Shown in pieces: positions 1 through 64,000 of a stretch of 64,000 bases of DNA. A program made the position numbers and the translations under genes. The stretch comes from Rathayibacter sp. Leaf185 (GTDB lineage Bacteria; Actinomycetota; Actinomycetes; Actinomycetales; Microbacteriaceae). The DNA is taken from assembly GCF_001423885.1 (NCBI RefSeq), contig NZ_LMPP01000009.1, positions 22 to 64,021 on the forward strand, read 5' to 3'. The notes under the pieces were generated by a model that did not search any database, was not told the DNA's origin, and saw nothing but the letters and a program-made list of their open reading frames with translations. Each line of letters begins with the position of its first letter. The stretch's first letter is position 1.

Positions 1-1794
<1,794 letters not shown>

Positions 1795-1807
1795 GCGAGG
1801 TATCGAC

Positions 1808-1843
1808 CGGAGCGGTCGCCGTCCCACGACGACGACCGCTCCG
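1808..1843 (+). terminator. Hairpin after rfbB, probable terminator
   Basis: Perfect 11-bp inverted repeat CGGAGCGGTCG (1808-1818) and CGACCGCTCCG (1833-1843) with a 14-nt loop, 13 bp after the rfbB stop. There is no clear T-tract, so it could be a Rho-independent terminator of the weak high-GC type or a transcript-stabilising hairpin. Confidence 0.5.
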
Positions 1844-2237
1844 CTGCGTCTGCGGTCCGTGGATCAGAGACCGACGGGCCATCACTCCGCGACTCGAGTC
1901 GAGCACGAGCTCCTCGTCGCTGAACCGCCCCTCGTCGCCACGCCGTGGAGTCGAGCGACCCCGCGCGGTCGGCCCGGCCGACGATGGGCTGCACGCCCTC
2001 GGCGATCAGTCCGACCGATCGAACGCGCCGTGCCGGTGCGCTGCTCGCGCGACCGGTGTCGAGTGTTGTCAGCCCTCCCCTCTGCGGACGCCTCATTAGA
2101 GGGACGAAGCGCCGACGCATTCTTCACTCCTGCTGAGAAGCGAGCCGATCTGCCTACGTTGGGGCTCACCCGGTCTCTCGCTGTTGAGCGGTCTCCCCGG
2201 TCTATCCGGCACCGCTGAAGAAGAAGGCACGAAGAGC
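1844..2237. other. Intergenic region before the secreted repeat protein
   Basis: About 390 bp without a convincing gene. Short frames on both strands lack ribosome sites and any family resemblance. It should hold the promoter of the following gene. The 3' end (about 2218-2227) carries an A/G-rich stretch, GAAGAAGAAGG, that probably serves as its ribosome binding region. Confidence 0.4.
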
Positions 2238-5200
2238 ATGTTCCTCGCCTCCCGACATCCCCTCCGCTCGCTCGGTCTCGTCATCGCGCTGGCGCTCGCA
2301 GCCGGCCTGGTGCCCCTGGCCGCTACTCCGGCAGTCGCGGCGCCCGCGGCCGTGACGCCCGGGACCTACCAGAACGACTCGCCGGACGTCACACTGACAG
2401 GCACGTGGAACACGGTGTCGTCCTCGATGGACAGCGGCGGCTCGTACTCGCAGCTGCCCACTGCCGGCTCGGCGGAGATCACCTTCGCGGCGACAGGAGT
2501 CGCGTGGGTCGCCCGCAAGAACCAGTCCTCCGGGCTCGCGGACGTCTTCCTCGACGGCACCAAGGTGACCACGGTCGATCTGTACTCGGCGAGCACCCAG
2601 TACCAGCAGAGCGTCTACAGCGTCGACGGGCTCTCCGACGGCAGCCACACCCTGCGGATCGTGCGCACCGGGACGAAGAACGACGCGTCGATCGGGCGCA
2701 ACATCACCCTCGACTCGTTCGTCGTCTCGGACATCACCCCGCCGGCCACGCCCGCGGATCTCGCCGCAGTACCGGAGGGGACCGGTGCTCGGGTCACCTG
2801 GACGGCGAGCGCCGACACCGACGTCACCGGCTACCGCCTCTTCCGCGCGTCGAGCGGGAGCAGCACCTGGACGCAGATCACCACCGACAGCGGCGTCGCC
2901 GACACGAGCTACCTCGACGCGGGTCTCGCGCCCGGCTCGAGCTACGACTACCAGGTCCTCGCCGTCGACGCCGCGGGCAATCTCTCTCCGCGCAGCGCAT
3001 CCGCCTCCGTCACCCTGCCGCAGAACGCCGTCGCACCGGGCACTCATGAGAACGACAGCTCGGCCGTCACCCTGTCGGGCACCTGGGCCGTCGTCTCGTC
3101 GTCGATGGACAGCGGCGGCTCCTACTCGCAGCTCACCAGCGCGGGGTACGCCGAGATCTCGTTCACGGGCACCGGCATCTCGTGGATCGCTCGGAAGAAC
3201 CAGTCCTCGGGGTTCGCTGACGTCGTGCTCGATGGAACCACCGTCACCACGGTCGACCTCTACTCGAGCAGCACGCAGTACCGGCAGGCGGTCTACCAGA
3301 TCGACAGCCTCCCCGCCGGCACCCACACCCTCCGGATCGTGCGCACCGGGACGAAGAACGACAGTGCGATCGGGCGGAACATCACGCTCGACTCCTTCGT
3401 CATCCCCGACATCACGGGACCTGCTACTCCGACCGACCTCGCTGCCACGCCCGAGGCGACCGGCGCCCGGGTCACCTGGAGCGCGAGCCCCGACCCCGAC
3501 ACGGCCGGTTACCGCCTCTACCGGGCCGCGGGCACGTCCACCTCCTGGACCGAGGTGACTCCCGCCGCGGGAACGACCGGCACGAGCCTCCTCGACGGAT
3601 CGCTGCAGCCGGGCGCCGACTACCGCTACCAGGTCGTCGCCTTCGACGGCTCGGGCAACACGTCGCCGCGCAGCGGCTCCGCGTCGGTGACCACCGCGAT
3701 CACCTCGGTCGCGCCGGGGACGTACGAGAACGACTCAGCGGACCTCACTCTCTCGGGGACCTGGAACACCGTCGCGTCGTCGATGGACAGCGGAGGCAGC
3801 TACTCGCAGCTCGCCAGCGTCGGCTACGCCGAGATCTCGTTCACCGGCACCGGGGTGTCGTGGATCGCCCGGAAGAATCAGTCCTCCGGCATCGCCGAGG
3901 TGCTGCTCGACGGGATCTCGGTGGCCTCGGTCGACCTATACTCGGCCTCGACCCAGTACCGGCAGACCGCATACCAGGTCGCCGGACTCGTCGACGGCGC
4001 GCACACCCTCCGGGTGGTGCGCACCGGCACCAAGAACACCAGCGCGATCGGGCGCAACATCACGCTCGACGCGTTCGTCGTGCCCGATGTCACTGCTCCG
4101 TCGACCCCGACCGGGCTCGCCGCTACGCAGGAGGGGACCGCCGCCCGCGTCACCTGGAACGCGACCCCCGAGGCGGACGTCGCCGGGTACCGCGTCTACC
4201 GCAGCACCGGGGGCTCGGCCTGGTCGCAGATCAGCCCGGCCGCCGGAGTCGCCGGCACCAGTCACCTGGACAGCGGACTGCAGCCGGGCCAGACCTACTC
4301 GTACCAGCTGACCGCCTTTGACGCGTCGGGTAACACCTCCGCCCGCACCGCGTCCGCCAGCATGACCATGGCGATCGCCTCGGTCGGTCCCGGTTCGTAC
4401 GAGAACGATGACGACGCGATCACCTACACCGGCACCTGGAAGACCGTCACGTCGACGATGGACAGCGGCGGCACGTTCTCACAGCTGACCACCACCGGCT
4501 ACGCCGAGTTGTCCTTCGGGGGCACCGGTGTCTCGTGGACGGCGCGCAAGAACCAGTCCTCCGGCATCGCCGACGTGCTGATCGACGGGACCAAGGTCGC
4601 CTCGGTCGACCTCTACTCGGCCTCGACCCAGTACCGGCAGACCGTGTACCAGGTCAGTGGCCTCCCCGACGGCGACCACACCCTGCGGATCGTGTACACG
4701 GGCACGAAGAACGCCAGCGCGATCGGGCGCAACATCACCCTCGACTCCCTCGTCGTCGCCGACATCACCGCACCCTCCGCCCCCAGTGGAGTCACGGCCG
4801 TCCCCGAGGGTACGGGCGCGAGGATCACTTGGACGGCCAGCCCCGAGTCCGACGTCACCGGGTACCGGATCTACCGCGCACCCAGCGGCACGGTGACGTG
4901 GACGCTGATCACGCCTGCGGCGGGCGTCACCGGGACAAGCTACCCCGACGCGGGACTGCAGCCGGGAGCCGGCTACAAGTACCAGCTCACTGCGATCGAC
5001 TGGGCGGGTAACGCCTCGCCGCGGACCTCCTCCGCCTCGGTCACGACGTCGCAGAACACGGTCGGGCCGGGGACGTACGAGAACGACTCCCCCGCGGTGA
5101 CGCTCTCGGGCAGCTGGGCCGTCACAGCCTCTCCCCCGGACAGCGGCGGGAGCTACTCGCAGCTCACGAGCGCAGGCTATGCCGAGCTCTCCTTCACGGG

Positions 5201-6644
5201 AACCGGAGTGTCGTGGACCGCGCGGAAAAACTCGTCCTCGGGCATCGCGGACGTCTACCTCGACGGGGTAAAGGTCACCTCGGTCGACCTCTACTCGGCC
5301 ACCACTCTGTACAAGCAGACGGTCTATCGGGTGGGCGGTCTCCCGGACGCCGTGCACACGGTGCGGGTGGTGCGGACGGACTCGAAGAACGACGCGGCGA
5401 TCGGTCGCAACATGACGCTCGACTCCTTCGTCGTCCCCGACGTCACGGCACCCGTGGCCGCCACGGGTCTCACCGTGGGCCCCGAGGGGACCGGTGCCCG
5501 GATCACCTGGACGGCGAGCAGCGCCTCCGACGTCGTGGGCTACCGCCTGCTCCGCACCCCCACCACCAGCACGACGTGGATCCAAGTGCAAGCGGCGCTC
5601 ATCACGGGGACCAGCTACTACGACGCGGGTCTGACTCCGGAGGGCCGGTTCAAGTACAAGGTGATCGCGGTCGATGCGAGCGGGAACGAATCGCCCGGCA
5701 CGCCGACCGCCTCGATGACGGCTCCATCGATGCCTGTCATCCAGAGCCCGACCCTCGCGGACTGCCCGGCCGCGACCGTGACCGTCTCGACCGCGAACCA
5801 GCTGAAGGCAGCGCTGAACGCAGCTGGGCCGGGGACAGTCATCCGGCTCACGGCCGGCGTCTACGCCGACTCGTTCACGGCCACCAAGTCGGGGACCGCA
5901 GCTGCTCCGGTGTGGATCTGCGGAGACCGCAACGCCGTCCTCGACGCAGGATCGACCTCGGAGGCCCGCGCGCTGCTCCTCTCCTCGGTCAGCTACGTGA
6001 ACCTGGTCGGCTTCTCGATCCGCAACTCCACGAAGGGTGTCATGGTCGCCGGGAGCGACCACGTCATCGTGTCGCACCTGAAGATCGAGAACATCGGGGA
6101 CGAGGGCGTGCACCTCCGCTCGACCACCACCGACAGCTTCGTGACCGGGAACATCATCGACGGGACGGGCCGCGTCCGCCCGGAGTACGGCGAGGGGGTC
6201 TACATCGGCACCGCGGAGGACAACCGCTGCACCTTCAGCAACTGCCTCCCCGACGGATCGAGCCGCAACATCATCGCGGGCAACACCATCACCGACACCA
6301 CCGCGGAGGCGATCGAGGCGAAGGCCGGAACGTTCGACGGCTGGATCCTCGACAACTCCGTCGACAGTTCGGGCATGGGACCCGACCACGAATCACCCCT
6401 CGTGATCCTCGGCAACTCGTGGGTCGTGACCGGCAACACGATCGTCACCGCCAAGCGCGACGGCATCCAGGTCTATGCCTCGGAAGACCAGTTCGGCTGG
6501 GACAACGAGATATTCGGCAACAGCTTCACCACAGCTCCCAGCGGGTACTTCGCCCGCATGACAGTGCTGGTCTACGGCAACATCGTCGGGTGCGACAACG
6601 ATCCGGGAGCGTCGGGGATCTCGAACCTGGCCTGCCAGAACTGA
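2238..6644 (+). CDS. Large secreted protein: five carbohydrate-binding-like/FN3 repeats plus C-terminal beta-helix
   Basis: 1,468 aa. The ATG at 2238 is chosen because it directly begins a Sec signal peptide (basic MFLASRHPLR, hydrophobic core, cleavage near AVAAP, about residue 34). Five tandem units of about 226 aa start near residues 39, 265, 491, 716 and 942. In each, a first half with conserved W-TARKNQSSG, DLYS-ST-Y and GRNITLD blocks resembles a galactose-binding-like jelly-roll module. The second half, with ITWTAS, GYRLYR and YQVTAFDASGN-type blocks, is a fibronectin type III domain. Residues about 1175-1468 form a right-handed parallel beta-helix (repeated GN-I-D and short V/I coils, as in NosD or pectate-lyase-like proteins). 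No enzyme activity is proven. The role is probably binding or cutting an extracellular polysaccharide. It ends 3 bp from the stop of the convergent GH5 gene. Confidence 0.88.
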   Translation: MFLASRHPLRSLGLVIALALAAGLVPLAATPAVAAPAAVTPGTYQNDSPDVTLTGTWNTVSSSMDSGGSYSQLPTAGSAEITFAATGVAWVARKNQSSGLADVFLDGTKVTTVDLYSASTQYQQSVYSVDGLSDGSHTLRIVRTGTKNDASIGRNITLDSFVVSDITPPATPADLAAVPEGTGARVTWTASADTDVTGYRLFRASSGSSTWTQITTDSGVADTSYLDAGLAPGSSYDYQVLAVDAAGNLSPRSASASVTLPQNAVAPGTHENDSSAVTLSGTWAVVSSSMDSGGSYSQLTSAGYAEISFTGTGISWIARKNQSSGFADVVLDGTTVTTVDLYSSSTQYRQAVYQIDSLPAGTHTLRIVRTGTKNDSAIGRNITLDSFVIPDITGPATPTDLAATPEATGARVTWSASPDPDTAGYRLYRAAGTSTSWTEVTPAAGTTGTSLLDGSLQPGADYRYQVVAFDGSGNTSPRSGSASVTTAITSVAPGTYENDSADLTLSGTWNTVASSMDSGGSYSQLASVGYAEISFTGTGVSWIARKNQSSGIAEVLLDGISVASVDLYSASTQYRQTAYQVAGLVDGAHTLRVVRTGTKNTSAIGRNITLDAFVVPDVTAPSTPTGLAATQEGTAARVTWNATPEADVAGYRVYRSTGGSAWSQISPAAGVAGTSHLDSGLQPGQTYSYQLTAFDASGNTSARTASASMTMAIASVGPGSYENDDDAITYTGTWKTVTSTMDSGGTFSQLTTTGYAELSFGGTGVSWTARKNQSSGIADVLIDGTKVASVDLYSASTQYRQTVYQVSGLPDGDHTLRIVYTGTKNASAIGRNITLDSLVVADITAPSAPSGVTAVPEGTGARITWTASPESDVTGYRIYRAPSGTVTWTLITPAAGVTGTSYPDAGLQPGAGYKYQLTAIDWAGNASPRTSSASVTTSQNTVGPGTYENDSPAVTLSGSWAVTASPPDSGGSYSQLTSAGYAELSFTGTGVSWTARKNSSSGIADVYLDGVKVTSVDLYSATTLYKQTVYRVGGLPDAVHTVRVVRTDSKNDAAIGRNMTLDSFVVPDVTAPVAATGLTVGPEGTGARITWTASSASDVVGYRLLRTPTTSTTWIQVQAALITGTSYYDAGLTPEGRFKYKVIAVDASGNESPGTPTASMTAPSMPVIQSPTLADCPAATVTVSTANQLKAALNAAGPGTVIRLTAGVYADSFTATKSGTAAAPVWICGDRNAVLDAGSTSEARALLLSSVSYVNLVGFSIRNSTKGVMVAGSDHVIVSHLKIENIGDEGVHLRSTTTDSFVTGNIIDGTGRVRPEYGEGVYIGTAEDNRCTFSNCLPDGSSRNIIAGNTITDTTAEAIEAKAGTFDGWILDNSVDSSGMGPDHESPLVILGNSWVVTGNTIVTAKRDGIQVYASEDQFGWDNEIFGNSFTTAPSGYFARMTVLVYGNIVGCDNDPGASGISNLACQN
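2352..5738 (+). repeat. Five in-frame tandem repeats of 675-678 bp
   Basis: Units start at 2352, 3030, 3708, 4383 and 5061, at the PGTYEND-type block. Spacing is 678, 678, 675 and 678 bp. The first four share the MDSGG, RKNQSSG, YSAST/SSST and RTGTKN blocks almost exactly (unit 4 has YTGTKN). The fifth has diverged (PPDSGG, RKNSSSG, YSATT, RTDSKN), which suggests it is the oldest or least homogenised copy. Confidence 0.9.
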
Positions 6645-6647
6645 CCC

Positions 6648-7766
6648 TCACCGGGACGGATGCGCCTCGATCACCGACGCCTGCGAGTGCCGGACCGAGA
6701 TGGTGGAACTCCCGGGCCGGGCGGAGTAGGCGATCAGGCCCTTCGGGTCGGCGACGCTCGTCGCCGCGAAGTAGGTGACGTCGAGCTCGTACTCGTCAGC
6801 GAGCCGATACGCCAGCTCGAAGGTCTGCCGATCGTCGGAGTCGGAATCGGACTGCCAGCCGAGCTCGCCCATCGCGCAGTGCACACCCTGATCGGAGCAC
6901 CACTCACCGAAGGTCGTCATCGAATCGAGCAGCTTCTTCCGCGTGCCGTCGTGGAGGTAGAAGTGCTGGGAGTAGACGATCGCGTTCAGCGGATCGGTGA
7001 CGGGGGGACCGTTCGCGGCGTCGGCCGCGAAGCTCGAACCGAGGATCGAGTCGATCCAGATCGCATGGGTGTCGCCGCGCTCGCGGAGGTCGTCGACGAC
7101 CGTCTGCATGTACTGGAAATAGGCCGGCGCTCCGGTCTTGCTGCCGCGAGGCTCATTGAAGAGGTTGTAGGCGGCCACCCGCGGGTCGTCCGCGAACCGG
7201 TCGGAGATCGCACGCCAGACCTTGCGCACGTCGTCTGTCGTCAGGTCGCCGCCGCAGTAGATCGTGCCCTCCGGCGCGGCGCCGGTCCCCCACGGATAGG
7301 CGCAGCTGTTGTGCAGATCGAGGACCACGCGGATCCCCGCCGCCCCGGCGCGCTCGACCTGCTCGGCGATCAGGTCGAGGTACGCGGAGTCGACGGGTGC
7401 GTCGAGAGCCTCGCGGACGTCTTCGCCGGGCTTCCACGGCTGCAGCCGCTGCCACGGCACCGCGAGGCGGACGATGCTGACACCCCGGCTCGCGAGGTAG
7501 TCGTACGACGCCTGATTGTCGGGCTTCACCCGCGAGGTCGAGATCGCGCGCTGCTGCTGGAGCGTGTAGATGTTGACACCGCGGAGGTAGGACCGGCCGT
7601 CGAGATACGTCTCGAGGCCGTCGGAGCGCGCGCCGGTGGGGGTGGAAGAGGAGGTCGGCGCGGGAGTCGGTTGCGGCGTGCAGCCCGCGAGGACGGCGAC
7701 GACTGCGCAGAGGGACACCGCGATCGATCCCCGCCTGCGCGATCGAGTCCGCCTGCTCCTGGTCAC
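6648..7766 (-). CDS. Glycoside hydrolase family 5-like lipoprotein
   Basis: 372 aa. The GTG start has AGGAG 6 bp upstream. A basic N-terminus and hydrophobic segment end in the lipobox VLAGC (Cys29), followed by a P/T/S linker, so it should be a membrane-anchored exported enzyme. The TIM-barrel pattern fits clan GH-A family 5: RGVNIYTL at the first strand, VVLDLHNS, YNLFNEPRG with the acid/base Glu205, and CAMGELGWQ with the nucleophile Glu301. GH5 enzymes cleave beta-glucans, mannans and related glycans; the substrate cannot be read from the sequence. It is convergent with the secreted beta-helix protein and next to polysaccharide genes, so a role in trimming cell-surface or plant polysaccharide is plausible. 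Confidence 0.85.
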   Translation of the reverse strand: MTRSRRTRSRRRGSIAVSLCAVVAVLAGCTPQPTPAPTSSSTPTGARSDGLETYLDGRSYLRGVNIYTLQQQRAISTSRVKPDNQASYDYLASRGVSIVRLAVPWQRLQPWKPGEDVREALDAPVDSAYLDLIAEQVERAGAAGIRVVLDLHNSCAYPWGTGAAPEGTIYCGGDLTTDDVRKVWRAISDRFADDPRVAAYNLFNEPRGSKTGAPAYFQYMQTVVDDLRERGDTHAIWIDSILGSSFAADAANGPPVTDPLNAIVYSQHFYLHDGTRKKLLDSMTTFGEWCSDQGVHCAMGELGWQSDSDSDDRQTFELAYRLADEYELDVTYFAATSVADPKGLIAYSARPGSSTISVRHSQASVIEAHPSR

Positions 7767-7820
7767 TCCGGCTCCTGTCCTCTCCCTCTCATCGCCCCGC
7801 CTCGGCGCGGGCCTGCTAGC

Positions 7821-8780
7821 TCAGCCGCCCGAAGCGCTCGCGAGGAAGAAGGCGCGCAGGTCGTCCTCGTATCGGGAGTACGGTCTCCGACGCGCGATCG
7901 ACGATACCTTCTCGTTCCTCTCAGCCAGCTCGGGAGCATCGGCGAGAAGCGAGTTGACCGCTTCTCGGAGGGCGATATGGTCGGCGACCGGAGTGACCGC
8001 GACCGCTAGATCCTCGTACCCTCGAATACCCACTGCATCGGTCGCCACGACAGGCGTTCCGAAGGTCGCGGCACTCATGAGCCGGACGTGTCCCGCACTC
8101 TTGTCGCTATCGATGAGAGCGAGAATGAAAAGAGTGGAGTGCGCCATCACCGAATCGTGCTCCGCGCGAGGAACCCGTCCTGATATCGTCACTCCCGCTC
8201 TCTGAGCTTCGGCCGCCAGAGAGGCCGCCTCGTCGTCGTTGCAGAAGATCCGGAGATCCCAGTCCTGGCCGTCCGCAGCCGCGATCAGGGTCTTCCAGTC
8301 GCAGGAATTGCGACCGCTCGACATGACACCCCGTCGCTGATCGGGGCCCACCGGCCCCGCCACGCCGTCACGGTCGTCCGAGTAGTAGAACGGGATGTGG
8401 ACGAGCTGCTCCTGCGCGAAGCCGTACTGGTTCGCGAGGTGCTCCCGCTCCCACTCGGTCATCGTCTGCGCCCCCCGCACGACGCGCGGCAGGAGCATCC
8501 GGTAGAGGAATGCGACGACCGCGCCCCGGCGTCCGGGAAGGAACTCGACGAGCACGAGCTTCTTCTGCCGAGTCACGAAGAGGTAGGCGCTCAGAAGAAT
8601 GAGTCCGAGTACCGTCCGTGCGCCCTGACTCGTGATCAGCACATCATTCCGATGGCTTCCGATGCAGAATCTCGCCGTGGTCACAACAAGTGTACGAGCA
8701 CTCGTCGCGCGACCGACCTTCTCGGCATCGACGAGGTAGTGGTACGGGATGTCACTCATGGTGCGAATCGTCGACTTCAT
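7821..8780 (-). CDS. Glycosyltransferase-like protein (GT-B fold)
   Basis: 319 aa. The ATG at 8780 is preceded by GAGGAG at 6 bp. The C-terminal half carries a GT4-like pattern: ISGRVPRAEHDSVMAHS, then SAATFGTPVVATDAVG, which matches the donor-binding region of glycosyltransferase group 1. The N-terminal half is shorter than usual (no full Rossmann acceptor domain with a G-x-G-G loop) and contains a hydrophobic stretch, TVLGLILLSAYLFV. The first unit may therefore be membrane-associated or truncated. It lies between the GH5 lipoprotein and the divergent acetyltransferase at the edge of the exopolysaccharide locus. The exact sugar is unknown. Confidence 0.7.
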   Translation of the reverse strand: MKSTIRTMSDIPYHYLVDAEKVGRATSARTLVVTTARFCIGSHRNDVLITSQGARTVLGLILLSAYLFVTRQKKLVLVEFLPGRRGAVVAFLYRMLLPRVVRGAQTMTEWEREHLANQYGFAQEQLVHIPFYYSDDRDGVAGPVGPDQRRGVMSSGRNSCDWKTLIAAADGQDWDLRIFCNDDEAASLAAEAQRAGVTISGRVPRAEHDSVMAHSTLFILALIDSDKSAGHVRLMSAATFGTPVVATDAVGIRGYEDLAVAVTPVADHIALREAVNSLLADAPELAERNEKVSSIARRRPYSRYEDDLRAFFLASASGG

Positions 8781-8861
8781 GGTTCTCTCCTCGTGTGGTC
8801 CTGTGTCTCGCCGGGCTCATGAGCTCTATGATTCGGATATCCGATCACGAAGGAAGTCCGA

Positions 8862-9380
8862 ATGCCTCTCCTGCTCAGACTCACCGGCAAGCTCCCCCCG
8901 CAGTGGCGCTGGCGCATCCTTTCGCGTCGGCTGGGCCGATCGGCGGCGGCTCGCGCGCTCGGCGTGAAGGTCGGCGAAGGCTGCCGGATCGTCTCCTGCC
9001 AGGTCCGCTCCGAATACGACCTGCTCACCATCGGAGACCGGGTGACGGTGAGTAGCGAAGTGCTCTTCATCACGCACGACGGTGCCGGCTGGCTGGCCAA
9101 CGACGAGAAGGGGCGCCGATACCGACTGGCGCCGATCACCATCGGCGACGACTCCTTCATCGGAGCCCGCTCGACGATCCTCCCCGGCGTGCGCATCGGA
9201 TCGGGATGCATCGTGGCCGCCGGCTCGATCGTGACCAAGTCGGTCCCGTCCGGTGCCATCGTCGGCGGGAACCCCGCCCGAGTCATCGGCGAGACCGCGA
9301 CGTTCCGCGAGCGAGCGCTGCGGGAGTGGCCGACGACGCGTGAGGTGTCGAGGGAGTTCCGTCCGGAGATGGGGCGCTGA
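8862..9380 (+). CDS. Left-handed beta-helix acyl(acetyl)transferase, WbbJ/CysE-like
   Basis: 172 aa. Ribosome site GAAGGAAG lies just upstream of ATG 8862. Hexapeptide repeats are visible ([52 protein letters not shown]), with the usual HD segment (FITHDG) that supplies the catalytic His in this family. It would O-acetylate a sugar residue from acetyl-CoA in the cytoplasm. The last 98 bp overlap the 3' end of the convergent Wzy-like gene, which is unusual. It is the only plus-strand gene at this end of the polysaccharide cluster and may be expressed separately. Confidence 0.85.
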
Positions 9381-10596
9381 TCAGCTGACCGGCGCGGAAC
9401 ATCAGCGGAGTGAGCAGCGCGAGCAGTGCCGGGTTCACATCGATCGCGCTGAAGCCCGACAAGCTCACGAGGAAGGCGACGACCGCGGCCGCAACGCCGG
9501 CGTCGCCCCTCCGGGCGACGCGGAGCACCACGACCGCGAGTGCGCCCAGCGCCAGCGCTGCCAGCGGAATCCCGAGCGACAGCGTCAGCTGGAACACCGA
9601 GTTCTCGAGCGGCCCATCGAACACCGATGAGAATTCGGTCGCAGAGTTGCCGGGACCGGTCCCGAGAAGCCAGTCGTCCTCGATCAGGTCCAGAGCGACC
9701 TTGGTCGACTGCTCCCGGTAGTCCGAGGACTTGATTCCGCCCGAGGAGTCGTTCCTCTGGTCGAGCAACGGCGAATTGGTGACCACGCCGAGGAAACCGA
9801 CCGCCGAGACGAGCAGGAAGAACGCCGTGACGCGGCGGGTCCGCCTGCTCGGCGAGGAGCTGAAGAGCAGAACGAAGCAGCCGAGCGCGAGACCGATCGC
9901 GAGAGCGAGGACTCCGGTGCGCGAGACGGCGAGGATCACCGCGGCGCCCGAACCCAGTAGTGCGGTGATCCGGAGCCATCGCCGACGATCGGAGCCGAAG
10001 AGGGCGATCATCGCGCACATGGTCGCGACGGTCGACGTCACCAGCGGGTGGCCCAGACTCGTGCGGGTGCGGAACACCGACCAGACCTTCTCGGTCACGT
10101 CGTACGAGAACAGGGACGACCACGGGTTGAACCCGGCGACGAAGTCGAGCACGGCGAGACCGCCGATGAAGACGCCGATCCAGAGGAAGGCCGTCTGTGA
10201 CGACGGCCAGATCTCATCGCGACGGATCCGACCGTAGTGGTACGGCAGGACGACGCAGATCAGCGCGACCAGAGCCCAGGTGACAGAGATACCCGGATCG
10301 ACGCCGAGGAGGGTGGACACTCCGACGACGCCGAGGACAGGCAGCCAGAGGACCGCGCCGATCTTGACGGGTGCCGCGTCGGAGTCGCGGGCGCCGAACA
10401 TCATCCGCAGCACCCAGACTGCGAGGATGATGACAGCCGGAGTGAAGTAGCGGCCGGTGATCCGCGGGATGTCCATGTAGCCGACCGGCAGGACCACCAG
10501 CACCGCGAGCGCCAGGGCGGGCATCAGATGGCGGGGCATGAAGAAGACGACGAGCCCTCCGATCAGCCCGACCGCGGCCAGCGCGACCAGGGTCAT
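9283..10596 (-). CDS. O-antigen ligase/polymerase-like membrane protein (Wzy-like)
   Basis: 437 aa, about 10-12 predicted membrane helices. A large extracellular loop in the C-terminal half contains the typical [14 protein letters not shown] block of the Wzy_C/O-antigen ligase family and the [11 protein letters not shown] helix before it. It would polymerise lipid-linked repeat units on the outer face of the membrane. It is the last gene of the minus-strand operon; its ATG overlaps the upstream stop by 4 bp (ATGA). The C-terminal tail (S/P/T/A-rich, about the last 30 residues) is encoded in DNA shared with the convergent acetyltransferase. Confidence 0.82.
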
Positions 10597-11579
10597 ACGC
10601 GCACGTCGCCCGACGCGATCCCGAGTCCGCTCCCGAGAGGACGAACCGAGCGGGACGAGGCCAGAGCGAGGTCGTCGACGGTGACCTCATCCGCCTCCCT
10701 CACCAGCGCGAGGTCGCGCTCGGAGAGCAAGCGCGCGATCTGCGCCTGGTGGTCGTCGATGTGCTCGCCGCGCTGGGAGCGCCGGATCACCAGGATCGGG
10801 TAGATCCCGAGCTCGAGCAGTCGCAGCACGCTGCCGACTCCGGCATGGCTGACGACGACGTCGGCGTCTCGCGCCGAGTCGTCGAATCGCGCGCTCGAGA
10901 AGAAGCCGAGCACCTCGCCCCGGAGCCCCGGAGCTGGCGGGGTCACGCCGAGCTGCCAGACCGTGCGATCGCCGACCAGCGGCGCGAGCGCCCGCATCGG
11001 CCGCGGGAAGGGGTACTTCTTGATGGTGCCGAGAGTCACGAAGACGCTCGGGTCGACGATGCTCTCGCGTGCGGTGTACGACTCGAAGGAGTCGAGGACG
11101 GAGCCGTGGTACGACCAGCGGGCATCGGACCAGTGCTCGTGCTGGGTCCAGACAGTACGGGCCAGGCGGGTGCGGTTGACGAGGCGACCGGTCACCGACG
11201 GGCCCTCCACGCGCGAGACGCTCTCGATGTAGAGAGTCGGCATCCGGAGCGAGCGTGCGGCGACGAACGCGGGCGCCGCGATCGCCGCACCCGTGCTCAC
11301 GACTCCGTCGAAGTCGCCCTGGGCGAGGATTCGGCGGAACAGCGGCACGGCGCGCGCGGCGCCCTGCACGTCGCGCTGCAGGATCTCGGGGATGTAGTGG
11401 TGCGGCGACTCCGAGAGCAGTCCCACGGCCTGCGGGGAGTCGAAGGTCACCCACTCGGAGGCAGGGTCGATCGAGGAGCCCTGTGAGAGCCGCCAGAGCT
11501 GCTCCAGGTGCCCACCGGTCGACGCCGCCAGCAGGAGGCGCGGACGGGTGGCAGTGAATCCTTCTGCGAGATCGATCAT
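10593..11579 (-). CDS. Fused Alg14/Alg13-like (PssD-PssE-like) glycosyltransferase
   Basis: 328 aa. The start at 11579 (MIDLAEGFTATRPRLLLAA) is chosen because it overlaps the upstream stop by 4 bp and begins just before the family block LLLAASTGGHLEQL; the open frame runs 360 bp further without homology. The N-terminal half matches the Alg14/PssD membrane-recruiting domain. The C-terminal half (FVTLGTIKKYPFPR, then VVVSHAGVGSVLRLLELG and HIDDHQAQIA) matches the Alg13/PssE/MurG UDP-sugar-binding domain. In many exopolysaccharide loci these are two genes; here they are one. It adds a sugar to a lipid-linked intermediate at the cytoplasmic face. Confidence 0.85.
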   Translation of the reverse strand: MIDLAEGFTATRPRLLLAASTGGHLEQLWRLSQGSSIDPASEWVTFDSPQAVGLLSESPHHYIPEILQRDVQGAARAVPLFRRILAQGDFDGVVSTGAAIAAPAFVAARSLRMPTLYIESVSRVEGPSVTGRLVNRTRLARTVWTQHEHWSDARWSYHGSVLDSFESYTARESIVDPSVFVTLGTIKKYPFPRPMRALAPLVGDRTVWQLGVTPPAPGLRGEVLGFFSSARFDDSARDADVVVSHAGVGSVLRLLELGIYPILVIRRSQRGEHIDDHQAQIARLLSERDLALVREADEVTVDDLALASSRSVRPLGSGLGIASGDVRV

Positions 11580-12634
11580 GCTCGTGCCTCCAGGAGTGTG
11601 CGGACTGCGGTACGGACTTCGGCCAGCTGCTCGACGGCGCCCCGGAGGGCGTTCTGCTGCGAGGTGACGGACTCGGCGCTGCGCAGAGCGTCGCGGATGT
11701 CCTCCTTCGAGCGGTGCTGCGCGTCGTAGACGACGATCGGGATGCCTGCCGCGGCGAAGTGTCGCTCGATCTTGTCGGTCGGCGAGTCTGCGACGGAGGT
11801 CACGTCGGCGCCCTCGGCGACGGCCACGATCAGGGCGTGGAGGCGGTCGCTGACGACGAGCGCCGACTGCGCGAAGGCGCGGCGCACCTCCTCCTCCTGG
11901 TCCCTGTGCGAGCGGGAGCCCCAGCTCACGTAGTCGGCTCCCCACTCCCGAGCGAGCTCGGCCATCAGCGGCTCATCACGCTCTACCTGAGTGACGACGG
12001 TGAGGCACAGACCGCGCTCCGCCGCGACCTGCGCGACCGCCTGCCGCCACTGGGGTGACGGCGGTACACGATCGCCTCGCATAGTGACGGTGAGGCGCGT
12101 GCGTTCGTTCGACTCCGACCGCTCGGTGCCCGCCTGTCCGAAACCGAGATCGGGCATCACTCCCCCGTGCCCGAGCCGGTCGGCCGTGCGCACGTCGCGC
12201 CACATCGTGTAGTGGCTGAGCCCAAGGGTGGAGCGGAAGACCGCCGTCGGGAGGCGGTCGAAGTTGCGCGAGCCGGCCCCGACCCGGATCACGAGACCGC
12301 GACGCAGGCGCGTCGCGACGACGAGTGGGAGCAGTCCGATGTGCTCCTTGAGACCGCGCCAGGTGAGCTGGATCTCGCCGGGCTTGTAGACGTAGGCCAC
12401 GCACTCGCCGCGTCGGAGGCTCGTGACGAGCGCCTTCGCCCATCCGCCGACACCCTTGTAGGTGATGACGTCGGCGGGGAGGTCGAGGGCCTCGTCGTAG
12501 GAGGCGGGAGAGTTGCCGACGTAGGCGTGCATCTCGCCGAGACCACTCAGCCACTCGACGAGCTCTCGACGCAGGACGATGTCGCCGATGTTCTCGTACT
12601 GCCCGACAACGGGCACGAAGATCTTCATACTCAC
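11576..12634 (-). CDS. Polysaccharide pyruvyl transferase family protein
   Basis: 352 aa. The N-terminus YENIGDIVLRRELVEWL and the C-terminal VVSDRLHALIVAVAEGADV block are typical of the polysaccharide pyruvyl transferase family (CsaB/WcaK/ExoV-like). The family transfers pyruvate from phosphoenolpyruvate to form ketals on sugars of exopolysaccharides or cell-wall polymers. The stop overlaps the next start by 4 bp and the upstream gene ends 2 bp before the ATG, so translation is coupled. A start two codons later (MKIF) is also possible. Pyruvylation adds negative charge to the polymer. Confidence 0.85.
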   Translation of the reverse strand: MSMKIFVPVVGQYENIGDIVLRRELVEWLSGLGEMHAYVGNSPASYDEALDLPADVITYKGVGGWAKALVTSLRRGECVAYVYKPGEIQLTWRGLKEHIGLLPLVVATRLRRGLVIRVGAGSRNFDRLPTAVFRSTLGLSHYTMWRDVRTADRLGHGGVMPDLGFGQAGTERSESNERTRLTVTMRGDRVPPSPQWRQAVAQVAAERGLCLTVVTQVERDEPLMAELAREWGADYVSWGSRSHRDQEEEVRRAFAQSALVVSDRLHALIVAVAEGADVTSVADSPTDKIERHFAAAGIPIVVYDAQHRSKEDIRDALRSAESVTSQQNALRGAVEQLAEVRTAVRTLLEARA

Positions 12635-12636
12635 CC

Positions 12637-13737
12637 CTACTTGCTCAGGATCGTGTCGACGATGAGAGGAGCGTTGAGCTCCTCGACGGAGGCGCGGGCG
12701 GTCACGGCGGAGGCAAGGCTGGCCCGCTCCACCGCCGCCGCGAGCTCGGCCGGGTCGTCCTGGGAGGCGCGGGCGCCGTTGACTCCCTCGACGATGAGCG
12801 CATTCGGGTCGCCTCCCGGCGTGGTTGCGACCGGGAGGCCGGTGGCGAGTGCCTCGACGATCGAGCGGGAGAAGCCCTCGAAGCGGGAGCTCATCAGCAG
12901 AAGGTCGTGCTCACGCATCAGCGCGCCGACCTCGCCCTTCGGCACCGCGCCGCGGAAGTCGACGCGGTGCGCGATGCCGCCCGAGGCCGCGGCGTCGCGC
13001 ATCCGGCCCTCGAGGGTGCCGCTGCCGGCCACGGTGAGGCGGAAGCGCTCGTCGAGAAGGGCGAAGGCGGCGATGGCCAGCTCGGGGTTCTTGGCCGGTT
13101 CGATGCGGCACGCCCAGAGCACGTTCACCTTCTCGCTGCGCTCCGACTCGCTCGGGTAGAACTCGGTGGGGTCGAACCAGGTCGGCGAGAAGTGCACCGA
13201 CTCCGACTGGCGACGGAGCCGCTCCGCCCCTCCGCTGCTGAAGATGACGACGGCGCGGGACTGCTTCACCACGCGGCGCTCGAGGAACCGGTAGAGACCG
13301 CGCGCTCGGCGGAAGAACGAGACGCTGCCCTGCTTGAGGTTCGCGTCGCCGCTGCTGTGCATGAACTGCACGTGCGGGGTCCCTCGGAAGTGCCGGAGCG
13401 CGACGGCTCCGACGTTCACGCGGTGGGTCTGCACGGTGTCGAAGTCGCTGGTCGGCAGGAACTTCTTCAGTCCCTGCGCGAGGCGCACCGAGTGCGGGAT
13501 GCGCCGGGTGAGGTTCGCGTGGTCGAGTTGCACCAGCGGCATGAACTCGAAGCGGCGGCCGCCGATCTCGTACTCCTTCCACTGGCCGAGGACCTTGTCG
13601 CCGATCGCGTCGACGCCGGCGATCCGGATCACCTCGTCCTCGGGGGCGAATTTGACGAGTCCGCGGATGCAGGTGTCGATGCCGCCGGGCTTGGGGCGCA
13701 CCGGGTCGAACTGCTCGACGATCAGACGAGTTGCCAT
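12637..13737 (-). CDS. Glycosyltransferase family 4 protein
   Basis: 366 aa. The start at 13737 (MATRLIVEQFDPVRPKPGG) has AAGGA 8 bp upstream and is preferred. An alternative ATG at 13764 overlaps the upstream stop by 4 bp but lacks a good ribosome site. Family blocks seen: KPGGIDTCIRGL near the N-terminus, VLWACRIEPAKNPELAI (start of the donor domain), DFRGAVPKGEV, and SSRFEGFSRSIVEALATGLPVA containing the E-x7-E type signature. It transfers a sugar from a nucleotide donor during repeat-unit assembly; the specificity is unknown. Confidence 0.87.
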   Translation of the reverse strand: MATRLIVEQFDPVRPKPGGIDTCIRGLVKFAPEDEVIRIAGVDAIGDKVLGQWKEYEIGGRRFEFMPLVQLDHANLTRRIPHSVRLAQGLKKFLPTSDFDTVQTHRVNVGAVALRHFRGTPHVQFMHSSGDANLKQGSVSFFRRARGLYRFLERRVVKQSRAVVIFSSGGAERLRRQSESVHFSPTWFDPTEFYPSESERSEKVNVLWACRIEPAKNPELAIAAFALLDERFRLTVAGSGTLEGRMRDAAASGGIAHRVDFRGAVPKGEVGALMREHDLLLMSSRFEGFSRSIVEALATGLPVATTPGGDPNALIVEGVNGARASQDDPAELAAAVERASLASAVTARASVEELNAPLIVDTILSK

Positions 13738-13760
13738 CTCGGGATTCCTTCTCTGGGGTG

Positions 13761-15374
13761 TCATTTCTTCAACCAGCGCACGAGTTCGACGGGGGAGATC
13801 GACGAGCGACGGGTCAGGAGCACATAAGCGGCGATGAAGACGAGGGTCTGCGCAGCGACGATGGCGAGCACGGAGATCAGCGGGGGGTCGATGAGGAAGA
13901 GCACGGCCCATCCCGGAGCGCCGACGACGAGCGAGACCGACGCCGTCGCGACGGCGGCACGGAGGATGTCGCCACGGGCAGCGCGATTCATCCGGTAGCC
14001 GATGCGGGACGACAGCCAGCGGAGCTTGATCGGCAGGTCGAGCCAGTAGGACGCTGCGAAGCCGACCGCGAGGCCGAGAATGACCGACTGGGCGGGCAGC
14101 CACAGGAGCGCCATCAGGCCGGTCGCGATCCAGATCGTGTTGATGATGATCGCGCTGTAGAGCGGTCGCATCGCGTCGTGCTTCGCGTAGAAGGGGCGGA
14201 TGAGCAACGCGTGCCAGGTGTAGGGAAGAAGACCTGCGGCGAGGATCGCCAGGACCACGCCGATCACCCGCGCCGAATCGCTGGAGGTCTCACCGCGGGC
14301 GAACATCACCTCGCTGAGCCCCGGTCCCAGAGCGACGAGAAGACCCGCAACCGGCAGCACGAACGACGCCAGCCGAAGCAGCGCGTCGTCGAGCTCGTGG
14401 AAGGCAGCCGTGTCGTCCGAGGCCGCGAAGTGCTTGGACAGCCGTTGGAGCAGGACGGAGGCGAGGCTCGAGACGGCGACACCCTGCACGACCGACACGA
14501 TCGCCTGCGCGTAGAAGAGCGCCGAGAAGCCGAAGCCGATGAGGCCCGCGTCAGCCGCTGTCGCACCGGCCTGGGAGGCCCAGGCGGCTGTCAGCAGATT
14601 CGAGACCTGGTAGCAGATCGCGGAGGCGACCGCCAGGAGACCGGTCCGGACTGCGACACGCAGACCGAGGCCGCGCACGCCCCCGCGCCACTGCGGACGG
14701 AAGCCGACGCGGAGCAGCAGCACGCAGAGGACGACGGTCTGCAGCACGGTTCCGCCGAGAGTCGCCGCGCCGAGGATGATGATCGCGACGAGCGGAACGG
14801 AGTCCGGCGAGTCTCCGCTCACCTCGCCCGAGGCGACCACGACGAGTGCGCCGACGATGATGCCGACGCTGGACAGAGCGGGCAGCCAGCTCACGGAGGT
14901 GAACTTGCCGCGAGCGTTCATCAGCTGCGAGGCGACGGTGAACACGGAGGCGGCCGCCACCTGCGGGATGCACCAGAGGAAGAACGCGAAGGTCAGCTCG
15001 CGCTGCGACACACCCCAGCTCCCGCCGCCGAGGACGGCGATGAGCGGGCCGGAGAAGGCGAGCAGGAGCGCGCTGACGACGATGCCGAACGCACCGGAGC
15101 AGATCAGGAGGATCGTCCCGTAGCGGTCGGCGTCCTGCTCCGAGCGCACCCGCAGCGTCGCGAGCTGAGGGAGGAACACCGCGGCGATCACTCCTCCGCC
15201 GAGCAACAGGAAGATCTGATTGGGGACCTGGTTCGCGAGGTTGTAGGAGTCCGATACCAGGCCCGTGCCGAGCGCCGCTGCGAGGGCGATGTTGCGGAGG
15301 AAGCCGAGCACACGAGCGACGAGCGTGCCGGTCGACGCGCTCAGGACCGTGCGGCCGGCGCCCCGCTCACTCAC
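13761..15374 (-). CDS. MurJ/MviN-like lipid-linked oligosaccharide flippase
   Basis: 537 aa, 13-14 predicted membrane helices. The GTG at 15374 overlaps the upstream stop by 4 bp (GTGA) and gives MSERGAGRTVLSASTGTLVARVLGFLR, the standard N-terminus of the MOP/MurJ superfamily. Other matches are NLANQVPNQIFLLLGGGVIAAVFLP and the LPYTWHALLIRPFYAKHD helix. In this position it probably acts as the Wzx-like flippase of the exopolysaccharide rather than as the cell's essential lipid II flippase, since the operon also has a Wzy-like polymerase. This is inference from context. Confidence 0.85.
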   Translation of the reverse strand: MSERGAGRTVLSASTGTLVARVLGFLRNIALAAALGTGLVSDSYNLANQVPNQIFLLLGGGVIAAVFLPQLATLRVRSEQDADRYGTILLICSGAFGIVVSALLLAFSGPLIAVLGGGSWGVSQRELTFAFFLWCIPQVAAASVFTVASQLMNARGKFTSVSWLPALSSVGIIVGALVVVASGEVSGDSPDSVPLVAIIILGAATLGGTVLQTVVLCVLLLRVGFRPQWRGGVRGLGLRVAVRTGLLAVASAICYQVSNLLTAAWASQAGATAADAGLIGFGFSALFYAQAIVSVVQGVAVSSLASVLLQRLSKHFAASDDTAAFHELDDALLRLASFVLPVAGLLVALGPGLSEVMFARGETSSDSARVIGVVLAILAAGLLPYTWHALLIRPFYAKHDAMRPLYSAIIINTIWIATGLMALLWLPAQSVILGLAVGFAASYWLDLPIKLRWLSSRIGYRMNRAARGDILRAAVATASVSLVVGAPGWAVLFLIDPPLISVLAIVAAQTLVFIAAYVLLTRRSSISPVELVRWLKK

Positions 15375-16444
15375 TTCTGCATCACCACGGCCTTCAGCCG
15401 GCTGCGGAGTGCGGCACCACTGGACGCGCGGGTGAAGGAGCTCAGCCACGGCTCGTAGCCAGCCGGCGACATCTCGGAGGCCTCGAGGACACCCTCGGCG
15501 AAGTCGGCGGCCGACTCCCCCGCGACCAGTACGCCGGTCAAGCGCGGGACGATCGCGTCGGCGACGCCGAGCGCCTGCGACGACGCGACGCTGGGCACGC
15601 CCACCCGTGCCGCCTCGACGAGCACGTTGCCGAACCCCTCCGACAGCGAGGGCAGAAGCACGACGGAGTTCGCGGGCAGGTCGGACGACCAGGACGACAC
15701 CCAGCCGTGGAAGACAGCCGTGACGCCGCGCGATGCCGCGAGAGCGCGGACCTGCTCGGTCAGCGGCCCGACACCGTAGAAATGGGCCTCGACATCGCGT
15801 CCGTGTCGGTCCCTGACAGCGACCGCGGTCTCGATGACCAGGTGCGGTCGCTTCTGGGCGACCAGCCGCGCCGGTGCGACGAGGGCGATCGGGCCCTCGC
15901 TCCGCAGGCGCGGGACGATGTCGGCGGAGTCGGTCTTCAGCGACGGGTTGAGCACGACCGAGACCTTCGCGGGCGGGAGGCTGTAGAGGGCGATAGCTTC
16001 GGCGGCCACCGGGTGCGAGATCGCGATGAACTCGTCGGTCCAGCGGTAGGAGATCCGTGCGAGCGCCTGCTTGAGCGCGTACGCGACTCCGAAGGTGCGG
16101 CGGAGGTGGACGGCCATGTTGCGCCCGCTGATGACGACCTTGGGGCGGCCGGGCAGGAGGCGGGTCGAGAACAGGGCGAGGAGGTTCCAGTACGGCATCA
16201 GCGCGAGCACGACGTCGGGCTTCTCCGCGCGGATCACTCCGCGCAGCTGCAGCAGCTTGCGCACGGCACCCCGCGCGTCGATGTCGGCGAGCCGCAGCTC
16301 CGCGGGGATCTCGTCGTCGGCGGAGAGCTTGGTCGCGGCGACCACGACCGTGTCCCCGCGCTCCGCGAGGTGCAGCGCCCACTGGCGTGCCACGAACTCC
16401 GCCCCGCCGCCCGAGAACCGGGGGACGAGGATGACGACCTTCAT
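15371..16444 (-). CDS. Glycosyltransferase family 4 protein
   Basis: 357 aa, ATG overlapping the upstream stop by 4 bp. The N-terminus MKVVILVPRFSGGGAEFVAR has the GG-x-E acceptor loop of GT4 enzymes. LVAPARLVAQKRPHLVI, VFHGWVSSW and LLPSLSEGFGNVLVEAARVGVPSVA form the donor-nucleotide domain with the E-G-F-x3-E signature. It adds a sugar during repeat-unit synthesis at the cytoplasmic membrane face. Followed by the flippase gene with a 4-bp overlap. Confidence 0.88.
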   Translation of the reverse strand: MKVVILVPRFSGGGAEFVARQWALHLAERGDTVVVAATKLSADDEIPAELRLADIDARGAVRKLLQLRGVIRAEKPDVVLALMPYWNLLALFSTRLLPGRPKVVISGRNMAVHLRRTFGVAYALKQALARISYRWTDEFIAISHPVAAEAIALYSLPPAKVSVVLNPSLKTDSADIVPRLRSEGPIALVAPARLVAQKRPHLVIETAVAVRDRHGRDVEAHFYGVGPLTEQVRALAASRGVTAVFHGWVSSWSSDLPANSVVLLPSLSEGFGNVLVEAARVGVPSVASSQALGVADAIVPRLTGVLVAGESAADFAEGVLEASEMSPAGYEPWLSSFTRASSGAALRSRLKAVVMQK

Positions 16445-17061
16445 CGCTTCGCGCTCTCGACGCGGGCGAAGGCTGCCGGCATCATCGCCGCGGAGTCGCG
16501 GTCGGCCACGACTCGCGCGGGGGCGCCGGCGACCGTGACACCGGCCGCGACGTCGCGGTTGACGACGGCGTTCGCGCCGATGACGGCTCGATCGCCGATG
16601 CTGACGTCGCCGTAGATGACCGCGCCGGGTCCGATGTAGACGAAGTCGCCGATGGTGGGCACGCCGCCCTGGGCGATGCCGATCGTGACAGTGGGGTGGA
16701 TCCGGCAGAAGGCGCCGACGCGCGCGCGCGAGTTGACGACGAGCGTGCCGTAGTGCGCGATGGAGAGTCCGGGACCGAAGACGCCCGGCCCGATCGAGAT
16801 GCCGGTCCGCAGCCCCGCCTGCTGGAGGCGGAAACGCGCGACGAAGCGAGCGATGCGCGCAGCAGCACCCTTCTGGGCACGCAGGAACTCGACCTGTCGG
16901 AGGCGGCGTTGGTAGTGCACGACCGGATAGCGCCAGCGCGAGTCGAACCGCCACGCGGATACTCCGTGGGCCATCTGGTCGGCCAGCACGAACGCCCGGT
17001 AGTCGGCGCGGCTGCTGATCACGCGAGGCAGCGTGCGCAGCTCGTCGTCGGTGAGGATCAT
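16441..17061 (-). CDS. Serine acetyltransferase-like hexapeptide acyltransferase
   Basis: 206 aa. The start at 17061 (MILTDDELRTLPRV) is chosen because it overlaps the epimerase stop by 4 bp; the open frame continues 78 bp upstream inside that gene. Hexapeptide repeats from residue about 95 (ISIGPGVFGPGLSIAHYG, ARVGAFCRIHPTVTIG, PTIGDFVYIGPGAVIYG, VSIGDRAVIGANAVV) form a left-handed beta-helix with a catalytic His in the AHYG or IHPT position, as in CysE/EpsC-type enzymes. In an exopolysaccharide operon it most likely O-acetylates the polymer rather than making cysteine. Confidence 0.85.
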   Translation of the reverse strand: MILTDDELRTLPRVISSRADYRAFVLADQMAHGVSAWRFDSRWRYPVVHYQRRLRQVEFLRAQKGAAARIARFVARFRLQQAGLRTGISIGPGVFGPGLSIAHYGTLVVNSRARVGAFCRIHPTVTIGIAQGGVPTIGDFVYIGPGAVIYGDVSIGDRAVIGANAVVNRDVAAGVTVAGAPARVVADRDSAAMMPAAFARVESAKR

Positions 17062-18011
17062 GCGGTGTCCCCGAAAGTCTCGCGCGCCCAGGCGAGGTGG
17101 CGAGAGAGACCGTCCTTGAGATCCACCTTCGGGGCCCATCCCAGCTCGGCCGCGATGCGCTCTGTCGCACCGCCCGTCCGGACCACGTCGCCGAGAGCGG
17201 CATCGGTGTACGAGACGTTCAGCGGTGACCCGTTGACCTCACCGAGGAACTCCAGCACCTCGTTCACCGAGGCGCTCGTCCCACCGGCGACGTTGTAGAC
17301 CGAGCCGGGCGCGGTAGCGGTCGTCGCCGCAAGCACGTTCGCCTCGACGATGTCATCGACGAAGGTGAAGTCGCGGATCTGCTCGCCGGTGCCGTAGATC
17401 TCGATCCGATCGCCCAGGACGGCCGCCTTCACGAAGCGGGTGAACGCCATGTCGGGGCGCTGACGCGGGCCGTAGACGGTGAAGTACCGCAGCGACGTGG
17501 TCGGGAGCCCGAAGTTGGTCCCGTAGAGGCTCGTGAGGTGCTCGGCGGCGAGCTTGGTCACGCCATAGGGGCTGACGGGAGCGGGCGTCGTCGACTCCGC
17601 GGTCGGGAACGACTCCGCGTCGCCGTAGATCGACGAGGAGGACGCGTAGACGAAGCGCTGCAGACGGTCGTGGTCGCGGAGGGCCTCGAGCAGGCGCTGC
17701 GTCGCGCCGATGTTCCGCGTGAGATAGGGAGCGAATCCGTCCTTCCACGATCCGCGCACTCCCGGCTGACCGGCCTGGTGGAAGACGACATCCACACCAT
17801 CGAGAAGAGGCGGGAGTTCGATCTCGGTGAGGTCGGCCTCGACCAGATCCAATCCAGCGGCGACATTCGCTGCGGCATTGGTGCGCTTGAGAGCGACATC
17901 GTAGTAGTCGGTGAACGCATCGATTCCGACGACATCCCAGCCGTCCGCGAGGAGTCGTCGACTGATGGTCGAGCCGATGAAGCCGGCAGCTCCGGTCACG
18001 AGCGCTTTCAT
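17058..18011 (-). CDS. NAD-dependent nucleotide-sugar epimerase (UDP-glucose/glucuronate 4-epimerase-like)
   Basis: 317 aa. The start at 18011 (MKALVTGAAGFIG) has GAAGGG 5 bp upstream; a start 7 codons earlier is possible. It is an extended SDR with the NAD loop TGAAGFIGS, the ASSSSIYGD block, the active-site YGVTK and the substrate block YGPRQRPDMAFTRF. The DYYDVALKR segment after the first strand is typical of UDP-glucuronate 4-epimerases. It supplies an epimerised UDP-sugar to the polysaccharide pathway. It is the first gene of the minus-strand operon that runs to 9283. Confidence 0.88.
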   Translation of the reverse strand: MKALVTGAAGFIGSTISRRLLADGWDVVGIDAFTDYYDVALKRTNAAANVAAGLDLVEADLTEIELPPLLDGVDVVFHQAGQPGVRGSWKDGFAPYLTRNIGATQRLLEALRDHDRLQRFVYASSSSIYGDAESFPTAESTTPAPVSPYGVTKLAAEHLTSLYGTNFGLPTTSLRYFTVYGPRQRPDMAFTRFVKAAVLGDRIEIYGTGEQIRDFTFVDDIVEANVLAATTATAPGSVYNVAGGTSASVNEVLEFLGEVNGSPLNVSYTDAALGDVVRTGGATERIAAELGWAPKVDLKDGLSRHLAWARETFGDTA

Positions 18012-18395
18012 GGATCCCTTCGCGGCCGGCACCGAAAGGCGGCGCCGATACCCAGTAAATATCTATCGAGCGGCCGGCATCGCCCGCGGAGTTTTGAACT
18101 CTACCGGCCGCTGGAGTCGCCGAGGTTACAGGGAAACGATATTCACTCAGTTCTCGCCCCCCGTTAGGAGGCAGAGAAATGGAGGGATCGTCGCCGCTCC
18201 GAAAGCGGATGCGCTGCACCGGCGACCGACCCGATGGCACCGCCCCCTAGCCAGGATCCTGCTAGGTTCTTGGGCGAGCACCACCGCCGATCGCCACGAA
18301 GTCCACCCGTCGGCGCGTCGGGCGGAACTGCCGGTCGACGGATTCTCCTGTCCGAGCAGACTCATTCGAGGGGTGAAGGGAAGATCGCGTTTCCC
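18012..18395. promoter_or_regulatory. Divergent intergenic region between polysaccharide operon and PqqD-like pair
   Basis: 384 bp separating two divergent transcription units. A locally AT-rich patch at 18055-18064 (TAAATATCTA) is unlike its surroundings and, read on the minus strand, could hold the -10 region of the polysaccharide operon 45 bp upstream of the epimerase start. I see no convincing peptide gene here, though a short precursor peptide was looked for because of the neighbouring PqqD-like protein. Confidence 0.4.
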
Positions 18396-18695
18396 GTGAA
18401 CTGTAGATGGAAAGCAGTGCCCGCCGCACGGGTCGAGAAGGCCGGCAAGGCATTCCTGCTCCCCCTGATCGAGCCGCTCCGAGAAGCCGTGGAACTCACT
18501 GGCTCAGGTCTGCTCATCTGGGACGAGATCTGCGACTCGTCTCATGGGATCGCAATCGATGAGCTCGTCGGGAGGATAGCGACACTCTATTCGACAGATG
18601 TGTCGGAAGTGGATGCGTCAGTGCAGGAATTCGTGCTCTCCCTTCGCGCGCAGGGGCTGATCGTGGCTGCGGACAAGAGGGTGGTCGACGAATGA
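18396..18695 (+). CDS. PqqD-family small protein
   Basis: 99 aa from a GTG at 18396 (VNCRWKAVPA); a G/A-rich GAAGGGAAG lies about 12 bp upstream. The frame stays open back to an ATG at 18234, but that extension has no family resemblance. The core EAVELTGSGLLIWDEI, IDELVGRIATLY and VQEFVLSLRAQGLI matches the PqqD winged-helix fold, known as the peptide-recognition chaperone of RiPP pathways. It overlaps the next gene by 4 bp. No radical SAM enzyme, cyclase or obvious precursor peptide is nearby, so the function here is uncertain. PqqD-like proteins paired with a nucleotidyltransferase-like protein are known from exopolysaccharide loci. Confidence 0.75.
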   Translation: MNCRWKAVPAARVEKAGKAFLLPLIEPLREAVELTGSGLLIWDEICDSSHGIAIDELVGRIATLYSTDVSEVDASVQEFVLSLRAQGLIVAADKRVVDE

Positions 18696-19630
18696 CGGAC
18701 ATCTCTGGACTCGATATCCGAAGCGCGGTCCTCCTGCTCCACGGCTGGATCTCGGCTGTCTCGGAGAAGCACGGATATCGCGCTCTCTTCATCAAAGGAC
18801 CAGGTCTGCGCTTCCTCGGACTCCGAGAAGATCACGTCTCAGCAGACGTCGACGTCCTCGTCGACCCGGCCTCCTTCGAGGAGTTCTGCTCGCGGCTCGA
18901 GGCGAGCGGGTGGAGCCAGCGGAGGATCACGTTCGCCGGAGCCCGCTACACCGAGCACTCCCGCACGTTCATCCACCCGAGCTGGCCGTGCGACATCGAT
19001 GCGCACCGGTTCTTCCCCGGCTTCCTCGCCTCGGAGCACGTCGTCTTCGACGAGCTGTGGGAGCGCCGCATCCCGATGGAGATCGCCGACCGGGTCTGCA
19101 CCATCCCGGATCGCGCCGGGAGCATGCTCATCCTCGGGCTGCACGCTCTCCGCAGCCGTGCAGACAACCCCAGGCATGCTCGAGAGCTCAGCTACATGAT
19201 CGAGCACACCGCCCTCGATGCCGATCAGCGGATCGACCTCGCTGACCTGGCCCGGCGCACCGGTGCCGAATCCACCCTCGCCGAGGTCCTCCTCGCCGTC
19301 GGCGCCACGCCCTCGGCACAGGCGCCGACTAAGGACGACCCCGCGACAGCTGCGGCACTGAGGGCGTGGAACCACCGGGTCGCCTCTGGAGCGAGCACCG
19401 GCTACATGTGGACCAGCATCATCCGCCGGCAGCGGGGCTGGCAGCGCCTCGTCACCATCGGTCACGCACTGTGGCCTGAGCGCGCCGACCTCTTGAGGAT
19501 GCGGCCCGGCACACCCGACACCGTCGCAGGGCGGTCGATTGCGCGGATCCGGCGCCTTGCCGCCGGAGCTCCGGCGGTGCGGCAGGCTGTCGCAACGCTT
19601 CTCGCCGAGACTCGTCGGTCGCGGCGCTGA
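18692..19630 (+). CDS. Nucleotidyltransferase-family protein (NTP_transf_5-like)
   Basis: 312 aa, ATG overlapping the PqqD-like stop by 4 bp. The segment FIKGPGLRFLGLREDHVSADVDVLVD matches the uncharacterised nucleotidyltransferase family PF14907 (LKG then R-x-DIDLLV), and DIDAHRFFPG supplies a further acidic position. The family belongs to the polymerase-beta-type nucleotidyltransferase fold, but its biochemical reaction is not established. It stops 4 bp before the convergent prmC stop. Together with the PqqD-like protein it forms a two-gene unit divergent from the exopolysaccharide operon. Confidence 0.75.
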   Translation: MTDISGLDIRSAVLLLHGWISAVSEKHGYRALFIKGPGLRFLGLREDHVSADVDVLVDPASFEEFCSRLEASGWSQRRITFAGARYTEHSRTFIHPSWPCDIDAHRFFPGFLASEHVVFDELWERRIPMEIADRVCTIPDRAGSMLILGLHALRSRADNPRHARELSYMIEHTALDADQRIDLADLARRTGAESTLAEVLLAVGATPSAQAPTKDDPATAAALRAWNHRVASGASTGYMWTSIIRRQRGWQRLVTIGHALWPERADLLRMRPGTPDTVAGRSIARIRRLAAGAPAVRQAVATLLAETRRSRR

Positions 19631-19634
19631 ACCC

Positions 19635-20510
19635 TCAGCGCACCGCCACCGTCGACCGATCCCGCCCGGTCAGATCGCGCTGCGTCGTCGCCCCACGCCA
19701 CCCGTCGCCCGAGAGCAGCGCCCGGATCTCCGCCCCCTGCAGCTCGCCGTGCTCGATCACGAGCACTCCCCCGGCCCGCAGGAGCCGGCGCGCCGTCGCC
19801 GAGAGCGATCGCACGACCTCGAGGCCGTCCTCGCCTCCGTAGAGCGCCGACGGCGGATCGTACAGCCGCACCTCCGGATCGCGCGGTACAGCAGCCGAGG
19901 GGATGTACGGCGGGTTGGACACCACGACCGAGACCGTCCCGTCGAATTCCGGCAGCGCCCGGGCGATGTCGTCGAAGACTATCCGTGCGTTCTCGAGCCC
20001 GAGCCGATCGCGGTTCCCGCGGGCCCAGATGAACGCCTCGACGGCGTTCTCGACGCCGATGACGCGGGCGTGCGGCACCTCGTGCGCGAGCGACAGAGCG
20101 ATGGCTCCACTGCCGGTGCCGAGGTCGACCGCGAGCGGGGACGGATCCACGACGGCTCGGAGCGCGTCGATCGCGATCTGCGCGACCCCTTCGGTCTCGG
20201 GCCGCGGCACGAACACTCCAGGCCCGACCGCCAGCTCGAGTGAGCGGAACGGCGCGACGCCGGTGATGTGCTGGAGCGGCTCCCGGGCCGCCCGGCGCTC
20301 GATGAAGCGGTCGTAGGAGGCGGCGGCCTGCTCGTCGACGACGAGTCCCGTGATCAGGCGCGCCTGCAGCTCGCCCCGCCCGAGCCCGAGCACGTGGCCC
20401 AGCAGCAGCTCGGCATCGACGTCGGAGGTCGGCACGAAGGCTGCGGAGAGCCGCCCGGTGGCGTCGGCGAGCAGGGTCCGGCCGTCGACGGCGGTGGTCA
20501 CGGCGATCAC
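19635..20510 (-). CDS. prmC: Peptide chain release factor N5-glutamine methyltransferase PrmC
   Basis: 291 aa. Methylates the glutamine of the GGQ motif in release factors using S-adenosylmethionine. [16 protein letters not shown] and FVPRPETE mark the N-terminal RF-binding part; [15 protein letters not shown] is SAM motif I and VSNPPYIP the catalytic NPPY. The GTG at 20510 overlaps the prfA stop by 4 bp; a GTG three codons later is also possible. Its substrate gene prfA lies directly upstream, the usual pairing. In mycobacteria a Sua5-family gene follows; here the polysaccharide region begins instead. Confidence 0.93.
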
Positions 20511-21589
20511 GCCTCGTCGCTGCCGATGTCGGCGAGGCGCGCCTCTTCGTCGAACTGGATCGCGCTCTCGACGACGGGGTCGAGGGCGCCGTTCATGACG
20601 CCGTCGAGGTTGTACGCCTTGTAGCCCGTGCGGTGATCGGCGATCCGGTTCTCGGGGAAGTTGTAGGTGCGGATGCGCTCGGAGCGGTCCATGGTGCGGA
20701 TCTGAGTCTTGCGGGCGTCGGACGCGGCCGCAGCGATCTCCTCCTGCTGGCGCGCGAGGATGCGGGCGCGCAGCACGCGCATCCCGGCCTCGCGGTTCTG
20801 CAGCTGGCTCTTCTCGTTCTGCATCGACACGACGATCCCGGTCGGGAGGTGGGTGATGCGCACCGCGGAGTCGGTCGTGTTGACCGACTGGCCGCCGGGG
20901 CCGGAGGAGCGGTAGACGTCGATCTTGAGATCGTTCTGGTTGATCGCGACCTCTTCGGGCGCGTCGACCTCGGGGAACACGAGGACTCCGGTGGTCGACG
21001 TGTGGATGCGGCCCTGCGACTCCGTCACGGGAACCCGCTGCACGCGGTGCACGCCGCCCTCGTACTTGAGGTGCGCCCAGACACCCTGCGACGGGTCGGT
21101 CGCATTGCTCTTGATGGCCACCTGCACGTTCTTGTAGCCGCCGAGGTCGGACTCGTCGCGGTCGAGGATCTCGGTCTTCCAGCCCTTCGCCTCGGCGTAG
21201 TGCAGATACATGCGGAGGAGGTCGGCGGCGAAGAGCGCGCTCTCGGCTCCGCCCTCTCCCCCCTTGATCTCCATGATCACGTCGCGGCCGTCGTCGGGGT
21301 CGCGCGGGATGAGGAGGCGGCGCAGCTTCTCCTGCGCGACGCGCAGCGACTCCTCGAGCGCCGGCACCTCCTCGGCGAAGGCGTCGTCCTCCCGGGCGAG
21401 CTCGCGGGCGGCGTCGAGGTCCTCCCCCGCCTCGATCCACGCCGCGTGCGCGGCCTTGATCTGGCTCAGCTCGGCGTAGCGGCGGTTGACCTTCCTCGAG
21501 CGCGCGGGGTCCGCGTGCAGCGCGGGGTCGGACAGCTGCGTCTGGAGATCCTCGTACTCGGCGAAGAGGACGCTGACGGATTCGAACAT
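20507..21589 (-). CDS. prfA: Peptide chain release factor 1
   Basis: 360 aa, standard RF1 length. Terminates translation at UAA and UAG. The GGQ motif ([10 protein letters not shown], residues 232-234) contacts the peptidyl transferase centre, and the PVT tripeptide (residues 187-189, in [15 protein letters not shown]) is the RF1-type stop-codon anticodon. ATG start at 21589. Followed by prmC with a 4-bp overlap and preceded by a strong rho terminator, so prfA-prmC are probably transcribed from their own promoter within 21590-21646. Confidence 0.96.
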
Positions 21590-21646
21590 GAAGAGTCCTG
21601 GTTTCAGGTCGTGGGGTGTTCAGGGGGTGCGCCGGGGAACGCAAAA

Positions 21647-21685
21647 CGTCCGCGACCGCCCCTGGTGAAGGGGCGGTCGCGGACG
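21647..21685 (-). terminator. Intrinsic terminator of rho
   Basis: A perfect 16-bp inverted repeat (21647-21662 and 21670-21685) with a 7-nt loop, beginning 8 bp after the rho stop codon. Read on the minus strand the second arm is followed by TTTTGCG, so it has both the stem and the short U-tract of an intrinsic terminator. It is the strongest terminator in the window. Confidence 0.85.
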
Positions 21686-21693
21686 TCGGGGCG

Positions 21694-24099
21694 CTAGTGG
21701 TGGCCGTTGCTGTGGTTCGCGGTCGTCGGGCCGACGGCCGACTTCGAGACCTGCATCAGGAACTCGACGTTGGAGGTCGTCTCCTTCAGACGCGACAGGA
21801 TGATCTCGAGCGCCTGCTGCTGGTCGAGTCCGGCGAGGGCGCGGCGCAGCTTCCAGGTGATCTTGACCTCGTCGGGGCTGAGCAGCATCTCCTCGCGACG
21901 GGTGCCGGATGCGTTGACGTCGACCGCGGGGAAGATGCGCTTGTCGGCGAGGTGACGCGAGAGGCGCAGCTCCATGTTGCCGGTGCCCTTGAACTCCTCG
22001 AAGATCACCTCGTCCATCTTCGAACCGGTCTCGATGAGCGCGGTGGCGAGGATGGTGAGCGAGCCGCCGTTCTCGATGTTGCGCGCGGCGCCGAAGAACT
22101 TCTTCGGCGGGTACAGCGCGGAGGCGTCCACGCCGCCCGAGAGCACACGACCCGAGGCCGGCGCGGTCACGTTGTACGCGCGGCCGAGGCGGGTGATGGA
22201 GTCGAGCAGCACGACGACGTCGTGGCCCAGCTCGACCAGGCGCTTGGCCCGCTCGATGGCCAGCTCGGCGACGGTGGTGTGATCCTCCGCCGGGCGGTCG
22301 AACGTCGAGGCGACGACCTCGCCGCGCACGGTGCGCTGCATGTCGGTCACCTCTTCGGGACGCTCGTCGACCAGGACGACCATGAGGTGGACCTCGGGGT
22401 TGTTCTGCACGATCGCGTTGGCGATCTGCTGCAGCACGATCGTCTTGCCCGCCTTGGGCGGCGCGACGATGAGGCCGCGCTGGCCCTTGCCGATCGGGGC
22501 GACGAGGTCGATGATCCGCTGGGTCAGCTTGCCCGGCTCGGTCTCGAGGCGGAGGCGCTCGGTCGGGTACAGCGGCGTGAGCTTCTGGAACTCGACGCGC
22601 GCGGCGGCCTCCTCGACGGTCTGGCCGTTGATGGAGTCGACCCGCACGATCGCGTTGTACTTCTGGCGACCGCTGCCCTCTCCCTCGCGGGGCTGGCGGA
22701 TCGCGCCGACGACCGCGTCGCCCTTGCGCAGGTTGTACTTCTTGACCTGGCCGAGCGAGACGTAGACGTCGTTCACCCCGGGCAGGTAGCCGGTGGTGCG
22801 CACGAAGGCGTAGTTGTCGAGGACGTCGAGGATGCCGGCGACCGGGATGAGGACGTCGTCCTCGCTGATCTCGGGCTCGAAGTCGTCGCCCATGACGGTA
22901 CCGCCACGACGCTTCCGGTCGCGGTAGCGGCTGCGACGACCGTCCTCGCCATCGGCCTGCTGGCCGTTCTGGGGCTGCTGCCCGTTCTGCGGCTGGTTGC
23001 CGTTCTGCGGCTGGTTGCCGCCCTGGCCCTGGTCACCCGAGTTCTGGCCACCCGACGCGCGCTGCGCCTGGTTGCCGTTCTGTCCGGCGCTGTTCTGGCC
23101 GTTCGCGTTCTGCGGCTGACCGTTCTGGCCCTGCTGGCCGCCGTCGGCCCCCTGGCGATCGTCGCCCCGGTTGCGGTTGCGGTTGCGGCGGTTGCGGCCG
23201 CGGCTCGAGCCCTGCTGGTCGCCCGAGTTCTGCTGGTCGCCCTGCTGGTCGTTCGAGCCCTGCTCGTCGGCGGAGTCGCCGTCGGCGTCCTGCGTGTCGA
23301 CCGCGTCATCGGCGGTGGACTCGGCTGTCTCGTTCTGCTCGACGCTGCCGCCGCGGCTGCGACGGCGTCCGCGGCGCTCGCGGGGCCCGTCCTCGCGGGA
23401 GGAGCCGCCGGTCTCGGGGCCGTTGGGCAGCTCGATGTCGATGACGGTCTTCGGCGCCTGGTCGGCCTCGGCCGCGGGCTCGATGACGGGGAGGTCGGGG
23501 ATGAGCGACTCGACGCCGCTCCCGCCCTCGATGTTGAGGTGCTCGCCGGCGGCGACCGTGCCGCTGGAGGCGCGACGCGAGGCGCGGCGGCGCGGGGTGC
23601 GCTCGGCGGGCGCCTCGACCGGGGCCGGCTCGGCAGCGGCCGGCTCGACGACCTCGGGCGCGGTGACCTCGACGGCAGCCTGCTCGGCCGCCTCGGGGGC
23701 GGGCTCGGTCGCCGCGGGCGACTCGAACTCGAGCGGCGCCGCTTCGGCGGCGGGCGACGGCGCCTCGTCGACGACCGGGGCGGCCTGCTCGATCACATCG
23801 GCGGTGTCGGCCTCGACGGTCTCGACCGCGGGCTCGACGATCGCCTCGGGCGCCGGAGTCGTCTGCTCGACGACGTCGGCCGGCTCGGCCTCGACGCTCG
23901 CCGCATCGACGACGGCGGCCGCCTCGGCTGCCGCACCGTCGCGGAGCGCCGAGATCGCCTGGACGAGCTCGCCCTTGCGGAGCTTGGAAGCTCCGCCGAG
24001 GCCGAGGCTTGTCGCGAGCGCCTGCAGTTCTGCGACGCGGAGTGCCGAGAGATCGGCGCTGGTGTCCACGGCCGAGCCGTGGGTGTTGACATCTGTCAC
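21694..24099 (-). CDS. rho: Transcription termination factor Rho with long N-terminal extension
   Basis: 801 aa against about 420 in E. coli. GTG start. Residues 15-55 are a SAP-like Rho_N domain (LSALRVAELQALATSLG). About 55-240 is Ala/Glu/Pro-rich, 160-250 contains Arg-rich patches, and 280-382 is rich in Asn, Gln and Gly. The RNA-binding cold-shock domain starts near 405 (VAGILDVLDNYAFVR). The RecA-like motor follows, with Walker A APPKAGKT and the VVVLLDSITRLGRAYN Walker B region. It forms a hexameric RNA helicase that ends transcription. Long disordered inserts are known in actinobacterial Rho, but the N/Q-rich run is striking. It lies 238 bp downstream of thrB, with a hairpin terminator behind it. 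Confidence 0.97.
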   Translation of the reverse strand: MTDVNTHGSAVDTSADLSALRVAELQALATSLGLGGASKLRKGELVQAISALRDGAAAEAAAVVDAASVEAEPADVVEQTTPAPEAIVEPAVETVEADTADVIEQAAPVVDEAPSPAAEAAPLEFESPAATEPAPEAAEQAAVEVTAPEVVEPAAAEPAPVEAPAERTPRRRASRRASSGTVAAGEHLNIEGGSGVESLIPDLPVIEPAAEADQAPKTVIDIELPNGPETGGSSREDGPRERRGRRRSRGGSVEQNETAESTADDAVDTQDADGDSADEQGSNDQQGDQQNSGDQQGSSRGRNRRNRNRNRGDDRQGADGGQQGQNGQPQNANGQNSAGQNGNQAQRASGGQNSGDQGQGGNQPQNGNQPQNGQQPQNGQQADGEDGRRSRYRDRKRRGGTVMGDDFEPEISEDDVLIPVAGILDVLDNYAFVRTTGYLPGVNDVYVSLGQVKKYNLRKGDAVVGAIRQPREGEGSGRQKYNAIVRVDSINGQTVEEAAARVEFQKLTPLYPTERLRLETEPGKLTQRIIDLVAPIGKGQRGLIVAPPKAGKTIVLQQIANAIVQNNPEVHLMVVLVDERPEEVTDMQRTVRGEVVASTFDRPAEDHTTVAELAIERAKRLVELGHDVVVLLDSITRLGRAYNVTAPASGRVLSGGVDASALYPPKKFFGAARNIENGGSLTILATALIETGSKMDEVIFEEFKGTGNMELRLSRHLADKRIFPAVDVNASGTRREEMLLSPDEVKITWKLRRALAGLDQQQALEIILSRLKETTSNVEFLMQVSKSAVGPTTANHSNGHH
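22954..23262 (-). repeat. Low-complexity Asn/Gln/Gly-rich coding repeat inside rho
   Basis: Encodes Rho residues 280-382. It includes a tetra- to hexapeptide repeat of the type NQPQNG and QQPQNG, and DNA repeats based on GTTCTGCGGCTG at about 22965-23020. Basic NRNRNR-type residues interrupt it. It is composition-biased but in frame. Confidence 0.8.
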
Positions 24100-24337
24100 T
24101 GGAGAGGGTTCCTTCCCTCCGGGAGCGACTGCTCACCGGGAGAGCTCATCATCCGTGCGGTTCCATCGCGTGTTCTGATCCACGCGATGCTCTCGGCAGC
24201 CCATGCACCGGCTGCGACGAGGCAGCGGAGGAGGATGGACGACCGGACGCCGATCTGCAAGAGGAGCAGGACGGGCGCCCTTCACACGAAACGATGGCCG
24301 TGGTTATCGGGACGATCCCGGGGACAGATTCCGCTCG

Positions 24338-25306
24338 TTACGCGGTTCCCTGGGATGCGATGCCTACTGTAGCACCCTTGAAGTCGACGGCCAGCATGTG
24401 CGCGCGCCACGGCGTGGGCGCCTCCTTCTCGACCAGCTCGGCGGCGGCGAGCCGCTGAGCAGGGTCGCTGCACAGCACGAGCACGCTCGGGCCTGCTCCG
24501 GAGACGACGGCGGCGTAGCCGTGCGAGCGCAGCAGGAGGATGAGCGAGGCGGTCTGCGGCATCGCGGCCGCGCGGTAGTTCTGGTGGAGCTTGTCCTCGG
24601 TCGCCGCGAAGAGCAGCTCCGGGCTCTGGATCAGCGCTGCGATGAGCAGCGACGAGCGCGAGACGTTGAAGACGGCGTCCTCGTGCGGCACGCTCTGCGG
24701 CTGGAGCGAGCGCGCCAGCTTCGTCGACATCGTGTGCTCGGGCACGAACACCACCGGTGACACTCCGCGATGCACCATGAGGCGCTTCGACCGCGGGCGC
24801 AACGGGGTCTCGACTCCCCCGGACGCGTCCGGCTCGACCCACGCGATCGTCAGCCCGCCGAAGAGGGCGGGCGCGACGTTGTCGGGGTGACCCTCCATCT
24901 CGGTGGCGATCCGGAGGAGGTCGTCGGCGTCCAGGGAGACGACGCCGTCGAGGAGCCCCTTGGCCGCCATGATCCCCGAGACGATCGCGGCACCGGAGGA
25001 GCCCATCCCGCGGCCGTGAGGGATGATGTTGCGCGCGATCACCTCGATGCCGGGCATCTCCTGGTGCTGATCGGCGAAGGTGTACGCGATCGCCTGCACG
25101 ACGAGGTTGGTCTCGTCGGTCGGAACCTCCCCCTCGCCCACTCCGTGCACGGTCACCCGGGCACCGGAGGCGGCGACGGCCGTCACGTCGAGCTCGTCGT
25201 ACGACGAGAGCGCGAGGCCGAGCGTGTCGAACCCGGGGCCGAGATTCGCCGAGGTCGCGGGGACCTTGACGTGCACGGTGCGGCCGACGGGAACCGCCGA
25301 GGTCAT
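24338..25306 (-). CDS. thrB: Homoserine kinase ThrB
   Basis: 322 aa. Phosphorylates homoserine with ATP, the step before threonine synthase. GHMP-kinase motifs: VKVPATSANLGPGFDTLGLA at the N-terminus, IPHGRGMGSSGAAIVSG (phosphate-binding motif 2), and VVSGAGPSVLVL (motif 3). ATG at 25306 overlaps the thrC stop by 4 bp. The last gene of the hom-thrC-thrB cluster; 238 bp separate it from rho. Confidence 0.95.
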   Translation of the reverse strand: MTSAVPVGRTVHVKVPATSANLGPGFDTLGLALSSYDELDVTAVAASGARVTVHGVGEGEVPTDETNLVVQAIAYTFADQHQEMPGIEVIARNIIPHGRGMGSSGAAIVSGIMAAKGLLDGVVSLDADDLLRIATEMEGHPDNVAPALFGGLTIAWVEPDASGGVETPLRPRSKRLMVHRGVSPVVFVPEHTMSTKLARSLQPQSVPHEDAVFNVSRSSLLIAALIQSPELLFAATEDKLHQNYRAAAMPQTASLILLLRSHGYAAVVSGAGPSVLVLCSDPAQRLAAAELVEKEAPTPWRAHMLAVDFKGATVGIASQGTA

Positions 25307-26379
25307 GCGCCGGCCAGCCCCAGCACGCCCGCGATCGCGGTGGTGTCGACGGGGACGACGGTCGGCGTGATGTCGGCACCGTCGGCGGTGCGGAGGGCCC
25401 ACTGCGGGTCCTTGAGGCCGTGGCCGGTGACTGTGAGCACGACGGTGGCGTCCTTCGGGATCGCTCCCGCCTCCGCGCGCTCGAGCAGGCCGGCGACGCT
25501 GATCGCCGAGGCGGGCTCGACGAAGACGCCGACCTCGCCCGCGAGGATGCGGTACGCCTCGAGGATCTTGTCGTCGCTGATCGCGCCGAAGTAGCCGTCG
25601 CTGACGGTGCGCGCGTTCAGGGCGAGCTCCCACGAGGCGGGGTTGCCGATGCGGATCGCGCTGGCGATGGTCTCGGGGTGTCGGACGATCGCGCCGTGCA
25701 CGATCGGCGCGGAGCCCTCGGCCTGGAAGCCGAACATGCGCGGGAGGCGCGTGGTCGCTCCGCGCTCGAGCTCCTCCGAGTAGCCGCGGAAGTACGCGGT
25801 GTAGTTGCCCGCGTTGCCGACCGGGACGATGTGGAAGTCGGGGGCGTCGCCCAGGACCTCGACGACCTCGAACGCGGCGGTCTTCTGGCCGGCGATGCGG
25901 TCGGGGTTCACCGAGTTGACGAGGTGCACCGGGTAGTTCTTCGCGAGGTCGCGGGCGATGTCGAGGCAGTCGTCGAAGTTGCCCTGCACCTGCAGCAGCT
26001 GCGCGTTGTGGGCGATCGCCTGGCTGAGCTTGCCCAGAGCGATCTTGCCCTCGGGGACCAGCACGGCGGCGGTGATGCCGGCGTGGGTCGCGTAGGCCGC
26101 GGCGGACGCCGAGGTGTTGCCGGTCGAGGCGCAGATGACGGCCTTCGCGCCGTGCTCGACGGCCTTCGAGATCGCCATGGTCATGCCGCGGTCCTTGAAG
26201 GAGCCGGTGGGGTTCATGCCCTCGTATTTCACCCAGACCTTCGCGCCCGTGCGGGCCGACAGCGCCGGAGCCGGGATGAGCGGGGTGCCGCCCTCGCCGA
26301 GGGTGATGACCGGGGTCGCCTCGGTGACATCGAGGCGGTCCGCGTACTCGTGCAGGACTCCGCGCCACTGCTTGGCCAT
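25303..26379 (-). CDS. thrC: Threonine synthase ThrC
   Basis: 358 aa. A PLP enzyme converting O-phosphohomoserine to threonine. The ATG at 26379 (MAKQWRGVLHEY) is preferred: AAGGAG lies 6 bp upstream, and an in-frame TTG five codons earlier is less likely. VKYEGMNPTGSFKDRGMT contains the PLP-binding Lys; CASTGNTSASAAAYA is the phosphate/substrate loop, and VLTVTGHGLKDP lies near the C-terminus. It starts 1 bp after the hom stop, so translation is coupled. Confidence 0.95.
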   Translation of the reverse strand: MAKQWRGVLHEYADRLDVTEATPVITLGEGGTPLIPAPALSARTGAKVWVKYEGMNPTGSFKDRGMTMAISKAVEHGAKAVICASTGNTSASAAAYATHAGITAAVLVPEGKIALGKLSQAIAHNAQLLQVQGNFDDCLDIARDLAKNYPVHLVNSVNPDRIAGQKTAAFEVVEVLGDAPDFHIVPVGNAGNYTAYFRGYSEELERGATTRLPRMFGFQAEGSAPIVHGAIVRHPETIASAIRIGNPASWELALNARTVSDGYFGAISDDKILEAYRILAGEVGVFVEPASAISVAGLLERAEAGAIPKDATVVLTVTGHGLKDPQWALRTADGADITPTVVPVDTTAIAGVLGLAGA

Positions 26380-26380
26380 C

Positions 26381-27727
26381 TCAGGCTCCTTCAACTCGTA
26401 GAACAGACGTCACGGCGCCGACGAACCCGTGGGAATGGAGGGCGGTGACGGTGGCCGCCAGATCGGACTCTGCCGCCGCGTGCGTGCCGATGACCAGGGT
26501 AGCGGTCGGCTCGCGGCGCTCAGCACCGGGCGCGACCTCGTCGAGCGGGTCGGCGACGGGCGGTGTCTGCACGAGGGTCTCGACCGAGACGGCGTGGTCG
26601 GCGAAGACTCCGGCGATCTGCGCGAGGACACCCGGGCGGTCGAGGACCTCGAGGGTGACCTGGTAGCGCGTCGTCACGTGGCCGATCGGCAGGACGGGGA
26701 GGCCGGAGCTCGCGCTCGTGACGAGGCCCGGTCCGCCGACGACGTGCCGGCGCGCAGCCGAGACCACGTCGCCGAGGACGGCGGAGGCCGTCTCGACGCC
26801 GCCGGCGCCTGCTCCGTAGAACATCAGGCTGCCGGCCGCCTCGGCCTCGACGAAGACCGCGTTGTTCGCGCCGTGCACGGCCGCGAGCGGGTGCGAGCGG
26901 TGCACGAGAGCGGGGTAGACACGGGCCGAGACGCCCTCCTCCCCCGTCTTCGCGTCGACGAGCCGCTCGCAGATCGCGAGGAGCTTGACCACGTATCCGG
27001 ACGCGCGGGCCTGGTCGATCTGCTGCTTGGTGATCCCGGTGATGCCCTCGCGGTGCACGAGGGTGACCGGGACGTCGGTGTGGAAGGCGAGGCGCGCCAG
27101 GATCGCGGCCTTCTGCGCCGCGTCGTAGCCCTCGATGTCGGCGGTCGGGTCCGCCTCCGCGTAGCCGAGCTCGGTCGCGCGGGCGAGCGCCTCCTCGAGG
27201 GTCGAGTGCTCGGTGTCCATCCGATCGAGGATGTAGTTGGTCGTGCCGTTGACGATCCCCATGATGCGGTGCACCCGGTCGCCCGCGAGGCTGTCCCGCA
27301 GCGGGCGGATGATCGGGATCGCTCCGGCGACGGCCGCCTCGTAGTTGAGCTGCGCGCCGACCTGGTCGGCCGCCTCGAAGAGCTCGTTGCCGTGCGCGGC
27401 GAGCAGCGCCTTGTTGGCGGTGATCACGTCGGCGCCCGACGAGATCGCCTTCAGGATGTAGCTGCGCGCCGGCTCGAGGCCGCCGATCAGCTCGACGACG
27501 ATGTCGGCGCCGAGGATAAGAGCCTCGGCGTCGGTCGTCAGGTACTCGCGGGGGATGTCGGCGGTGCGCGGTGCGTCGATGTCCCGGACGGCCACCCCGG
27601 CGAGCTCCAGCGGCGCCCCCACGCGCTGGGCGAGCTCGTCGCCGTGGTCGAGCAGGAGGCGTGCGACCTGGGCACCGACGGACCCGGCGCCCAGCAGGGC
27701 GACGCGGAGGCTGCGGTACTCGATCAT
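26381..27727 (-). CDS. hom: Homoserine dehydrogenase
   Basis: 448 aa. Reduces aspartate semialdehyde to homoserine with NAD(P)H. The start at 27727 (MIEYRSLRVALLGAGSVGAQ) overlaps the lysA stop by 4 bp. The N-terminal Rossmann domain has LGAGSVG, then VVELIGG and VITANKALLA; the catalytic domain has GIVNGTTNYIL and EADPTADIEGYDAAQKAAI. A C-terminal ACT domain (from about residue 360, VTLEVLDRPGVLAQIAGVF) indicates feedback control, classically by threonine. Confidence 0.96.
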   Translation of the reverse strand: MIEYRSLRVALLGAGSVGAQVARLLLDHGDELAQRVGAPLELAGVAVRDIDAPRTADIPREYLTTDAEALILGADIVVELIGGLEPARSYILKAISSGADVITANKALLAAHGNELFEAADQVGAQLNYEAAVAGAIPIIRPLRDSLAGDRVHRIMGIVNGTTNYILDRMDTEHSTLEEALARATELGYAEADPTADIEGYDAAQKAAILARLAFHTDVPVTLVHREGITGITKQQIDQARASGYVVKLLAICERLVDAKTGEEGVSARVYPALVHRSHPLAAVHGANNAVFVEAEAAGSLMFYGAGAGGVETASAVLGDVVSAARRHVVGGPGLVTSASSGLPVLPIGHVTTRYQVTLEVLDRPGVLAQIAGVFADHAVSVETLVQTPPVADPLDEVAPGAERREPTATLVIGTHAAAESDLAATVTALHSHGFVGAVTSVLRVEGA

Positions 27728-29157
27728 CGGAGGATGGCCTTTCGTTCGATGCCGGCATCGCGGCGGAGGAGGTCGTCCTCGGTCTCGCCGCGCACGATCA
27801 CGCGGGCGCGGCCGTCGCGCACGGCGACGACCGGGGGGCGGCCGAGGTGGTTGTAGTTGCTCGAGAGCGACCAGCAGTAGGCGCCGGTCGCCGCGACCGC
27901 GAGCAGGTCGCCGGGCTCGACATCGGCCGGCAGGTAGTCGTCGTGCACGACGATGTCGCCCGACTCGCAGTGCTTGCCCGCGACCCGCACCAGGGCGGGT
28001 TCGGCGTCGGAGGCGCGGTTCGCGATCCGCGCCGTGTAGTCGGCTCCGTAGAGAGCGGGCCGGGCGTTGTCGCTCATCCCGCCGTCGACGCTGACGTAGC
28101 GCCTGACCGCACCCTCGCCGCCGACGACGACGTCCTTGATCGTGCCCACCTCGTAGAGGGTGAGGCCCGCCGGGCCGATCAGCGAGCGGCCGGGCTCGAT
28201 CGCGATGTGCGGGACCGGGATGCCGCGATCCGCGCACTGCTCGGCGACCGCGTCGGCGATGGCCGCCGCGATCTCGTCGATCGGAGTCGGGTCGTCGGCG
28301 CTCGTGTACGCGATGCCGAAGCCGCCACCGAGGTTGAGCTCGGGGACGGGGCCGCCGTCGAGCAGCGCCGCATGCACCTCGAGCAGCCGGGACGCCGACT
28401 CCGCGAACCCGGCGGAGCCGAAGATCTGCGAGCCGATGTGGCAGTGCAGGCCGAGGAAGCTCAGACTCGCGTGGGAGCGGATGCGAGCGACCGCCTCCGG
28501 GCAGTCGGCGAGCGTGATGCCGAACTTCTGGTCCTCGTGCGCGGTCGCGAGGAACTCGTGGGTGTGCGCGTGCACTCCGCTGTTCACGCGCAGCCGGACC
28601 GCCTGCACGCGGCCGAGGCGCTCGGCGGCGGCGGCGACCCGCTCGATCTCGATCAGGCTGTCGAGGACGATCGTGCCCAGCCCGACCTCGACCGCGCGGT
28701 CGATCTCGCGGAGCGACTTGTTGTTGCCGTGCAGCCCCAGCCGCGCGGGCTCGATGCCGGCGGCCAGAGCGACGGCGAGCTCGCCCCCGCTCGAGAGGTC
28801 GATGTTGAGGCCCTCGTCGCGCATCCAGCGCGCGACCTCGGTCGAGAGGAAGGCCTTGGCCGCGTAGTACACGGTGACTCCGGTGCCGATGCGGCCGAGC
28901 TCTCGGGCGAAGGCGTCGCGGGTCTGGACGGCGCGGCGGCGGGCATCGCCCTCGTCGACCACGTAGAGCGGAGTGCCGAACTGCGCGGCGAGCTCGGCGG
29001 CCCGGACGCCGGCGACGCTCAGGGCGCCGTCGACGCCGCGCGACGCGCCGTCGGACCAGACGCCGTGGACGAGCGTGTTCGCGTCGGCCGGGGCGAGCAG
29101 CCACTCAGGGGCGAGCGGGTGACGCGGGGCGCGGGCGGGCGCGTCGTCGTGTTCCAC
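27724..29157 (-). CDS. lysA: Diaminopimelate decarboxylase LysA
   Basis: 477 aa. Decarboxylates meso-diaminopimelate to L-lysine with PLP. Fold-type III motifs: VYYAAKAF with the Schiff-base Lys, LGLHCHIGSQI, ELNLGGGFGIAYT, and the dimer-interface C-x-x-D segment CESGDIV. A Gly/Ala-rich N-terminal extension of about 45 residues precedes the barrel. It begins the lysA-hom-thrC-thrB run and overlaps hom by 4 bp. The dapC, dapD and dapE genes of the same pathway lie 18-23 kb away in this window. Confidence 0.96.
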   Translation of the reverse strand: MEHDDAPARAPRHPLAPEWLLAPADANTLVHGVWSDGASRGVDGALSVAGVRAAELAAQFGTPLYVVDEGDARRRAVQTRDAFARELGRIGTGVTVYYAAKAFLSTEVARWMRDEGLNIDLSSGGELAVALAAGIEPARLGLHGNNKSLREIDRAVEVGLGTIVLDSLIEIERVAAAAERLGRVQAVRLRVNSGVHAHTHEFLATAHEDQKFGITLADCPEAVARIRSHASLSFLGLHCHIGSQIFGSAGFAESASRLLEVHAALLDGGPVPELNLGGGFGIAYTSADDPTPIDEIAAAIADAVAEQCADRGIPVPHIAIEPGRSLIGPAGLTLYEVGTIKDVVVGGEGAVRRYVSVDGGMSDNARPALYGADYTARIANRASDAEPALVRVAGKHCESGDIVVHDDYLPADVEPGDLLAVAATGAYCWSLSSNYNHLGRPPVVAVRDGRARVIVRGETEDDLLRRDAGIERKAILR

Positions 29158-29312
29158 GGGTGAGACCTCACAGGAGAGAGTGTGGGAGCGTCACTGCGTG
29201 GCGAGCGAGTCCGGATTGACCCCTGAAGCCAGCGAGTTGAGTGGCGGGCCGCGGGATTCCGCGGGCACAGCGCTCCGATCCTACCGGGCGGCGGCGCGAG
29301 CCCCTCGACGTC

Positions 29313-30089
29313 TCAGGGGCAGACGCCGGTCTCCTGCTGAGCGGGGTCGCTGAGGAAGGTCGGGGCCAGCGCGAAGGTCGCGTCCAGCGACTCCGCCGAC
29401 ACCACGGCGCCGGTGAGGGCGAGACCCCGGGGCACCGAGTCGGCGATGCAGACCGAGCGGGGTCCGAGCAGGCCGTCGGCGACAGGCCCGAAGCGCGACT
29501 CGACGTCGGAGGCGGTCAGTGTCGCCCCCGCGACCGTCACCTCCGAGGGCGTCAGCTCGATCGCTCCGTCCGCCGTTCCGAGCTCGATCCCGACGCCGGC
29601 CGCGAGGGTCAGTCCGAGCACCTCGACCGAGGTGTTCACCCGCACGAGCGGTGGGTCGAGGGTGACGCCGTCGATCGGCACCTCGCTCCGCGCGGCGACG
29701 AGGTCGCTGACCGAGGCGGGGTCGAGGGCGACGGTCGCGGTCCCGGAGTCGAGCGCACCCGATCCGCTCGCCGGCACACCTTCGAGGGTGACGTCGATAT
29801 CACCGTTCAGATCACCGAAGGCGACGTCGTCACTGCGGATGTCGAGCCGCTCGAGCCGCCCCGAGACCAGCTGCGGCAGCACGGCCCAGCCGGCCACCTC
29901 GACATCGACGGGGTGATCTGCGGGGAGCGAGAGCGCCTCCCGGATTCCCGATGCGGTTTGGTCGGCGACGGCGCGGCGAGCGAGGGAGTCGCCGACCACC
30001 GCGGCCACGACGAGCAGCACGACGACGACCGCCAGCACGAGGAGGAGGCGGCCGGTGCGCCGGCGTCGGGGCGCCGCTGCTGTGGTCAC
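29313..30089 (-). CDS. DUF2993 (LmeA-like) membrane-anchored protein
   Basis: 258 aa. The GTG at 30089 overlaps the argS stop by 4 bp and gives a basic N-terminus followed by one strong membrane helix ([19 protein letters not shown]), leaving the rest outside the membrane. The remainder ([34 protein letters not shown]) matches the DUF2993 family. The mycobacterial member LmeA takes part in lipomannan mannan elongation; whether this copy does the same is unknown. It has no enzyme motif. It sits between argS and lysA, and 155 bp separate it from lysA. Confidence 0.75.
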
Positions 30090-31744
30090 ATCCGGTCCGG
30101 AGCGGTCACGCCGAGCATCGAGAGGCCGTTGCGCAGGACCTGACCCGTCGCTTCGTTCAGCCGGAGGCGGGTGGAGTGCACCGCCTCGATCGGGTCGTCG
30201 CCCTGCGGCACGACCCGGCAGTTGTCGTACCAGCGGTGGTAGAGACCCGCGATCTCCTCGAGGTAGCGCGCGATGCGGTGCGGCTCGCGCAGCTCGGCCG
30301 CATGGGCGACGATGCGCGGGAACTCCTGCAGACCTCCCAGCAGCGCCGACTCGCTCGGGTGCACGAGCGTCTCGGGCGCGAACGGCTCGCGCGGCACTCC
30401 CGACGCCTCGGCCTTCACCGCGACCTGGCGGGTGCGGGCGTGCGCGTACTGCACGTAGTAGACGGGGTTGTCGTTGCTCCGCTTGGTCAGCAGATCGAGG
30501 TCGATGTCGAGGGTCGAGTCGGCGGAGGAGCGCACCAGCGAGTACCGAGCGGCGTCGACGCCGACGGCCTCGACCAGGTCCTCCATCGTCACGACCGTGC
30601 CGGCGCGCTTGGACATCCTCACGGCCTCTCCGTCCTTGAGGAGGTTGACGAGCTGGCCGATCAGGATCTCGAGGTTCACGCCCGGGGTGTCGCCGAACGC
30701 CGCGCACATCGCCATCATGCGGCCGATGTAGCCGTGGTGGTCGGCGCCGAGCATGATGATCGCCCGGTCGAAGCCGCGCTCGCGCTTGTCGAGGTAGTAG
30801 GCGAGGTCGCCCGCGATGTAGGCGGCCTCTCCGTCGCTCTTGATGATGACCCGGTCGCGGTCGTCGCCGAAGTCCGTGGTGCGCAGCCACGTCGCTCCGT
30901 CGGACTCGAAGATGTGGCCGAGCTCGCGGAGGCGCTCGATCGCGCGCTCGACCGCCCGCGACTCGTGCAGCGAGTTCTCGTGGAAGTAGACGTCGAAGTC
31001 GACCCCGAACTCGTGCAGGCTCTGCTTGATCTCGCCGAACATCAGGTCGACGCCGATCGAGCGGAAGGTCTCGGCGCGCTCCTGCTCGGGGAGGACCGAC
31101 AGGTCGCCCGGGTAGGCGGCGACGACGCGGTCGGCGATGTCGGCGATGTACGCGCCGCCGTAGCCGTCCTCCGGGGTCGGCAGACCGTCGTGGGCGGCGA
31201 GCAGGCTGCGGGTGAAGCGGTCGATCTGCGCGCCGTGGTCGTTGAAGTAGTACTCGCGCGTCACCTCGGCGCCCTGCGCGATCAGCACGCGGGCGAGACT
31301 GTCACCGACGGCCGCCCAGCGGGTACCGCCGATGTGGATGGGCCCGGTGGGGTTGGCGGAGACGAACTCGAGGTTCATCCGGAGTCCGGAGTAGAGGGAT
31401 CCGGTGCCGTACGAGTCCCCCGCCTCGACGATGACCCCGGCGAGCGCTCCGGCCGCCGCGGCGTCGAGACGCACGTTGAGGAATCCGGGACCCGCGACCT
31501 CGACGGTGGCGACGCCGTCGACGGCGCCGAGCCCCTCCGCCAGCTCGGACGCGAGCTCCCGGGGGTTCACGCCCACCTTCTTGGCGAGCTTCATCGCGAT
31601 GTTCGACGCCCAGTCGCCGTGGTCGCGGTTCTTGGGGCGCTCGAGGACGACGTCGGCGAGCGGCACCTCGACATCGCTTCCTCGTCGCTGCACGGCGTCG
31701 AGGACGAGGGCGTGCAGGGAGGCGGCGAGCTGTTCGGGAGTCAC
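30086..31744 (-). CDS. argS: Arginine-tRNA ligase
   Basis: 552 aa, class I aminoacyl-tRNA synthetase. The HIGH motif is HIGG ([20 protein letters not shown]), and the N-terminal additional domain and the C-terminal DALR anticodon-binding domain are both present. The KMSK-like motif is [15 protein letters not shown] start. It charges tRNA-Arg, and one such tRNA gene (CCG) lies 1.5 kb away on the other strand. It is followed by the DUF2993 gene with a 4-bp overlap. Confidence 0.96.
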
Positions 31745-31825
31745 GGGGCACGATTCTACCGGCCGGTGCCGCCGCGCCTCCCCGGCGGTCGGCCCACCGC
31801 CGGAGCGGTTGCTAGGGTGCCTCGC

Positions 31826-32350
31826 ATGCGCCGTCCCGCTGCCCTCCTCGTCGCCGTCGCGCTCGCCGTCGCGCTCTCGGGGTGCTCGCAGGCGCAGGAG
31901 CCGTCACCGAGCGCCGACGCCGCGATCACCGGCACCCCTGTCCCTCTCTCCTGCGAGCAGCTCGTCCCCTCCTCGGCACTGACCGGGCTCTGGGCCGGCT
32001 TCTCGCCGGGCGACGTCGACCCCACCGCGGTCTCGGCCGAGATCGCCGGCTACGACGGAGTCGTCTGCGGCTGGTCGGACGACGCGGGGGCGACGTTCCA
32101 GCTCGCCGTCGCGCAGTTGGACCCCGAGATCATCGAGGCGCTGAAGAACGAGTACTACACGACCAGCAAGGCAGTCCCGACCTACGGCAAGCCGCCGGCG
32201 GTCGAGGGCTACTACGAGGTGGCGAGTGGCCGCGGAGTCGCGGACGCCTTCGTCGACCAGTACTGGCTGGAGGTGTCGAGCGAGTCGTTCGTGGAGCCGG
32301 GCGATCCAGAGCCTCTCGTCCGAGCGGCGCTGGACGCACTGGCCGGCTGA
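31826..32350 (+). CDS. Small lipoprotein of unknown function
   Basis: 174 aa. ATG 31826 begins a lipoprotein signal ([20 protein letters not shown]) with the lipobox ALSGC; a GTG three codons upstream is an alternative. The mature part is acidic and has two further Cys (LSCEQL and VVCGWSD) that could form a disulphide. I do not recognise a family, although the pattern (C-E-x-L-x-P near the start, C-x-W in the middle) is common in actinobacterial lipoproteins of about 170 aa. It ends 3 bp from the convergent transglutaminase-like gene. Confidence 0.75.
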
Positions 32351-32353
32351 GCG

Positions 32354-33148
32354 TCAGCCCAGCCGCATCGGCGACACGTGGTCGTCGTCGGGCAGCTCGT
32401 CGCACTCCGCATCCACGCTCATCGTCTCGAGCCGCAGGTCGGAGAGGTAGCTGCTGAGGAACGCGGTGTCGGCCGTGTCGCGGCCCGACGAGATGCGCAG
32501 CATCGAGCCCCGCGGGGCCAGGCGCGTCGCGTCGACCACGTGCCAGGCCCCGCCGACCCACGCCTCCGTCACGGCGTGGAAGTCCTTCGGCTGGAGCGCG
32601 GGCGCGTACACCGCGGTGACCCGCGCCGGGATGTCGAGCGCGCGGAGGAGACCGGCCACCGTGTGCGCGAAGTCGCGGCAGACGCCCTGGCCGCTCTCGA
32701 TCACCTGCGCCGCTCCTCCGGTGGCGACCGTCGACCCGTAGACGTAGGAGAGGCGCCCGTGCACCCACTCCTCGACCGCGAGGAGCGCCTCGAAGCCGCG
32801 CGCGCGACCGAACTCTCGCCGGGCGATACCGCCGAGGGCGTCCGCCTCGGCGTAGCGGCTCGGCCGCAGGTACTCGACCAGCTCGAGCTCGCTCGGCTCG
32901 TCGGGAGCGCCGTGGCCCTCGACCCTCGCCCGGTACTCGACCGACATCTCTCCCCGGTTCGCCTCCACCCGGTGGATGCGAGCACCGTGCCTCGCATCGA
33001 ATTCACGGACGGGCACCGGCTCACCGTCGAGCAGCACGGTGAACGAGTCCTCGAACCCGGTGCCGGTCGGGGCCGCAGCGACGAGGAAGATGAGGTCGGT
33101 CGGCCCGGAGAGACGCAGGCCCAGCGAGGCGGAGACGGTGCGCAGCAT
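32354..33148 (-). CDS. Transglutaminase-like cysteine protease domain protein
   Basis: 264 aa. The C-terminal part is a transglutaminase-like domain with a complete triad: Cys157 in GQGVCRDFAHT, His191 in KDFHAVTEAW and Asp206 in WHVVDATRL. The N-terminal 100 residues form the beta-rich domain typical of bacterial family members (LELVEYLRPSRY). No signal peptide is visible, so it is probably cytoplasmic. Such proteins usually act as peptidases or amidases; the substrate is unknown. It is divergent from the tRNA-Arg gene. Confidence 0.85.
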   Translation of the reverse strand: MLRTVSASLGLRLSGPTDLIFLVAAAPTGTGFEDSFTVLLDGEPVPVREFDARHGARIHRVEANRGEMSVEYRARVEGHGAPDEPSELELVEYLRPSRYAEADALGGIARREFGRARGFEALLAVEEWVHGRLSYVYGSTVATGGAAQVIESGQGVCRDFAHTVAGLLRALDIPARVTAVYAPALQPKDFHAVTEAWVGGAWHVVDATRLAPRGSMLRISSGRDTADTAFLSSYLSDLRLETMSVDAECDELPDDDHVSPMRLG

Positions 33149-33230
33149 GGCTCCATCGTGGCACGCCGTGCGCCCCGCGCCGGCGTCGGGGAGGCCCCTG
33201 CCCGAGTGCTAATGTTGACCGGTACTCCTG

Positions 33231-33305
33231 GCCCCCATAGCTCAGGGGATAGAGCACTGCCCTCCGGAGGCAGGGGCGTAGGTTCGAATCCTACTGGGGG
33301 CACCA
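33231..33305 (+). tRNA. tRNA-Arg (anticodon CCG)
   Basis: Complete cloverleaf. Acceptor GCCCCCA pairs with TGGGGGC; D-arm AGCTCAGGGGATAGAGC; anticodon stem CTGCC/GGCAG with loop CTCCGGA (anticodon CCG at 33264-33266); T-arm GTAGG-TTCGAAT-CCTAC; CCA is encoded (33303-33305). It reads CGG codons. An integrase remnant and a degenerate copy of the tRNA 3' part lie downstream, so its 3' end was probably used as an attachment site. Confidence 0.97.
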
Positions 33306-33306
33306 C
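33261..33306 (+). repeat. attL-like copy: tRNA-Arg 3' half
   Basis: Anticodon loop to CCA end of the tRNA. By eye it matches 34730-34775 at 37 of 46 ungapped positions, including the identical end CTGGGGGCACCAC. Confidence 0.6.
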
Positions 33307-33322
33307 TTCTCAAGGCCCTGAA

Positions 33323-33547
33323 TCACGAGGATCGTGTGTCGTTCCGAGCCTGCCCACGATCCGCCCACTGCGCCCTGATCGGGGCGGAAGAGACGGCGTC
33401 GCACAGCTGAGGGCAGATGTCGAGAGTGACCGCCGCGCAGACACCAACGAGCATCCGCTGCACGGCCTTCACATCGGCTCCGGCGCTGGTCGCGAGCGAC
33501 GCCGAAGCGTGCCGCAGCTCGTGTGGTGCGAGCCCCGGCAGTCCCAT
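33323..33547 (-). pseudogene. Tyrosine recombinase/integrase, C-terminal fragment
   Basis: About 75 codons. The segment GLAPHELRHASASLATSAG followed by ADVKAVQRML is the C-terminal catalytic region of phage-type tyrosine integrases (HxLRH box, then the QRMLGH box). The downstream block reads AAVTLDICPQLCD where functional enzymes have TLDxYxxLF, so the nucleophilic Tyr is lost and the GH of the RMLGH box is replaced. The open frame continues a short way upstream (TDDAATGESM) but no N-terminal or core domains follow. The fragment sits 18 bp from the tRNA-Arg gene and reads towards it, the usual place for the integrase of a tRNA-targeting element. Confidence 0.8.
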
Positions 33548-33620
33548 CGACTCGCCTGTGGCAGCGTCATCCGTGCGCGGAAGGCCCGCGCACCGGCCGC
33601 CGACGCACCGCTACGACCAC

Positions 33621-33737
33621 TCAGTCGTCGTCGGTCGCGCAGTTCACAGAGCAGTAGGGGTCGGCGAAGCGGCGAGGGCGCCGCCGGCACGAGTCGCAGC
33701 GTCCGGTGTGCAGAAGGGTTCGCAGAATAGCGGTCAT
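33621..33737 (-). CDS. 38-aa putative zinc-binding mini-protein (copy A)
   Basis: ATG 33737 to TGA 33621. Sequence pattern: basic N-terminus, then CDSC, PRR, ADPYCSVNC and a terminal DDD. The four Cys have the spacing C-X2-C-X11-C-X3-C, which fits a zinc ribbon or treble-clef fold. Its last 26 residues are identical at 17 positions to the 51-aa protein encoded at 38237-38392, including PRR, DPYCS and the DDD end. That similarity is the main evidence that this short frame is real. The YCS-x2-C block resembles YacG/DUF2256-type zinc motifs. Function unknown. It lies inside the eroded tRNA-Arg element. Confidence 0.55.
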   Translation of the reverse strand: MTAILRTLLHTGRCDSCRRRPRRFADPYCSVNCATDDD

Positions 33738-34110
33738 CGATGACTCCAGGGTGTAGGCGCCGCGACCACCGTGAGGCTGCGAGCATTCGGGTGCTCGCTG
33801 GTCGCTCGGGAGGCGCCAAAGTCATTCGTACCCGCCCCGCGATCGGATGGGAAGCCCTCCCGTCGAGGACCTGCGCGGGCTCGTGTCGGTTGTCTCGAGC
33901 GCGATCGCGGCACGACCCGCTTCGACCCCGACCATCCGCACCGCCCCCGCGGCCACCCCGACGCCGCCGTCGACGCGTACCGTCGGCATGGCGACGACGC
34001 GCCCTGGCTGCTCTCATGGAAAGGCGGAGTGGTCGTGATCGACTCCGAGACGGGCCGCTGCATGTGTGACGGCGAAGTCCGCGCGGACGCCGACCGGCGT
34101 GAGCGTGGCG

Positions 34111-34350
34111 GTCGCCGCTGACCAGCTCCTTCGTCACGCGCCGCAACTCTTCGGAGCGCCACAAGCCGAGTGCGTTCATGGTCGCGACGACCTCGGACAC
34201 CATGAACTCGTTCATGCGATTCACCTTCCGGTGCATCGTGCGCTCCGGGATCCCGATGCGTCTGGTCATCGCGGCATTCGTCGGATGGCCACGGTCGACC
34301 GCAACGGTGATGAGGGTGATCACCCGCTCGAAAGTCGGCCGATCGTCCAT
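34111..34350 (-). pseudogene. HTH transcriptional regulator fragment (phage-repressor-like)
   Basis: From ATG 34350 (MDDRPTFERVITLITVAV) about 80 codons look coding. MTRRIGIPERTMHRKVNRM followed by NEFMVSEVVATMNALGL fits an XRE-type helix-turn-helix, with the recognition helix around PERTMHRKVN. After about ELVSGDR the frame turns into Arg/His-rich, non-coding-looking sequence, so the 3' end is probably frameshifted or lost. A prophage or ICE immunity-type repressor is the likely origin. The end at 34111 is approximate. Confidence 0.5.
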
Positions 34351-34729
34351 CGTGAAGGCTGTGTCCGCCTGCGCATGACCGGCGCCGTTGCGTCTGCATC
34401 CACCGGCGAGTGTTCGACGAGGTGTTCGATCCATCTCGTGAGCAGCGAGAAGGTCGTCCACACTGTGGACCCCTCCGGGGCTCGTGTCAGGCGTGGAGTC
34501 CCTACCCCCTCCCCCCGGAGAAGGCTGCACAAGAGTGCGTAGCCCGGGCCAGGGGCCGTGATTCATCCGGACCCTTGAAGGGGGGACTCGCGTCACACCC
34601 CTCCTTGCTCGCATTCTGCCGACACTCCCCCGCAACCCTTGTGCGTGAGCAGGGTCCGAACGAGCGAGCAAGGCGAGAAAGACGCGGCTCAGGCGTCGAA
34701 ACTCCGCATCCTCGCGGGAAGCGATCGCC

Positions 34730-34775
34730 CCTCCAGGGGCGGGGGCGCAGGTTCTCATTCCGCTGGGGGCACCAC
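34730..34775 (+). repeat. Degenerate second copy of tRNA-Arg 3' half (attR-like)
   Basis: 37 of 46 positions match 33261-33306 without gaps, including CTGGGGGCACCAC. Substitutions break the anticodon and T stems (T-loop TTCTCAT instead of TTCGAAT), so it is not a functional tRNA. Fainter resemblance to the 5' half of the tRNA extends upstream to about 34702. It may mark the far end of an integrated element or be a decayed tRNA duplication. Confidence 0.6.
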
Positions 34776-34855
34776 GCGGAGGCGCTCTCCGTCCGATCGC
34801 CGAGCCCTGTCGGCTCTCACGATGTCGCAGATCGCGTGCCAGCGCCTCGCCCAAC

Positions 34856-35974
34856 ATGCGCCCATCGTCGGCGCTCGCCCACAGCCTGAATAGCCTGACG
34901 GGCGTGCCTCAGCGACTTGACAGCCTCACGAGCTTGCGATGGTTCGCCGCTCTTCTCGTTTTCTGCTTCCACGCCACAGCTCTCCTCGATGGCCCGTCCG
35001 CAACCGTCTTCGGTGTCCTGTCCTCATCGGGGCGAAGTGGTGTGACCTTCTTCTTCATCCTGTCGGGTTTCGTTCTGGCGTGGTCCCACCGGAGGTCAGT
35101 GACACCTGTGACGTTCTACAGGCGTCGGCTGTCGAGGATCTATCCGGTGTATGCGGTCACTCTGCTCGCAGGTGTCGCCGCGAAGATCGCAACCGACCCG
35201 GCTGCTCTCTCCGACGGCATCCTCACTCCGGTGCTTCTCCAAGCCTGGCTCCCGGATCACGACGTCATCCTCGCAATCAATGTCCCAGCCTGGTCCCTGT
35301 CGTGCGAGGCCTTTTTCTACCTTGTGTTCCCGCTCGTGATCCGTCCGGTTGTCGCTATGCGGTCGCGAGCACGATGGTTGATGGCAGCGGCGTCCGCCGC
35401 GGGCGTCCTTCTCGTTGGCGTGGTCGGATCCTTCGTCTCGGGCACGGGACGCATCGGGGACTCCGAGGTCGCCGACTGGCTGGTCGGGTACCTGCCACTG
35501 GCAAGGCTCCCGGAGTTCTTCCTCGGGGTCGTCTTCGCGGTCGCCCTACGGAAGGGCGAGATGCCCCGCATTCCACTCGCACTCGCTGGGGGGCTCTCGG
35601 TCGGAGCACTGGCGTTCGCCTCCGCGACACACTCCCTCATCGGCGTTGCTGCCGCGCCCGTCCTCGCCTTCGGTCTCCTCATCGTCTCAGCAGCGCAGTC
35701 CGATCTGGATGGCCGCGGCCGGTGGCTCCGACACCCCGTCCTCGTTCGTCTCGGCGCATGGTCCTACTCGTTCTACCTCGTGCATGTCCTTGCGATGGGC
35801 GCCGTCTCGACGGGGTCGGGCATGCTCGGCTTGGCGACTCGCGGCCCGACAGTGATCCTGCTCGTCTTCGCCGTCAGTCTCGCTTCCGCGGGTCTACTCC
35901 ACGCCTTCGTCGAACGCCCCGCAGATCGGCTGCTGAACGGGCGCAGCGCACGATCAGTCGTCGCCGACGCCTGA
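34856..35974 (+). CDS. Acyltransferase 3 family protein (OafA/YrhL-like)
   Basis: 372 aa from ATG 34856. A GTG at 34904 (VPQRLDSLTSLRWF) is an equally good or better start, because the family normally begins just before RLDSLTSLRWFAALLVF. About 10 membrane helices. Family motifs: FCFHA with the conserved catalytic His, GVTFFFILSGFVLAW, FYRRRLSRIYPVY, and LSCEAFFYLVFPL. It transfers acyl (usually acetyl) groups to extracytoplasmic sugars. It begins just beyond the degenerate tRNA copy and is convergent with an SGNH hydrolase, a domain often partnered with this family. Confidence 0.9.
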   Translation: MRPSSALAHSLNSLTGVPQRLDSLTSLRWFAALLVFCFHATALLDGPSATVFGVLSSSGRSGVTFFFILSGFVLAWSHRRSVTPVTFYRRRLSRIYPVYAVTLLAGVAAKIATDPAALSDGILTPVLLQAWLPDHDVILAINVPAWSLSCEAFFYLVFPLVIRPVVAMRSRARWLMAAASAAGVLLVGVVGSFVSGTGRIGDSEVADWLVGYLPLARLPEFFLGVVFAVALRKGEMPRIPLALAGGLSVGALAFASATHSLIGVAAAPVLAFGLLIVSAAQSDLDGRGRWLRHPVLVRLGAWSYSFYLVHVLAMGAVSTGSGMLGLATRGPTVILLVFAVSLASAGLLHAFVERPADRLLNGRSARSVVADA

Positions 35975-36031
35975 TCGACGAAGGGCTGAGCGTCATCGTC
36001 TGGGAGCCGGCATCGAAGAGCTCGTGCTGAA

Positions 36032-36628
36032 TCACGCCGTGACGATGATCTCCCGGAGGTCCTCGGCCGGCTTCTGCGCCATGTGGTCGTAGCCGGCCGT
36101 GTTCGGGTGGCCGAGCTCGATGTTCACCCACTCGGGCTGCGACGACGTCGGGAACCACGTCTCCGCCAGCGGGCTGATGAACTCGATCCGCTGCTCGGCC
36201 GCATACTCGCGGAGCACCTGGTCGACGTAGCGCTTGTTTGCATTCGAGTTGGTCGATATCGAGACCGGGCCGAGCATCAGGAGCCGCGCTGACGGGAAGT
36301 GCGCGCGCAGGGTCTGCACTGTGCTGCCCACCGCCTCCGCCGGTCCCGCGTTCTCGACGTTCTGGTCGTTCGATCCACCCGGGAGGATCACCAGCTGGAA
36401 CTCGTCTCCATGGCTCAGCGCGTCGATGCGCTGCTGGAAGGTGCCCAGACCGTCGTTCCCGGCCTTGAGGTAGCCCGTCGAGCCGACTCCCTCGACGGCG
36501 ACATCCCAGCCCTCGAGACAGCGCGGGAGCACCGCCGCGAAACTGTCGGAGCCGCGGTTCGCGACCCGCACGGTGATCCTCACCGCCGTCCTCTGCCACT
36601 CGTGCGTCAGTCCTCGAGCACGTGCCAT
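36032..36628 (-). CDS. SGNH/GDSL-like hydrolase domain protein
   Basis: 198 aa. The start at 36628 (MARARGLTHEW) has GGGGGA 6 bp upstream; the longer open frame has no homology. Blocks: RGSDSFAAVL (block I, with GSDS instead of the usual GDS), VGSTGYL (block II Gly), LPGGSNDQ (block III Asn) and IELGHPNTAGYDHMA (block V, His present but the usual D-x-x-H Asp replaced by Glu-Leu-Gly). It may therefore be a divergent or weakened enzyme, or one whose N-terminus is altered. No signal peptide is visible. It lies between two membrane acyltransferase genes, so polymer acetylation or deacetylation is the likely theme. Confidence 0.7.
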   Translation of the reverse strand: MARARGLTHEWQRTAVRITVRVANRGSDSFAAVLPRCLEGWDVAVEGVGSTGYLKAGNDGLGTFQQRIDALSHGDEFQLVILPGGSNDQNVENAGPAEAVGSTVQTLRAHFPSARLLMLGPVSISTNSNANKRYVDQVLREYAAEQRIEFISPLAETWFPTSSQPEWVNIELGHPNTAGYDHMAQKPAEDLREIIVTA

Positions 36629-36704
36629 CGGATGTCCCCCGTGATCGGATACCTGATCGCTGCGGGACCGATCGCGGGCCACCGGCTCTTCCTGCGGGCG
36701 GTCC

Positions 36705-37889
36705 TCAGACCGCAGAGCGCGTGGCCGCCCTGTCCGAGACCGCGCGGCCGACGCGTCGTGCGAGCCGGTGCGACGGGTACTCGACGGCGCGATAGAAAGC
36801 CCAACCCGCGGCGAGGGACAGCGGCAGAGCGATGACGATCGCGAGGAAGGACAGGTCGGGTCCCAGCGCGACCCCGACCGCCACCACGATCGGCTCATGG
36901 ATCAGATAGAGACTGAACGAGATCATCCCGAGCCAGCGCAGAGCACGGCGGCGGAGCAGGTCGACGGCCGGCTGCCACGAGAGCGCGAGGACGAAGAGGA
37001 TGACGATGCCGGCGATCGCGGTGCCCTGTGCGGCCGAAGACAGCACTGACGGAAGGGCAAGGGGCAGCAACGTCCACTTCAGGGTCAGCAGCAGGACCGC
37101 CGCCATCAGGAGCGCCCACCCGACCGCATCGCCCCGGCGCCCGCTGAGGAGGCGACGCGCCGCGGCATCGATGCTCGGCCAGTTGCTCGCCAGGACGCTG
37201 CCGAAGAAGAACATCGGCATGAAGAAGAGGGCCTTGACGTCGAGCAGCGCGCCGAGGACGATCAGCGCGAGCAGGCCGCCCGCCGTCGCCACCCACCACC
37301 GCGACGGCCGCCCGAACAGGAGCAGCGCGAGCGGGAGGATCAGGGAGTAGAGGACCTCCCACTGCAGCGACCACAGAGGAGTGTTCAGCGTCGAACCGCC
37401 GAGGACCAGCGCTGCGTCGGTGAGGGTCTCGCCGAGTGGCTGCGAATTGTGCCGGTCCATCCACGCGCCGGCCGAAGCATCGGGGCGGGTGACCAGGAGG
37501 GCGAGGACGGCGGCGAACGCGAGCGCCGCCCACGCCGGGAGGTAGATGCGGATCAGTCGACGCGGGTAGTAGGAGGCCATGTCGAGTCGACGTGTGCGCA
37601 GGTAGGGAAGCGTCAGCACGAAGCCGCTCAGGATGAAGAACAGCCAGACGGCCTCTGTACCGAGCCAGACGAGGTGCAGCGGAGAGAACTTCAGCACGTC
37701 CGCGAGGAGAGACCCCTCCCCCGGCCCCCCGGAGGCGAGCTCGGGCACGACGAGCAGGCAGTGGTGGATGACGACGACCAGCGCAGCGACCCCCCGGAGG
37801 CCGTCGAGAGACTCGAAGCGTCCCGTTCCCGCTGTGCTGACCTCCATCGACGGAGTGCGGTCGACCTGCTCCTTGCGTTCCGTCGTCAT
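36705..37889 (-). CDS. Acyltransferase 3 family protein
   Basis: 394 aa, about 10 membrane helices. Motifs: RFESLDGLRGVAALVVVIHH (with the catalytic His pair region), WLFFILSGFVLTLPY, YYPRRLIRIYLPAW, TPLWSLQWEVLYSLILPL and FSLYLIHEPIVV. Transfers acyl groups to surface glycans or lipids. 76 bp upstream of the SGNH hydrolase in the same direction, so probably co-transcribed. It is related to the acyltransferase at 34856 but not a recent duplicate. Confidence 0.9.
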   Translation of the reverse strand: MTTERKEQVDRTPSMEVSTAGTGRFESLDGLRGVAALVVVIHHCLLVVPELASGGPGEGSLLADVLKFSPLHLVWLGTEAVWLFFILSGFVLTLPYLRTRRLDMASYYPRRLIRIYLPAWAALAFAAVLALLVTRPDASAGAWMDRHNSQPLGETLTDAALVLGGSTLNTPLWSLQWEVLYSLILPLALLLFGRPSRWWVATAGGLLALIVLGALLDVKALFFMPMFFFGSVLASNWPSIDAAARRLLSGRRGDAVGWALLMAAVLLLTLKWTLLPLALPSVLSSAAQGTAIAGIVILFVLALSWQPAVDLLRRRALRWLGMISFSLYLIHEPIVVAVGVALGPDLSFLAIVIALPLSLAAGWAFYRAVEYPSHRLARRVGRAVSDRAATRSAV

Positions 37890-38236
37890 GCCGTCCCCAA
37901 CCGTCGAATAGCGCCGAGGCTAGTCGAGGAGCGGAACAGCGTTCTGCCGGCTGCGGAGACGACGAAGCCGCTTCGCAGAAGGCGATGTGCGAAAGCGCCG
38001 ACCGCCTCCTTCCGCGCGAATACGGGGGCTCGGCACGCCGTCGAGCGCATGGAGTACCCGCTGCACAGTCCGCGCGAGCCACTCGCACGGACGTCGCCCC
38101 TCGGACGTCGTCGATTTCTCCTTCCCCGCGTCACCCGGAGTGGCGCCAGTGAAGCGCCGACCGGTACTGCCGAGAACCGGGCCCGCCGATCGTCCGCCGA
38201 GCCTGCGGCGTCGGTACGGGAGGTCCGGCCGATGCG
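37890..38236. other. Intergenic region, no gene seen
   Basis: 347 bp between the minus-strand acyltransferase and zinc mini-protein B. Short frames on both strands lack start signals and family resemblance. Small inverted repeats (for example GGCGC-CAGTGAA-GCGCC at about 38142-38158) are visible but weak. It should hold the promoter of the acyltransferase. Confidence 0.35.
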
Positions 38237-38392
38237 TCAGTCGTCGTCTTCGGCGCAGCGCTTCGAGCAGTACGGATCGAACAGCCGCCGCGGAACGCGT
38301 CCGCACGACAGACAGAGCTGTCGCTTCCTCCGCCAGCGGGCGGGGACGAGCGGTCGGAGGCGCGGGAGGAATCGTGCAGGGGTCACGGACAT
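38237..38392 (-). CDS. 51-aa putative zinc-binding mini-protein (copy B)
   Basis: ATG 38392 to TGA 38237; too short for most ORF cut-offs. A very basic N-terminal half (R/K-rich, MSVTPARFLPRLRPLVPARW) is followed by LCLSCGRVPRRLFDPYCSKR and ending CAEDDD. The four Cys (27, 30, 42, 46) have the same C-X2-C-X11-C-X3-C spacing as the 38-aa protein at 33621-33737. 17 of the last 26 residues are identical. CxxCGR and YCSxRC resemble YacG- and DUF2256-type zinc motifs, so nucleic-acid or protein binding is possible. A weak AGGTG precedes the start. Function unknown. Confidence 0.65.
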   Translation of the reverse strand: MSVTPARFLPRLRPLVPARWRRKRQLCLSCGRVPRRLFDPYCSKRCAEDDD

Positions 38393-38641
38393 CACCTATT
38401 CGTCGACGTCGCGAATCTCCATGGGGACGGAGCGCGCTTCGGGTGCGCGAGGTTCGCCGGGAGACGTCGTGTCCTATTCGTAGTCGCATGCCCCCCGGAT
38501 GGGAACGTCGTGGCGGGAAAAGACAGTAGATCTGCTCAGCTCGAGGACACATCGTCTCGCTGATCGCCTCCCACCCTCGATCGAGGGCCACCGGTGGCCG
38601 AGTCGGCTTCCTCGCTGCCGACCCCGAACATCCCTCGAAAC

Positions 38642-38670
38642 GCTCTCAGGAAACGCCCGTTCCTGAGAGC
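38642..38670. promoter_or_regulatory. Inverted repeat upstream of the response-regulator gene
   Basis: Perfect 10-bp arms GCTCTCAGGA (38642-38651) and TCCTGAGAGC (38661-38670) separated by 9 bp, ending 19 bp before the GTG of the response regulator. The core reads CTCAGGAA-N7-TTCCTGAG. The position near the promoter or 5' leader suggests an operator, possibly for autoregulation. A leader hairpin is the alternative. Confidence 0.5.
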
Positions 38671-38689
38671 CGCGCCGTAGGGTGAGCGC

Positions 38690-39364
38690 GTGAACATCCT
38701 TGTCGTCGAAGACGATCCAGCCATGGGCGAGGCCCTCGTGGGCGGCCTCGAGGACGCCGGCTACCAGGCCGTGCTGACGACCAACGGCGTCGACGCCCTC
38801 GTCGCCTTCAACAACGCCGAGTTCTCCGCCGCGATCGTCGACGTGATGCTGCCGGCGATGTCCGGGTTCGAGATCTGCCGGCGCATCCGGGAGCTCGGCC
38901 GGTCCACTCCGATCATGCTGCTGACGGCGCGCGACGCCATCGAGGACCGCGTCTTCGGGCTCGACGCCGGTGCCGACGACTACCTCACCAAGCCGTTCGC
39001 CTTCACCGAGCTCAACGCCCGCCTCCGCGCGCTGCTGCGCCGGAGCCCGTCGCTGATGTCGACCTCGATCGAGGTCGGCCGCATCACCGTCGACGGCTCG
39101 AGCATCCGCCGAACGGCCGACGGTACCCGGATCCACGTGAGCCCGAAAGAGCTCGAGCTCCTCAAGCTCCTCATCACTCCGGTCGGCTCGGTCGTCACCC
39201 GGCAGCGGATCCTCTCGGAGATCTGGGGCGGCGGCGAGATCGTCGACAACAACATCGTCGATCAGTACGTCAGCTACCTCCGCAAGAAGCTGCCCACCGA
39301 GGACACCGGCGTGAGCATCGTCACGGTGCGCGGCAAGGGCTACTTCCTGCGTCCCGTCGAGTAG
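38690..39364 (+). CDS. OmpR/PhoB-family response regulator
   Basis: 224 aa, GTG start. Receiver domain residues 1-115: acidic pair VVEDD, phospho-acceptor Asp51 (AAIVDVMLP), T/S in LLTARD and Lys101 in LTKPF. C-terminal winged-helix DNA-binding domain: VSPKELELLKLLI, TRQRILSEIWGG and the recognition-helix region NNIVDQYVSYLRKKL ending VRGKGYFLRP. It pairs with the histidine kinase 4 bp downstream. The inverted repeat upstream may be its operator. Confidence 0.94.
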   Translation: MNILVVEDDPAMGEALVGGLEDAGYQAVLTTNGVDALVAFNNAEFSAAIVDVMLPAMSGFEICRRIRELGRSTPIMLLTARDAIEDRVFGLDAGADDYLTKPFAFTELNARLRALLRRSPSLMSTSIEVGRITVDGSSIRRTADGTRIHVSPKELELLKLLITPVGSVVTRQRILSEIWGGGEIVDNNIVDQYVSYLRKKLPTEDTGVSIVTVRGKGYFLRPVE

Positions 39365-39368
39365 AGCC

Positions 39369-40784
39369 GTGTCGACGCCCGAGCCGGCCGGGCGCCGATC
39401 GAACGCCCTCTCGATCCGCGCGCGCATCACCATCGGCAGCGTCGCGGTCGCGACCGTGCTGTTCGCGCTCGCCGCGATGCTCTTCTACCAGGTGGTCTCG
39501 GGGATCGTCGAGCGGAGCGAGCGCACCATCCTGGTCTCGATCGAGGACGAGATCCGCCGCGACATCTCGGCCGGCAACGTCCCCCGTGCCGACGGCTCCT
39601 CGACGGGTCAGCTCTACCTCGCCGTGAGTCCGGAGGGGGATGCCGGTGCGACGACGATGCCCGCCCGCCTGTCGACCTCGATCCTCGACGAGCTGAGGGC
39701 GAGCGCCGCCGACTCGACCCCGCGCTACACCGAGATCACGACGGGCTCGACCCGGTACCTCGTGCGCATCACCGCGGTCGAGGCCGATGACGGCATCTGG
39801 TCGGTCGCGACCGCGCGGGATCAGGCCGCCTCGCAGCTCGTGCTCGACGACTTCGCTCATGTGCTGGTCTACGCGGCGATCTTCCTCGTCGTCACGTTCG
39901 GTCTCGCCTCCTGGATCCTCACCGGTGCGGCTCTCGCACCGGTCAGACGGATGCGCGCCCGCGCCGACCAGATCGCCGCCGACCCCGGCCAGGGCGACCA
40001 GCTGCCGGTCGTGGGCACCCGCGACGAGATCGACGAGCTGGCCGAGACTCTCAACGCGTTCCTGACGAAGCAGAGCGCCTCCCTCGCCCGCGAGAAGCAG
40101 ATGGTCTCGGATGCGAGCCACGAACTGCGGACTCCGCTCGCCGCCCTGTCGGCTCAGCTCGAGATCGCCCACCACCGCGTCGAGGATCCGGTGGCGGTCG
40201 ACCGGGTGATCCTCGACGCGCGCAAGAGCGTCGACCGGCTCGTGCGCCTTGCCTCGGCCCTCCTCGACATCTCGCGGATCGAGAGCCGGTCGGTCCGGCC
40301 GACGGCTCCGTTCGACGAGCTGGTCGACGAGCTCGTCGGCGCCGTCGACCGCACCCGGCTGCTGGCGAGCGAATCGGGCGTCGAGATCGACTACGACATC
40401 GACGAGCGCGAACCGTCGCGCCTCTATGCCGTCGCGGCTCAGGACTTCGGACGTGTCATCGACAATCTGGTCCGCAACGCGATCCAGGCGATCAGCGGCG
40501 GAGGAATGATCGTCGCCGCACTCAGCCAGAAGGACGGACGGCTGCTGCTCACCGTCTCGGACGACGGGCCGGGGATGCCCGACGCCTTCATCCCCGTCGC
40601 CTTCGATCGGTTCTCGCGGCCCGACGACTCCCGGACGCTCGCGTCAGGCGGCAGCGGGCTGGGCCTGGCACTCGTGCACACGACGGTCCTCTCGGCCGGC
40701 GGCACCGTCGCACTCTCGAACCGCGAACCGCACGGGCTCGTGGTCGACATCGTCCTGCCGCCGGTGGGCTCGGCGTCGCGCTGA
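39369..40784 (+). CDS. Membrane sensor histidine kinase
   Basis: 471 aa, GTG start 4 bp after the response-regulator stop. Two membrane helices (about residues 19-42 and 165-188) flank an extracellular sensor region of about 120 residues. A HAMP domain follows (APVRRMRARADQIAA), then the H-box SDASHELRTPLAAL with His251, the N-box VIDNLVRNAIQA, and the ATP lid VSDDGPGMPDAF and GGSGLGLALVH. It autophosphorylates and signals to its partner. The signal is unknown. Confidence 0.94.
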   Translation: MSTPEPAGRRSNALSIRARITIGSVAVATVLFALAAMLFYQVVSGIVERSERTILVSIEDEIRRDISAGNVPRADGSSTGQLYLAVSPEGDAGATTMPARLSTSILDELRASAADSTPRYTEITTGSTRYLVRITAVEADDGIWSVATARDQAASQLVLDDFAHVLVYAAIFLVVTFGLASWILTGAALAPVRRMRARADQIAADPGQGDQLPVVGTRDEIDELAETLNAFLTKQSASLAREKQMVSDASHELRTPLAALSAQLEIAHHRVEDPVAVDRVILDARKSVDRLVRLASALLDISRIESRSVRPTAPFDELVDELVGAVDRTRLLASESGVEIDYDIDEREPSRLYAVAAQDFGRVIDNLVRNAIQAISGGGMIVAALSQKDGRLLLTVSDDGPGMPDAFIPVAFDRFSRPDDSRTLASGGSGLGLALVHTTVLSAGGTVALSNREPHGLVVDIVLPPVGSASR

Positions 40785-40803
40785 TCGAGGACGGAACGAG
40801 GCG

Positions 40804-40848
40804 GTTCTCGCAGAGGTACCGCTCAGGAGGCGATGTCTCCGCGAGAAC
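40804..40848. terminator. Hairpin between convergent genes
   Basis: Arms GTTCTCGC (40804-40811) and GCGAGAAC (40841-40848) lie between the kinase stop and the convergent stress-protein stop. The 29-nt loop and absence of a T-tract make a bidirectional terminator plausible but unproven. Confidence 0.35.
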
Positions 40849-40866
40849 TGGTTCCCTCGGTGCGAG

Positions 40867-41439
40867 TCAGCGCTGGTCGTCCTCGGGGCGGACAGGCGCC
40901 GGCTCGCCCGTCACCGGCGGCGGCGCCCAGACGGTGTTCGGCGCCTCGGCCCCGGCGGCCTGCCCATCGAGCAGGTTGCGGGCCCGGTTGACCACCTCGG
41001 GGTCGACGAGGACCGAGTAGCTGGTCGCGATGACCTGCATCGTCGAGGTGAAGTCGCGGCGACGGCGGTTCACGGCGTAGGAGGCGAGGCCGAACAGCAT
41101 CCCGAAGCCGGCACCGAGCAGAACGGCGGCGATCAGGAAGGAGAACTCGGTCGTCGGAGAGAAGATGATGAGCAGGAGGCCCAGGAACACCCCGAGCCAG
41201 GCTCCGGACGCCGCTCCTGCCAGCGCGACGCGACCCCACGTGAGCTTGCCGGTCACCCGCTCAACGCTCTTGAGCTCGTTGCCGATGATCGCGAGCTGGC
41301 GCACGGGGAAGTCGGCGCGGGCGAGCACATCGACGGCGGCCTGCGCCTCCTGATAGGTGTCGAAGGTGGCGAGGATCTCGCCGCGAGGGATGGTCGGGAA
41401 GGCCCGCCCGCGGCCGTTGAACGGCGTCTGCTGAGTCAC
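40867..41439 (-). CDS. General stress protein 17M-like membrane protein
   Basis: 190 aa from GTG 41439 (MTQQTPFNGRGRAFPTIPRG); the frame is open further upstream without homology. ILATFDTYQEAQAAVDVLAR followed by FPVRQLAIIGNELKSVERVTG matches the YflT/general stress protein 17M domain. Two membrane helices follow (ALAGAASGAWLGVFLGLLLII and FSFLIAAVLLGAGFGMLFG) and a Pro-rich cytoplasmic tail. The domain is linked to general stress in Bacillus; a role here is inferred. Confidence 0.8.
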   Translation of the reverse strand: MTQQTPFNGRGRAFPTIPRGEILATFDTYQEAQAAVDVLARADFPVRQLAIIGNELKSVERVTGKLTWGRVALAGAASGAWLGVFLGLLLIIFSPTTEFSFLIAAVLLGAGFGMLFGLASYAVNRRRRDFTSTMQVIATSYSVLVDPEVVNRARNLLDGQAAGAEAPNTVWAPPPVTGEPAPVRPEDDQR

Positions 41440-41554
41440 CCGTTCAGGGTCGCACAGCCGACTTGGAGCCTTCTGAACAGTGATCGAGAGCATCCCGAGG
41501 GCCAGCCGGGAACGCACGGCTCCGGCCTGGGTGGGCGGCACTAGGTTTGTAGCC

Positions 41555-42910
41555 GTGAGTTCTGCCAGAGTCTTCGTCGCGCGCTTGGCCGGATGCAGCG
41601 TCTTCGACCCCGCCGGTGATCGCGTCGGCAAGGTCCGGGACGTGCTCCTGGTCTATCGGCAGAACGACCCTCCGCGCGTCGTGGGACTGGTCGTCGAGAT
41701 CCCCGGCCGCCGACGCGTCTTCGTCTCGATCGGCCGCGTGACCAGCATCGGCAGCGGGCAGATCATCACCACCGGGCTCATCAACGTCCGCCGCTTCGAG
41801 CAGCGCGGAGGCGAGGTCCGCGTGATCGCCGAGCTCCTCGGCCGGCGCATGAGCTTCGTCGACGGCTCGGGCGACGCGATCGTCGAGGACGTCGCGATCG
41901 AGGAGGTGGGGCCGGGTGAGTGGCAGCTCGCCCAGCTCTTCGTGCGCCGTCCCAAGACGAGCCCCTCCCCCTTCGCCAAGGGCGCGACCGCGTTCGCCGG
42001 CTGGCGCGAGGTGCGCGAGAGCGTCTCCCGCGAGGCGCAGTCGGCCGAGCAGTACGTCGCCAGCCTCTCCGAGCTCAAGCCCGCCGACCTCGCCAGCACA
42101 CTGCTCGACCTTCCGCAGCAGCGGATGCTCGAGGTGGCCGGCGAGCTCTCCGACGACCGCCTCGCCGACGTCCTCGAGGAGATGCCCGAGAGCGAGCAGG
42201 TCGAGATCCTCGGCCAGCTCGACGACGACCGCGCCGCCGACGTCCTCGACCAGATGCAGCCGGACGATGCGGCCGACCTGATCGCCCAGCTGTCGGAGGA
42301 GCGCGGCGAAGCCCTGCTCGAGCTGATGGAGCCGGAGGAGGCGGACGACGTCCGCATGCTCCTCACCTACGCGCCCGAGTCGGCCGGTGGTCTGATGACG
42401 ACGGAGCCGATCATCGTCTCGTCCGAGGCGACCGTCGCCGAGGGCCTGGCCCTGATCCGCCGCCACGAGCTCGCACCCGCCCTCGGCGCCGCTGTCTGCG
42501 TCACTCTGCCGCCGTACGAGCCGCCGACCGGTCGTTTCCTCGGCATGGTGCACTTCCAGCGGATGCTGCGCTACCCGCCGCACGAGCGACTGGGCACGCT
42601 GCTCGACCAGAGCCTCGACCCGATCACCCCCGACACCTCGGCCGCCGAGGTCGCCCGGATCCTGGCGAGCTACAACCTCGTCTCGGTGCCCGTGGTCGAC
42701 GAGTCGCACAGGCTCGTCGGCGTGGTCACGATCGACGACGTCCTCGACTACCTGCTGCCGGACGACTGGCGCAGCCACGGAGACGACGACGAACCGCGGA
42801 AACCGGTGACCACGGCGACGCAGGGCATCCCGCTCGCCCCGCAGAAGACGACCAGGGCGAGCGGCGGACGACGACGAGGATGGAGGGGCGCCCGTGGCAC
42901 GGGAGACTAA
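41555..42910 (+). CDS. Soluble MgtE-N/CBS-domain protein with N-terminal PRC-like domain
   Basis: 451 aa from GTG 41555 (MSSARVFVARLAGC). Residues about 1-150 contain PRC-barrel-like segments (DPAGDRVGKVRDVLLV and again GDAIVEDVAI). About 170-290 is the MgtE N-terminal superhelix (ASLSELKPADLASTLLDL, VEILGQLDDDRAADVL). About 295-420 is a CBS pair (MTTEPIIVSSEATVAEGLAL, VVDESHRLVGVVTIDDVLDYL). The five-helix MgtE channel is absent, so it cannot itself transport magnesium. It could sense Mg2+ or nucleotides and regulate a partner. The DUF1003 membrane gene overlaps its end by 17 bp. Confidence 0.88.
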   Translation: MSSARVFVARLAGCSVFDPAGDRVGKVRDVLLVYRQNDPPRVVGLVVEIPGRRRVFVSIGRVTSIGSGQIITTGLINVRRFEQRGGEVRVIAELLGRRMSFVDGSGDAIVEDVAIEEVGPGEWQLAQLFVRRPKTSPSPFAKGATAFAGWREVRESVSREAQSAEQYVASLSELKPADLASTLLDLPQQRMLEVAGELSDDRLADVLEEMPESEQVEILGQLDDDRAADVLDQMQPDDAADLIAQLSEERGEALLELMEPEEADDVRMLLTYAPESAGGLMTTEPIIVSSEATVAEGLALIRRHELAPALGAAVCVTLPPYEPPTGRFLGMVHFQRMLRYPPHERLGTLLDQSLDPITPDTSAAEVARILASYNLVSVPVVDESHRLVGVVTIDDVLDYLLPDDWRSHGDDDEPRKPVTTATQGIPLAPQKTTRASGGRRRGWRGARGTGD

Positions 42911-43424
42911 GCAGGACCGGCGGCTCGACGCCCCGAAGGGACTGCGCACGCGGGTCCTGCCGTTGCGCAACAGGCAGAGGAGCGACCGCTTCGGCCGGCT
43001 GACCGAGTCGTTCGCCCGCGGCATGGGGACCCCGTGGTTCCTGTTCGGCATGACGGTCTTCTGCGTGTTCTGGCTGCTCTTCAACACCTACGGCCCAGAG
43101 GATGCGCGCTTCGACTCGCAGGCCCTCGGGTTCACGGTGCTGACGCTGATCCTCTCGCTGCAGGCCTCGTACGCGGCTCCGCTCCTCCTGCTCGCGCAGA
43201 ACCGACAGGACGACCGCGACCGCGTGCAGATCGAGCAGGACCGTCAGCGCGCCGAGCGCAACCTCGCCGACACCGAGTACCTCGCCCGAGAGGTCGTCGC
43301 CCTCCGCCTCGCGATCCGCGACATGGCGAGCAAGGACTTCATCCGCTCCGAGCTGCGGAACCTCGTCGAGGAGCTCGAGAAGGACCGCGCGGAGTCGGGC
43401 GCGCCCGAGCGCGGCGATGCCTGA
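42894..43424 (+). CDS. DUF1003 family membrane protein
   Basis: 176 aa, GTG start inside the end of the MgtE-like gene. RQRSDRFGRLTESFARGMGT is the family N-terminal block. Two membrane helices follow (TPWFLFGMTVFCVFWLLFNTY and LTLILSLQASYAAPLLLLA), then a charged coiled-coil tail (QNRQDDRDRVQIEQDRQRAE). The function of the family is not established. Translational overlap with the soluble MgtE-like protein suggests that the two act together. Confidence 0.88.
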   Translation: MARETKQDRRLDAPKGLRTRVLPLRNRQRSDRFGRLTESFARGMGTPWFLFGMTVFCVFWLLFNTYGPEDARFDSQALGFTVLTLILSLQASYAAPLLLLAQNRQDDRDRVQIEQDRQRAERNLADTEYLAREVVALRLAIRDMASKDFIRSELRNLVEELEKDRAESGAPERGDA

Positions 43425-44592
43425 CGTCGCGGGCGCTGACCGAGCGGCGTGCGACCCGGCCGAGCTGCAGCGCGCCGTGCGCGAGTCGCTCGCACGGGTC
43501 GTCGATCCCGAGATCCGCAAGCCCATCACCGAGCTCGACATGGTCGAATCGGTGGTGGCCGACGCCGATGGTGCCGTCGACGTCGAGATCCGGCTGACCA
43601 TCGTCGGCTGCCCGGCCGCGTCGGCGATCGAGCGCGACGTCCGCGAGGCCGTCGAGCGGACCCCCGGAGTGACGCAGACCCGCCTCGCGGTCGGCGTGAT
43701 GACGCCGGCGCAGCGGAACGCCCTCACAGAGCGCCTCCGCGGCGCCCGGCGAACGATGCCGTTCGGTCCAGAGTCCCTGACCCGGGTCATCGCGGTCACC
43801 AGCGGCAAGGGGGGAGTCGGCAAGTCGACGGTGACAGCCAACCTCGCGGTCGCCCTCGCCGAGCAGGGCCTCTCGGTCGGGCTGGTGGACGCCGACGTGC
43901 ACGGCTTCTCGATCCCGGGGCTCCTCGGACTCATGCACGACGGGCGGGTCGCCGGACCCACGCGGGTCGGCGAGCTGATGATGCCGCCCGTCGCTCACGG
44001 CGTCAAGGTGATCTCGATCGGGATGTTCCTCGAGGGCGATACCCGGGGCGCCGCCGTCTCGTGGCGCGGACCGATGCTGCACCGCACGATCTCGCAGTTC
44101 CTGACCGACGTCTACTTCGGCGATCTCGACGTGCTGCTGCTCGATCTTCCGCCGGGCACGGGCGACGTCGCCATCTCGATCGGCCAGCTGCTCCCCCATG
44201 CCGAGGTGCTGATCGTGACGACCCCGCAGCCGGCCGCCGCTGACGTCGCCGAGCGCAGCGGCGCTCTCGCGCGGCAGTCGGGCCAGCGCATCATCGGCGT
44301 CGTCGAGAACATGGCCGGGCTCCCCCAGGCCGACGGCACAGTGCTCGAGCTCTTCGGCAGCGGAGGCGGCGCCGAAGTCGCCCGCCGGCTCACGGCGAGC
44401 GGCGATCCGGTACCCGTGCTCGCATCCCTGCCGATCAGCGTCGCTCTGCGTGCGGGCGGTGACGACGGCGTGCCGGTGGTGGTCGGTGACCCCGGCGATC
44501 CCGCTGCGCGGGCGATCACGTCACTCGCGCGGGACCTCGCGCGGAGGCCGCGCGGGCTGACCGGGCGGAGCCTCCCGATGTCGGTCGGTTGA
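43417..44592 (+). CDS. mrp: Mrp/NBP35-family P-loop ATPase, Fe-S cluster carrier
   Basis: 391 aa, ATG overlapping the DUF1003 stop by 8 bp. The N-terminal 100 residues are a MIP18/DUF59 domain (VVDPEIRKPITELDMV). The ATPase has the deviant Walker A GKGGVGKSTVTANLAVALA, VDADVHGFSIPGLLG and LLLDLPPGTGDVAIS. Proteins of this family bind and transfer Fe-S clusters in the cytoplasm. A C-x-x-C cluster motif near the C-terminus is not evident, which is common in actinobacterial members. Gene order with DUF1003 and tatB is conserved in actinobacteria. Confidence 0.92.
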   Translation: MPDVAGADRAACDPAELQRAVRESLARVVDPEIRKPITELDMVESVVADADGAVDVEIRLTIVGCPAASAIERDVREAVERTPGVTQTRLAVGVMTPAQRNALTERLRGARRTMPFGPESLTRVIAVTSGKGGVGKSTVTANLAVALAEQGLSVGLVDADVHGFSIPGLLGLMHDGRVAGPTRVGELMMPPVAHGVKVISIGMFLEGDTRGAAVSWRGPMLHRTISQFLTDVYFGDLDVLLLDLPPGTGDVAISIGQLLPHAEVLIVTTPQPAAADVAERSGALARQSGQRIIGVVENMAGLPQADGTVLELFGSGGGAEVARRLTASGDPVPVLASLPISVALRAGGDDGVPVVVGDPGDPAARAITSLARDLARRPRGLTGRSLPMSVG

Positions 44593-44626
44593 CCCGGACG
44601 CTGTCAGCGGGTCACGGCGGCGCGCC

Positions 44627-45040
44627 TCAGGTGGCTTCGGAGTCGATGGGCGGCGGCGCCACCGTCGAGAGCTCGCCGGCACCGGCGGAGCGCTTCATCG
44701 TCGTGTAGTAGCTGTCCTGCTTCGACGCGGCGGTCGTGACCGGAGCTGCGACGGCGGACGGCGGCTTGACCGTCGGAGTGGGCGTGTCGTCCTCGAGGAG
44801 GGCGTCGCGGATGATCCGACGCGGGTCGTACTGACGCGGGTCGAGCTTCTTCCAGTCGACCTCGTTGAACTCCTCGCCCATCTCGTCCTTGACCCGCTCG
44901 CGGGCCTGCGTGGCGAATCCGCGCACCTTGCGCACGAGCTGCCCGAGCTGGGCGGCGTAGTGCGGGAGGCGGTCGGGACCCAGCACGAAGACGGCAATGA
45001 CTCCGATGATGAGGAGCTTGTCGAACGTCAAACCGAACAC
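44627..45040 (-). CDS. tatB: Sec-independent protein translocase TatB
   Basis: 137 aa from GTG 45040 (MFGLTFDKLLIIGVIAVFVL). One N-terminal membrane helix is followed by the TatA/B signature LGPDRLPHYAAQLGQLVRK, an amphipathic helix (VRGFATQARERVKDEMGEEF) and a polar tail. It is part of the twin-arginine translocon; EfeB in this window has a Tat signal. The Glu after the helix that is usual in TatB is replaced (VLGPDRLP keeps the G-P hinge). Convergent with mrp. Confidence 0.9.
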   Translation of the reverse strand: MFGLTFDKLLIIGVIAVFVLGPDRLPHYAAQLGQLVRKVRGFATQARERVKDEMGEEFNEVDWKKLDPRQYDPRRIIRDALLEDDTPTPTVKPPSAVAAPVTTAASKQDSYYTTMKRSAGAGELSTVAPPPIDSEAT

Positions 45041-45148
45041 GAGACAAGAGTAACCCGCCGCGCCTGCGTCGCCGACCTCGCGCGCCACCGTAGCCTGACC
45101 GTGCGGCGGGCGCGATCCGCCCCCGCATCGACGAAAGGGAGTCCCTCC

Positions 45149-45781
45149 GTGTCCGACAAGGATGCCAACTGGAAGTACGCCGAGGACGCCATCGTCGAAT
45201 CGGAGGCGATCACCGCCGCCCGACGACTCTCGGTCGAGCTCGGCATCGACGCCGTCTCCCCCTCGATCGGCGCGCAGTCCGCCCTGGTCGCGGCCGCCGC
45301 ACGTGCCACGTCGATCATCGAGATCGGCACGGGGACCGGCGTGAGCGGGCTGTGGCTGCTCGACGGCGCTCCCGAGGCGATGCTGACCTCGATCGACTCC
45401 GAGGCGGTGCATCAGCAGCACGCGCGCGCTCAGTTCCACGAGGCCGGGATCTCGCCGAACCGGCTGCGGCTGATCCCGGGACGCGCCCTCGAGGTGCTCC
45501 CCCGGATGAACGAGAACTCGTACGACATCGTCTTCGTCGACGGCGACCCGCTGCAGGTCATTGAGAACGTCGAGCACGCGCTGCGGCTCGTGCGACCGGG
45601 CGGCACCGTGCTGGTGCCGCACGCGCTCTGGCGCGGCCGGGTCTCGAACCCTGCTCAGCGCGACGAGATCGCGTCGGCGTTCCGCACGCTCGTCGCAGAG
45701 GTCTGCGCCTCGCCCGCGGTCGTCAGCGTGCTCTCGCCGATCGGCGACGGGCTGCTGCAGGCCAACAAGCGCCGCGCCTGA
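45149..45781 (+). CDS. O-methyltransferase family protein (SAM-dependent)
   Basis: 210 aa from GTG 45149, with GGGAG 7 bp upstream; the open frame runs further back through the tatB region without homology. Motifs: AQSALVAAAARATSIIEIGTGTGVSG (SAM motif I), LTSIDSEAVHQQHARAQF and YDIVFVDGDPLQ. This matches the class I catechol-type O-methyltransferase family next to tatB in actinobacteria (for example Rv1220c in M. tuberculosis). The substrate is unknown. Confidence 0.88.
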   Translation: MSDKDANWKYAEDAIVESEAITAARRLSVELGIDAVSPSIGAQSALVAAAARATSIIEIGTGTGVSGLWLLDGAPEAMLTSIDSEAVHQQHARAQFHEAGISPNRLRLIPGRALEVLPRMNENSYDIVFVDGDPLQVIENVEHALRLVRPGGTVLVPHALWRGRVSNPAQRDEIASAFRTLVAEVCASPAVVSVLSPIGDGLLQANKRRA

Positions 45782-45828
45782 CGCTGCCGAGCGTTTCCGC
45801 GCCTCCGAGGGACTGCCGGAGAAAGAGG

Positions 45829-45861
45829 GAACGCCCGCCGCACGGGGTGCGACGGGCGTTC
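45829..45861. terminator. Bidirectional hairpin terminator
   Basis: Nearly perfect 33-nt hairpin: GAACGCCCG/CGGGCGTTC outer arms, one C-A mismatch, CGCAC/GTGCG inner arms and a 3-nt loop. On the minus strand it is followed by pyrimidine-rich TCCCTCTTTCTCC. It lies between the convergent methyltransferase and DUF3117 genes. Confidence 0.75.
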
Positions 45862-45910
45862 TCGACAGTGCTGTTCAGATCCGGGCTGTTCAGATCTGGC
45901 GATGTGCTGC

Positions 45911-46084
45911 TCAGGCGGGAGACACCACGGACGCGAGCGCGTCGTGGAGTTCTTTCGCCTCTGCATCGTTGACCGAGACGACGAGGCGTCCGCCTCCTTC
46001 GAGCGGGACGCGCACGACGATGAGTCGCCCCTCCTTAACAGCCTCCATCGGTCCGTCTCCGGTCCTCGGCTTCATGGCCGCCAT
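45911..46084 (-). CDS. DUF3117 family small protein
   Basis: 57 aa, below common ORF cut-offs. ATG 46084 is preceded by AAAGGGGAA. The start MAAMKPRTGDGPMEAVKEGR followed by VRVPLEGGGRLVVSV is diagnostic of DUF3117, a short beta-rich protein found almost only in actinobacteria between the tatB/methyltransferase and dapE regions. Function unknown. Confidence 0.92.
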   Translation of the reverse strand: MAAMKPRTGDGPMEAVKEGRLIVVRVPLEGGGRLVVSVNDAEAKELHDALASVVSPA

Positions 46085-46175
46085 AGAGTTCCCCTTTCGT
46101 GACGTATCCGTCTATTATCGCGCATCCGCGGCCCTCACGAAATCCGCCCTCTCGGTGACCCTCAGGGGTTGCCGA

Positions 46176-47399
46176 TCACGGCGGAGTCCAGTCGTAGCCG
46201 TCGACCGCCCAGCAGATGGTGATCCAGCCGATCTGGCCGGCGATGCCGAGGGCGACGAGGCCGCAGCGGAACAGCGGCGAGCGGGGAACGGCGAGTGCGC
46301 CGACCAGCGGGAACATCGGGCCGAGGAGCCGGAATGTGCTGGACTGCGGGAAGAAGAAGGCGAACAGGTAGACGGCGTATCCGGCGACCCAGACGCGGCT
46401 GAACAGGTCCAGACGTCGTGTCCACGGAGCCGCCAGGATGCCCACGAATGCGGCGACCAGCAGCACGACGATGAGGATGCCGATCAGCGGGGCGCCGAAC
46501 CACCAGTTCCCCCACCAGGCCCCGCTCTGGAACCACGCCGTGAAGGGGAAGAGCTCCTGGTAGCCGATGTAGGCCGAGCGCCAGGCGAGCTCGGTGTCGG
46601 TGTAGGCGGTCGGCGACCCCGTCACCGCCCACGCGGCGGCGGGCCAGAAGAAGCCGACGACGAGGCCCCAGCCGGTCAGCGCGACGGCAGGGAGCCAGTC
46701 GGCGCGCGGGAACGGCTCGCGAGCGCGGCGGACGAACCGCACCACGACATAGAGGCCCATCGCGGCGGCGAACGCGAGACCACTCGGCCTCGTCAGCCCC
46801 AGCAGGAGCACGACCGGGAACACCCAGGCGAACTGCCTCCGTACGAGCAGCAGCAGTGCGATCGCGGTCAGCATCATGGCCATCGACTCGGCGTAGGCGA
46901 GCTGCAGCATCGGCGAGGTCGGCGCGACGCAGAAGAGCAGAACCGCCATCAGCGACTGCCCCTCGCCGAGCGAGTGCCGGAACAGGCGGTAGAGCACGAG
47001 GCACGTGGCGGCTCCGCAGATCACCGAGATGGCGACGGCGGCGGTCGCCCAGCCGAGTCCGGTGACGGCCATCAGGAGTCGCACCACGGCCGGGTACAGC
47101 GGCATGAACGCCCACGCGTTCTCGCCGATCTCCCCCGCCTCCGTCACTGGGAGCACGGACGGGTAGCCGGAGGTCGCGATGATCTCGTACCAGCGGCCGT
47201 CCCACATCGTCGCGAAGTCGACGTAGGAGGGGGACGGGCCCGTCCACGAGTTCTGCGCCTGGTTCGCGGCGAACTGCAGCAGGATCACCGTCGTGACCAC
47301 CCGGGTCGCGACGAAGACGGCCAGGACTCGGACCCACCACGGGACGAGACGCAGCTGCGCCCTCCTCCGCACGGGGAGCTGAGCCGTCAGGGCGTTCAC
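46176..47399 (-). CDS. PIG-V-like mannosyltransferase family membrane protein
   Basis: 407 aa, about 9-10 membrane helices. The first extracytoplasmic loop holds [18 protein letters not shown], the acidic D-x-x-W-Y pattern of PIG-V/GT-C mannosyltransferases. [16 protein letters not shown] and [13 protein letters not shown] are further family-like blocks. GT-C enzymes use polyprenyl-phosphate sugars on the outer membrane face. The GTG start overlaps the dapE stop by 4 bp, so it is translated after dapE. The acceptor is unknown. Confidence 0.75.
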
Positions 47400-48505
47400 G
47401 CCGAGCCGCCGAGCCAGCGGCGCAGTCCCGCCGCGCAGTCGGTGATCTCGTGAACTGCCACACGCTCGTCGTCGGCGTGGGCGCGCAGCGGGTCGCCGGG
47501 ACCGTAGTTGACGGCGGGGACTCCCAGCGCCGAGAAGCGGGCGACATCGGTCCAGCCGTACTTCGGCTTCGCCTCAGCTCCCACTGCGGCGAGGAAGGCG
47601 GCGGCGAGCGGAGCGTCGAGGCCGGGGCGGGCGCCCTCGGCGAGATCGACGACCTCGACCTCGAAGCCGTCGAAGAGCTCGCGGAGGTGGGCGACCGCCT
47701 CCTCGCCGCTCCGGTCGGGGGCGAAGCGGTAGTTGACGTGCACGGTGCACAGATCGGGGATGACGTTGCCCGCGACCCCACCCGAGACCCGGACGGCGTT
47801 GACGCCTTCGCGGTAGACCAGCCCGTCGACCTCGACGCTTCGGGGCTCGTAGGCGGCCAAGCGGTCGAGGATCGGGGCGGCCGCGTGGATCGCGTTCTCG
47901 CCGACCCAGCTGCGCGCGGAGTGCGCACGCCGACCGCGGGTGATCACGTCGACGCGGAGGGTGCCGTTGCAGCCCCCCTCGACCTCCGCGCTGGTCGGCT
48001 CGCCGAGGACGGCGAAGTCTGCGGAGAAGAGGTCGGGGCGCTGAGCGGCGAGCCGGCCCAGGCCGTTGAGATCGGAGGCGACCTCCTCGTTGTCGTACCA
48101 CATCCAGGTGATGTCGACGACCGGATCGACGAGCTCGGCGGCGAGGACGAGCTGCACCGCGACTCCGGCCTTCATGTCGACCGTGCCGCGCCCGACGAGG
48201 TGCTCGACACCGTCGATCGTCTCGACGCGGACCGGCAGATTGTCGTTGATCGGGACCGTGTCGAGGTGGCCGGCGATCGCCACGCGCTGGGCGCGACCGA
48301 GGTTCGTCCGCGCGACGACCGTGTGACCGTCGCGGATCACCTCGAGGTGGTCGTAGGGCGCGAGCGCGAGCTCGACAGCATCGGCGATCGCCTGCTCGTC
48401 ACCCGACACCGACGGGATGTCGCAGAGGACCCGCGTCAGCTCGATCGGATCCGAGCGGAGATCGAGGGGCACGACGGCGGGAGCGTCGGAGGTCGGAGCG
48501 GCCAT
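47396..48505 (-). CDS. dapE: Succinyl-diaminopimelate desuccinylase DapE
   Basis: 369 aa, ATG 48505. M20 metallopeptidase family: [11 protein letters not shown] (first metal ligand and catalytic Asp), [15 protein letters not shown] (bridging Asp), [14 protein letters not shown] (catalytic Glu pair), [18 protein letters not shown] and [18 protein letters not shown] (last His ligand). Removes succinate from N-succinyl-LL-diaminopimelate using two zinc ions. It is divergent from dapD, its pathway partner, with 45 bp between the starts. Confidence 0.95.
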
Positions 48506-48550
48506 GCGTCCCAGGCTACCGGCCGCGCCCCCCGCGCTACCCTGGTCCGC

Positions 48551-49531
48551 ATGACCACCCAGAGCACCGCCGAGTCCGCCGCGCCCGCCTCCGCCTGGGG
48601 ATACGGCCTCGCGACGATCGCCTCGGACGGCACCGTCCTCGACACCTGGTTCCCGGAGCCGCGGCTCGGCGCCATCCCCGCCGACCGCGATCCCTGGATC
48701 GTGCCGGCCGAGTTCGAGGCGCTGGCGGGCGAGGATGCGCGCCGTGAGGTCCGGATCGACGTGGTGACGCTGCAGATCGACACCCAGGCACCGCCGGCCT
48801 CGACCTCCGACGCGTACCTCCGCCTGCACCTGCTCTCGCACCTGCTGGTACGGCCGAACACCATCAACCTCGACGGCGTCTTCGCCCATCTGCCCAACGT
48901 GGTGTGGACGAACGCGGGGCCGGTGTCTCCGGAGTCGTTCACGCGCCTACGCCCCTCGCTCCGCCGCCACGGGATCCAGGCGGCCGGGATCGACAAGTTC
49001 CCGCGCCTCACCGATTACGTGACCCCGGCCAAGGTGCGCATCGCCGACACGTCGCGGGTGCGACTCGGCGCGCACCTCGCCCCGGGTACGACCGTCATGC
49101 ACGAGGGCTTCGTGAACTTCAACGCCGGCACGCTGGGCAGCTCGATGGTCGAGGGGCGCATCTCGCAGGGGGTCGTCGTCGGCGACGGCTCCGACATCGG
49201 CGGAGGCGCCTCGATCATGGGCACTCTCTCGGGCGGGGGCGTGCAGCGCGTGTCGATCGGCGCGCGGGCACTGCTCGGGGCGAACTCCGGGATCGGGATC
49301 TCGATCGGCGACGACTCCGTCGTGGAGGCGGGCCTCTACGTCACCGCCGGCACGAAGGTCGTCGTGGTCGGCGGCGCGCCGCGAGCCGACGGCCGCCCGC
49401 AGACGGTCAAGGCCGTCGAGCTCTCAGGAGTCCCGAACCTGCTGTTCCGCCGCAACTCGCTGAGCGGCGCCGTCGAGGTGCTCGCCCGAACCGGCGCCGG
49501 CATCGAGCTGAACGCGGCGCTGCACGCCTGA
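48551..49531 (+). CDS. dapD: 2,3,4,5-tetrahydropyridine-2,6-dicarboxylate N-succinyltransferase DapD
   Basis: 326 aa, the long actinobacterial type. ATG 48551. Succinylates tetrahydrodipicolinate from succinyl-CoA. Blocks: [20 protein letters not shown], and a left-handed beta-helix from about residue 170 ([60 protein letters not shown]) with the Asn/Gly residues of the active site. The M. tuberculosis enzyme is of this form. Confidence 0.95.
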
Positions 49532-49603
49532 CGCCCGAGCCCCCTCGCGTTCCGAGGTCGATCCTCCGGCGACTGCGGAAGCGAGGAGCCTCGCGCACAT
49601 GGC

Positions 49604-49645
49604 GAGAGCCCGATTCCTCCTGATCTCTCGGGGAATCGGGCTCTC
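49604..49645. terminator. Bidirectional terminator between dapD and gltA
   Basis: Perfect 14-bp arms GAGAGCCCGATTCC (49604-49617) and GGAATCGGGCTCTC (49632-49645) around a 14-nt loop, between two convergent stops. There is no strong T-tract on either side. Confidence 0.7.
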
Positions 49646-49668
49646 AGCCCTGTCTCTGCTGCCGCGGA

Positions 49669-51039
49669 TCAGCGGCCGGTGGGCCAGTGGCGCTCGGGGG
49701 CGCCCATGTAGAGCTGCTGGGGGCGGCCGATCTTGGTCTGCGGGTCGGTGTTCATCTCACGCCAGTGGGCGATCCAGCCCGGGAGGCGGCCGATGGCGAA
49801 CAGCACGGTGAACATCCGCGTCGGGAAGCCCATCGCCTTGTAGATGACACCGGTGTAGAAGTCGACGTTCGGGTAGAGGCGGCGCTCCTTGAAGTAGTCG
49901 TCCTCGAGCGCGAGGGCCTCGAGCTCCATCGCGATGTCGAGGAGCGGATCCTTCACTCCGAGGGCCTGCAGCACCTCGCCCGCGCTCTCCTTCACGAGCT
50001 TGGCGCGCGGGTCGTAGTTCTTGTACACCCGATGGCCGAAGCCCATCAGGCGCACGCCCTCCTCCTTGTTCTTCACCCGCTCGACGAAGGTCTGAACACT
50101 CTCGCCGGACTCGCGGATGCGGCCGAGCATGGTCAGCACGGCCTCGTTCGCTCCGCCGTGCAGCGGCCCGAACAGCGCGTTGATGCCGGCCGAGACCGAC
50201 GCGTAGAGGTTGGCCTCGGTGGAGCCGACGAGGCGGACGGTCGACGTCGACGCGTTCTGCTCGTGGTCCTCGTGCAGGATCAGGAGGCGGTCGAGCGCCT
50301 TGGAGAGCACGGGGTCGATCTCGTACGGCTCGGCCATGGTGCCGAAGTTCAGCCGGAGGAAGTTGTCGACGAAGCTCAGCGAGTTGTCGGGGTAGAGGAA
50401 CGCCTGGCCGATCGCCTTCTTGTGCGCGTACGCCGCCATCACGGGCAGCTTCGCGAGGAGGCGGATGGTGGTCAGCTCGACCGCCTCCGGATCCTTCGGG
50501 TTCGAGGTCTCCTCGTAGTAGGTCGAGAGGGCCGAGACGCCCGCGGAGAGCACCGACATGGGGTGCGCGTTGTGCGGCAGCGCATCGAAGAACCGCTTGA
50601 GATCCTCGTGCAGGAGCGTGTGACGGCGGATCCGCTCGTCGAAACCCGCGAGCTCGTCGGCCGTGGGCAGCTCGCCGTAGATGAGGAGCCAGGCGACCTC
50701 GAGGTAGGTCGCGTTGGTGGCGACCTCTTCGATCGGGTAGCCGCGGTAGCGCAGGATGCCCTGGTCGCCGTCGATGTAGGTGATGCGCGACTTCGTCGCC
50801 GCGGTGTTGACGAAGCCGTAGTCGAGCGACATGAGGCCGGTCTGCTTCGTCAGCGTCGAGAAGTCGATGCTCGAGGCGCCGTCGACGCTGCGGAGGACGG
50901 GGAACTCGGCCGTCCGATCGCCGAAGGTCAGCGTGACCTTCTCGGGCTGGGCCTCGGCCGCTGCCGGCGCGCTCTCCGTGGCGGGCTCGGGTGTCTCCAC
51001 CGTCGCGGGTCCGTCGCTCTGCGTGCCGGATTCGGTCAC
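49669..51039 (-). CDS. gltA: Citrate synthase
   Basis: 456 aa from GTG 51039 with GGAGG 4 bp upstream; the longer open frame has no homology. Type II-like citrate synthase. An acidic, Ala-rich N-terminal extension of about 40 residues is followed by the beta domain (YIDGDQGILRYRGYPIEEV). Catalytic blocks: LFGPLHGGANEAVLTML (His), GFGHRVYKNYDPRAKLVKE (His) and YPNVDFYTGVIYKAMGF (catalytic Asp). Condenses oxaloacetate with acetyl-CoA at the entry of the TCA cycle. Confidence 0.96.
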   Translation of the reverse strand: MTESGTQSDGPATVETPEPATESAPAAAEAQPEKVTLTFGDRTAEFPVLRSVDGASSIDFSTLTKQTGLMSLDYGFVNTAATKSRITYIDGDQGILRYRGYPIEEVATNATYLEVAWLLIYGELPTADELAGFDERIRRHTLLHEDLKRFFDALPHNAHPMSVLSAGVSALSTYYEETSNPKDPEAVELTTIRLLAKLPVMAAYAHKKAIGQAFLYPDNSLSFVDNFLRLNFGTMAEPYEIDPVLSKALDRLLILHEDHEQNASTSTVRLVGSTEANLYASVSAGINALFGPLHGGANEAVLTMLGRIRESGESVQTFVERVKNKEEGVRLMGFGHRVYKNYDPRAKLVKESAGEVLQALGVKDPLLDIAMELEALALEDDYFKERRLYPNVDFYTGVIYKAMGFPTRMFTVLFAIGRLPGWIAHWREMNTDPQTKIGRPQQLYMGAPERHWPTGR

Positions 51040-51249
51040 AACGCCTCCCAGGTCGTCACGTCGCATCCCTGCGCGCGCTCGCTCGGAGCGGGCGGCGCCG
51101 GGTCTGGATGGTGGTGCAGCGCGCGCCGTCGTGAGGCGACATCGACCGAACCACATACAGCCTATGGGCAAAGCGGGGGCACTGTGACACCCGCCAGCGC
51201 TCGCCGCTGCGCCCTGTGGGATCCCTCCAGGATCGCGCGGAGAGGCGCC

Positions 51250-52359
51250 TCAGAGACCGGCCGAGAGACGGTCGGCGGCCACGGCGATGCGCTCGTCGGA
51301 GGCCGTCAGCGAGAGCCGCACGTGCTCGGTGAAGTGGTCGCCGTAGAAGACGCCGGGGCCTGCGAGGACGCCGATCCGCGCCAGCCGATCGATCGACTCC
51401 CAGGCCGGCCGTCCCTCGGTGGCCCAGAGGTAGAGTCCGGCCTCGCTGCGGTCGATCCGGAAGCCGGCGGCCTCGAGGGCCGGCCGGAGACGGTCGCGGC
51501 GCGCGCGGTAGCGCTCCTTCTGCTCGGCGACGTGCGAGTCGTCGGCCAGGGCGACGATCATCGCCTCCTGGAGCGGAGCAGGGACGATCATGCCGGCGTG
51601 CTTGCGCACGGTGACGAGGCGTGCGATCAGCGCCGCGTCTCCGGCGACGAAGGCCGCGCGGTAGCCGGCCAGGTTGGACTGCTTGCTGAGCGAGTAGACG
51701 CCGAGGACGCCTCGGCGCTCCTCCCCCGCCACCCGGGGGTCGAGGATGCTCGGGATCGGCTCGCCGACCCAGCGGCCGTCCCAGCCGAGCTCGGCGTAGC
51801 ACTCGTCGCCCGCGATCACGGCTCCGAGCTCGCGCGCCCGGGCAACGGCGCGCTGGAGCGCCGGAACGTCGAGCACGGCGCCGTCGGGGTTGCCGGGCGA
51901 GTTCAGCCAGACCAGGCGGGTGGCCTCGGGCCACTCGTCGGGATCGTCGGAGGCGAGCACCTCGGCGCCCGCGATCGCGGCGCCCATCGCGTAGGTCGGG
52001 TAGGCCGCGCGGGGATGCACGAGGACGTCGCCCTCGCCGAGCCCGAGAAGGAACGGCAGCCAGGCGACGAGCTCCTTCGAGCCGATGGTCGGCAGGATCT
52101 CGTCGAGACCGAGGCCGGGTACTCCGCGGCGCCGGTCGTACCAGGCGGCGATCGCCTCGCGGAGGGCAGGGGTGCCGACCGTCGTCGGATAGGAGTGGGC
52201 GTCGGTCGCGCGGGCCAGGGCTTCGCGGATCGGCGCAGGCGTGGGGTCGACGGGCGACCCGATGGAGAGATCGACGATCCCGCCGGGGTGAGCCGCCGCG
52301 GTGCGTGCATACGGCCCCATGAGATCCCAGGGGTAGTCGGGCAGCGCTCCGAGTGCCAC
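51250..52359 (-). CDS. dapC: Succinyldiaminopimelate transaminase (DapC-type aminotransferase)
   Basis: 369 aa, GTG start. A class I/II PLP aminotransferase: VDLSIGSPVDPTPAPIREAL at the N-terminus, LPTIGSKELVAWLP, VWLNSPGNPDGAVLD, GDECYAELGW, and the Schiff-base Lys in YSLSKQSNLAGYRAAF. The placement after ferredoxin matches the actinobacterial dapC-like gene order, and the pathway partners dapD and dapE lie nearby. It starts 9 bp after the ferredoxin stop, so they are co-transcribed. The assignment to dapC rather than another aminotransferase is from context and sequence pattern. Confidence 0.88.
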   Translation of the reverse strand: MALGALPDYPWDLMGPYARTAAAHPGGIVDLSIGSPVDPTPAPIREALARATDAHSYPTTVGTPALREAIAAWYDRRRGVPGLGLDEILPTIGSKELVAWLPFLLGLGEGDVLVHPRAAYPTYAMGAAIAGAEVLASDDPDEWPEATRLVWLNSPGNPDGAVLDVPALQRAVARARELGAVIAGDECYAELGWDGRWVGEPIPSILDPRVAGEERRGVLGVYSLSKQSNLAGYRAAFVAGDAALIARLVTVRKHAGMIVPAPLQEAMIVALADDSHVAEQKERYRARRDRLRPALEAAGFRIDRSEAGLYLWATEGRPAWESIDRLARIGVLAGPGVFYGDHFTEHVRLSLTASDERIAVAADRLSAGL

Positions 52360-52368
52360 GGACGCGCC

Positions 52369-52689
52369 TCAGTGGGCCTGGGGAGGCAGGACGGCGATGA
52401 CCGGGTGGTCCTTCGCGATCACGCCGACCTTCGCAGCGCCGCCCGGCGAGCCGATCTCGTCGAAGAACTCGACGTTGGCCTTGTAGTAGTCGGACCACTC
52501 CTCGGGCAGATCGTCCTCGTAGTAGATCGCCTCGACGGGGCAGACCGGCTCGCAGGCACCGCAGTCGACGCACTCGTCGGGGTGGATGTAGAGCGAGCGC
52601 TCGCCTTCGTAGATGCAGTCGACCGGGCATTCGTCGATGCAGGCGCGGTCTTTGACATCGACGCACGGAAGTGCAATCACGTAGGTCAC
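52369..52689 (-). CDS. fdxA: 7Fe-type ferredoxin
   Basis: 106 aa, GTG start. Two cluster-binding patterns: [21 protein letters not shown] (the first cluster; likely [3Fe-4S] because the usual C-x2-C-x2-C is interrupted) and [17 protein letters not shown] (a full [4Fe-4S] motif). The C-terminal extension ([22 protein letters not shown] without a further Cys) is typical of actinobacterial FdxA/FdxC. It transfers electrons in the cytoplasm; partners are unknown. Confidence 0.93.
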
Positions 52690-52719
52690 GGTCGTGGACG
52701 TCCCTTCGAACAGAGGTCT

Positions 52720-53910
52720 CTATCGTACGGGGAGCGGCGGTGCGGCGACGCCGCCGGGCGCCGGGACGCGCAGTCGCGGCCAGGCGATCACGACGAGCGC
52801 GATCAGCGCCGGCAGGAAGGTCCAGGCGATCCCCATGCCGTTCGCGGGGACGAGCACCGAGCCCCCGGTACTCCGCAGGGCGAGGAGGCCGATGACTCCG
52901 AGGAGCCCCATCGCCGTGCAGAACGCGACGAAGCGATCGACCATGACCAGGCGGAGGCCGAGGAGCAGCAGGAGGACCGCCGCGAGGGACGCGATGAGTC
53001 CGAGGGGGAGGACCGCTCCACCGACGGTCACGGTGCTCTGGTGCGCGACCGTCGTGATGGTGCCGACGACGGCGCCGACGGCGACCGCGGCGACTCCGGA
53101 GAGCAGCCGCGAGCGGAGGCCCGGGCGCTGCTCGACGGCGGGCCGGGGCTCGACGGGCGGCGCGGACGGGCGGAAACGCTCGACCCGGCCGATGGGGAAG
53201 GGTGGGCCGCTCGACAGCCGCGCCTGCTCGCCCTCCACGACGAGCTGGGTCGCGTGGGCCTCGAGGGCCGAGCGCTTGCGCGCGTAGTCGTCGTCGGTCA
53301 GCTCGATCGCCACATCGCCGGGGAGCGGCTCGGCATCGACGGGCAGGACGGCGAGGAAGCGCAGGCCGAGGCGCTCGGCCGCCTGCCGCGCGACGCTCGC
53401 GGTGCGGATGTGATCGGGGTGGCCGTAGCCGCCTCCGTCGTCGTAGGAGAGCACGGCGGCCGCGCCGGTCTGCGAGAGGACGGCGACGAGGTCGGCGATC
53501 TCCTCCTCTGCGTCGGCGCTGGTGAGGGAGTGCGGATCGGCCGGCTCGAGCGGGACGGGCACCCGACCAGGGCCCCACTGCATGCCGGAGTCGCGGTAGA
53601 TGCGGGGCGTGAGACCGGGGGCTCTGGCACCCGCGTCGCCGAGGAAGCGGTGGTCGGCCACACCGAGCGCGGTCAGAGCGACGACGAGCTCGGTGGTGCG
53701 GTGGGGGGCGAGCTGATCCGAGCCCTCGAGGGCCGCCAGGTCGTCGGGGATGACCTCGCCGCGCTCGCCGCGAGTGGCGGTGACGACGGTGACGGCCGCT
53801 CCCTCCGCGACGAGATGCGCCAGAGTGCCGCCCATGGTTATGGTCTCGTCGTCCGGATGGGCGTGCACCGCCACGATCCGCTCGGTGACGCCGTCTCGGG
53901 TCGCGTCCAC
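52720..53910 (-). CDS. PIG-L (MshB-like) deacetylase fused to a four-helix membrane tail
   Basis: 396 aa from GTG 53910 (VDATRDGVTERIVAVHAHP). The N-terminal about 235 residues are a PIG-L/LmbE deacetylase: AVHAHPDDETITMGGTLA (zinc ligands and catalytic Asp) and YGHPDHIRTA (third zinc ligand). Position and similarity fit MshB, which deacetylates GlcNAc-inositol for mycothiol. Unlike MshB (about 300 aa), it continues through a Pro-rich linker into four predicted membrane helices (about 260-385: LLSGVAAVAVGAVVG, LGLIASLAAVLLLLLGL, MGLLGVIGLLAL, FLPALIALVVIAW). The substrate is therefore uncertain. Confidence 0.82.
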   Translation of the reverse strand: MDATRDGVTERIVAVHAHPDDETITMGGTLAHLVAEGAAVTVVTATRGERGEVIPDDLAALEGSDQLAPHRTTELVVALTALGVADHRFLGDAGARAPGLTPRIYRDSGMQWGPGRVPVPLEPADPHSLTSADAEEEIADLVAVLSQTGAAAVLSYDDGGGYGHPDHIRTASVARQAAERLGLRFLAVLPVDAEPLPGDVAIELTDDDYARKRSALEAHATQLVVEGEQARLSSGPPFPIGRVERFRPSAPPVEPRPAVEQRPGLRSRLLSGVAAVAVGAVVGTITTVAHQSTVTVGGAVLPLGLIASLAAVLLLLLGLRLVMVDRFVAFCTAMGLLGVIGLLALRSTGGSVLVPANGMGIAWTFLPALIALVVIAWPRLRVPAPGGVAAPPLPVR

Positions 53911-53994
53911 TCTCTGCCTCTCGTCCGACGCGTCTCCTCCGGCCCGCGCCACTGATGGACAGGCACGCGGGCATCGGGCTACAGTCGACTCCGG

Positions 53995-54013
53995 TAAGGC
54001 AAGGCTTACCGAA
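53995..54013 (+). promoter_or_regulatory. DtxR/IdeR-type iron box upstream of efeU
   Basis: TAAGGCAAGGCTTACCGAA matches the 19-bp iron-box consensus TWAGGTWAGSCTWACCTWA at 17 positions (counted by eye). It is 61 bp upstream of the efeU GTG. A DtxR/IdeR repressor loaded with Fe2+ would bind here and silence efeUOB when iron is plentiful. Confidence 0.75.
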
Positions 54014-54073
54014 GGAACACGGCCCGGGGCGGGTGCCGTCCCGTCCTCCCCGCCCTCGATCAAGAGAACACGC

Positions 54074-54940
54074 GTGCTCGCAAACTACCTCATCGGCCTT
54101 CGCGAAGGCCTCGAAGCAGGCCTCGTGGTCGGCCTCCTCGTGGCCTACCTGACCAAGCTCGGCCGCCGCGACGTCCTGCCCCGGCTGTGGACCGGGATCG
54201 CCGCCGCGATCGTGCTGTCGCTGGGCACGGGCGCGATCCTCACCTGGGGGCCGTACGGCCTGTCGTTCCAGGCGCAGGAGCTGCTCGGCGGCGGTCTCTC
54301 GATCCTCGCCGTGGGCCTCGTGACGTGGATGATCTTCTGGATGGGCGCTCACGCCCGGAGCCTCAAGGGCGAGCTCGAGTCTAAGCTCGACGGCGCCGTG
54401 GCCGGCTCCGCGATCGGGATCGTCGTGCTCGGCTTCGTCAGCGTCGGCCGCGAGGGAATCGAGACCGCGCTCTTCGTCTGGGCCAGCGTGTCCTCGAGCA
54501 GCGCCGATTCCGGATCGGATGCGTGGGTCGGCACGATCGGCGCGTTCCTCGGGATCCTGAGCGCCGTCGTCATCGCCTACCTGATCTTCCGCGGCTTCGT
54601 CCGCATCGACCTCGGGCGCTTCTTCACCTGGACCGGTGGATTCCTGATCCTGGTCGCCGCCGGCGTGCTCGCGTACGGCGTGGGCGACCTGCAGGAGGCC
54701 TCGCTGCTGCCCGGTGGGGGCGCGCCGCTGTTCAGCCTCGGCTCCGTTCTCCCCGCGCCGATCGCCGCGGTGCTCGGCGGGCTCTTCAACTACACGCCCG
54801 AGCCGACCGCGCTCCAGTTCGCGGCCTGGCTGCTCTACCTCGTCGTCGTCGGCACCCTCTTCCTCCGCCAGGTCCGCCTCCGCAGGCCGCGACGGGGCAG
54901 CGCGGCCCCGGCCGCGGCGCCCACCACCGCCTCCGTCTGA
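54074..54940 (+). CDS. efeU: EfeU/FTR1-family iron permease
   Basis: 288 aa from GTG 54074 (MLANYLIGLREGLEAGLVVG); upstream frame has no homology. Seven membrane helices. Two REXXE-type iron motifs are visible: REGLEA in helix 1 and REGIETALF in helix 4, as in Ftr1/EfeU. Imports iron across the plasma membrane together with EfeO and EfeB. It is the first gene of an iron-box-controlled operon. Confidence 0.95.
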   Translation: MLANYLIGLREGLEAGLVVGLLVAYLTKLGRRDVLPRLWTGIAAAIVLSLGTGAILTWGPYGLSFQAQELLGGGLSILAVGLVTWMIFWMGAHARSLKGELESKLDGAVAGSAIGIVVLGFVSVGREGIETALFVWASVSSSSADSGSDAWVGTIGAFLGILSAVVIAYLIFRGFVRIDLGRFFTWTGGFLILVAAGVLAYGVGDLQEASLLPGGGAPLFSLGSVLPAPIAAVLGGLFNYTPEPTALQFAAWLLYLVVVGTLFLRQVRLRRPRRGSAAPAAAPTTASV

Positions 54941-54996
54941 TCTTCTCGACCCGCTCCGGCATCGCCGGGCCGGCCTCCCTCGACACCAGGAGAACA

Positions 54997-56247
54997 ATGT
55001 CCTCGCGCACTCGAACCCCGCTCCCCCGTGCCCTCACCGGCCTCGCAGGAGTCGGCGCGCTCGCGCTGATCCTCACCGGCTGCGTGCCGAACACGACTGA
55101 CGCGTCCTCCTCCGCCGCCCTCGACGTCGCGATCAGCGACGAGACGTGCGACGTGTCGACCGCCACCGCCGAGGCCGGAGCCGTCACCTTCGCACTCGAG
55201 AACACGGGATCGGACGTCAACGAGTTCGAGATCCTCGCCGAGGACAAGCTGCGCATCGTGGGCGAGAAGGAGAACGTGACCCCGGGCCAGAGCGTGTCGT
55301 ACGTCGCGCAGCTCGAGCCTGGCACCTACTACACGGCCTGCAAGTTCCAGCAGGTCGGCGCCCCGATCGGGCTCACCGAGTTCACGGTGACCGGCGAGGC
55401 GACCGAGCAGTCCGCCGACGAGCAGGCCGCCACCGAGGCCGCCGTGACCAACTACATCGCCTACGTGAAGTCCCAGTCGGGCGAGCTGCTCCCCGCCGTG
55501 AAGGCGTTCACCGACGCGTACGTCGCCGGCGACGACGAGACCGCCCGCAGCCTCTTCGCCTCGACCCGCGTGTTCTACGAGCGCATCGAGCCGACCGCCG
55601 AGGCGTTCGGCGACCTCGACCCCAGGATCGACTACCGCGAGGTCGACGCGGTCGCCGAGGGCCTCGATTGGACCGGCTTCCACCGCATCGAGAAGGACCT
55701 CTGGGTGCCCGCGCCGGACGCGCTCAACTCCGACGGCACCAGCGCCTACCTCGACTGGGCACCGTCGACGACGGAGCAGCGCGCCGAGTTCGGCCAGGGC
55801 CTCGTCGACGACGTGCAGAGCCTCTACGACCTCGTGAATGCGGCCGACTTCACGGTCTCGGTCGGCGACATCTCGAACGGCGCGATCGGACTGCTCGACG
55901 AGGTCGCCGCCGGCAAGATCACGGGCGAGGAGGACTGGTGGTCGAGCACCGACCTGACCGACTTCGCCGCCAACGTGCAGGGCGCAGAGGTGGCCTTCGG
56001 CAACGTCGAGCCCATCGCCACCGCGACCGGCGACGACGGCGCCGACCTCACGGCGCAGATCACGGAGCGCTTCACCGAGCTCGACACGATGCTGGCGCAG
56101 TACGGCTCGATCGATTCCGGGTTCGTCGCCTACTCGACGCTGACGGCCGACCAGAAGAAGGAGCTCTCGGACCAGGTGAACGCCCTCTCGGAGCCCCTCT
56201 CGCAGCTGACTCACACGGTGCTGGGCGTCGAGGAGCCCGCGGCGTAG
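54997..56247 (+). CDS. efeO: EfeO iron-uptake lipoprotein (cupredoxin + M75 peptidase-like domains)
   Basis: 416 aa, ATG 54997. Lipobox LILTGC (Cys29). Residues 38-130 are a cupredoxin-like domain (VTFALENTGSDVNEFEIL, YYTACKFQQVG with the Cys of a metal site). 150-410 is the M75 (imelysin-like) domain with the H-x-x-E motif in GFHRIEKDLWV and the IEPTAEAFGDLDPRID block. It captures ferric/ferrous iron outside the cell and passes it to EfeU. It ends 1 bp into efeB. Confidence 0.95.
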   Translation: MSSRTRTPLPRALTGLAGVGALALILTGCVPNTTDASSSAALDVAISDETCDVSTATAEAGAVTFALENTGSDVNEFEILAEDKLRIVGEKENVTPGQSVSYVAQLEPGTYYTACKFQQVGAPIGLTEFTVTGEATEQSADEQAATEAAVTNYIAYVKSQSGELLPAVKAFTDAYVAGDDETARSLFASTRVFYERIEPTAEAFGDLDPRIDYREVDAVAEGLDWTGFHRIEKDLWVPAPDALNSDGTSAYLDWAPSTTEQRAEFGQGLVDDVQSLYDLVNAADFTVSVGDISNGAIGLLDEVAAGKITGEEDWWSSTDLTDFAANVQGAEVAFGNVEPIATATGDDGADLTAQITERFTELDTMLAQYGSIDSGFVAYSTLTADQKKELSDQVNALSEPLSQLTHTVLGVEEPAA

Positions 56248-57560
56248 TGAACGACGAGCAGATCGCGGACGACCCGGAGTCGACCGCCCCGGTCGAGCAG
56301 CCCCGCCGCCTCTCGCGGCGCGGACTGCTCGGCCTCGTCTCCGCCGGGACGGCGGGTATCGCCGCGGGGGTCGGCGGCACCGTCGCCGTGACCTCGACGG
56401 CGGCCGCCAGCGCCTCCGGAGCAGCGAACACGGTGCCGTTCTTCGGACCCAACCAGGCGGGCATCACCACCGCGGCGCAGGACCGTCTGCACTTCGCCGC
56501 GTTCGATGTCGCGTCGGGAACCACGCGCGAGGATCTCATCGAGCTCCTGCAGGACTGGACACTCGCCGCATCCCGGCTCTCCCAGGGTCTCGAGATGAGC
56601 GAGGAGGGGGCCGTCGGCGGACCCGACACCGCTCCTCCGCAGGACACGGGCGAGGCCCTCGGGCTCGACGCCTCGTCGCTCACCGTGACGTTCGGCTTCG
56701 GCCCGACGCTCTTCACCGATGCCGACGGTACCGACCGCTTCGGCCTGGCCGACCGCCGGCCGCCCGAGCTCGAGGCGCTCCCGCGCTTCCGCGGCGATGC
56801 GCTGCTCCCCGCGGGCAGCGGAGGCGACCTGTGCATCCAGGCGTGCGCCGACGACCCGCAGGTGGCCGTGCACGCGATCCGCAATCTCAGCCGCATCGCG
56901 TTCGGCCGCGCGTCGCTCCGATGGTCGCAGCTCGGGTTCGGGCGCACCTCGTCGACCTCGACCGCGCAGGCGACGCCGCGCAACCTCTTCGGGTTCAAGG
57001 ACGGCACGGCCAACGTGAAGTCGGAGGAGGCGGACGCCGTCCAGGAGCACGTCTGGGTGCAGTCCACGGACGGCCCCGACTGGCTGGTCGGCGGGAGCTT
57101 CCTGGTGGCACGCAAGGTCCGGATGATCATCGAGACGTGGGACCGCTCCCAGCTCGGCGAGCAGGAGCGGGTGATCGGCCGGAGCAAGGGCTCGGGAGCT
57201 CCCCTGTCGGGCGGCGGCGAGTTCACCGAGCCCGACTTCGACACGGCCGGCGCGACCGGCGCGCCGCTCATCGACAAGGAGTCGCACGTGCGGCTCGCGC
57301 ATCCGACCGTCAACGGCGGGGTGCGGCTGCTGCGGCGCGGCTACAACTTCGTCGACGGGAACGACGAGCTCGGGCGCCTCAATGCGGGGCTGTTCTTCCT
57401 CTCGTTCCAGCGATCGCCCCAGCAGTTCGTCACGGTGCAGCAGAACCTCGCGAACGACGCGCTCAACGAGTACATCAAGCACGTGGGGTCGGCGATCTTC
57501 GCGGTTCCCCCGGGAGCGCGCGACGAGAACGACTTCGTCGGCTCCGGGCTCTTCGCCTGA
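56247..57560 (+). CDS. efeB: EfeB deferrochelatase/dye-decolorising peroxidase
   Basis: 437 aa, GTG overlapping the efeO stop by 1 bp. The twin-arginine signal RRLSRRGLLGLVSAGTAG (the SRRGLL core) sends it folded through Tat, whose TatB is in this window. DyP-type motifs: GFKDGTANV (distal catalytic Asp in G-x-x-D-G), HAIRNLSRIAFG and ARKVRMIIETWDR. A haem enzyme that releases iron from haem or oxidises substrates for the EfeUO pair. Confidence 0.95.
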   Translation: MNDEQIADDPESTAPVEQPRRLSRRGLLGLVSAGTAGIAAGVGGTVAVTSTAAASASGAANTVPFFGPNQAGITTAAQDRLHFAAFDVASGTTREDLIELLQDWTLAASRLSQGLEMSEEGAVGGPDTAPPQDTGEALGLDASSLTVTFGFGPTLFTDADGTDRFGLADRRPPELEALPRFRGDALLPAGSGGDLCIQACADDPQVAVHAIRNLSRIAFGRASLRWSQLGFGRTSSTSTAQATPRNLFGFKDGTANVKSEEADAVQEHVWVQSTDGPDWLVGGSFLVARKVRMIIETWDRSQLGEQERVIGRSKGSGAPLSGGGEFTEPDFDTAGATGAPLIDKESHVRLAHPTVNGGVRLLRRGYNFVDGNDELGRLNAGLFFLSFQRSPQQFVTVQQNLANDALNEYIKHVGSAIFAVPPGARDENDFVGSGLFA

Positions 57561-57663
57561 TGCCGGGGCCTCTCGCAGCACCTGAGGAGACGCGCATGCT
57601 GTCCCAGCCACTGCGCCGCTCGCTCCTACCCTCCGCAGAGACCGGCTGCCTAGCGTCGGGCCG

Positions 57664-58572
57664 ATGTCTGGACACGGTGCGAAGAGCGGGCTGACCAAGC
57701 GGGAGCGGCAGGAGCTCGCTCGCGAGGAGGCGAAGGAGCGGCGCGAGGCCGAGCGGAGGCGCCGACGGCGGAACCGCATCCTCGGTCAGAGCGGTGCCGC
57801 CCTCGGTGTGCTCGCGGTCGTCGCCCTCGTGGCCTGGAACGTGTGGTCGCAGCAGGCCGTCGCGAGCATCGGCCCGGCGAACATGCTCAGCGACGGGATC
57901 GTGCTCTCCGGCTCGGACTCCGCCGCCACGGCCGTCACGACGGCGCCGATCGAGGCGGACGCGCAGCCCGTGGCGACCGATGAGGCGACGGCGCGCGCCG
58001 GCGGCGTCGTGACCGTCGACCTCTACGTCGACTACCTCTGCCCCTACTGCGGGCAGTTCGAGTCGGCGAACTCGGCGAATCTGGAGTCGTGGCTGACGCA
58101 GGGCGCGATCACCCTCGAAATCCATCCGATCGCGATCCTCGACTCGTCGTCGGCGGGCTCCCAGTACTCCAGCAGGGCCGCGAACGTCGCGGCCTGCGTG
58201 GCGGACGAGGACCCCGACCGGTTCCTCGCCGTGCACGAGGCGCTGTTCGCGAAGCAGCCGGCGGAGGGGACGACAGGGCTCGACGACGACGCACTGCGCA
58301 CTCTCGTGACGGACGCAGGCGTGACCGACGACGACGTGCTCGCGTGCATCACGAGCGGCGAGTTCAGGCCGTGGGTCGCAGCCGCCACGAAGCGGGCGAC
58401 CACGCAGCCACTCGCGAACTCCTCGCTCGACAAGCTGGTGTCGACGCCGACGGTGCTCGTCAACGGGCAGCAGTACACGGGAGCGCCGGACGACGCGGAC
58501 GCGTTCGTCTCGTTCATCACAGCGACGCTCGAGGCGGAGTCGTCGGGCTCGACGCCGACGCCGACGGGGTGA
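57664..58572 (+). CDS. DsbA-like thioredoxin-fold protein, membrane-anchored
   Basis: 302 aa, ATG 57664. A very basic N-terminus (about 35 residues, R/K/E-rich) precedes one membrane helix (about 42-58, LGVLAVVALVAWNVW). The outer domain from about residue 115 has VDLYVDYLCPYCGQFE with the CPYC redox motif and ends with the cis-Pro block STPTVLVNGQQYTG. This is the DsbA/Dsb-like family used for disulphide formation or reduction outside the membrane. Further Cys residues (VAACVADED and ACITSG) may form a structural disulphide. Confidence 0.9.
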   Translation: MSGHGAKSGLTKRERQELAREEAKERREAERRRRRRNRILGQSGAALGVLAVVALVAWNVWSQQAVASIGPANMLSDGIVLSGSDSAATAVTTAPIEADAQPVATDEATARAGGVVTVDLYVDYLCPYCGQFESANSANLESWLTQGAITLEIHPIAILDSSSAGSQYSSRAANVAACVADEDPDRFLAVHEALFAKQPAEGTTGLDDDALRTLVTDAGVTDDDVLACITSGEFRPWVAAATKRATTQPLANSSLDKLVSTPTVLVNGQQYTGAPDDADAFVSFITATLEAESSGSTPTPTG

Positions 58573-58598
58573 GCCGGGCTCTCGTCAGGGTGGTCCGG

Positions 58599-58702
58599 GT
58601 GCGGTTTGCAGGAGATCCGACGGATCTGCAAGATTCTGCGAGCACAGACCCATGAATCCGGCGCCATCGCCTGCAGACCGCACCATCGCCTGCAGGCCGC
58701 AC
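58599..58702. repeat. Intergenic inverted and tandem 18-19 bp repeats
   Basis: GTGCGGTTTGCAGGAGAT (58599-58616) is inverted relative to ATCGCCTGCAGACCGCAC (58666-58683). The second arm is followed by a direct repeat ATCGCCTGCAGGCCGCAC (58685-58702, period 19). The first copy also contains the imperfect palindrome TTGCAG-GAG-ATCC/GGATCTGCAA. It looks like a REP-type extragenic palindromic element. Confidence 0.6.
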
Positions 58703-58733
58703 GCGGCCTCGTGCGGAGGTGACGCCGGACATG

Positions 58734-58772
58734 CGGAAGGCCGGCCGGAGCGCGCTCCGACCGGCCTTCCGT
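58734..58772 (-). terminator. Terminator of typA
   Basis: Perfect 11-bp arms CGGAAGGCCGG (58734-58744) and CCGGCCTTCCG (58762-58772) with a 17-nt loop, immediately after the typA stop. There is no T-tract. Confidence 0.6.
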
Positions 58773-58776
58773 GAGA

Positions 58777-60681
<1,905 letters not shown>

Positions 60682-60755
60682 TAACGGACTCGTCTCGTGT
60701 TCTCGTGCATAAAGGGGGACCCTCAATCGTAGCGCAGGCGCGCCGCGGCACGACG

Positions 60756-60820
60756 GAGGGCCCCGATCCCGGCCGGCCGCCCCGGTGAACACGGGGTGGA
60801 CGGCGCGGGACGGGGCCCTC
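60756..60820 (-). terminator. Branched hairpin downstream of the peptide ABC operon
   Basis: Outer arms GAGGGCCCCG (60756-60765) and CGGGGCCCTC (60811-60820) enclose a second hairpin CCCCG/CGGGG (about 60780-60796). It lies 12 bp after the ABC ATPase stop on the minus strand. Confidence 0.55.
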
Positions 60821-60831
60821 GATCGAGCGGA

Positions 60832-62565
60832 TCAGACCGCGAACTCGATCCCCGCGCCGGGGATGGCGGCGAGCAGTTCGCGGGTGTACTCCTTCTGCGG
60901 CGAGTCGAACACGGTGTCGGTCGACGCGTGCTCGACGATCTTCCCCGACTGCATCACGCAGACGTCGTCCGCGATCACGCGGACCACGGCGAGGTCGTGC
61001 GTGATGAACAGGTAGGTCAGTCCGAGCTCGGCCTGCAGATCGGCCAGCAGGCGGAGGATCTGCGCCTGGACCAGCACGTCGAGCGCCGAGACGGCCTCGT
61101 CGAGCACGACGATCTCCGGCTTGAGCGCGAGCGCACGCGCGATCGCGACACGCTGGCGCTGACCGCCCGAGAGCTCATTGGGGTAGCGGCCCGCGATCAC
61201 CCGGGGCAGCGACACCTGGTCGAGCAGCTCGAACACGCGCTCGCGCTGCGACGTCCGGTCGCCCACGTTGTGCACCTTCAGCGGCTCCGAGATGGTGTTG
61301 CCGATGTTGTACAGCGGGTCGAGCGACCCGTACGGGTCCTGGAAGACCGGCTGCATCGAGCGGCGGAGCGCGAGCATCTCCTTGCCGCGCAGCTTCTCGG
61401 TGCGGCGGCCGTCGATCGAGATCGCGCCGCTGGTCGCGGTCTCGAGACCGAGAACGAGGCGGGCGATGGTCGACTTGCCCGACCCCGACTCCCCCACGAG
61501 GGCCGTCGTGGTCCCCTTCGGGATCGAGAAGGAGACCTCGTCGACGGCGGTGAAGTCCTCGGCCTTCAGCCCGCCGCGGCGGATCTTGAAGACCTTGGTG
61601 AGCTTCTCGACCTCGATCATCGGCTTCGTCGCCGCCGCGGGCCCGCCCGTGTGCACGCCGGCGGCGCGGACCAGGTCGACCTCGCGGACGTCGGCGGACT
61701 CGCCGGGCACCGCCTCCGTCGCCGCACCCGCGGTCGACTGGATGCGCCGCGAGGCGAGGCTCGGGGCAGCCGCGATCAAGCGCTGCGTGTAGGGGTGCTG
61801 CGGGTTCTGCAGCACCTCCACCGAGGCGCCCGACTCGACGATGCGGCCCTTGTACATGACGATCAGCTTCTCGGCGCGCTCGGCGGCGAGACCCAGGTCG
61901 TGCGTGATGAAGAGCAGCGCGGTGCCGTCGGTCTTGGTCAGGGTCTCGAGGTGGTCGAGGATCCTCCGCTGCACCGTGACGTCGAGCGCCGAGGTGGGTT
62001 CGTCGGCGATGAGGAGCTGCGGAGCCGCTGCGAGACCGATGCCGATGAGCACGCGCTGGCGCATGCCTCCGGAGAACTGGTGCGGGAACTGCTTGAGGCG
62101 CTTCTCGGCGTCGGCGAGACCGGCGTTCTTGAGCACCTCGATCGCCTTCTCGCGGATCTCCTTGCGACCGGTGGCGAGGCCGTTGGCCTTGATCGTCTCC
62201 TCGACCTGGAAGCCGATCGACCAGACCGGGTTGAGGTTCGACATCGGGTCCTGCGGCACGTAGCCGATCCGGCGGCCGCGGAGGTCCTCCAGCTCGGTGC
62301 GCGAGGCCTTGGCGAGATCCTTGCCGTCGAAGAGCACCGAGCCGCCGGTGACCTTGCCGCTGCCCGGCAGCAGGCCGATGATCGCCGCAGCGGTCGTCGA
62401 CTTGCCCGAGCCGGACTCACCCACGATGGCGACGGTCTGGCCGTGCTCGATCGTGAGGCTGACACCGCGGAGCGCCTGCACCAGGCCGCTGCCGGTCTGG
62501 AAGCCGACCTCGAGGTCGCGGACCTCGAGGAGAGGACCGGTCGGGGTGGGGGGTGTGGTCGTCAT
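60832..62565 (-). CDS. Fused dual ATP-binding protein of a peptide/nickel ABC transporter (DppD-DppF type)
   Basis: 577 aa with two complete ABC domains. Domain 1 (residues about 10-280): Walker A GESGSGKSTTA, signature FSGGMRQR, Walker B LLIADEPTSALD, plus the AQRLIA-type C-terminal peptide-transporter segment. Domain 2 (about 320-570): GESGSGKSTIA, LSGGQRQR, and IVVLDEAVSALD, where the usual DEPTSALD has become DEAVSALD. It powers import by the two permeases upstream. The ATG overlaps the DppC-like stop by 4 bp. No substrate-binding protein gene lies within the window. Confidence 0.93.
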   Translation of the reverse strand: MTTTPPTPTGPLLEVRDLEVGFQTGSGLVQALRGVSLTIEHGQTVAIVGESGSGKSTTAAAIIGLLPGSGKVTGGSVLFDGKDLAKASRTELEDLRGRRIGYVPQDPMSNLNPVWSIGFQVEETIKANGLATGRKEIREKAIEVLKNAGLADAEKRLKQFPHQFSGGMRQRVLIGIGLAAAPQLLIADEPTSALDVTVQRRILDHLETLTKTDGTALLFITHDLGLAAERAEKLIVMYKGRIVESGASVEVLQNPQHPYTQRLIAAAPSLASRRIQSTAGAATEAVPGESADVREVDLVRAAGVHTGGPAAATKPMIEVEKLTKVFKIRRGGLKAEDFTAVDEVSFSIPKGTTTALVGESGSGKSTIARLVLGLETATSGAISIDGRRTEKLRGKEMLALRRSMQPVFQDPYGSLDPLYNIGNTISEPLKVHNVGDRTSQRERVFELLDQVSLPRVIAGRYPNELSGGQRQRVAIARALALKPEIVVLDEAVSALDVLVQAQILRLLADLQAELGLTYLFITHDLAVVRVIADDVCVMQSGKIVEHASTDTVFDSPQKEYTRELLAAIPGAGIEFAV

Positions 62566-63521
62566 CGGAGGGCCCTCGCCTTCGGGTCGAGCGCGTCGCG
62601 CAGGGCCTCACCCATCAGGATGAAGCTCAGCACCGTGATGGTCAGCGCGGCGGACGGGTAGATCAGCGTCTGCGGGTTGGTCCGCAGGTCGCGCTGCGCC
62701 TGGCTGATGTCGTTGCCCCACGACATCACCGAGCCGGGGAGGCCGACGCCGAGGAACGACAGCGTCGCCTCCGCCGTGATGGCCGCGCCGAGCGAGATCG
62801 TCGTGACGACGATCACGGGAGCGATGGAGTTGGGCATGACGTGCCGGAAGAGGATCGCCATCCGCGAGAGCCCCGTGGCCGTCGCCGCGCCGACGAAGTC
62901 GGACTGCTTGACCCGGAGGACCTCCGACCGGAGGACGCGGGCCGTGGTGGGCCACGCGAACGCGCCGATCGCCAGGGCGATGACGAAAACGTTCCGGTTC
63001 GCCGAGAAGACCGACATGATGACGACCGCGGCGAGGATGTAGGGGATCGAGAAGAAGATGTCGCCCGCGCGCATGATCACGGTGTCGACCCAGCCGCCGA
63101 AGAAGCCGGCGAGGGCTCCTCCGATGACACCGGTGATCGTGGTGATCGCGATCACGATGAGGCCGACGGACAGCGACGTCGAGGTCCCGAAGATGATCCG
63201 CGAGAAGACGTCGCAGCCCTGCTTGGTGTAGCCGAGCACGCTTCCGTTGCCGGGACCGTCGAGGCTGCGGCCGAGGTCGCAGGCACGCGGGTCGACGGAC
63301 GTGAACAGGTTGGGCAGCAGAGCGACCGCGATGATCAGGACGATCAGCGCACCCGAGATCCAGAACATCGGGCGCTTGCGGAGGTCCTGCCAGGCGTCGG
63401 TCCAGAGGTTGCTGGGCTTCTCGTCGAGCGAGACGGCGTCGATCGACGCGATCGGGGTCTCTTCGAGAGGAGCGACGAAGTGATCGATGCGGCGCGGTGC
63501 GCCGGGCGTCTCATTTGGCAT
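62562..63521 (-). CDS. Peptide ABC transporter permease (DppC/OppC-like)
   Basis: 319 aa. A cytoplasmic N-terminus of about 60 residues and 6 membrane helices; the OppC N-terminal segment LRKRPMFWISGALIVLIIAV and the EAA-like loop TGLSRMAILFRHVMPNSIAP are present. It ends with MGEALRDALDPKARALR, the usual DppC tail. Forms the membrane channel with the DppB-like partner. The start overlaps the end of the next gene by 11 bp. Confidence 0.93.
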   Translation of the reverse strand: MPNETPGAPRRIDHFVAPLEETPIASIDAVSLDEKPSNLWTDAWQDLRKRPMFWISGALIVLIIAVALLPNLFTSVDPRACDLGRSLDGPGNGSVLGYTKQGCDVFSRIIFGTSTSLSVGLIVIAITTITGVIGGALAGFFGGWVDTVIMRAGDIFFSIPYILAAVVIMSVFSANRNVFVIALAIGAFAWPTTARVLRSEVLRVKQSDFVGAATATGLSRMAILFRHVMPNSIAPVIVVTTISLGAAITAEATLSFLGVGLPGSVMSWGNDISQAQRDLRTNPQTLIYPSAALTITVLSFILMGEALRDALDPKARALR

Positions 63522-64000
63522 AGCGGATCCTCGGGTCGAGTACGGCGTAGAGCAGGTCGACGAGGATGTTCACCACGAGGTAGAACAGCACCATCACCGT
63601 GACGAAGGAGACGACGGTCGGCCGCTCTCCTCGGATGATCGCCTGGTAGAGCGTGTTCCCGACTCCGGGAACGTTGAAGATGCCCTCCGTCACCGTCGCG
63701 CCCACGATCAGGAGGCCGAAGTCGGCGCCGAACTGGGTCGTGACGGGGATCAGCGAGTTGCGCAGGATGTGCACGGGGACGACGCGGCGGCGCGAGAGTC
63801 CCTTGCCGTAGGCGGTGCGGACGAAGTCGGAGCCCGCCGTCTCGATGACCGAGCCGCGCGTGAGGCGGATCGCGGAGGCGACGACGAACAGGGCCAGGAC
63901 GATCGCCGGCAGCAGCAGCCGCTCGAACGTCGCCTGACCGCCCACTGTGGGCGGGAACCAGCCGAGCTGGACCGCGAAGAAGGTCTGGGCGATGAAGCAG
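63511..64000 (-). CDS. Peptide ABC transporter permease (DppB/OppB-like), 5' partial
   Basis: The frame is open to the window edge, so the gene begins beyond 64000. The visible 162 residues contain LLLPAIVLALFVVASAIRLT, the EAA-like segment TAYGKGLSRRRVVPVHILRN and a C-terminal LVVNILVDLLYAVLDPRIR, all typical of DppB/OppB C-terminal halves. Operon with the DppC-like permease and the dual ATPase. Confidence 0.93.
   Translation of the reverse strand, partial: CFIAQTFFAVQLGWFPPTVGGQATFERLLLPAIVLALFVVASAIRLTRGSVIETAGSDFVRTAYGKGLSRRRVVPVHILRNSLIPVTTQFGADFGLLIVGATVTEGIFNVPGVGNTLYQAIIRGERPTVVSFVTVMVLFYLVVNILVDLLYAVLDPRIRYAK

Follow-up and report, generated by a model that had tools for sequence, protein, structure and literature searches.

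We identified two short genes, copies A and B, on the minus strand of a 64,000-nucleotide stretch of DNA from Rathayibacter sp. Leaf185 (the window; contig NZ_LMPP01000009.1). Both code for tiny, basic proteins with four cysteines and a conserved amino-acid sequence, and upstream of each gene lie a folded RNA leader, likewise conserved, and a sequence resembling a ribosome-binding site. Copy A (33621..33737, stop codon counted) encodes 38 amino acids and copy B (38237..38386, stop codon counted) encodes 49. The cysteine spacing CX2C-X11-CX3C and a C-terminal DDD are common to the two, and an earlier note on this DNA had placed both frames correctly on these features. The length it gave for copy A stands. 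It had started copy B at ATG 38392, whereas the sequence indicates that GTG 38386 is most likely the start, since AGGTGA lies 5 nt before this codon and the orthologues in two other Rathayibacter genomes (G006 and G010) start with the same VTP. Copy A carries TGGAG 6 nt 5' of its ATG.

From the first cysteine to the end of the proteins, 17 of 25 aligned residues are identical (counted by eye). When copy B was used to search its own genome, copy A was matched at E 8.1e-6 and the next place at E 0.08; chance similarity, which the earlier note had considered an implausible explanation, is thus ruled out. Comparison with the orthologues in G006 and G010 gives dN/dS values of 0.16–0.40 for the copy A pairs and 0.14–0.28 for the copy B pairs (last 28 codons). 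As anticipated for purifying selection, all six values are below one (0.14–0.40, calculated without a significance test), and four pairs of other family members yield 0–0.13. Among the codon positions, the third varies most in the compared pairs. We take copies A and B to be genes because orthologues exist in two other genomes with ratios in this range. The possibility that they are pieces of longer ORFs was rejected: the frame 5' of the ATG is unlike among the copy A orthologues (by eye), and conservation upstream tracks base pairing.

The two copies belong to a family of which we counted 22 copies in Rathayibacter, excluding weak matches beyond the genus, and homologues are present in 13 of the 15 genus genomes. 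Initial counts of 4, 3 and 3 for G001, G004 and G000 each held one place (E 0.004–0.009) that was dropped as chance. All four cysteines are kept in 21 of 22 copies; in G011 the last is replaced by histidine. From its sequence the family appears to be of a small zinc type, without a curated name, as the earlier note had proposed, and its founding pair is real; however, a definition by the DDD end proved too narrow, as this end is absent from 16 of the 22 copies, most of which end aromatic (e.g. TFxYYD or TFxLYE). The N-termini are short, basic and Leu/Arg-rich, and the pI, computed for 11 family proteins, is 8.5–11.0. The tail following the last cysteine is 5–9 residues long in 17 proteins of set A10 and 11 residues in the G008 protein, which is not in A10. 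The G004 copy in the slot described below has one base fewer than copy G001a 5' of the cysteine region, which puts the corresponding ATG out of frame; it may be damaged, misassembled or translated from another start.

Among the genomes searched the family is confined to Rathayibacter, with only weak places outside the genus. These occur in at least 4 of 299 genomes in the family draw (E 3.2e-4 to 5.7e-4) and at least 3 of 396 in the order draw (E 6.5e-4 to 8.4e-4), where the best 24 and 18 candidates per genome at most were scored and weak members may escape, and, in the relatives draw, in 7 of the 64 genomes from outside the genus (E 6e-4 to 8.6e-3). Two short Cys-rich ORFs among these matches, L072 and L074, could be distant kin. 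One of two scans of viral contigs found nothing related, and the other found a 19-residue match, L112. The best profile match to a solved structure was a ribosomal protein at E 0.21.

The copy A leader (33756..33817, minus strand) consists of a P1 stem, a UCCCGA bulge, a P2 stem and an ACCCGAA hairpin; that of copy B lies at 38405..38468 on the same strand. Both are about 65 nt long and end 18 nt 5' of the start codon, with UCCCG unpaired in the bulge and ACCCGAA in the hairpin loop. The stems show strong covariation, with both sides changed in 8 of 19 pairs (0 of 500 shuffles as high) and, in a second test, in 9 of 21 pairs (1 of 500 shuffles as high). The heptamer TACGAAT, which resembles a -10 box and is a putative promoter element, occurs 6 nt before the copy A leader (33824..33830, minus strand) and 7 nt before that of copy B (38476..38482, minus strand), where it is conserved in G006, G010 and G007. 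Scanning the two loci yielded neither a consensus sigma-70 promoter nor a terminator.

A leader model built on three A-type leaders (R1) was searched against 11 sources (237,009 bases) and matched four held-out leaders, three of B type and one in G009, at E 1.5e-4 to 3.2e-3. The reciprocal model, built on three B-type leaders (R2) and searched against 10 sources (207,072 bases), matched the A-type, G001b, G009 and G007 leaders at E 5e-15 to 4.7e-3, with no further match at E ≤0.01. Neither model recognized the leaders of G005, G001a, G004, G008 and G011 at E 0.01, and the strong matches of a third model, R3, are the rows from which it was built. Hairpins showing CCCGAA occur 5' of 12 of the 22 zinc ORFs; since the background is 38 per 758,418 strand-bases, those of the zinc ORFs counted in, 22 stretches of 110 nt each should contain about 0.12 by chance. 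Nine copies have neither a full leader nor a CCCGAA hairpin. Among the other genus and family matches listed for the three models, from scans that scored no more than 150 candidates in each genus genome and 43 in each family genome, most lie inside long open frames, and G009:C1:96793 (35.9 bits) is a further candidate leader. Within 28000–42000 the only Rfam match is a tRNA; the best non-tRNA match in 33500–38800 scores 21.8 bits against a gathering score of 50 and lies off both leaders. Mimicry of a tRNA anticodon arm was also considered and rejected, as the ACCCGAA loop shows no convincing match to the tRNA-Arg anticodon loop CUCCGGA.

Copies A and B lie in a variable slot bordered on the left by an intact tRNA-Arg(CCG) gene (33231..33305, plus strand) and on the right by a response-regulator-like gene (38690..39364, plus strand; named from its sequence). 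Copy A had been described as sitting within the remains of a tRNA-Arg element. It does adjoin the tRNA, but the tRNA is intact, and the remains are those of a tyrosine recombinase, a C-terminal fragment (P0003, ~33449..33541, minus strand) that matches PF00589 at E 0.0018 and 18.5 bits, below the cut-off of 27.1. The surface gene block reported between the copies is present and comprises two Acyl_transf_3 O-acyltransferase genes (34856..35974, plus strand, and 36705..37889, minus strand, the latter the next evident gene 3' of copy B) and a GDSL/SGNH hydrolase gene (36032..36898, minus strand), a homologue of which is found between the two copies in G006 and G010 as well. Slots with copies hold acyltransferase or SGNH/GDSL genes in G000, G001, G005 and G006. 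The same applies to G008, G010 and G011, there judged solely by sequence or DNA homology. The G003 slot holds a restriction-modification system, and the G004 and G014 slots have no evident cargo. Six copies lie outside the slot, for example between glnA-like and glnE-like genes.

The same promoter region and leader recur in G007 upstream of an unrelated small ORF, the product of which is a probable membrane mini-protein. The G000 and G007 sequences are 83% identical over 292 bp spanning the -10-like box and the leader, and the homology stops 12 nt short of the start codon. The presence of this unit before an unrelated ORF gives the leader the look of a control module that is portable, and speaks against simple autoregulation in cis by the zinc protein. 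The earlier note did not include the wider family beyond the DDD type, the structured leader or its occurrence before an unrelated ORF.

Riboswitches, protein-binding leaders and other structured 5' leaders have covarying stems and conserved unpaired letters and lie just 5' of the ribosome-binding site. The Rathayibacter leader shares these stems, unpaired letters and placement, but has no Rfam match and precedes two unrelated small ORFs. We favour, with confidence and doubt in about equal measure, an explanation in which the genes encode small zinc-type regulators or adaptors that act in trans in a variable surface-acylation slot and are themselves controlled by their leaders. Based on their spacing, the four cysteines would hold a single zinc ion in a minimal fold of the treble-clef or zinc-ribbon type, and contacts would be made by the N-terminus, rich in Arg and Leu, and by the C-terminus, which is acidic (DDD) or aromatic (TFxYYD, TFxLYE). 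The leader would fold while the 5' end of the mRNA emerges, and the two unpaired CCCGA motifs, in the bulge and the apical loop, may be where a trans factor docks to control how the ORF is translated. Acting as a small regulator or adaptor, the protein would most likely target genes for surface-glycan acylation within its own slot, a link drawn from gene position; the archaeal zinc mini-protein Brz, which acts on a neighbouring gene, would be a parallel. CPxCG-related small zinc finger proteins have fewer than 100 amino acids and two Cys/His pairs 7–40 residues apart, of which at least one has the form CPxCG, CPxCx or CxxCG (PMC2253796). Brz of Halobacterium salinarum is encoded directly 5' of bop, which it regulates, and its gene was initially judged improbable as a gene (PMC2253796). 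Copy B fits the CPxCG pattern (CLSCG...CSKRC), but copy A does not (CDSCR...CSVNC). Brz is also archaeal, and the available part of the source makes no mention of a folded leader (PMC2253796), whereas the Rathayibacter copies have one and their regulatory role is putative.

It is unlikely that the leader and ORF tune a downstream gene as cis-acting leader peptides, with no function of the peptide in trans. The proposed targets are the acyltransferase after copy B and the response-regulator-like gene, and the small ORF does precede a same-strand acyltransferase-type gene in G000, G008 and G011 (in the latter two by sequence) and lies 83–89 nt 5' of a same-strand response-regulator-like gene in G001, G004 and G005. 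However, the amino-acid sequence is conserved, copies also occur in unrelated contexts, and the gap of ~200–750 nt to the acyltransferase is long for attenuation. After copy A, on the same strand and before the tRNA, there is only the recombinase scrap and no evident gene.

Also rather improbable is that the leader/ORF units are recombination substrates of the tRNA-Arg integration slot, whose mutual homology allows cargo and ORFs to be swapped, and that the folded element works in recombination or as a single-strand site and not as a regulatory RNA. The variation of cargo between fixed borders, the recombinase remnant and the different ORF behind the G007 leader are all consistent with such exchange, as is the G003 restriction-modification cassette, which is flanked by 267-bp repeats that are 96% alike and include the small gene. 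Yet all nine strong elements lie directly 5' of a start codon in a single orientation relative to the ORF, the G009 element is outside the slot, no slot homology being found in its stretch, and no intact recombinase was found among nine slot proteins scanned.

We consider it doubtful that the product is a small toxin or inhibitor, of the toxin-antitoxin or phage-conflict kind, that is silenced by the leader. The basic Leu/Arg-rich N-termini, the structured leader, the repeated copies in a variable slot and the restriction-modification system there in one genome would suit such a protein, but no constant partner gene lies beside the copies (by eye) and PADLOC gives no match for A or B. A phage or plasmid origin was likewise set aside: in two phage searches protein P0002 and one relative had no match below E 0.4, and a single plasmid search, with that relative as query, gave none below E 0.7. 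The tiny proteins YdaE (NF041288) and phrog_1520 match copy B at E 2.6e-4 and 1.5e-3; with YdaE copy B scores 21 bits and copy A 10.1, both below the cut-off of 35, and the copies here are chromosomal, with no phage relative found in the two phage searches. Neither copy matches Pfam at E up to 10, and the strongest Pfam match among the members is to DZR_2 (E 4.7e-4, one member). The likeness to YacG and DUF2256 raised in the earlier note survives as a weak profile match to YacG (NF002362, PF03884), likewise a small Cys4 finger; DUF2256 is absent from the Pfam matches, where DUF2116 (PF09889, a probable treble clef) appears weakly instead in 6 of 15 members (best E 0.014). A divergent YacG-type gyrase inhibitor is very improbable, for although 13 of 15 members match NF002362 (best E 1.3e-5), copy B, at 23.7 bits, falls far short of the cut-off of 79, copy A has no match, and the C-terminal region with which YacG spans GyrB and GyrA (PMC10886550) is absent, since 17 proteins of A10 end 5–9 residues past the last cysteine.

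Beyond the favoured explanation of trans-acting, leader-controlled zinc proteins, we tentatively propose that the leader may represent a new class of regulatory RNA whose fold of three or four helices presents two CCCGA docking sites. In a surface-variation island at tRNA-Arg of Rathayibacter, portable promoter-leader modules of this kind would drive interchangeable micro-genes for zinc mini-proteins and a probable membrane mini-protein, and one trans factor, possibly a zinc mini-protein itself, would read them all. Genes this short sit under the usual ORF cut-offs, and a family conserved within one genus shows the scale of what can be overlooked. Since the covarying leader also occurs before an unrelated micro-gene, the idea can be tested directly, and identifying the factor that reads the CCCGA loops would reveal the control of a whole set of tiny genes in a slot of surface variation.

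The two mini-protein frames described in the earlier note are both present on the minus strand, copy A at 33621-33737 (38 aa) and copy B at 38237-38386 (49 aa). They share the cysteine spacing CX2C-X11-CX3C, as had been claimed, and 17 residues between the first cysteine and the stop are identical, although the stretch compared is 25 residues long and not 26. The frame of copy B stands, but its start is probably GTG 38386 (protein VTP...) instead of the ATG at 38392. The evidence is an AGGTGA 5 nt before this GTG and the use of the same start codon by the orthologues in G006 and G010, two further genomes of the genus. Chance likeness between the copies, which had been thought improbable, is refuted: with copy B as query, copy A is found at E 8.1e-6 and, apart from B itself, nothing else in the 4.1 Mb genome is significant, the next place having an E of 0.08. 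A and B are also neighbours in G006 and G010, approximately 1.3 kb apart, with one GDSL-type gene between them (identified by Pfam in G006 and by DNA homology in G010). Non-synonymous changes, which the earlier note proposed to compare with synonymous ones, are the fewer, with dN/dS < 1 for all six A and B pairs. The values, all from short stretches, are 0.40, 0.29 and 0.16 for copy A and 0.28, 0.16 and 0.14 for copy B (last 28 codons only), and the changes fall mostly at third codon positions. Four pairs of other family members, also short stretches (28 codons), give 0.12, 0.13, 0 and 0.08. Judged from these comparisons, copies A and B are genes.

Homologues elsewhere, which the earlier note proposed to seek, were found by a profile search in 13 of 15 Rathayibacter genomes (own included). 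After three places were dropped as chance, the family totals 22 copies: three each in G001, G006 and G010, two each in the own genome, G003 and G004, and one each in G005, G007, G008, G009, G011, G013 and G014. Only weak places were found outside the genus among 299 family-draw, 396 order-draw and 79 relatives-draw genomes, draws that overlap and include some genus genomes. All four cysteines are kept in 21 copies, with a histidine at the fourth position in G011, and the mini-proteins would presumably bind zinc. The DDD end is confined to six copies, namely the orthologous A and B pairs of three genomes, and most of the others finish in aromatic residues, for example TFxYYD or TFxLYE. Copies A and B match nothing in Pfam and score only below cut-off in NCBIfam; 15 members of the family protein set A1 weakly match YacG, YdaE, DUF2116 and other short fingers. 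In the G004 slot copy (L046), one base fewer upstream of 9113 than in G001a shifts the expected ATG out of the reading frame of the cysteine region, which may reflect genuine damage, use of a different start or misassembly.

Alignment of orthologues revealed conserved blocks directly 5' of the ORFs, corresponding to a folded leader RNA of approximately 65 nt (33756-33817 for A and 38405-38468 for B, both minus strand). The leader consists of a 6-bp P1 stem, a 5'-side UCCCG(A) bulge, a P2 stem and a hairpin with an ACCCGAA loop; a further hairpin is clearest in the B type. Folding z-scores for seven leaders are -3.2, -2.2, -3.5, 0.1 (G009), -1.8, -2.9 and -1.8, and those of two looser sequences are -3.1 (G001a-type) and 0.2 (G005-type). 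In alignment A8, 98.3% of 121 cells are paired and 8 of 19 pairs are changed on both sides, and no measure reached these levels in any of 500 shuffles; in A13 the figures are 96.3% of 160 cells and 9 of 21 pairs, reached by 0 to 2 of 500 shuffles, both alignments being of related rows fitted to models, which favours structure. The better evidence for the leader structure is provided by slid-partner controls, in which 17-53% paired, and by matches to held-out sequences. Model R1, built on three A-type leaders, matched the B-type and G009 leaders, which had been held out, and the reverse model R2, built on three B-type leaders, matched the A-type, G001b and G009 leaders and, in addition, a G007 leader not known before. 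Neither model recognised those of G005, G001a, G004, G008 or G011.

A third model, R3, was built from nine leaders, and its nine strong genus matches (58.5-79.2 bits) are therefore its own rows. The next best scores 35.9 bits and others at most 27.1 bits; in 120 family-draw genomes, scanned with more stringent filters, no score above 31.7 bits was obtained outside the genus. Eight of the nine strong leaders precede a zinc ORF and one precedes another ORF. By a looser criterion, hairpins that expose CCCGAA precede 12 of the 22 zinc ORFs, some with presumed starts, against a background of 38 in 758,418 strand-bases (the 12 included). Nine copies lack both the complete leader and such a hairpin. 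The 35.9-bit element (L086, G009:C1:96793-96855, minus strand) is leader-like without the CCCGAA loop and lies near a tRNA-Gly gene, 5' of an 86-aa ORF. Separately, a CCCGAACTGGG motif outside the leader is common to L048 (G009), L053 (G006) and L054 (G010), upstream of the ORFs.

Sixteen of the 22 copies lie inside one slot, between tRNA-Arg(CCG) (33231-33305, plus strand) and a response-regulator-like gene (38690-39364, plus strand), in 10 of 15 genomes, with the slot resolved in all but G012 and G009. Copy A had been placed in the remains of a tRNA-Arg element; the location at tRNA-Arg holds, but the tRNA gene is intact. The G002 slot (approximately 280 bp) has no copy, none was found in that of G013, and the G007 zinc copy is approximately 30 kb away from the slot. 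Slot content (33306-38690 and counterparts) varies between most genomes examined. Acyltransferase-3 or GDSL/SGNH genes occupy the slots of G000 (the own genome), G001, G005 and G006 (Pfam) and of G008, G010 and G011 (sequence or DNA homology only), that of G003 contains a BsuBI/PstI-type restriction-modification system, and those of G004 and G014 have no evident cargo. The G003 restriction-modification pair (L040) is flanked by direct repeats (7024-7290 and 10193-10452; 267 bp, 96% alike), each containing a small zinc gene copy. The recombinase scrap adjoining copy A supports an old integration event. A near-perfect palindrome at 38642-38672, directly 5' of the response-regulator-like gene and similar in several genomes (equivalents in L041, L042 and L046), is perhaps the operator of that gene.

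The G007 leader (L158, G007:C1:2470048-2470111, minus strand) occupies the position equivalent to B and is matched by R2, which was built without it, at E 1.0e-13 in G007. Identity between the B region and G007 is 83% across 292 bp that include a -10-like box and the leader, and homology stops 12 nt before the B start codon. The ORF that follows is different: its 70-aa product includes a hydrophobic segment, is probably membrane-bound as judged from sequence alone, and has no significant Pfam match (best E 0.26). In this one case, therefore, the leader is separable from the zinc protein, and we interpret the leader as a control module. Self-regulation of the zinc protein in cis becomes less likely because the leader stands before an unrelated ORF in G007, although the zinc copy elsewhere in that genome could act in trans.

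In the open-licence literature, no paper on this subject was found for Rathayibacter with zinc small proteins, riboswitches or small RNAs (title and start of abstract), for Rathayibacter with tRNA-Arg or acyltransferase (by title, among the matches listed), or for a leader RNA with a small ORF. The closest precedent found for the mini-proteins is Brz, a small zinc finger protein whose gene lies immediately upstream of the one it controls (PMC2253796). In YacG, the contacts that span GyrB and GyrA require its C-terminal region (PMC10886550); the Rathayibacter family does not have such a region. In the proposed mechanism, transcripts would begin near P1, the twin CCCGA motifs would bind a trans factor, and the zinc mini-protein would be a small regulator or adaptor.
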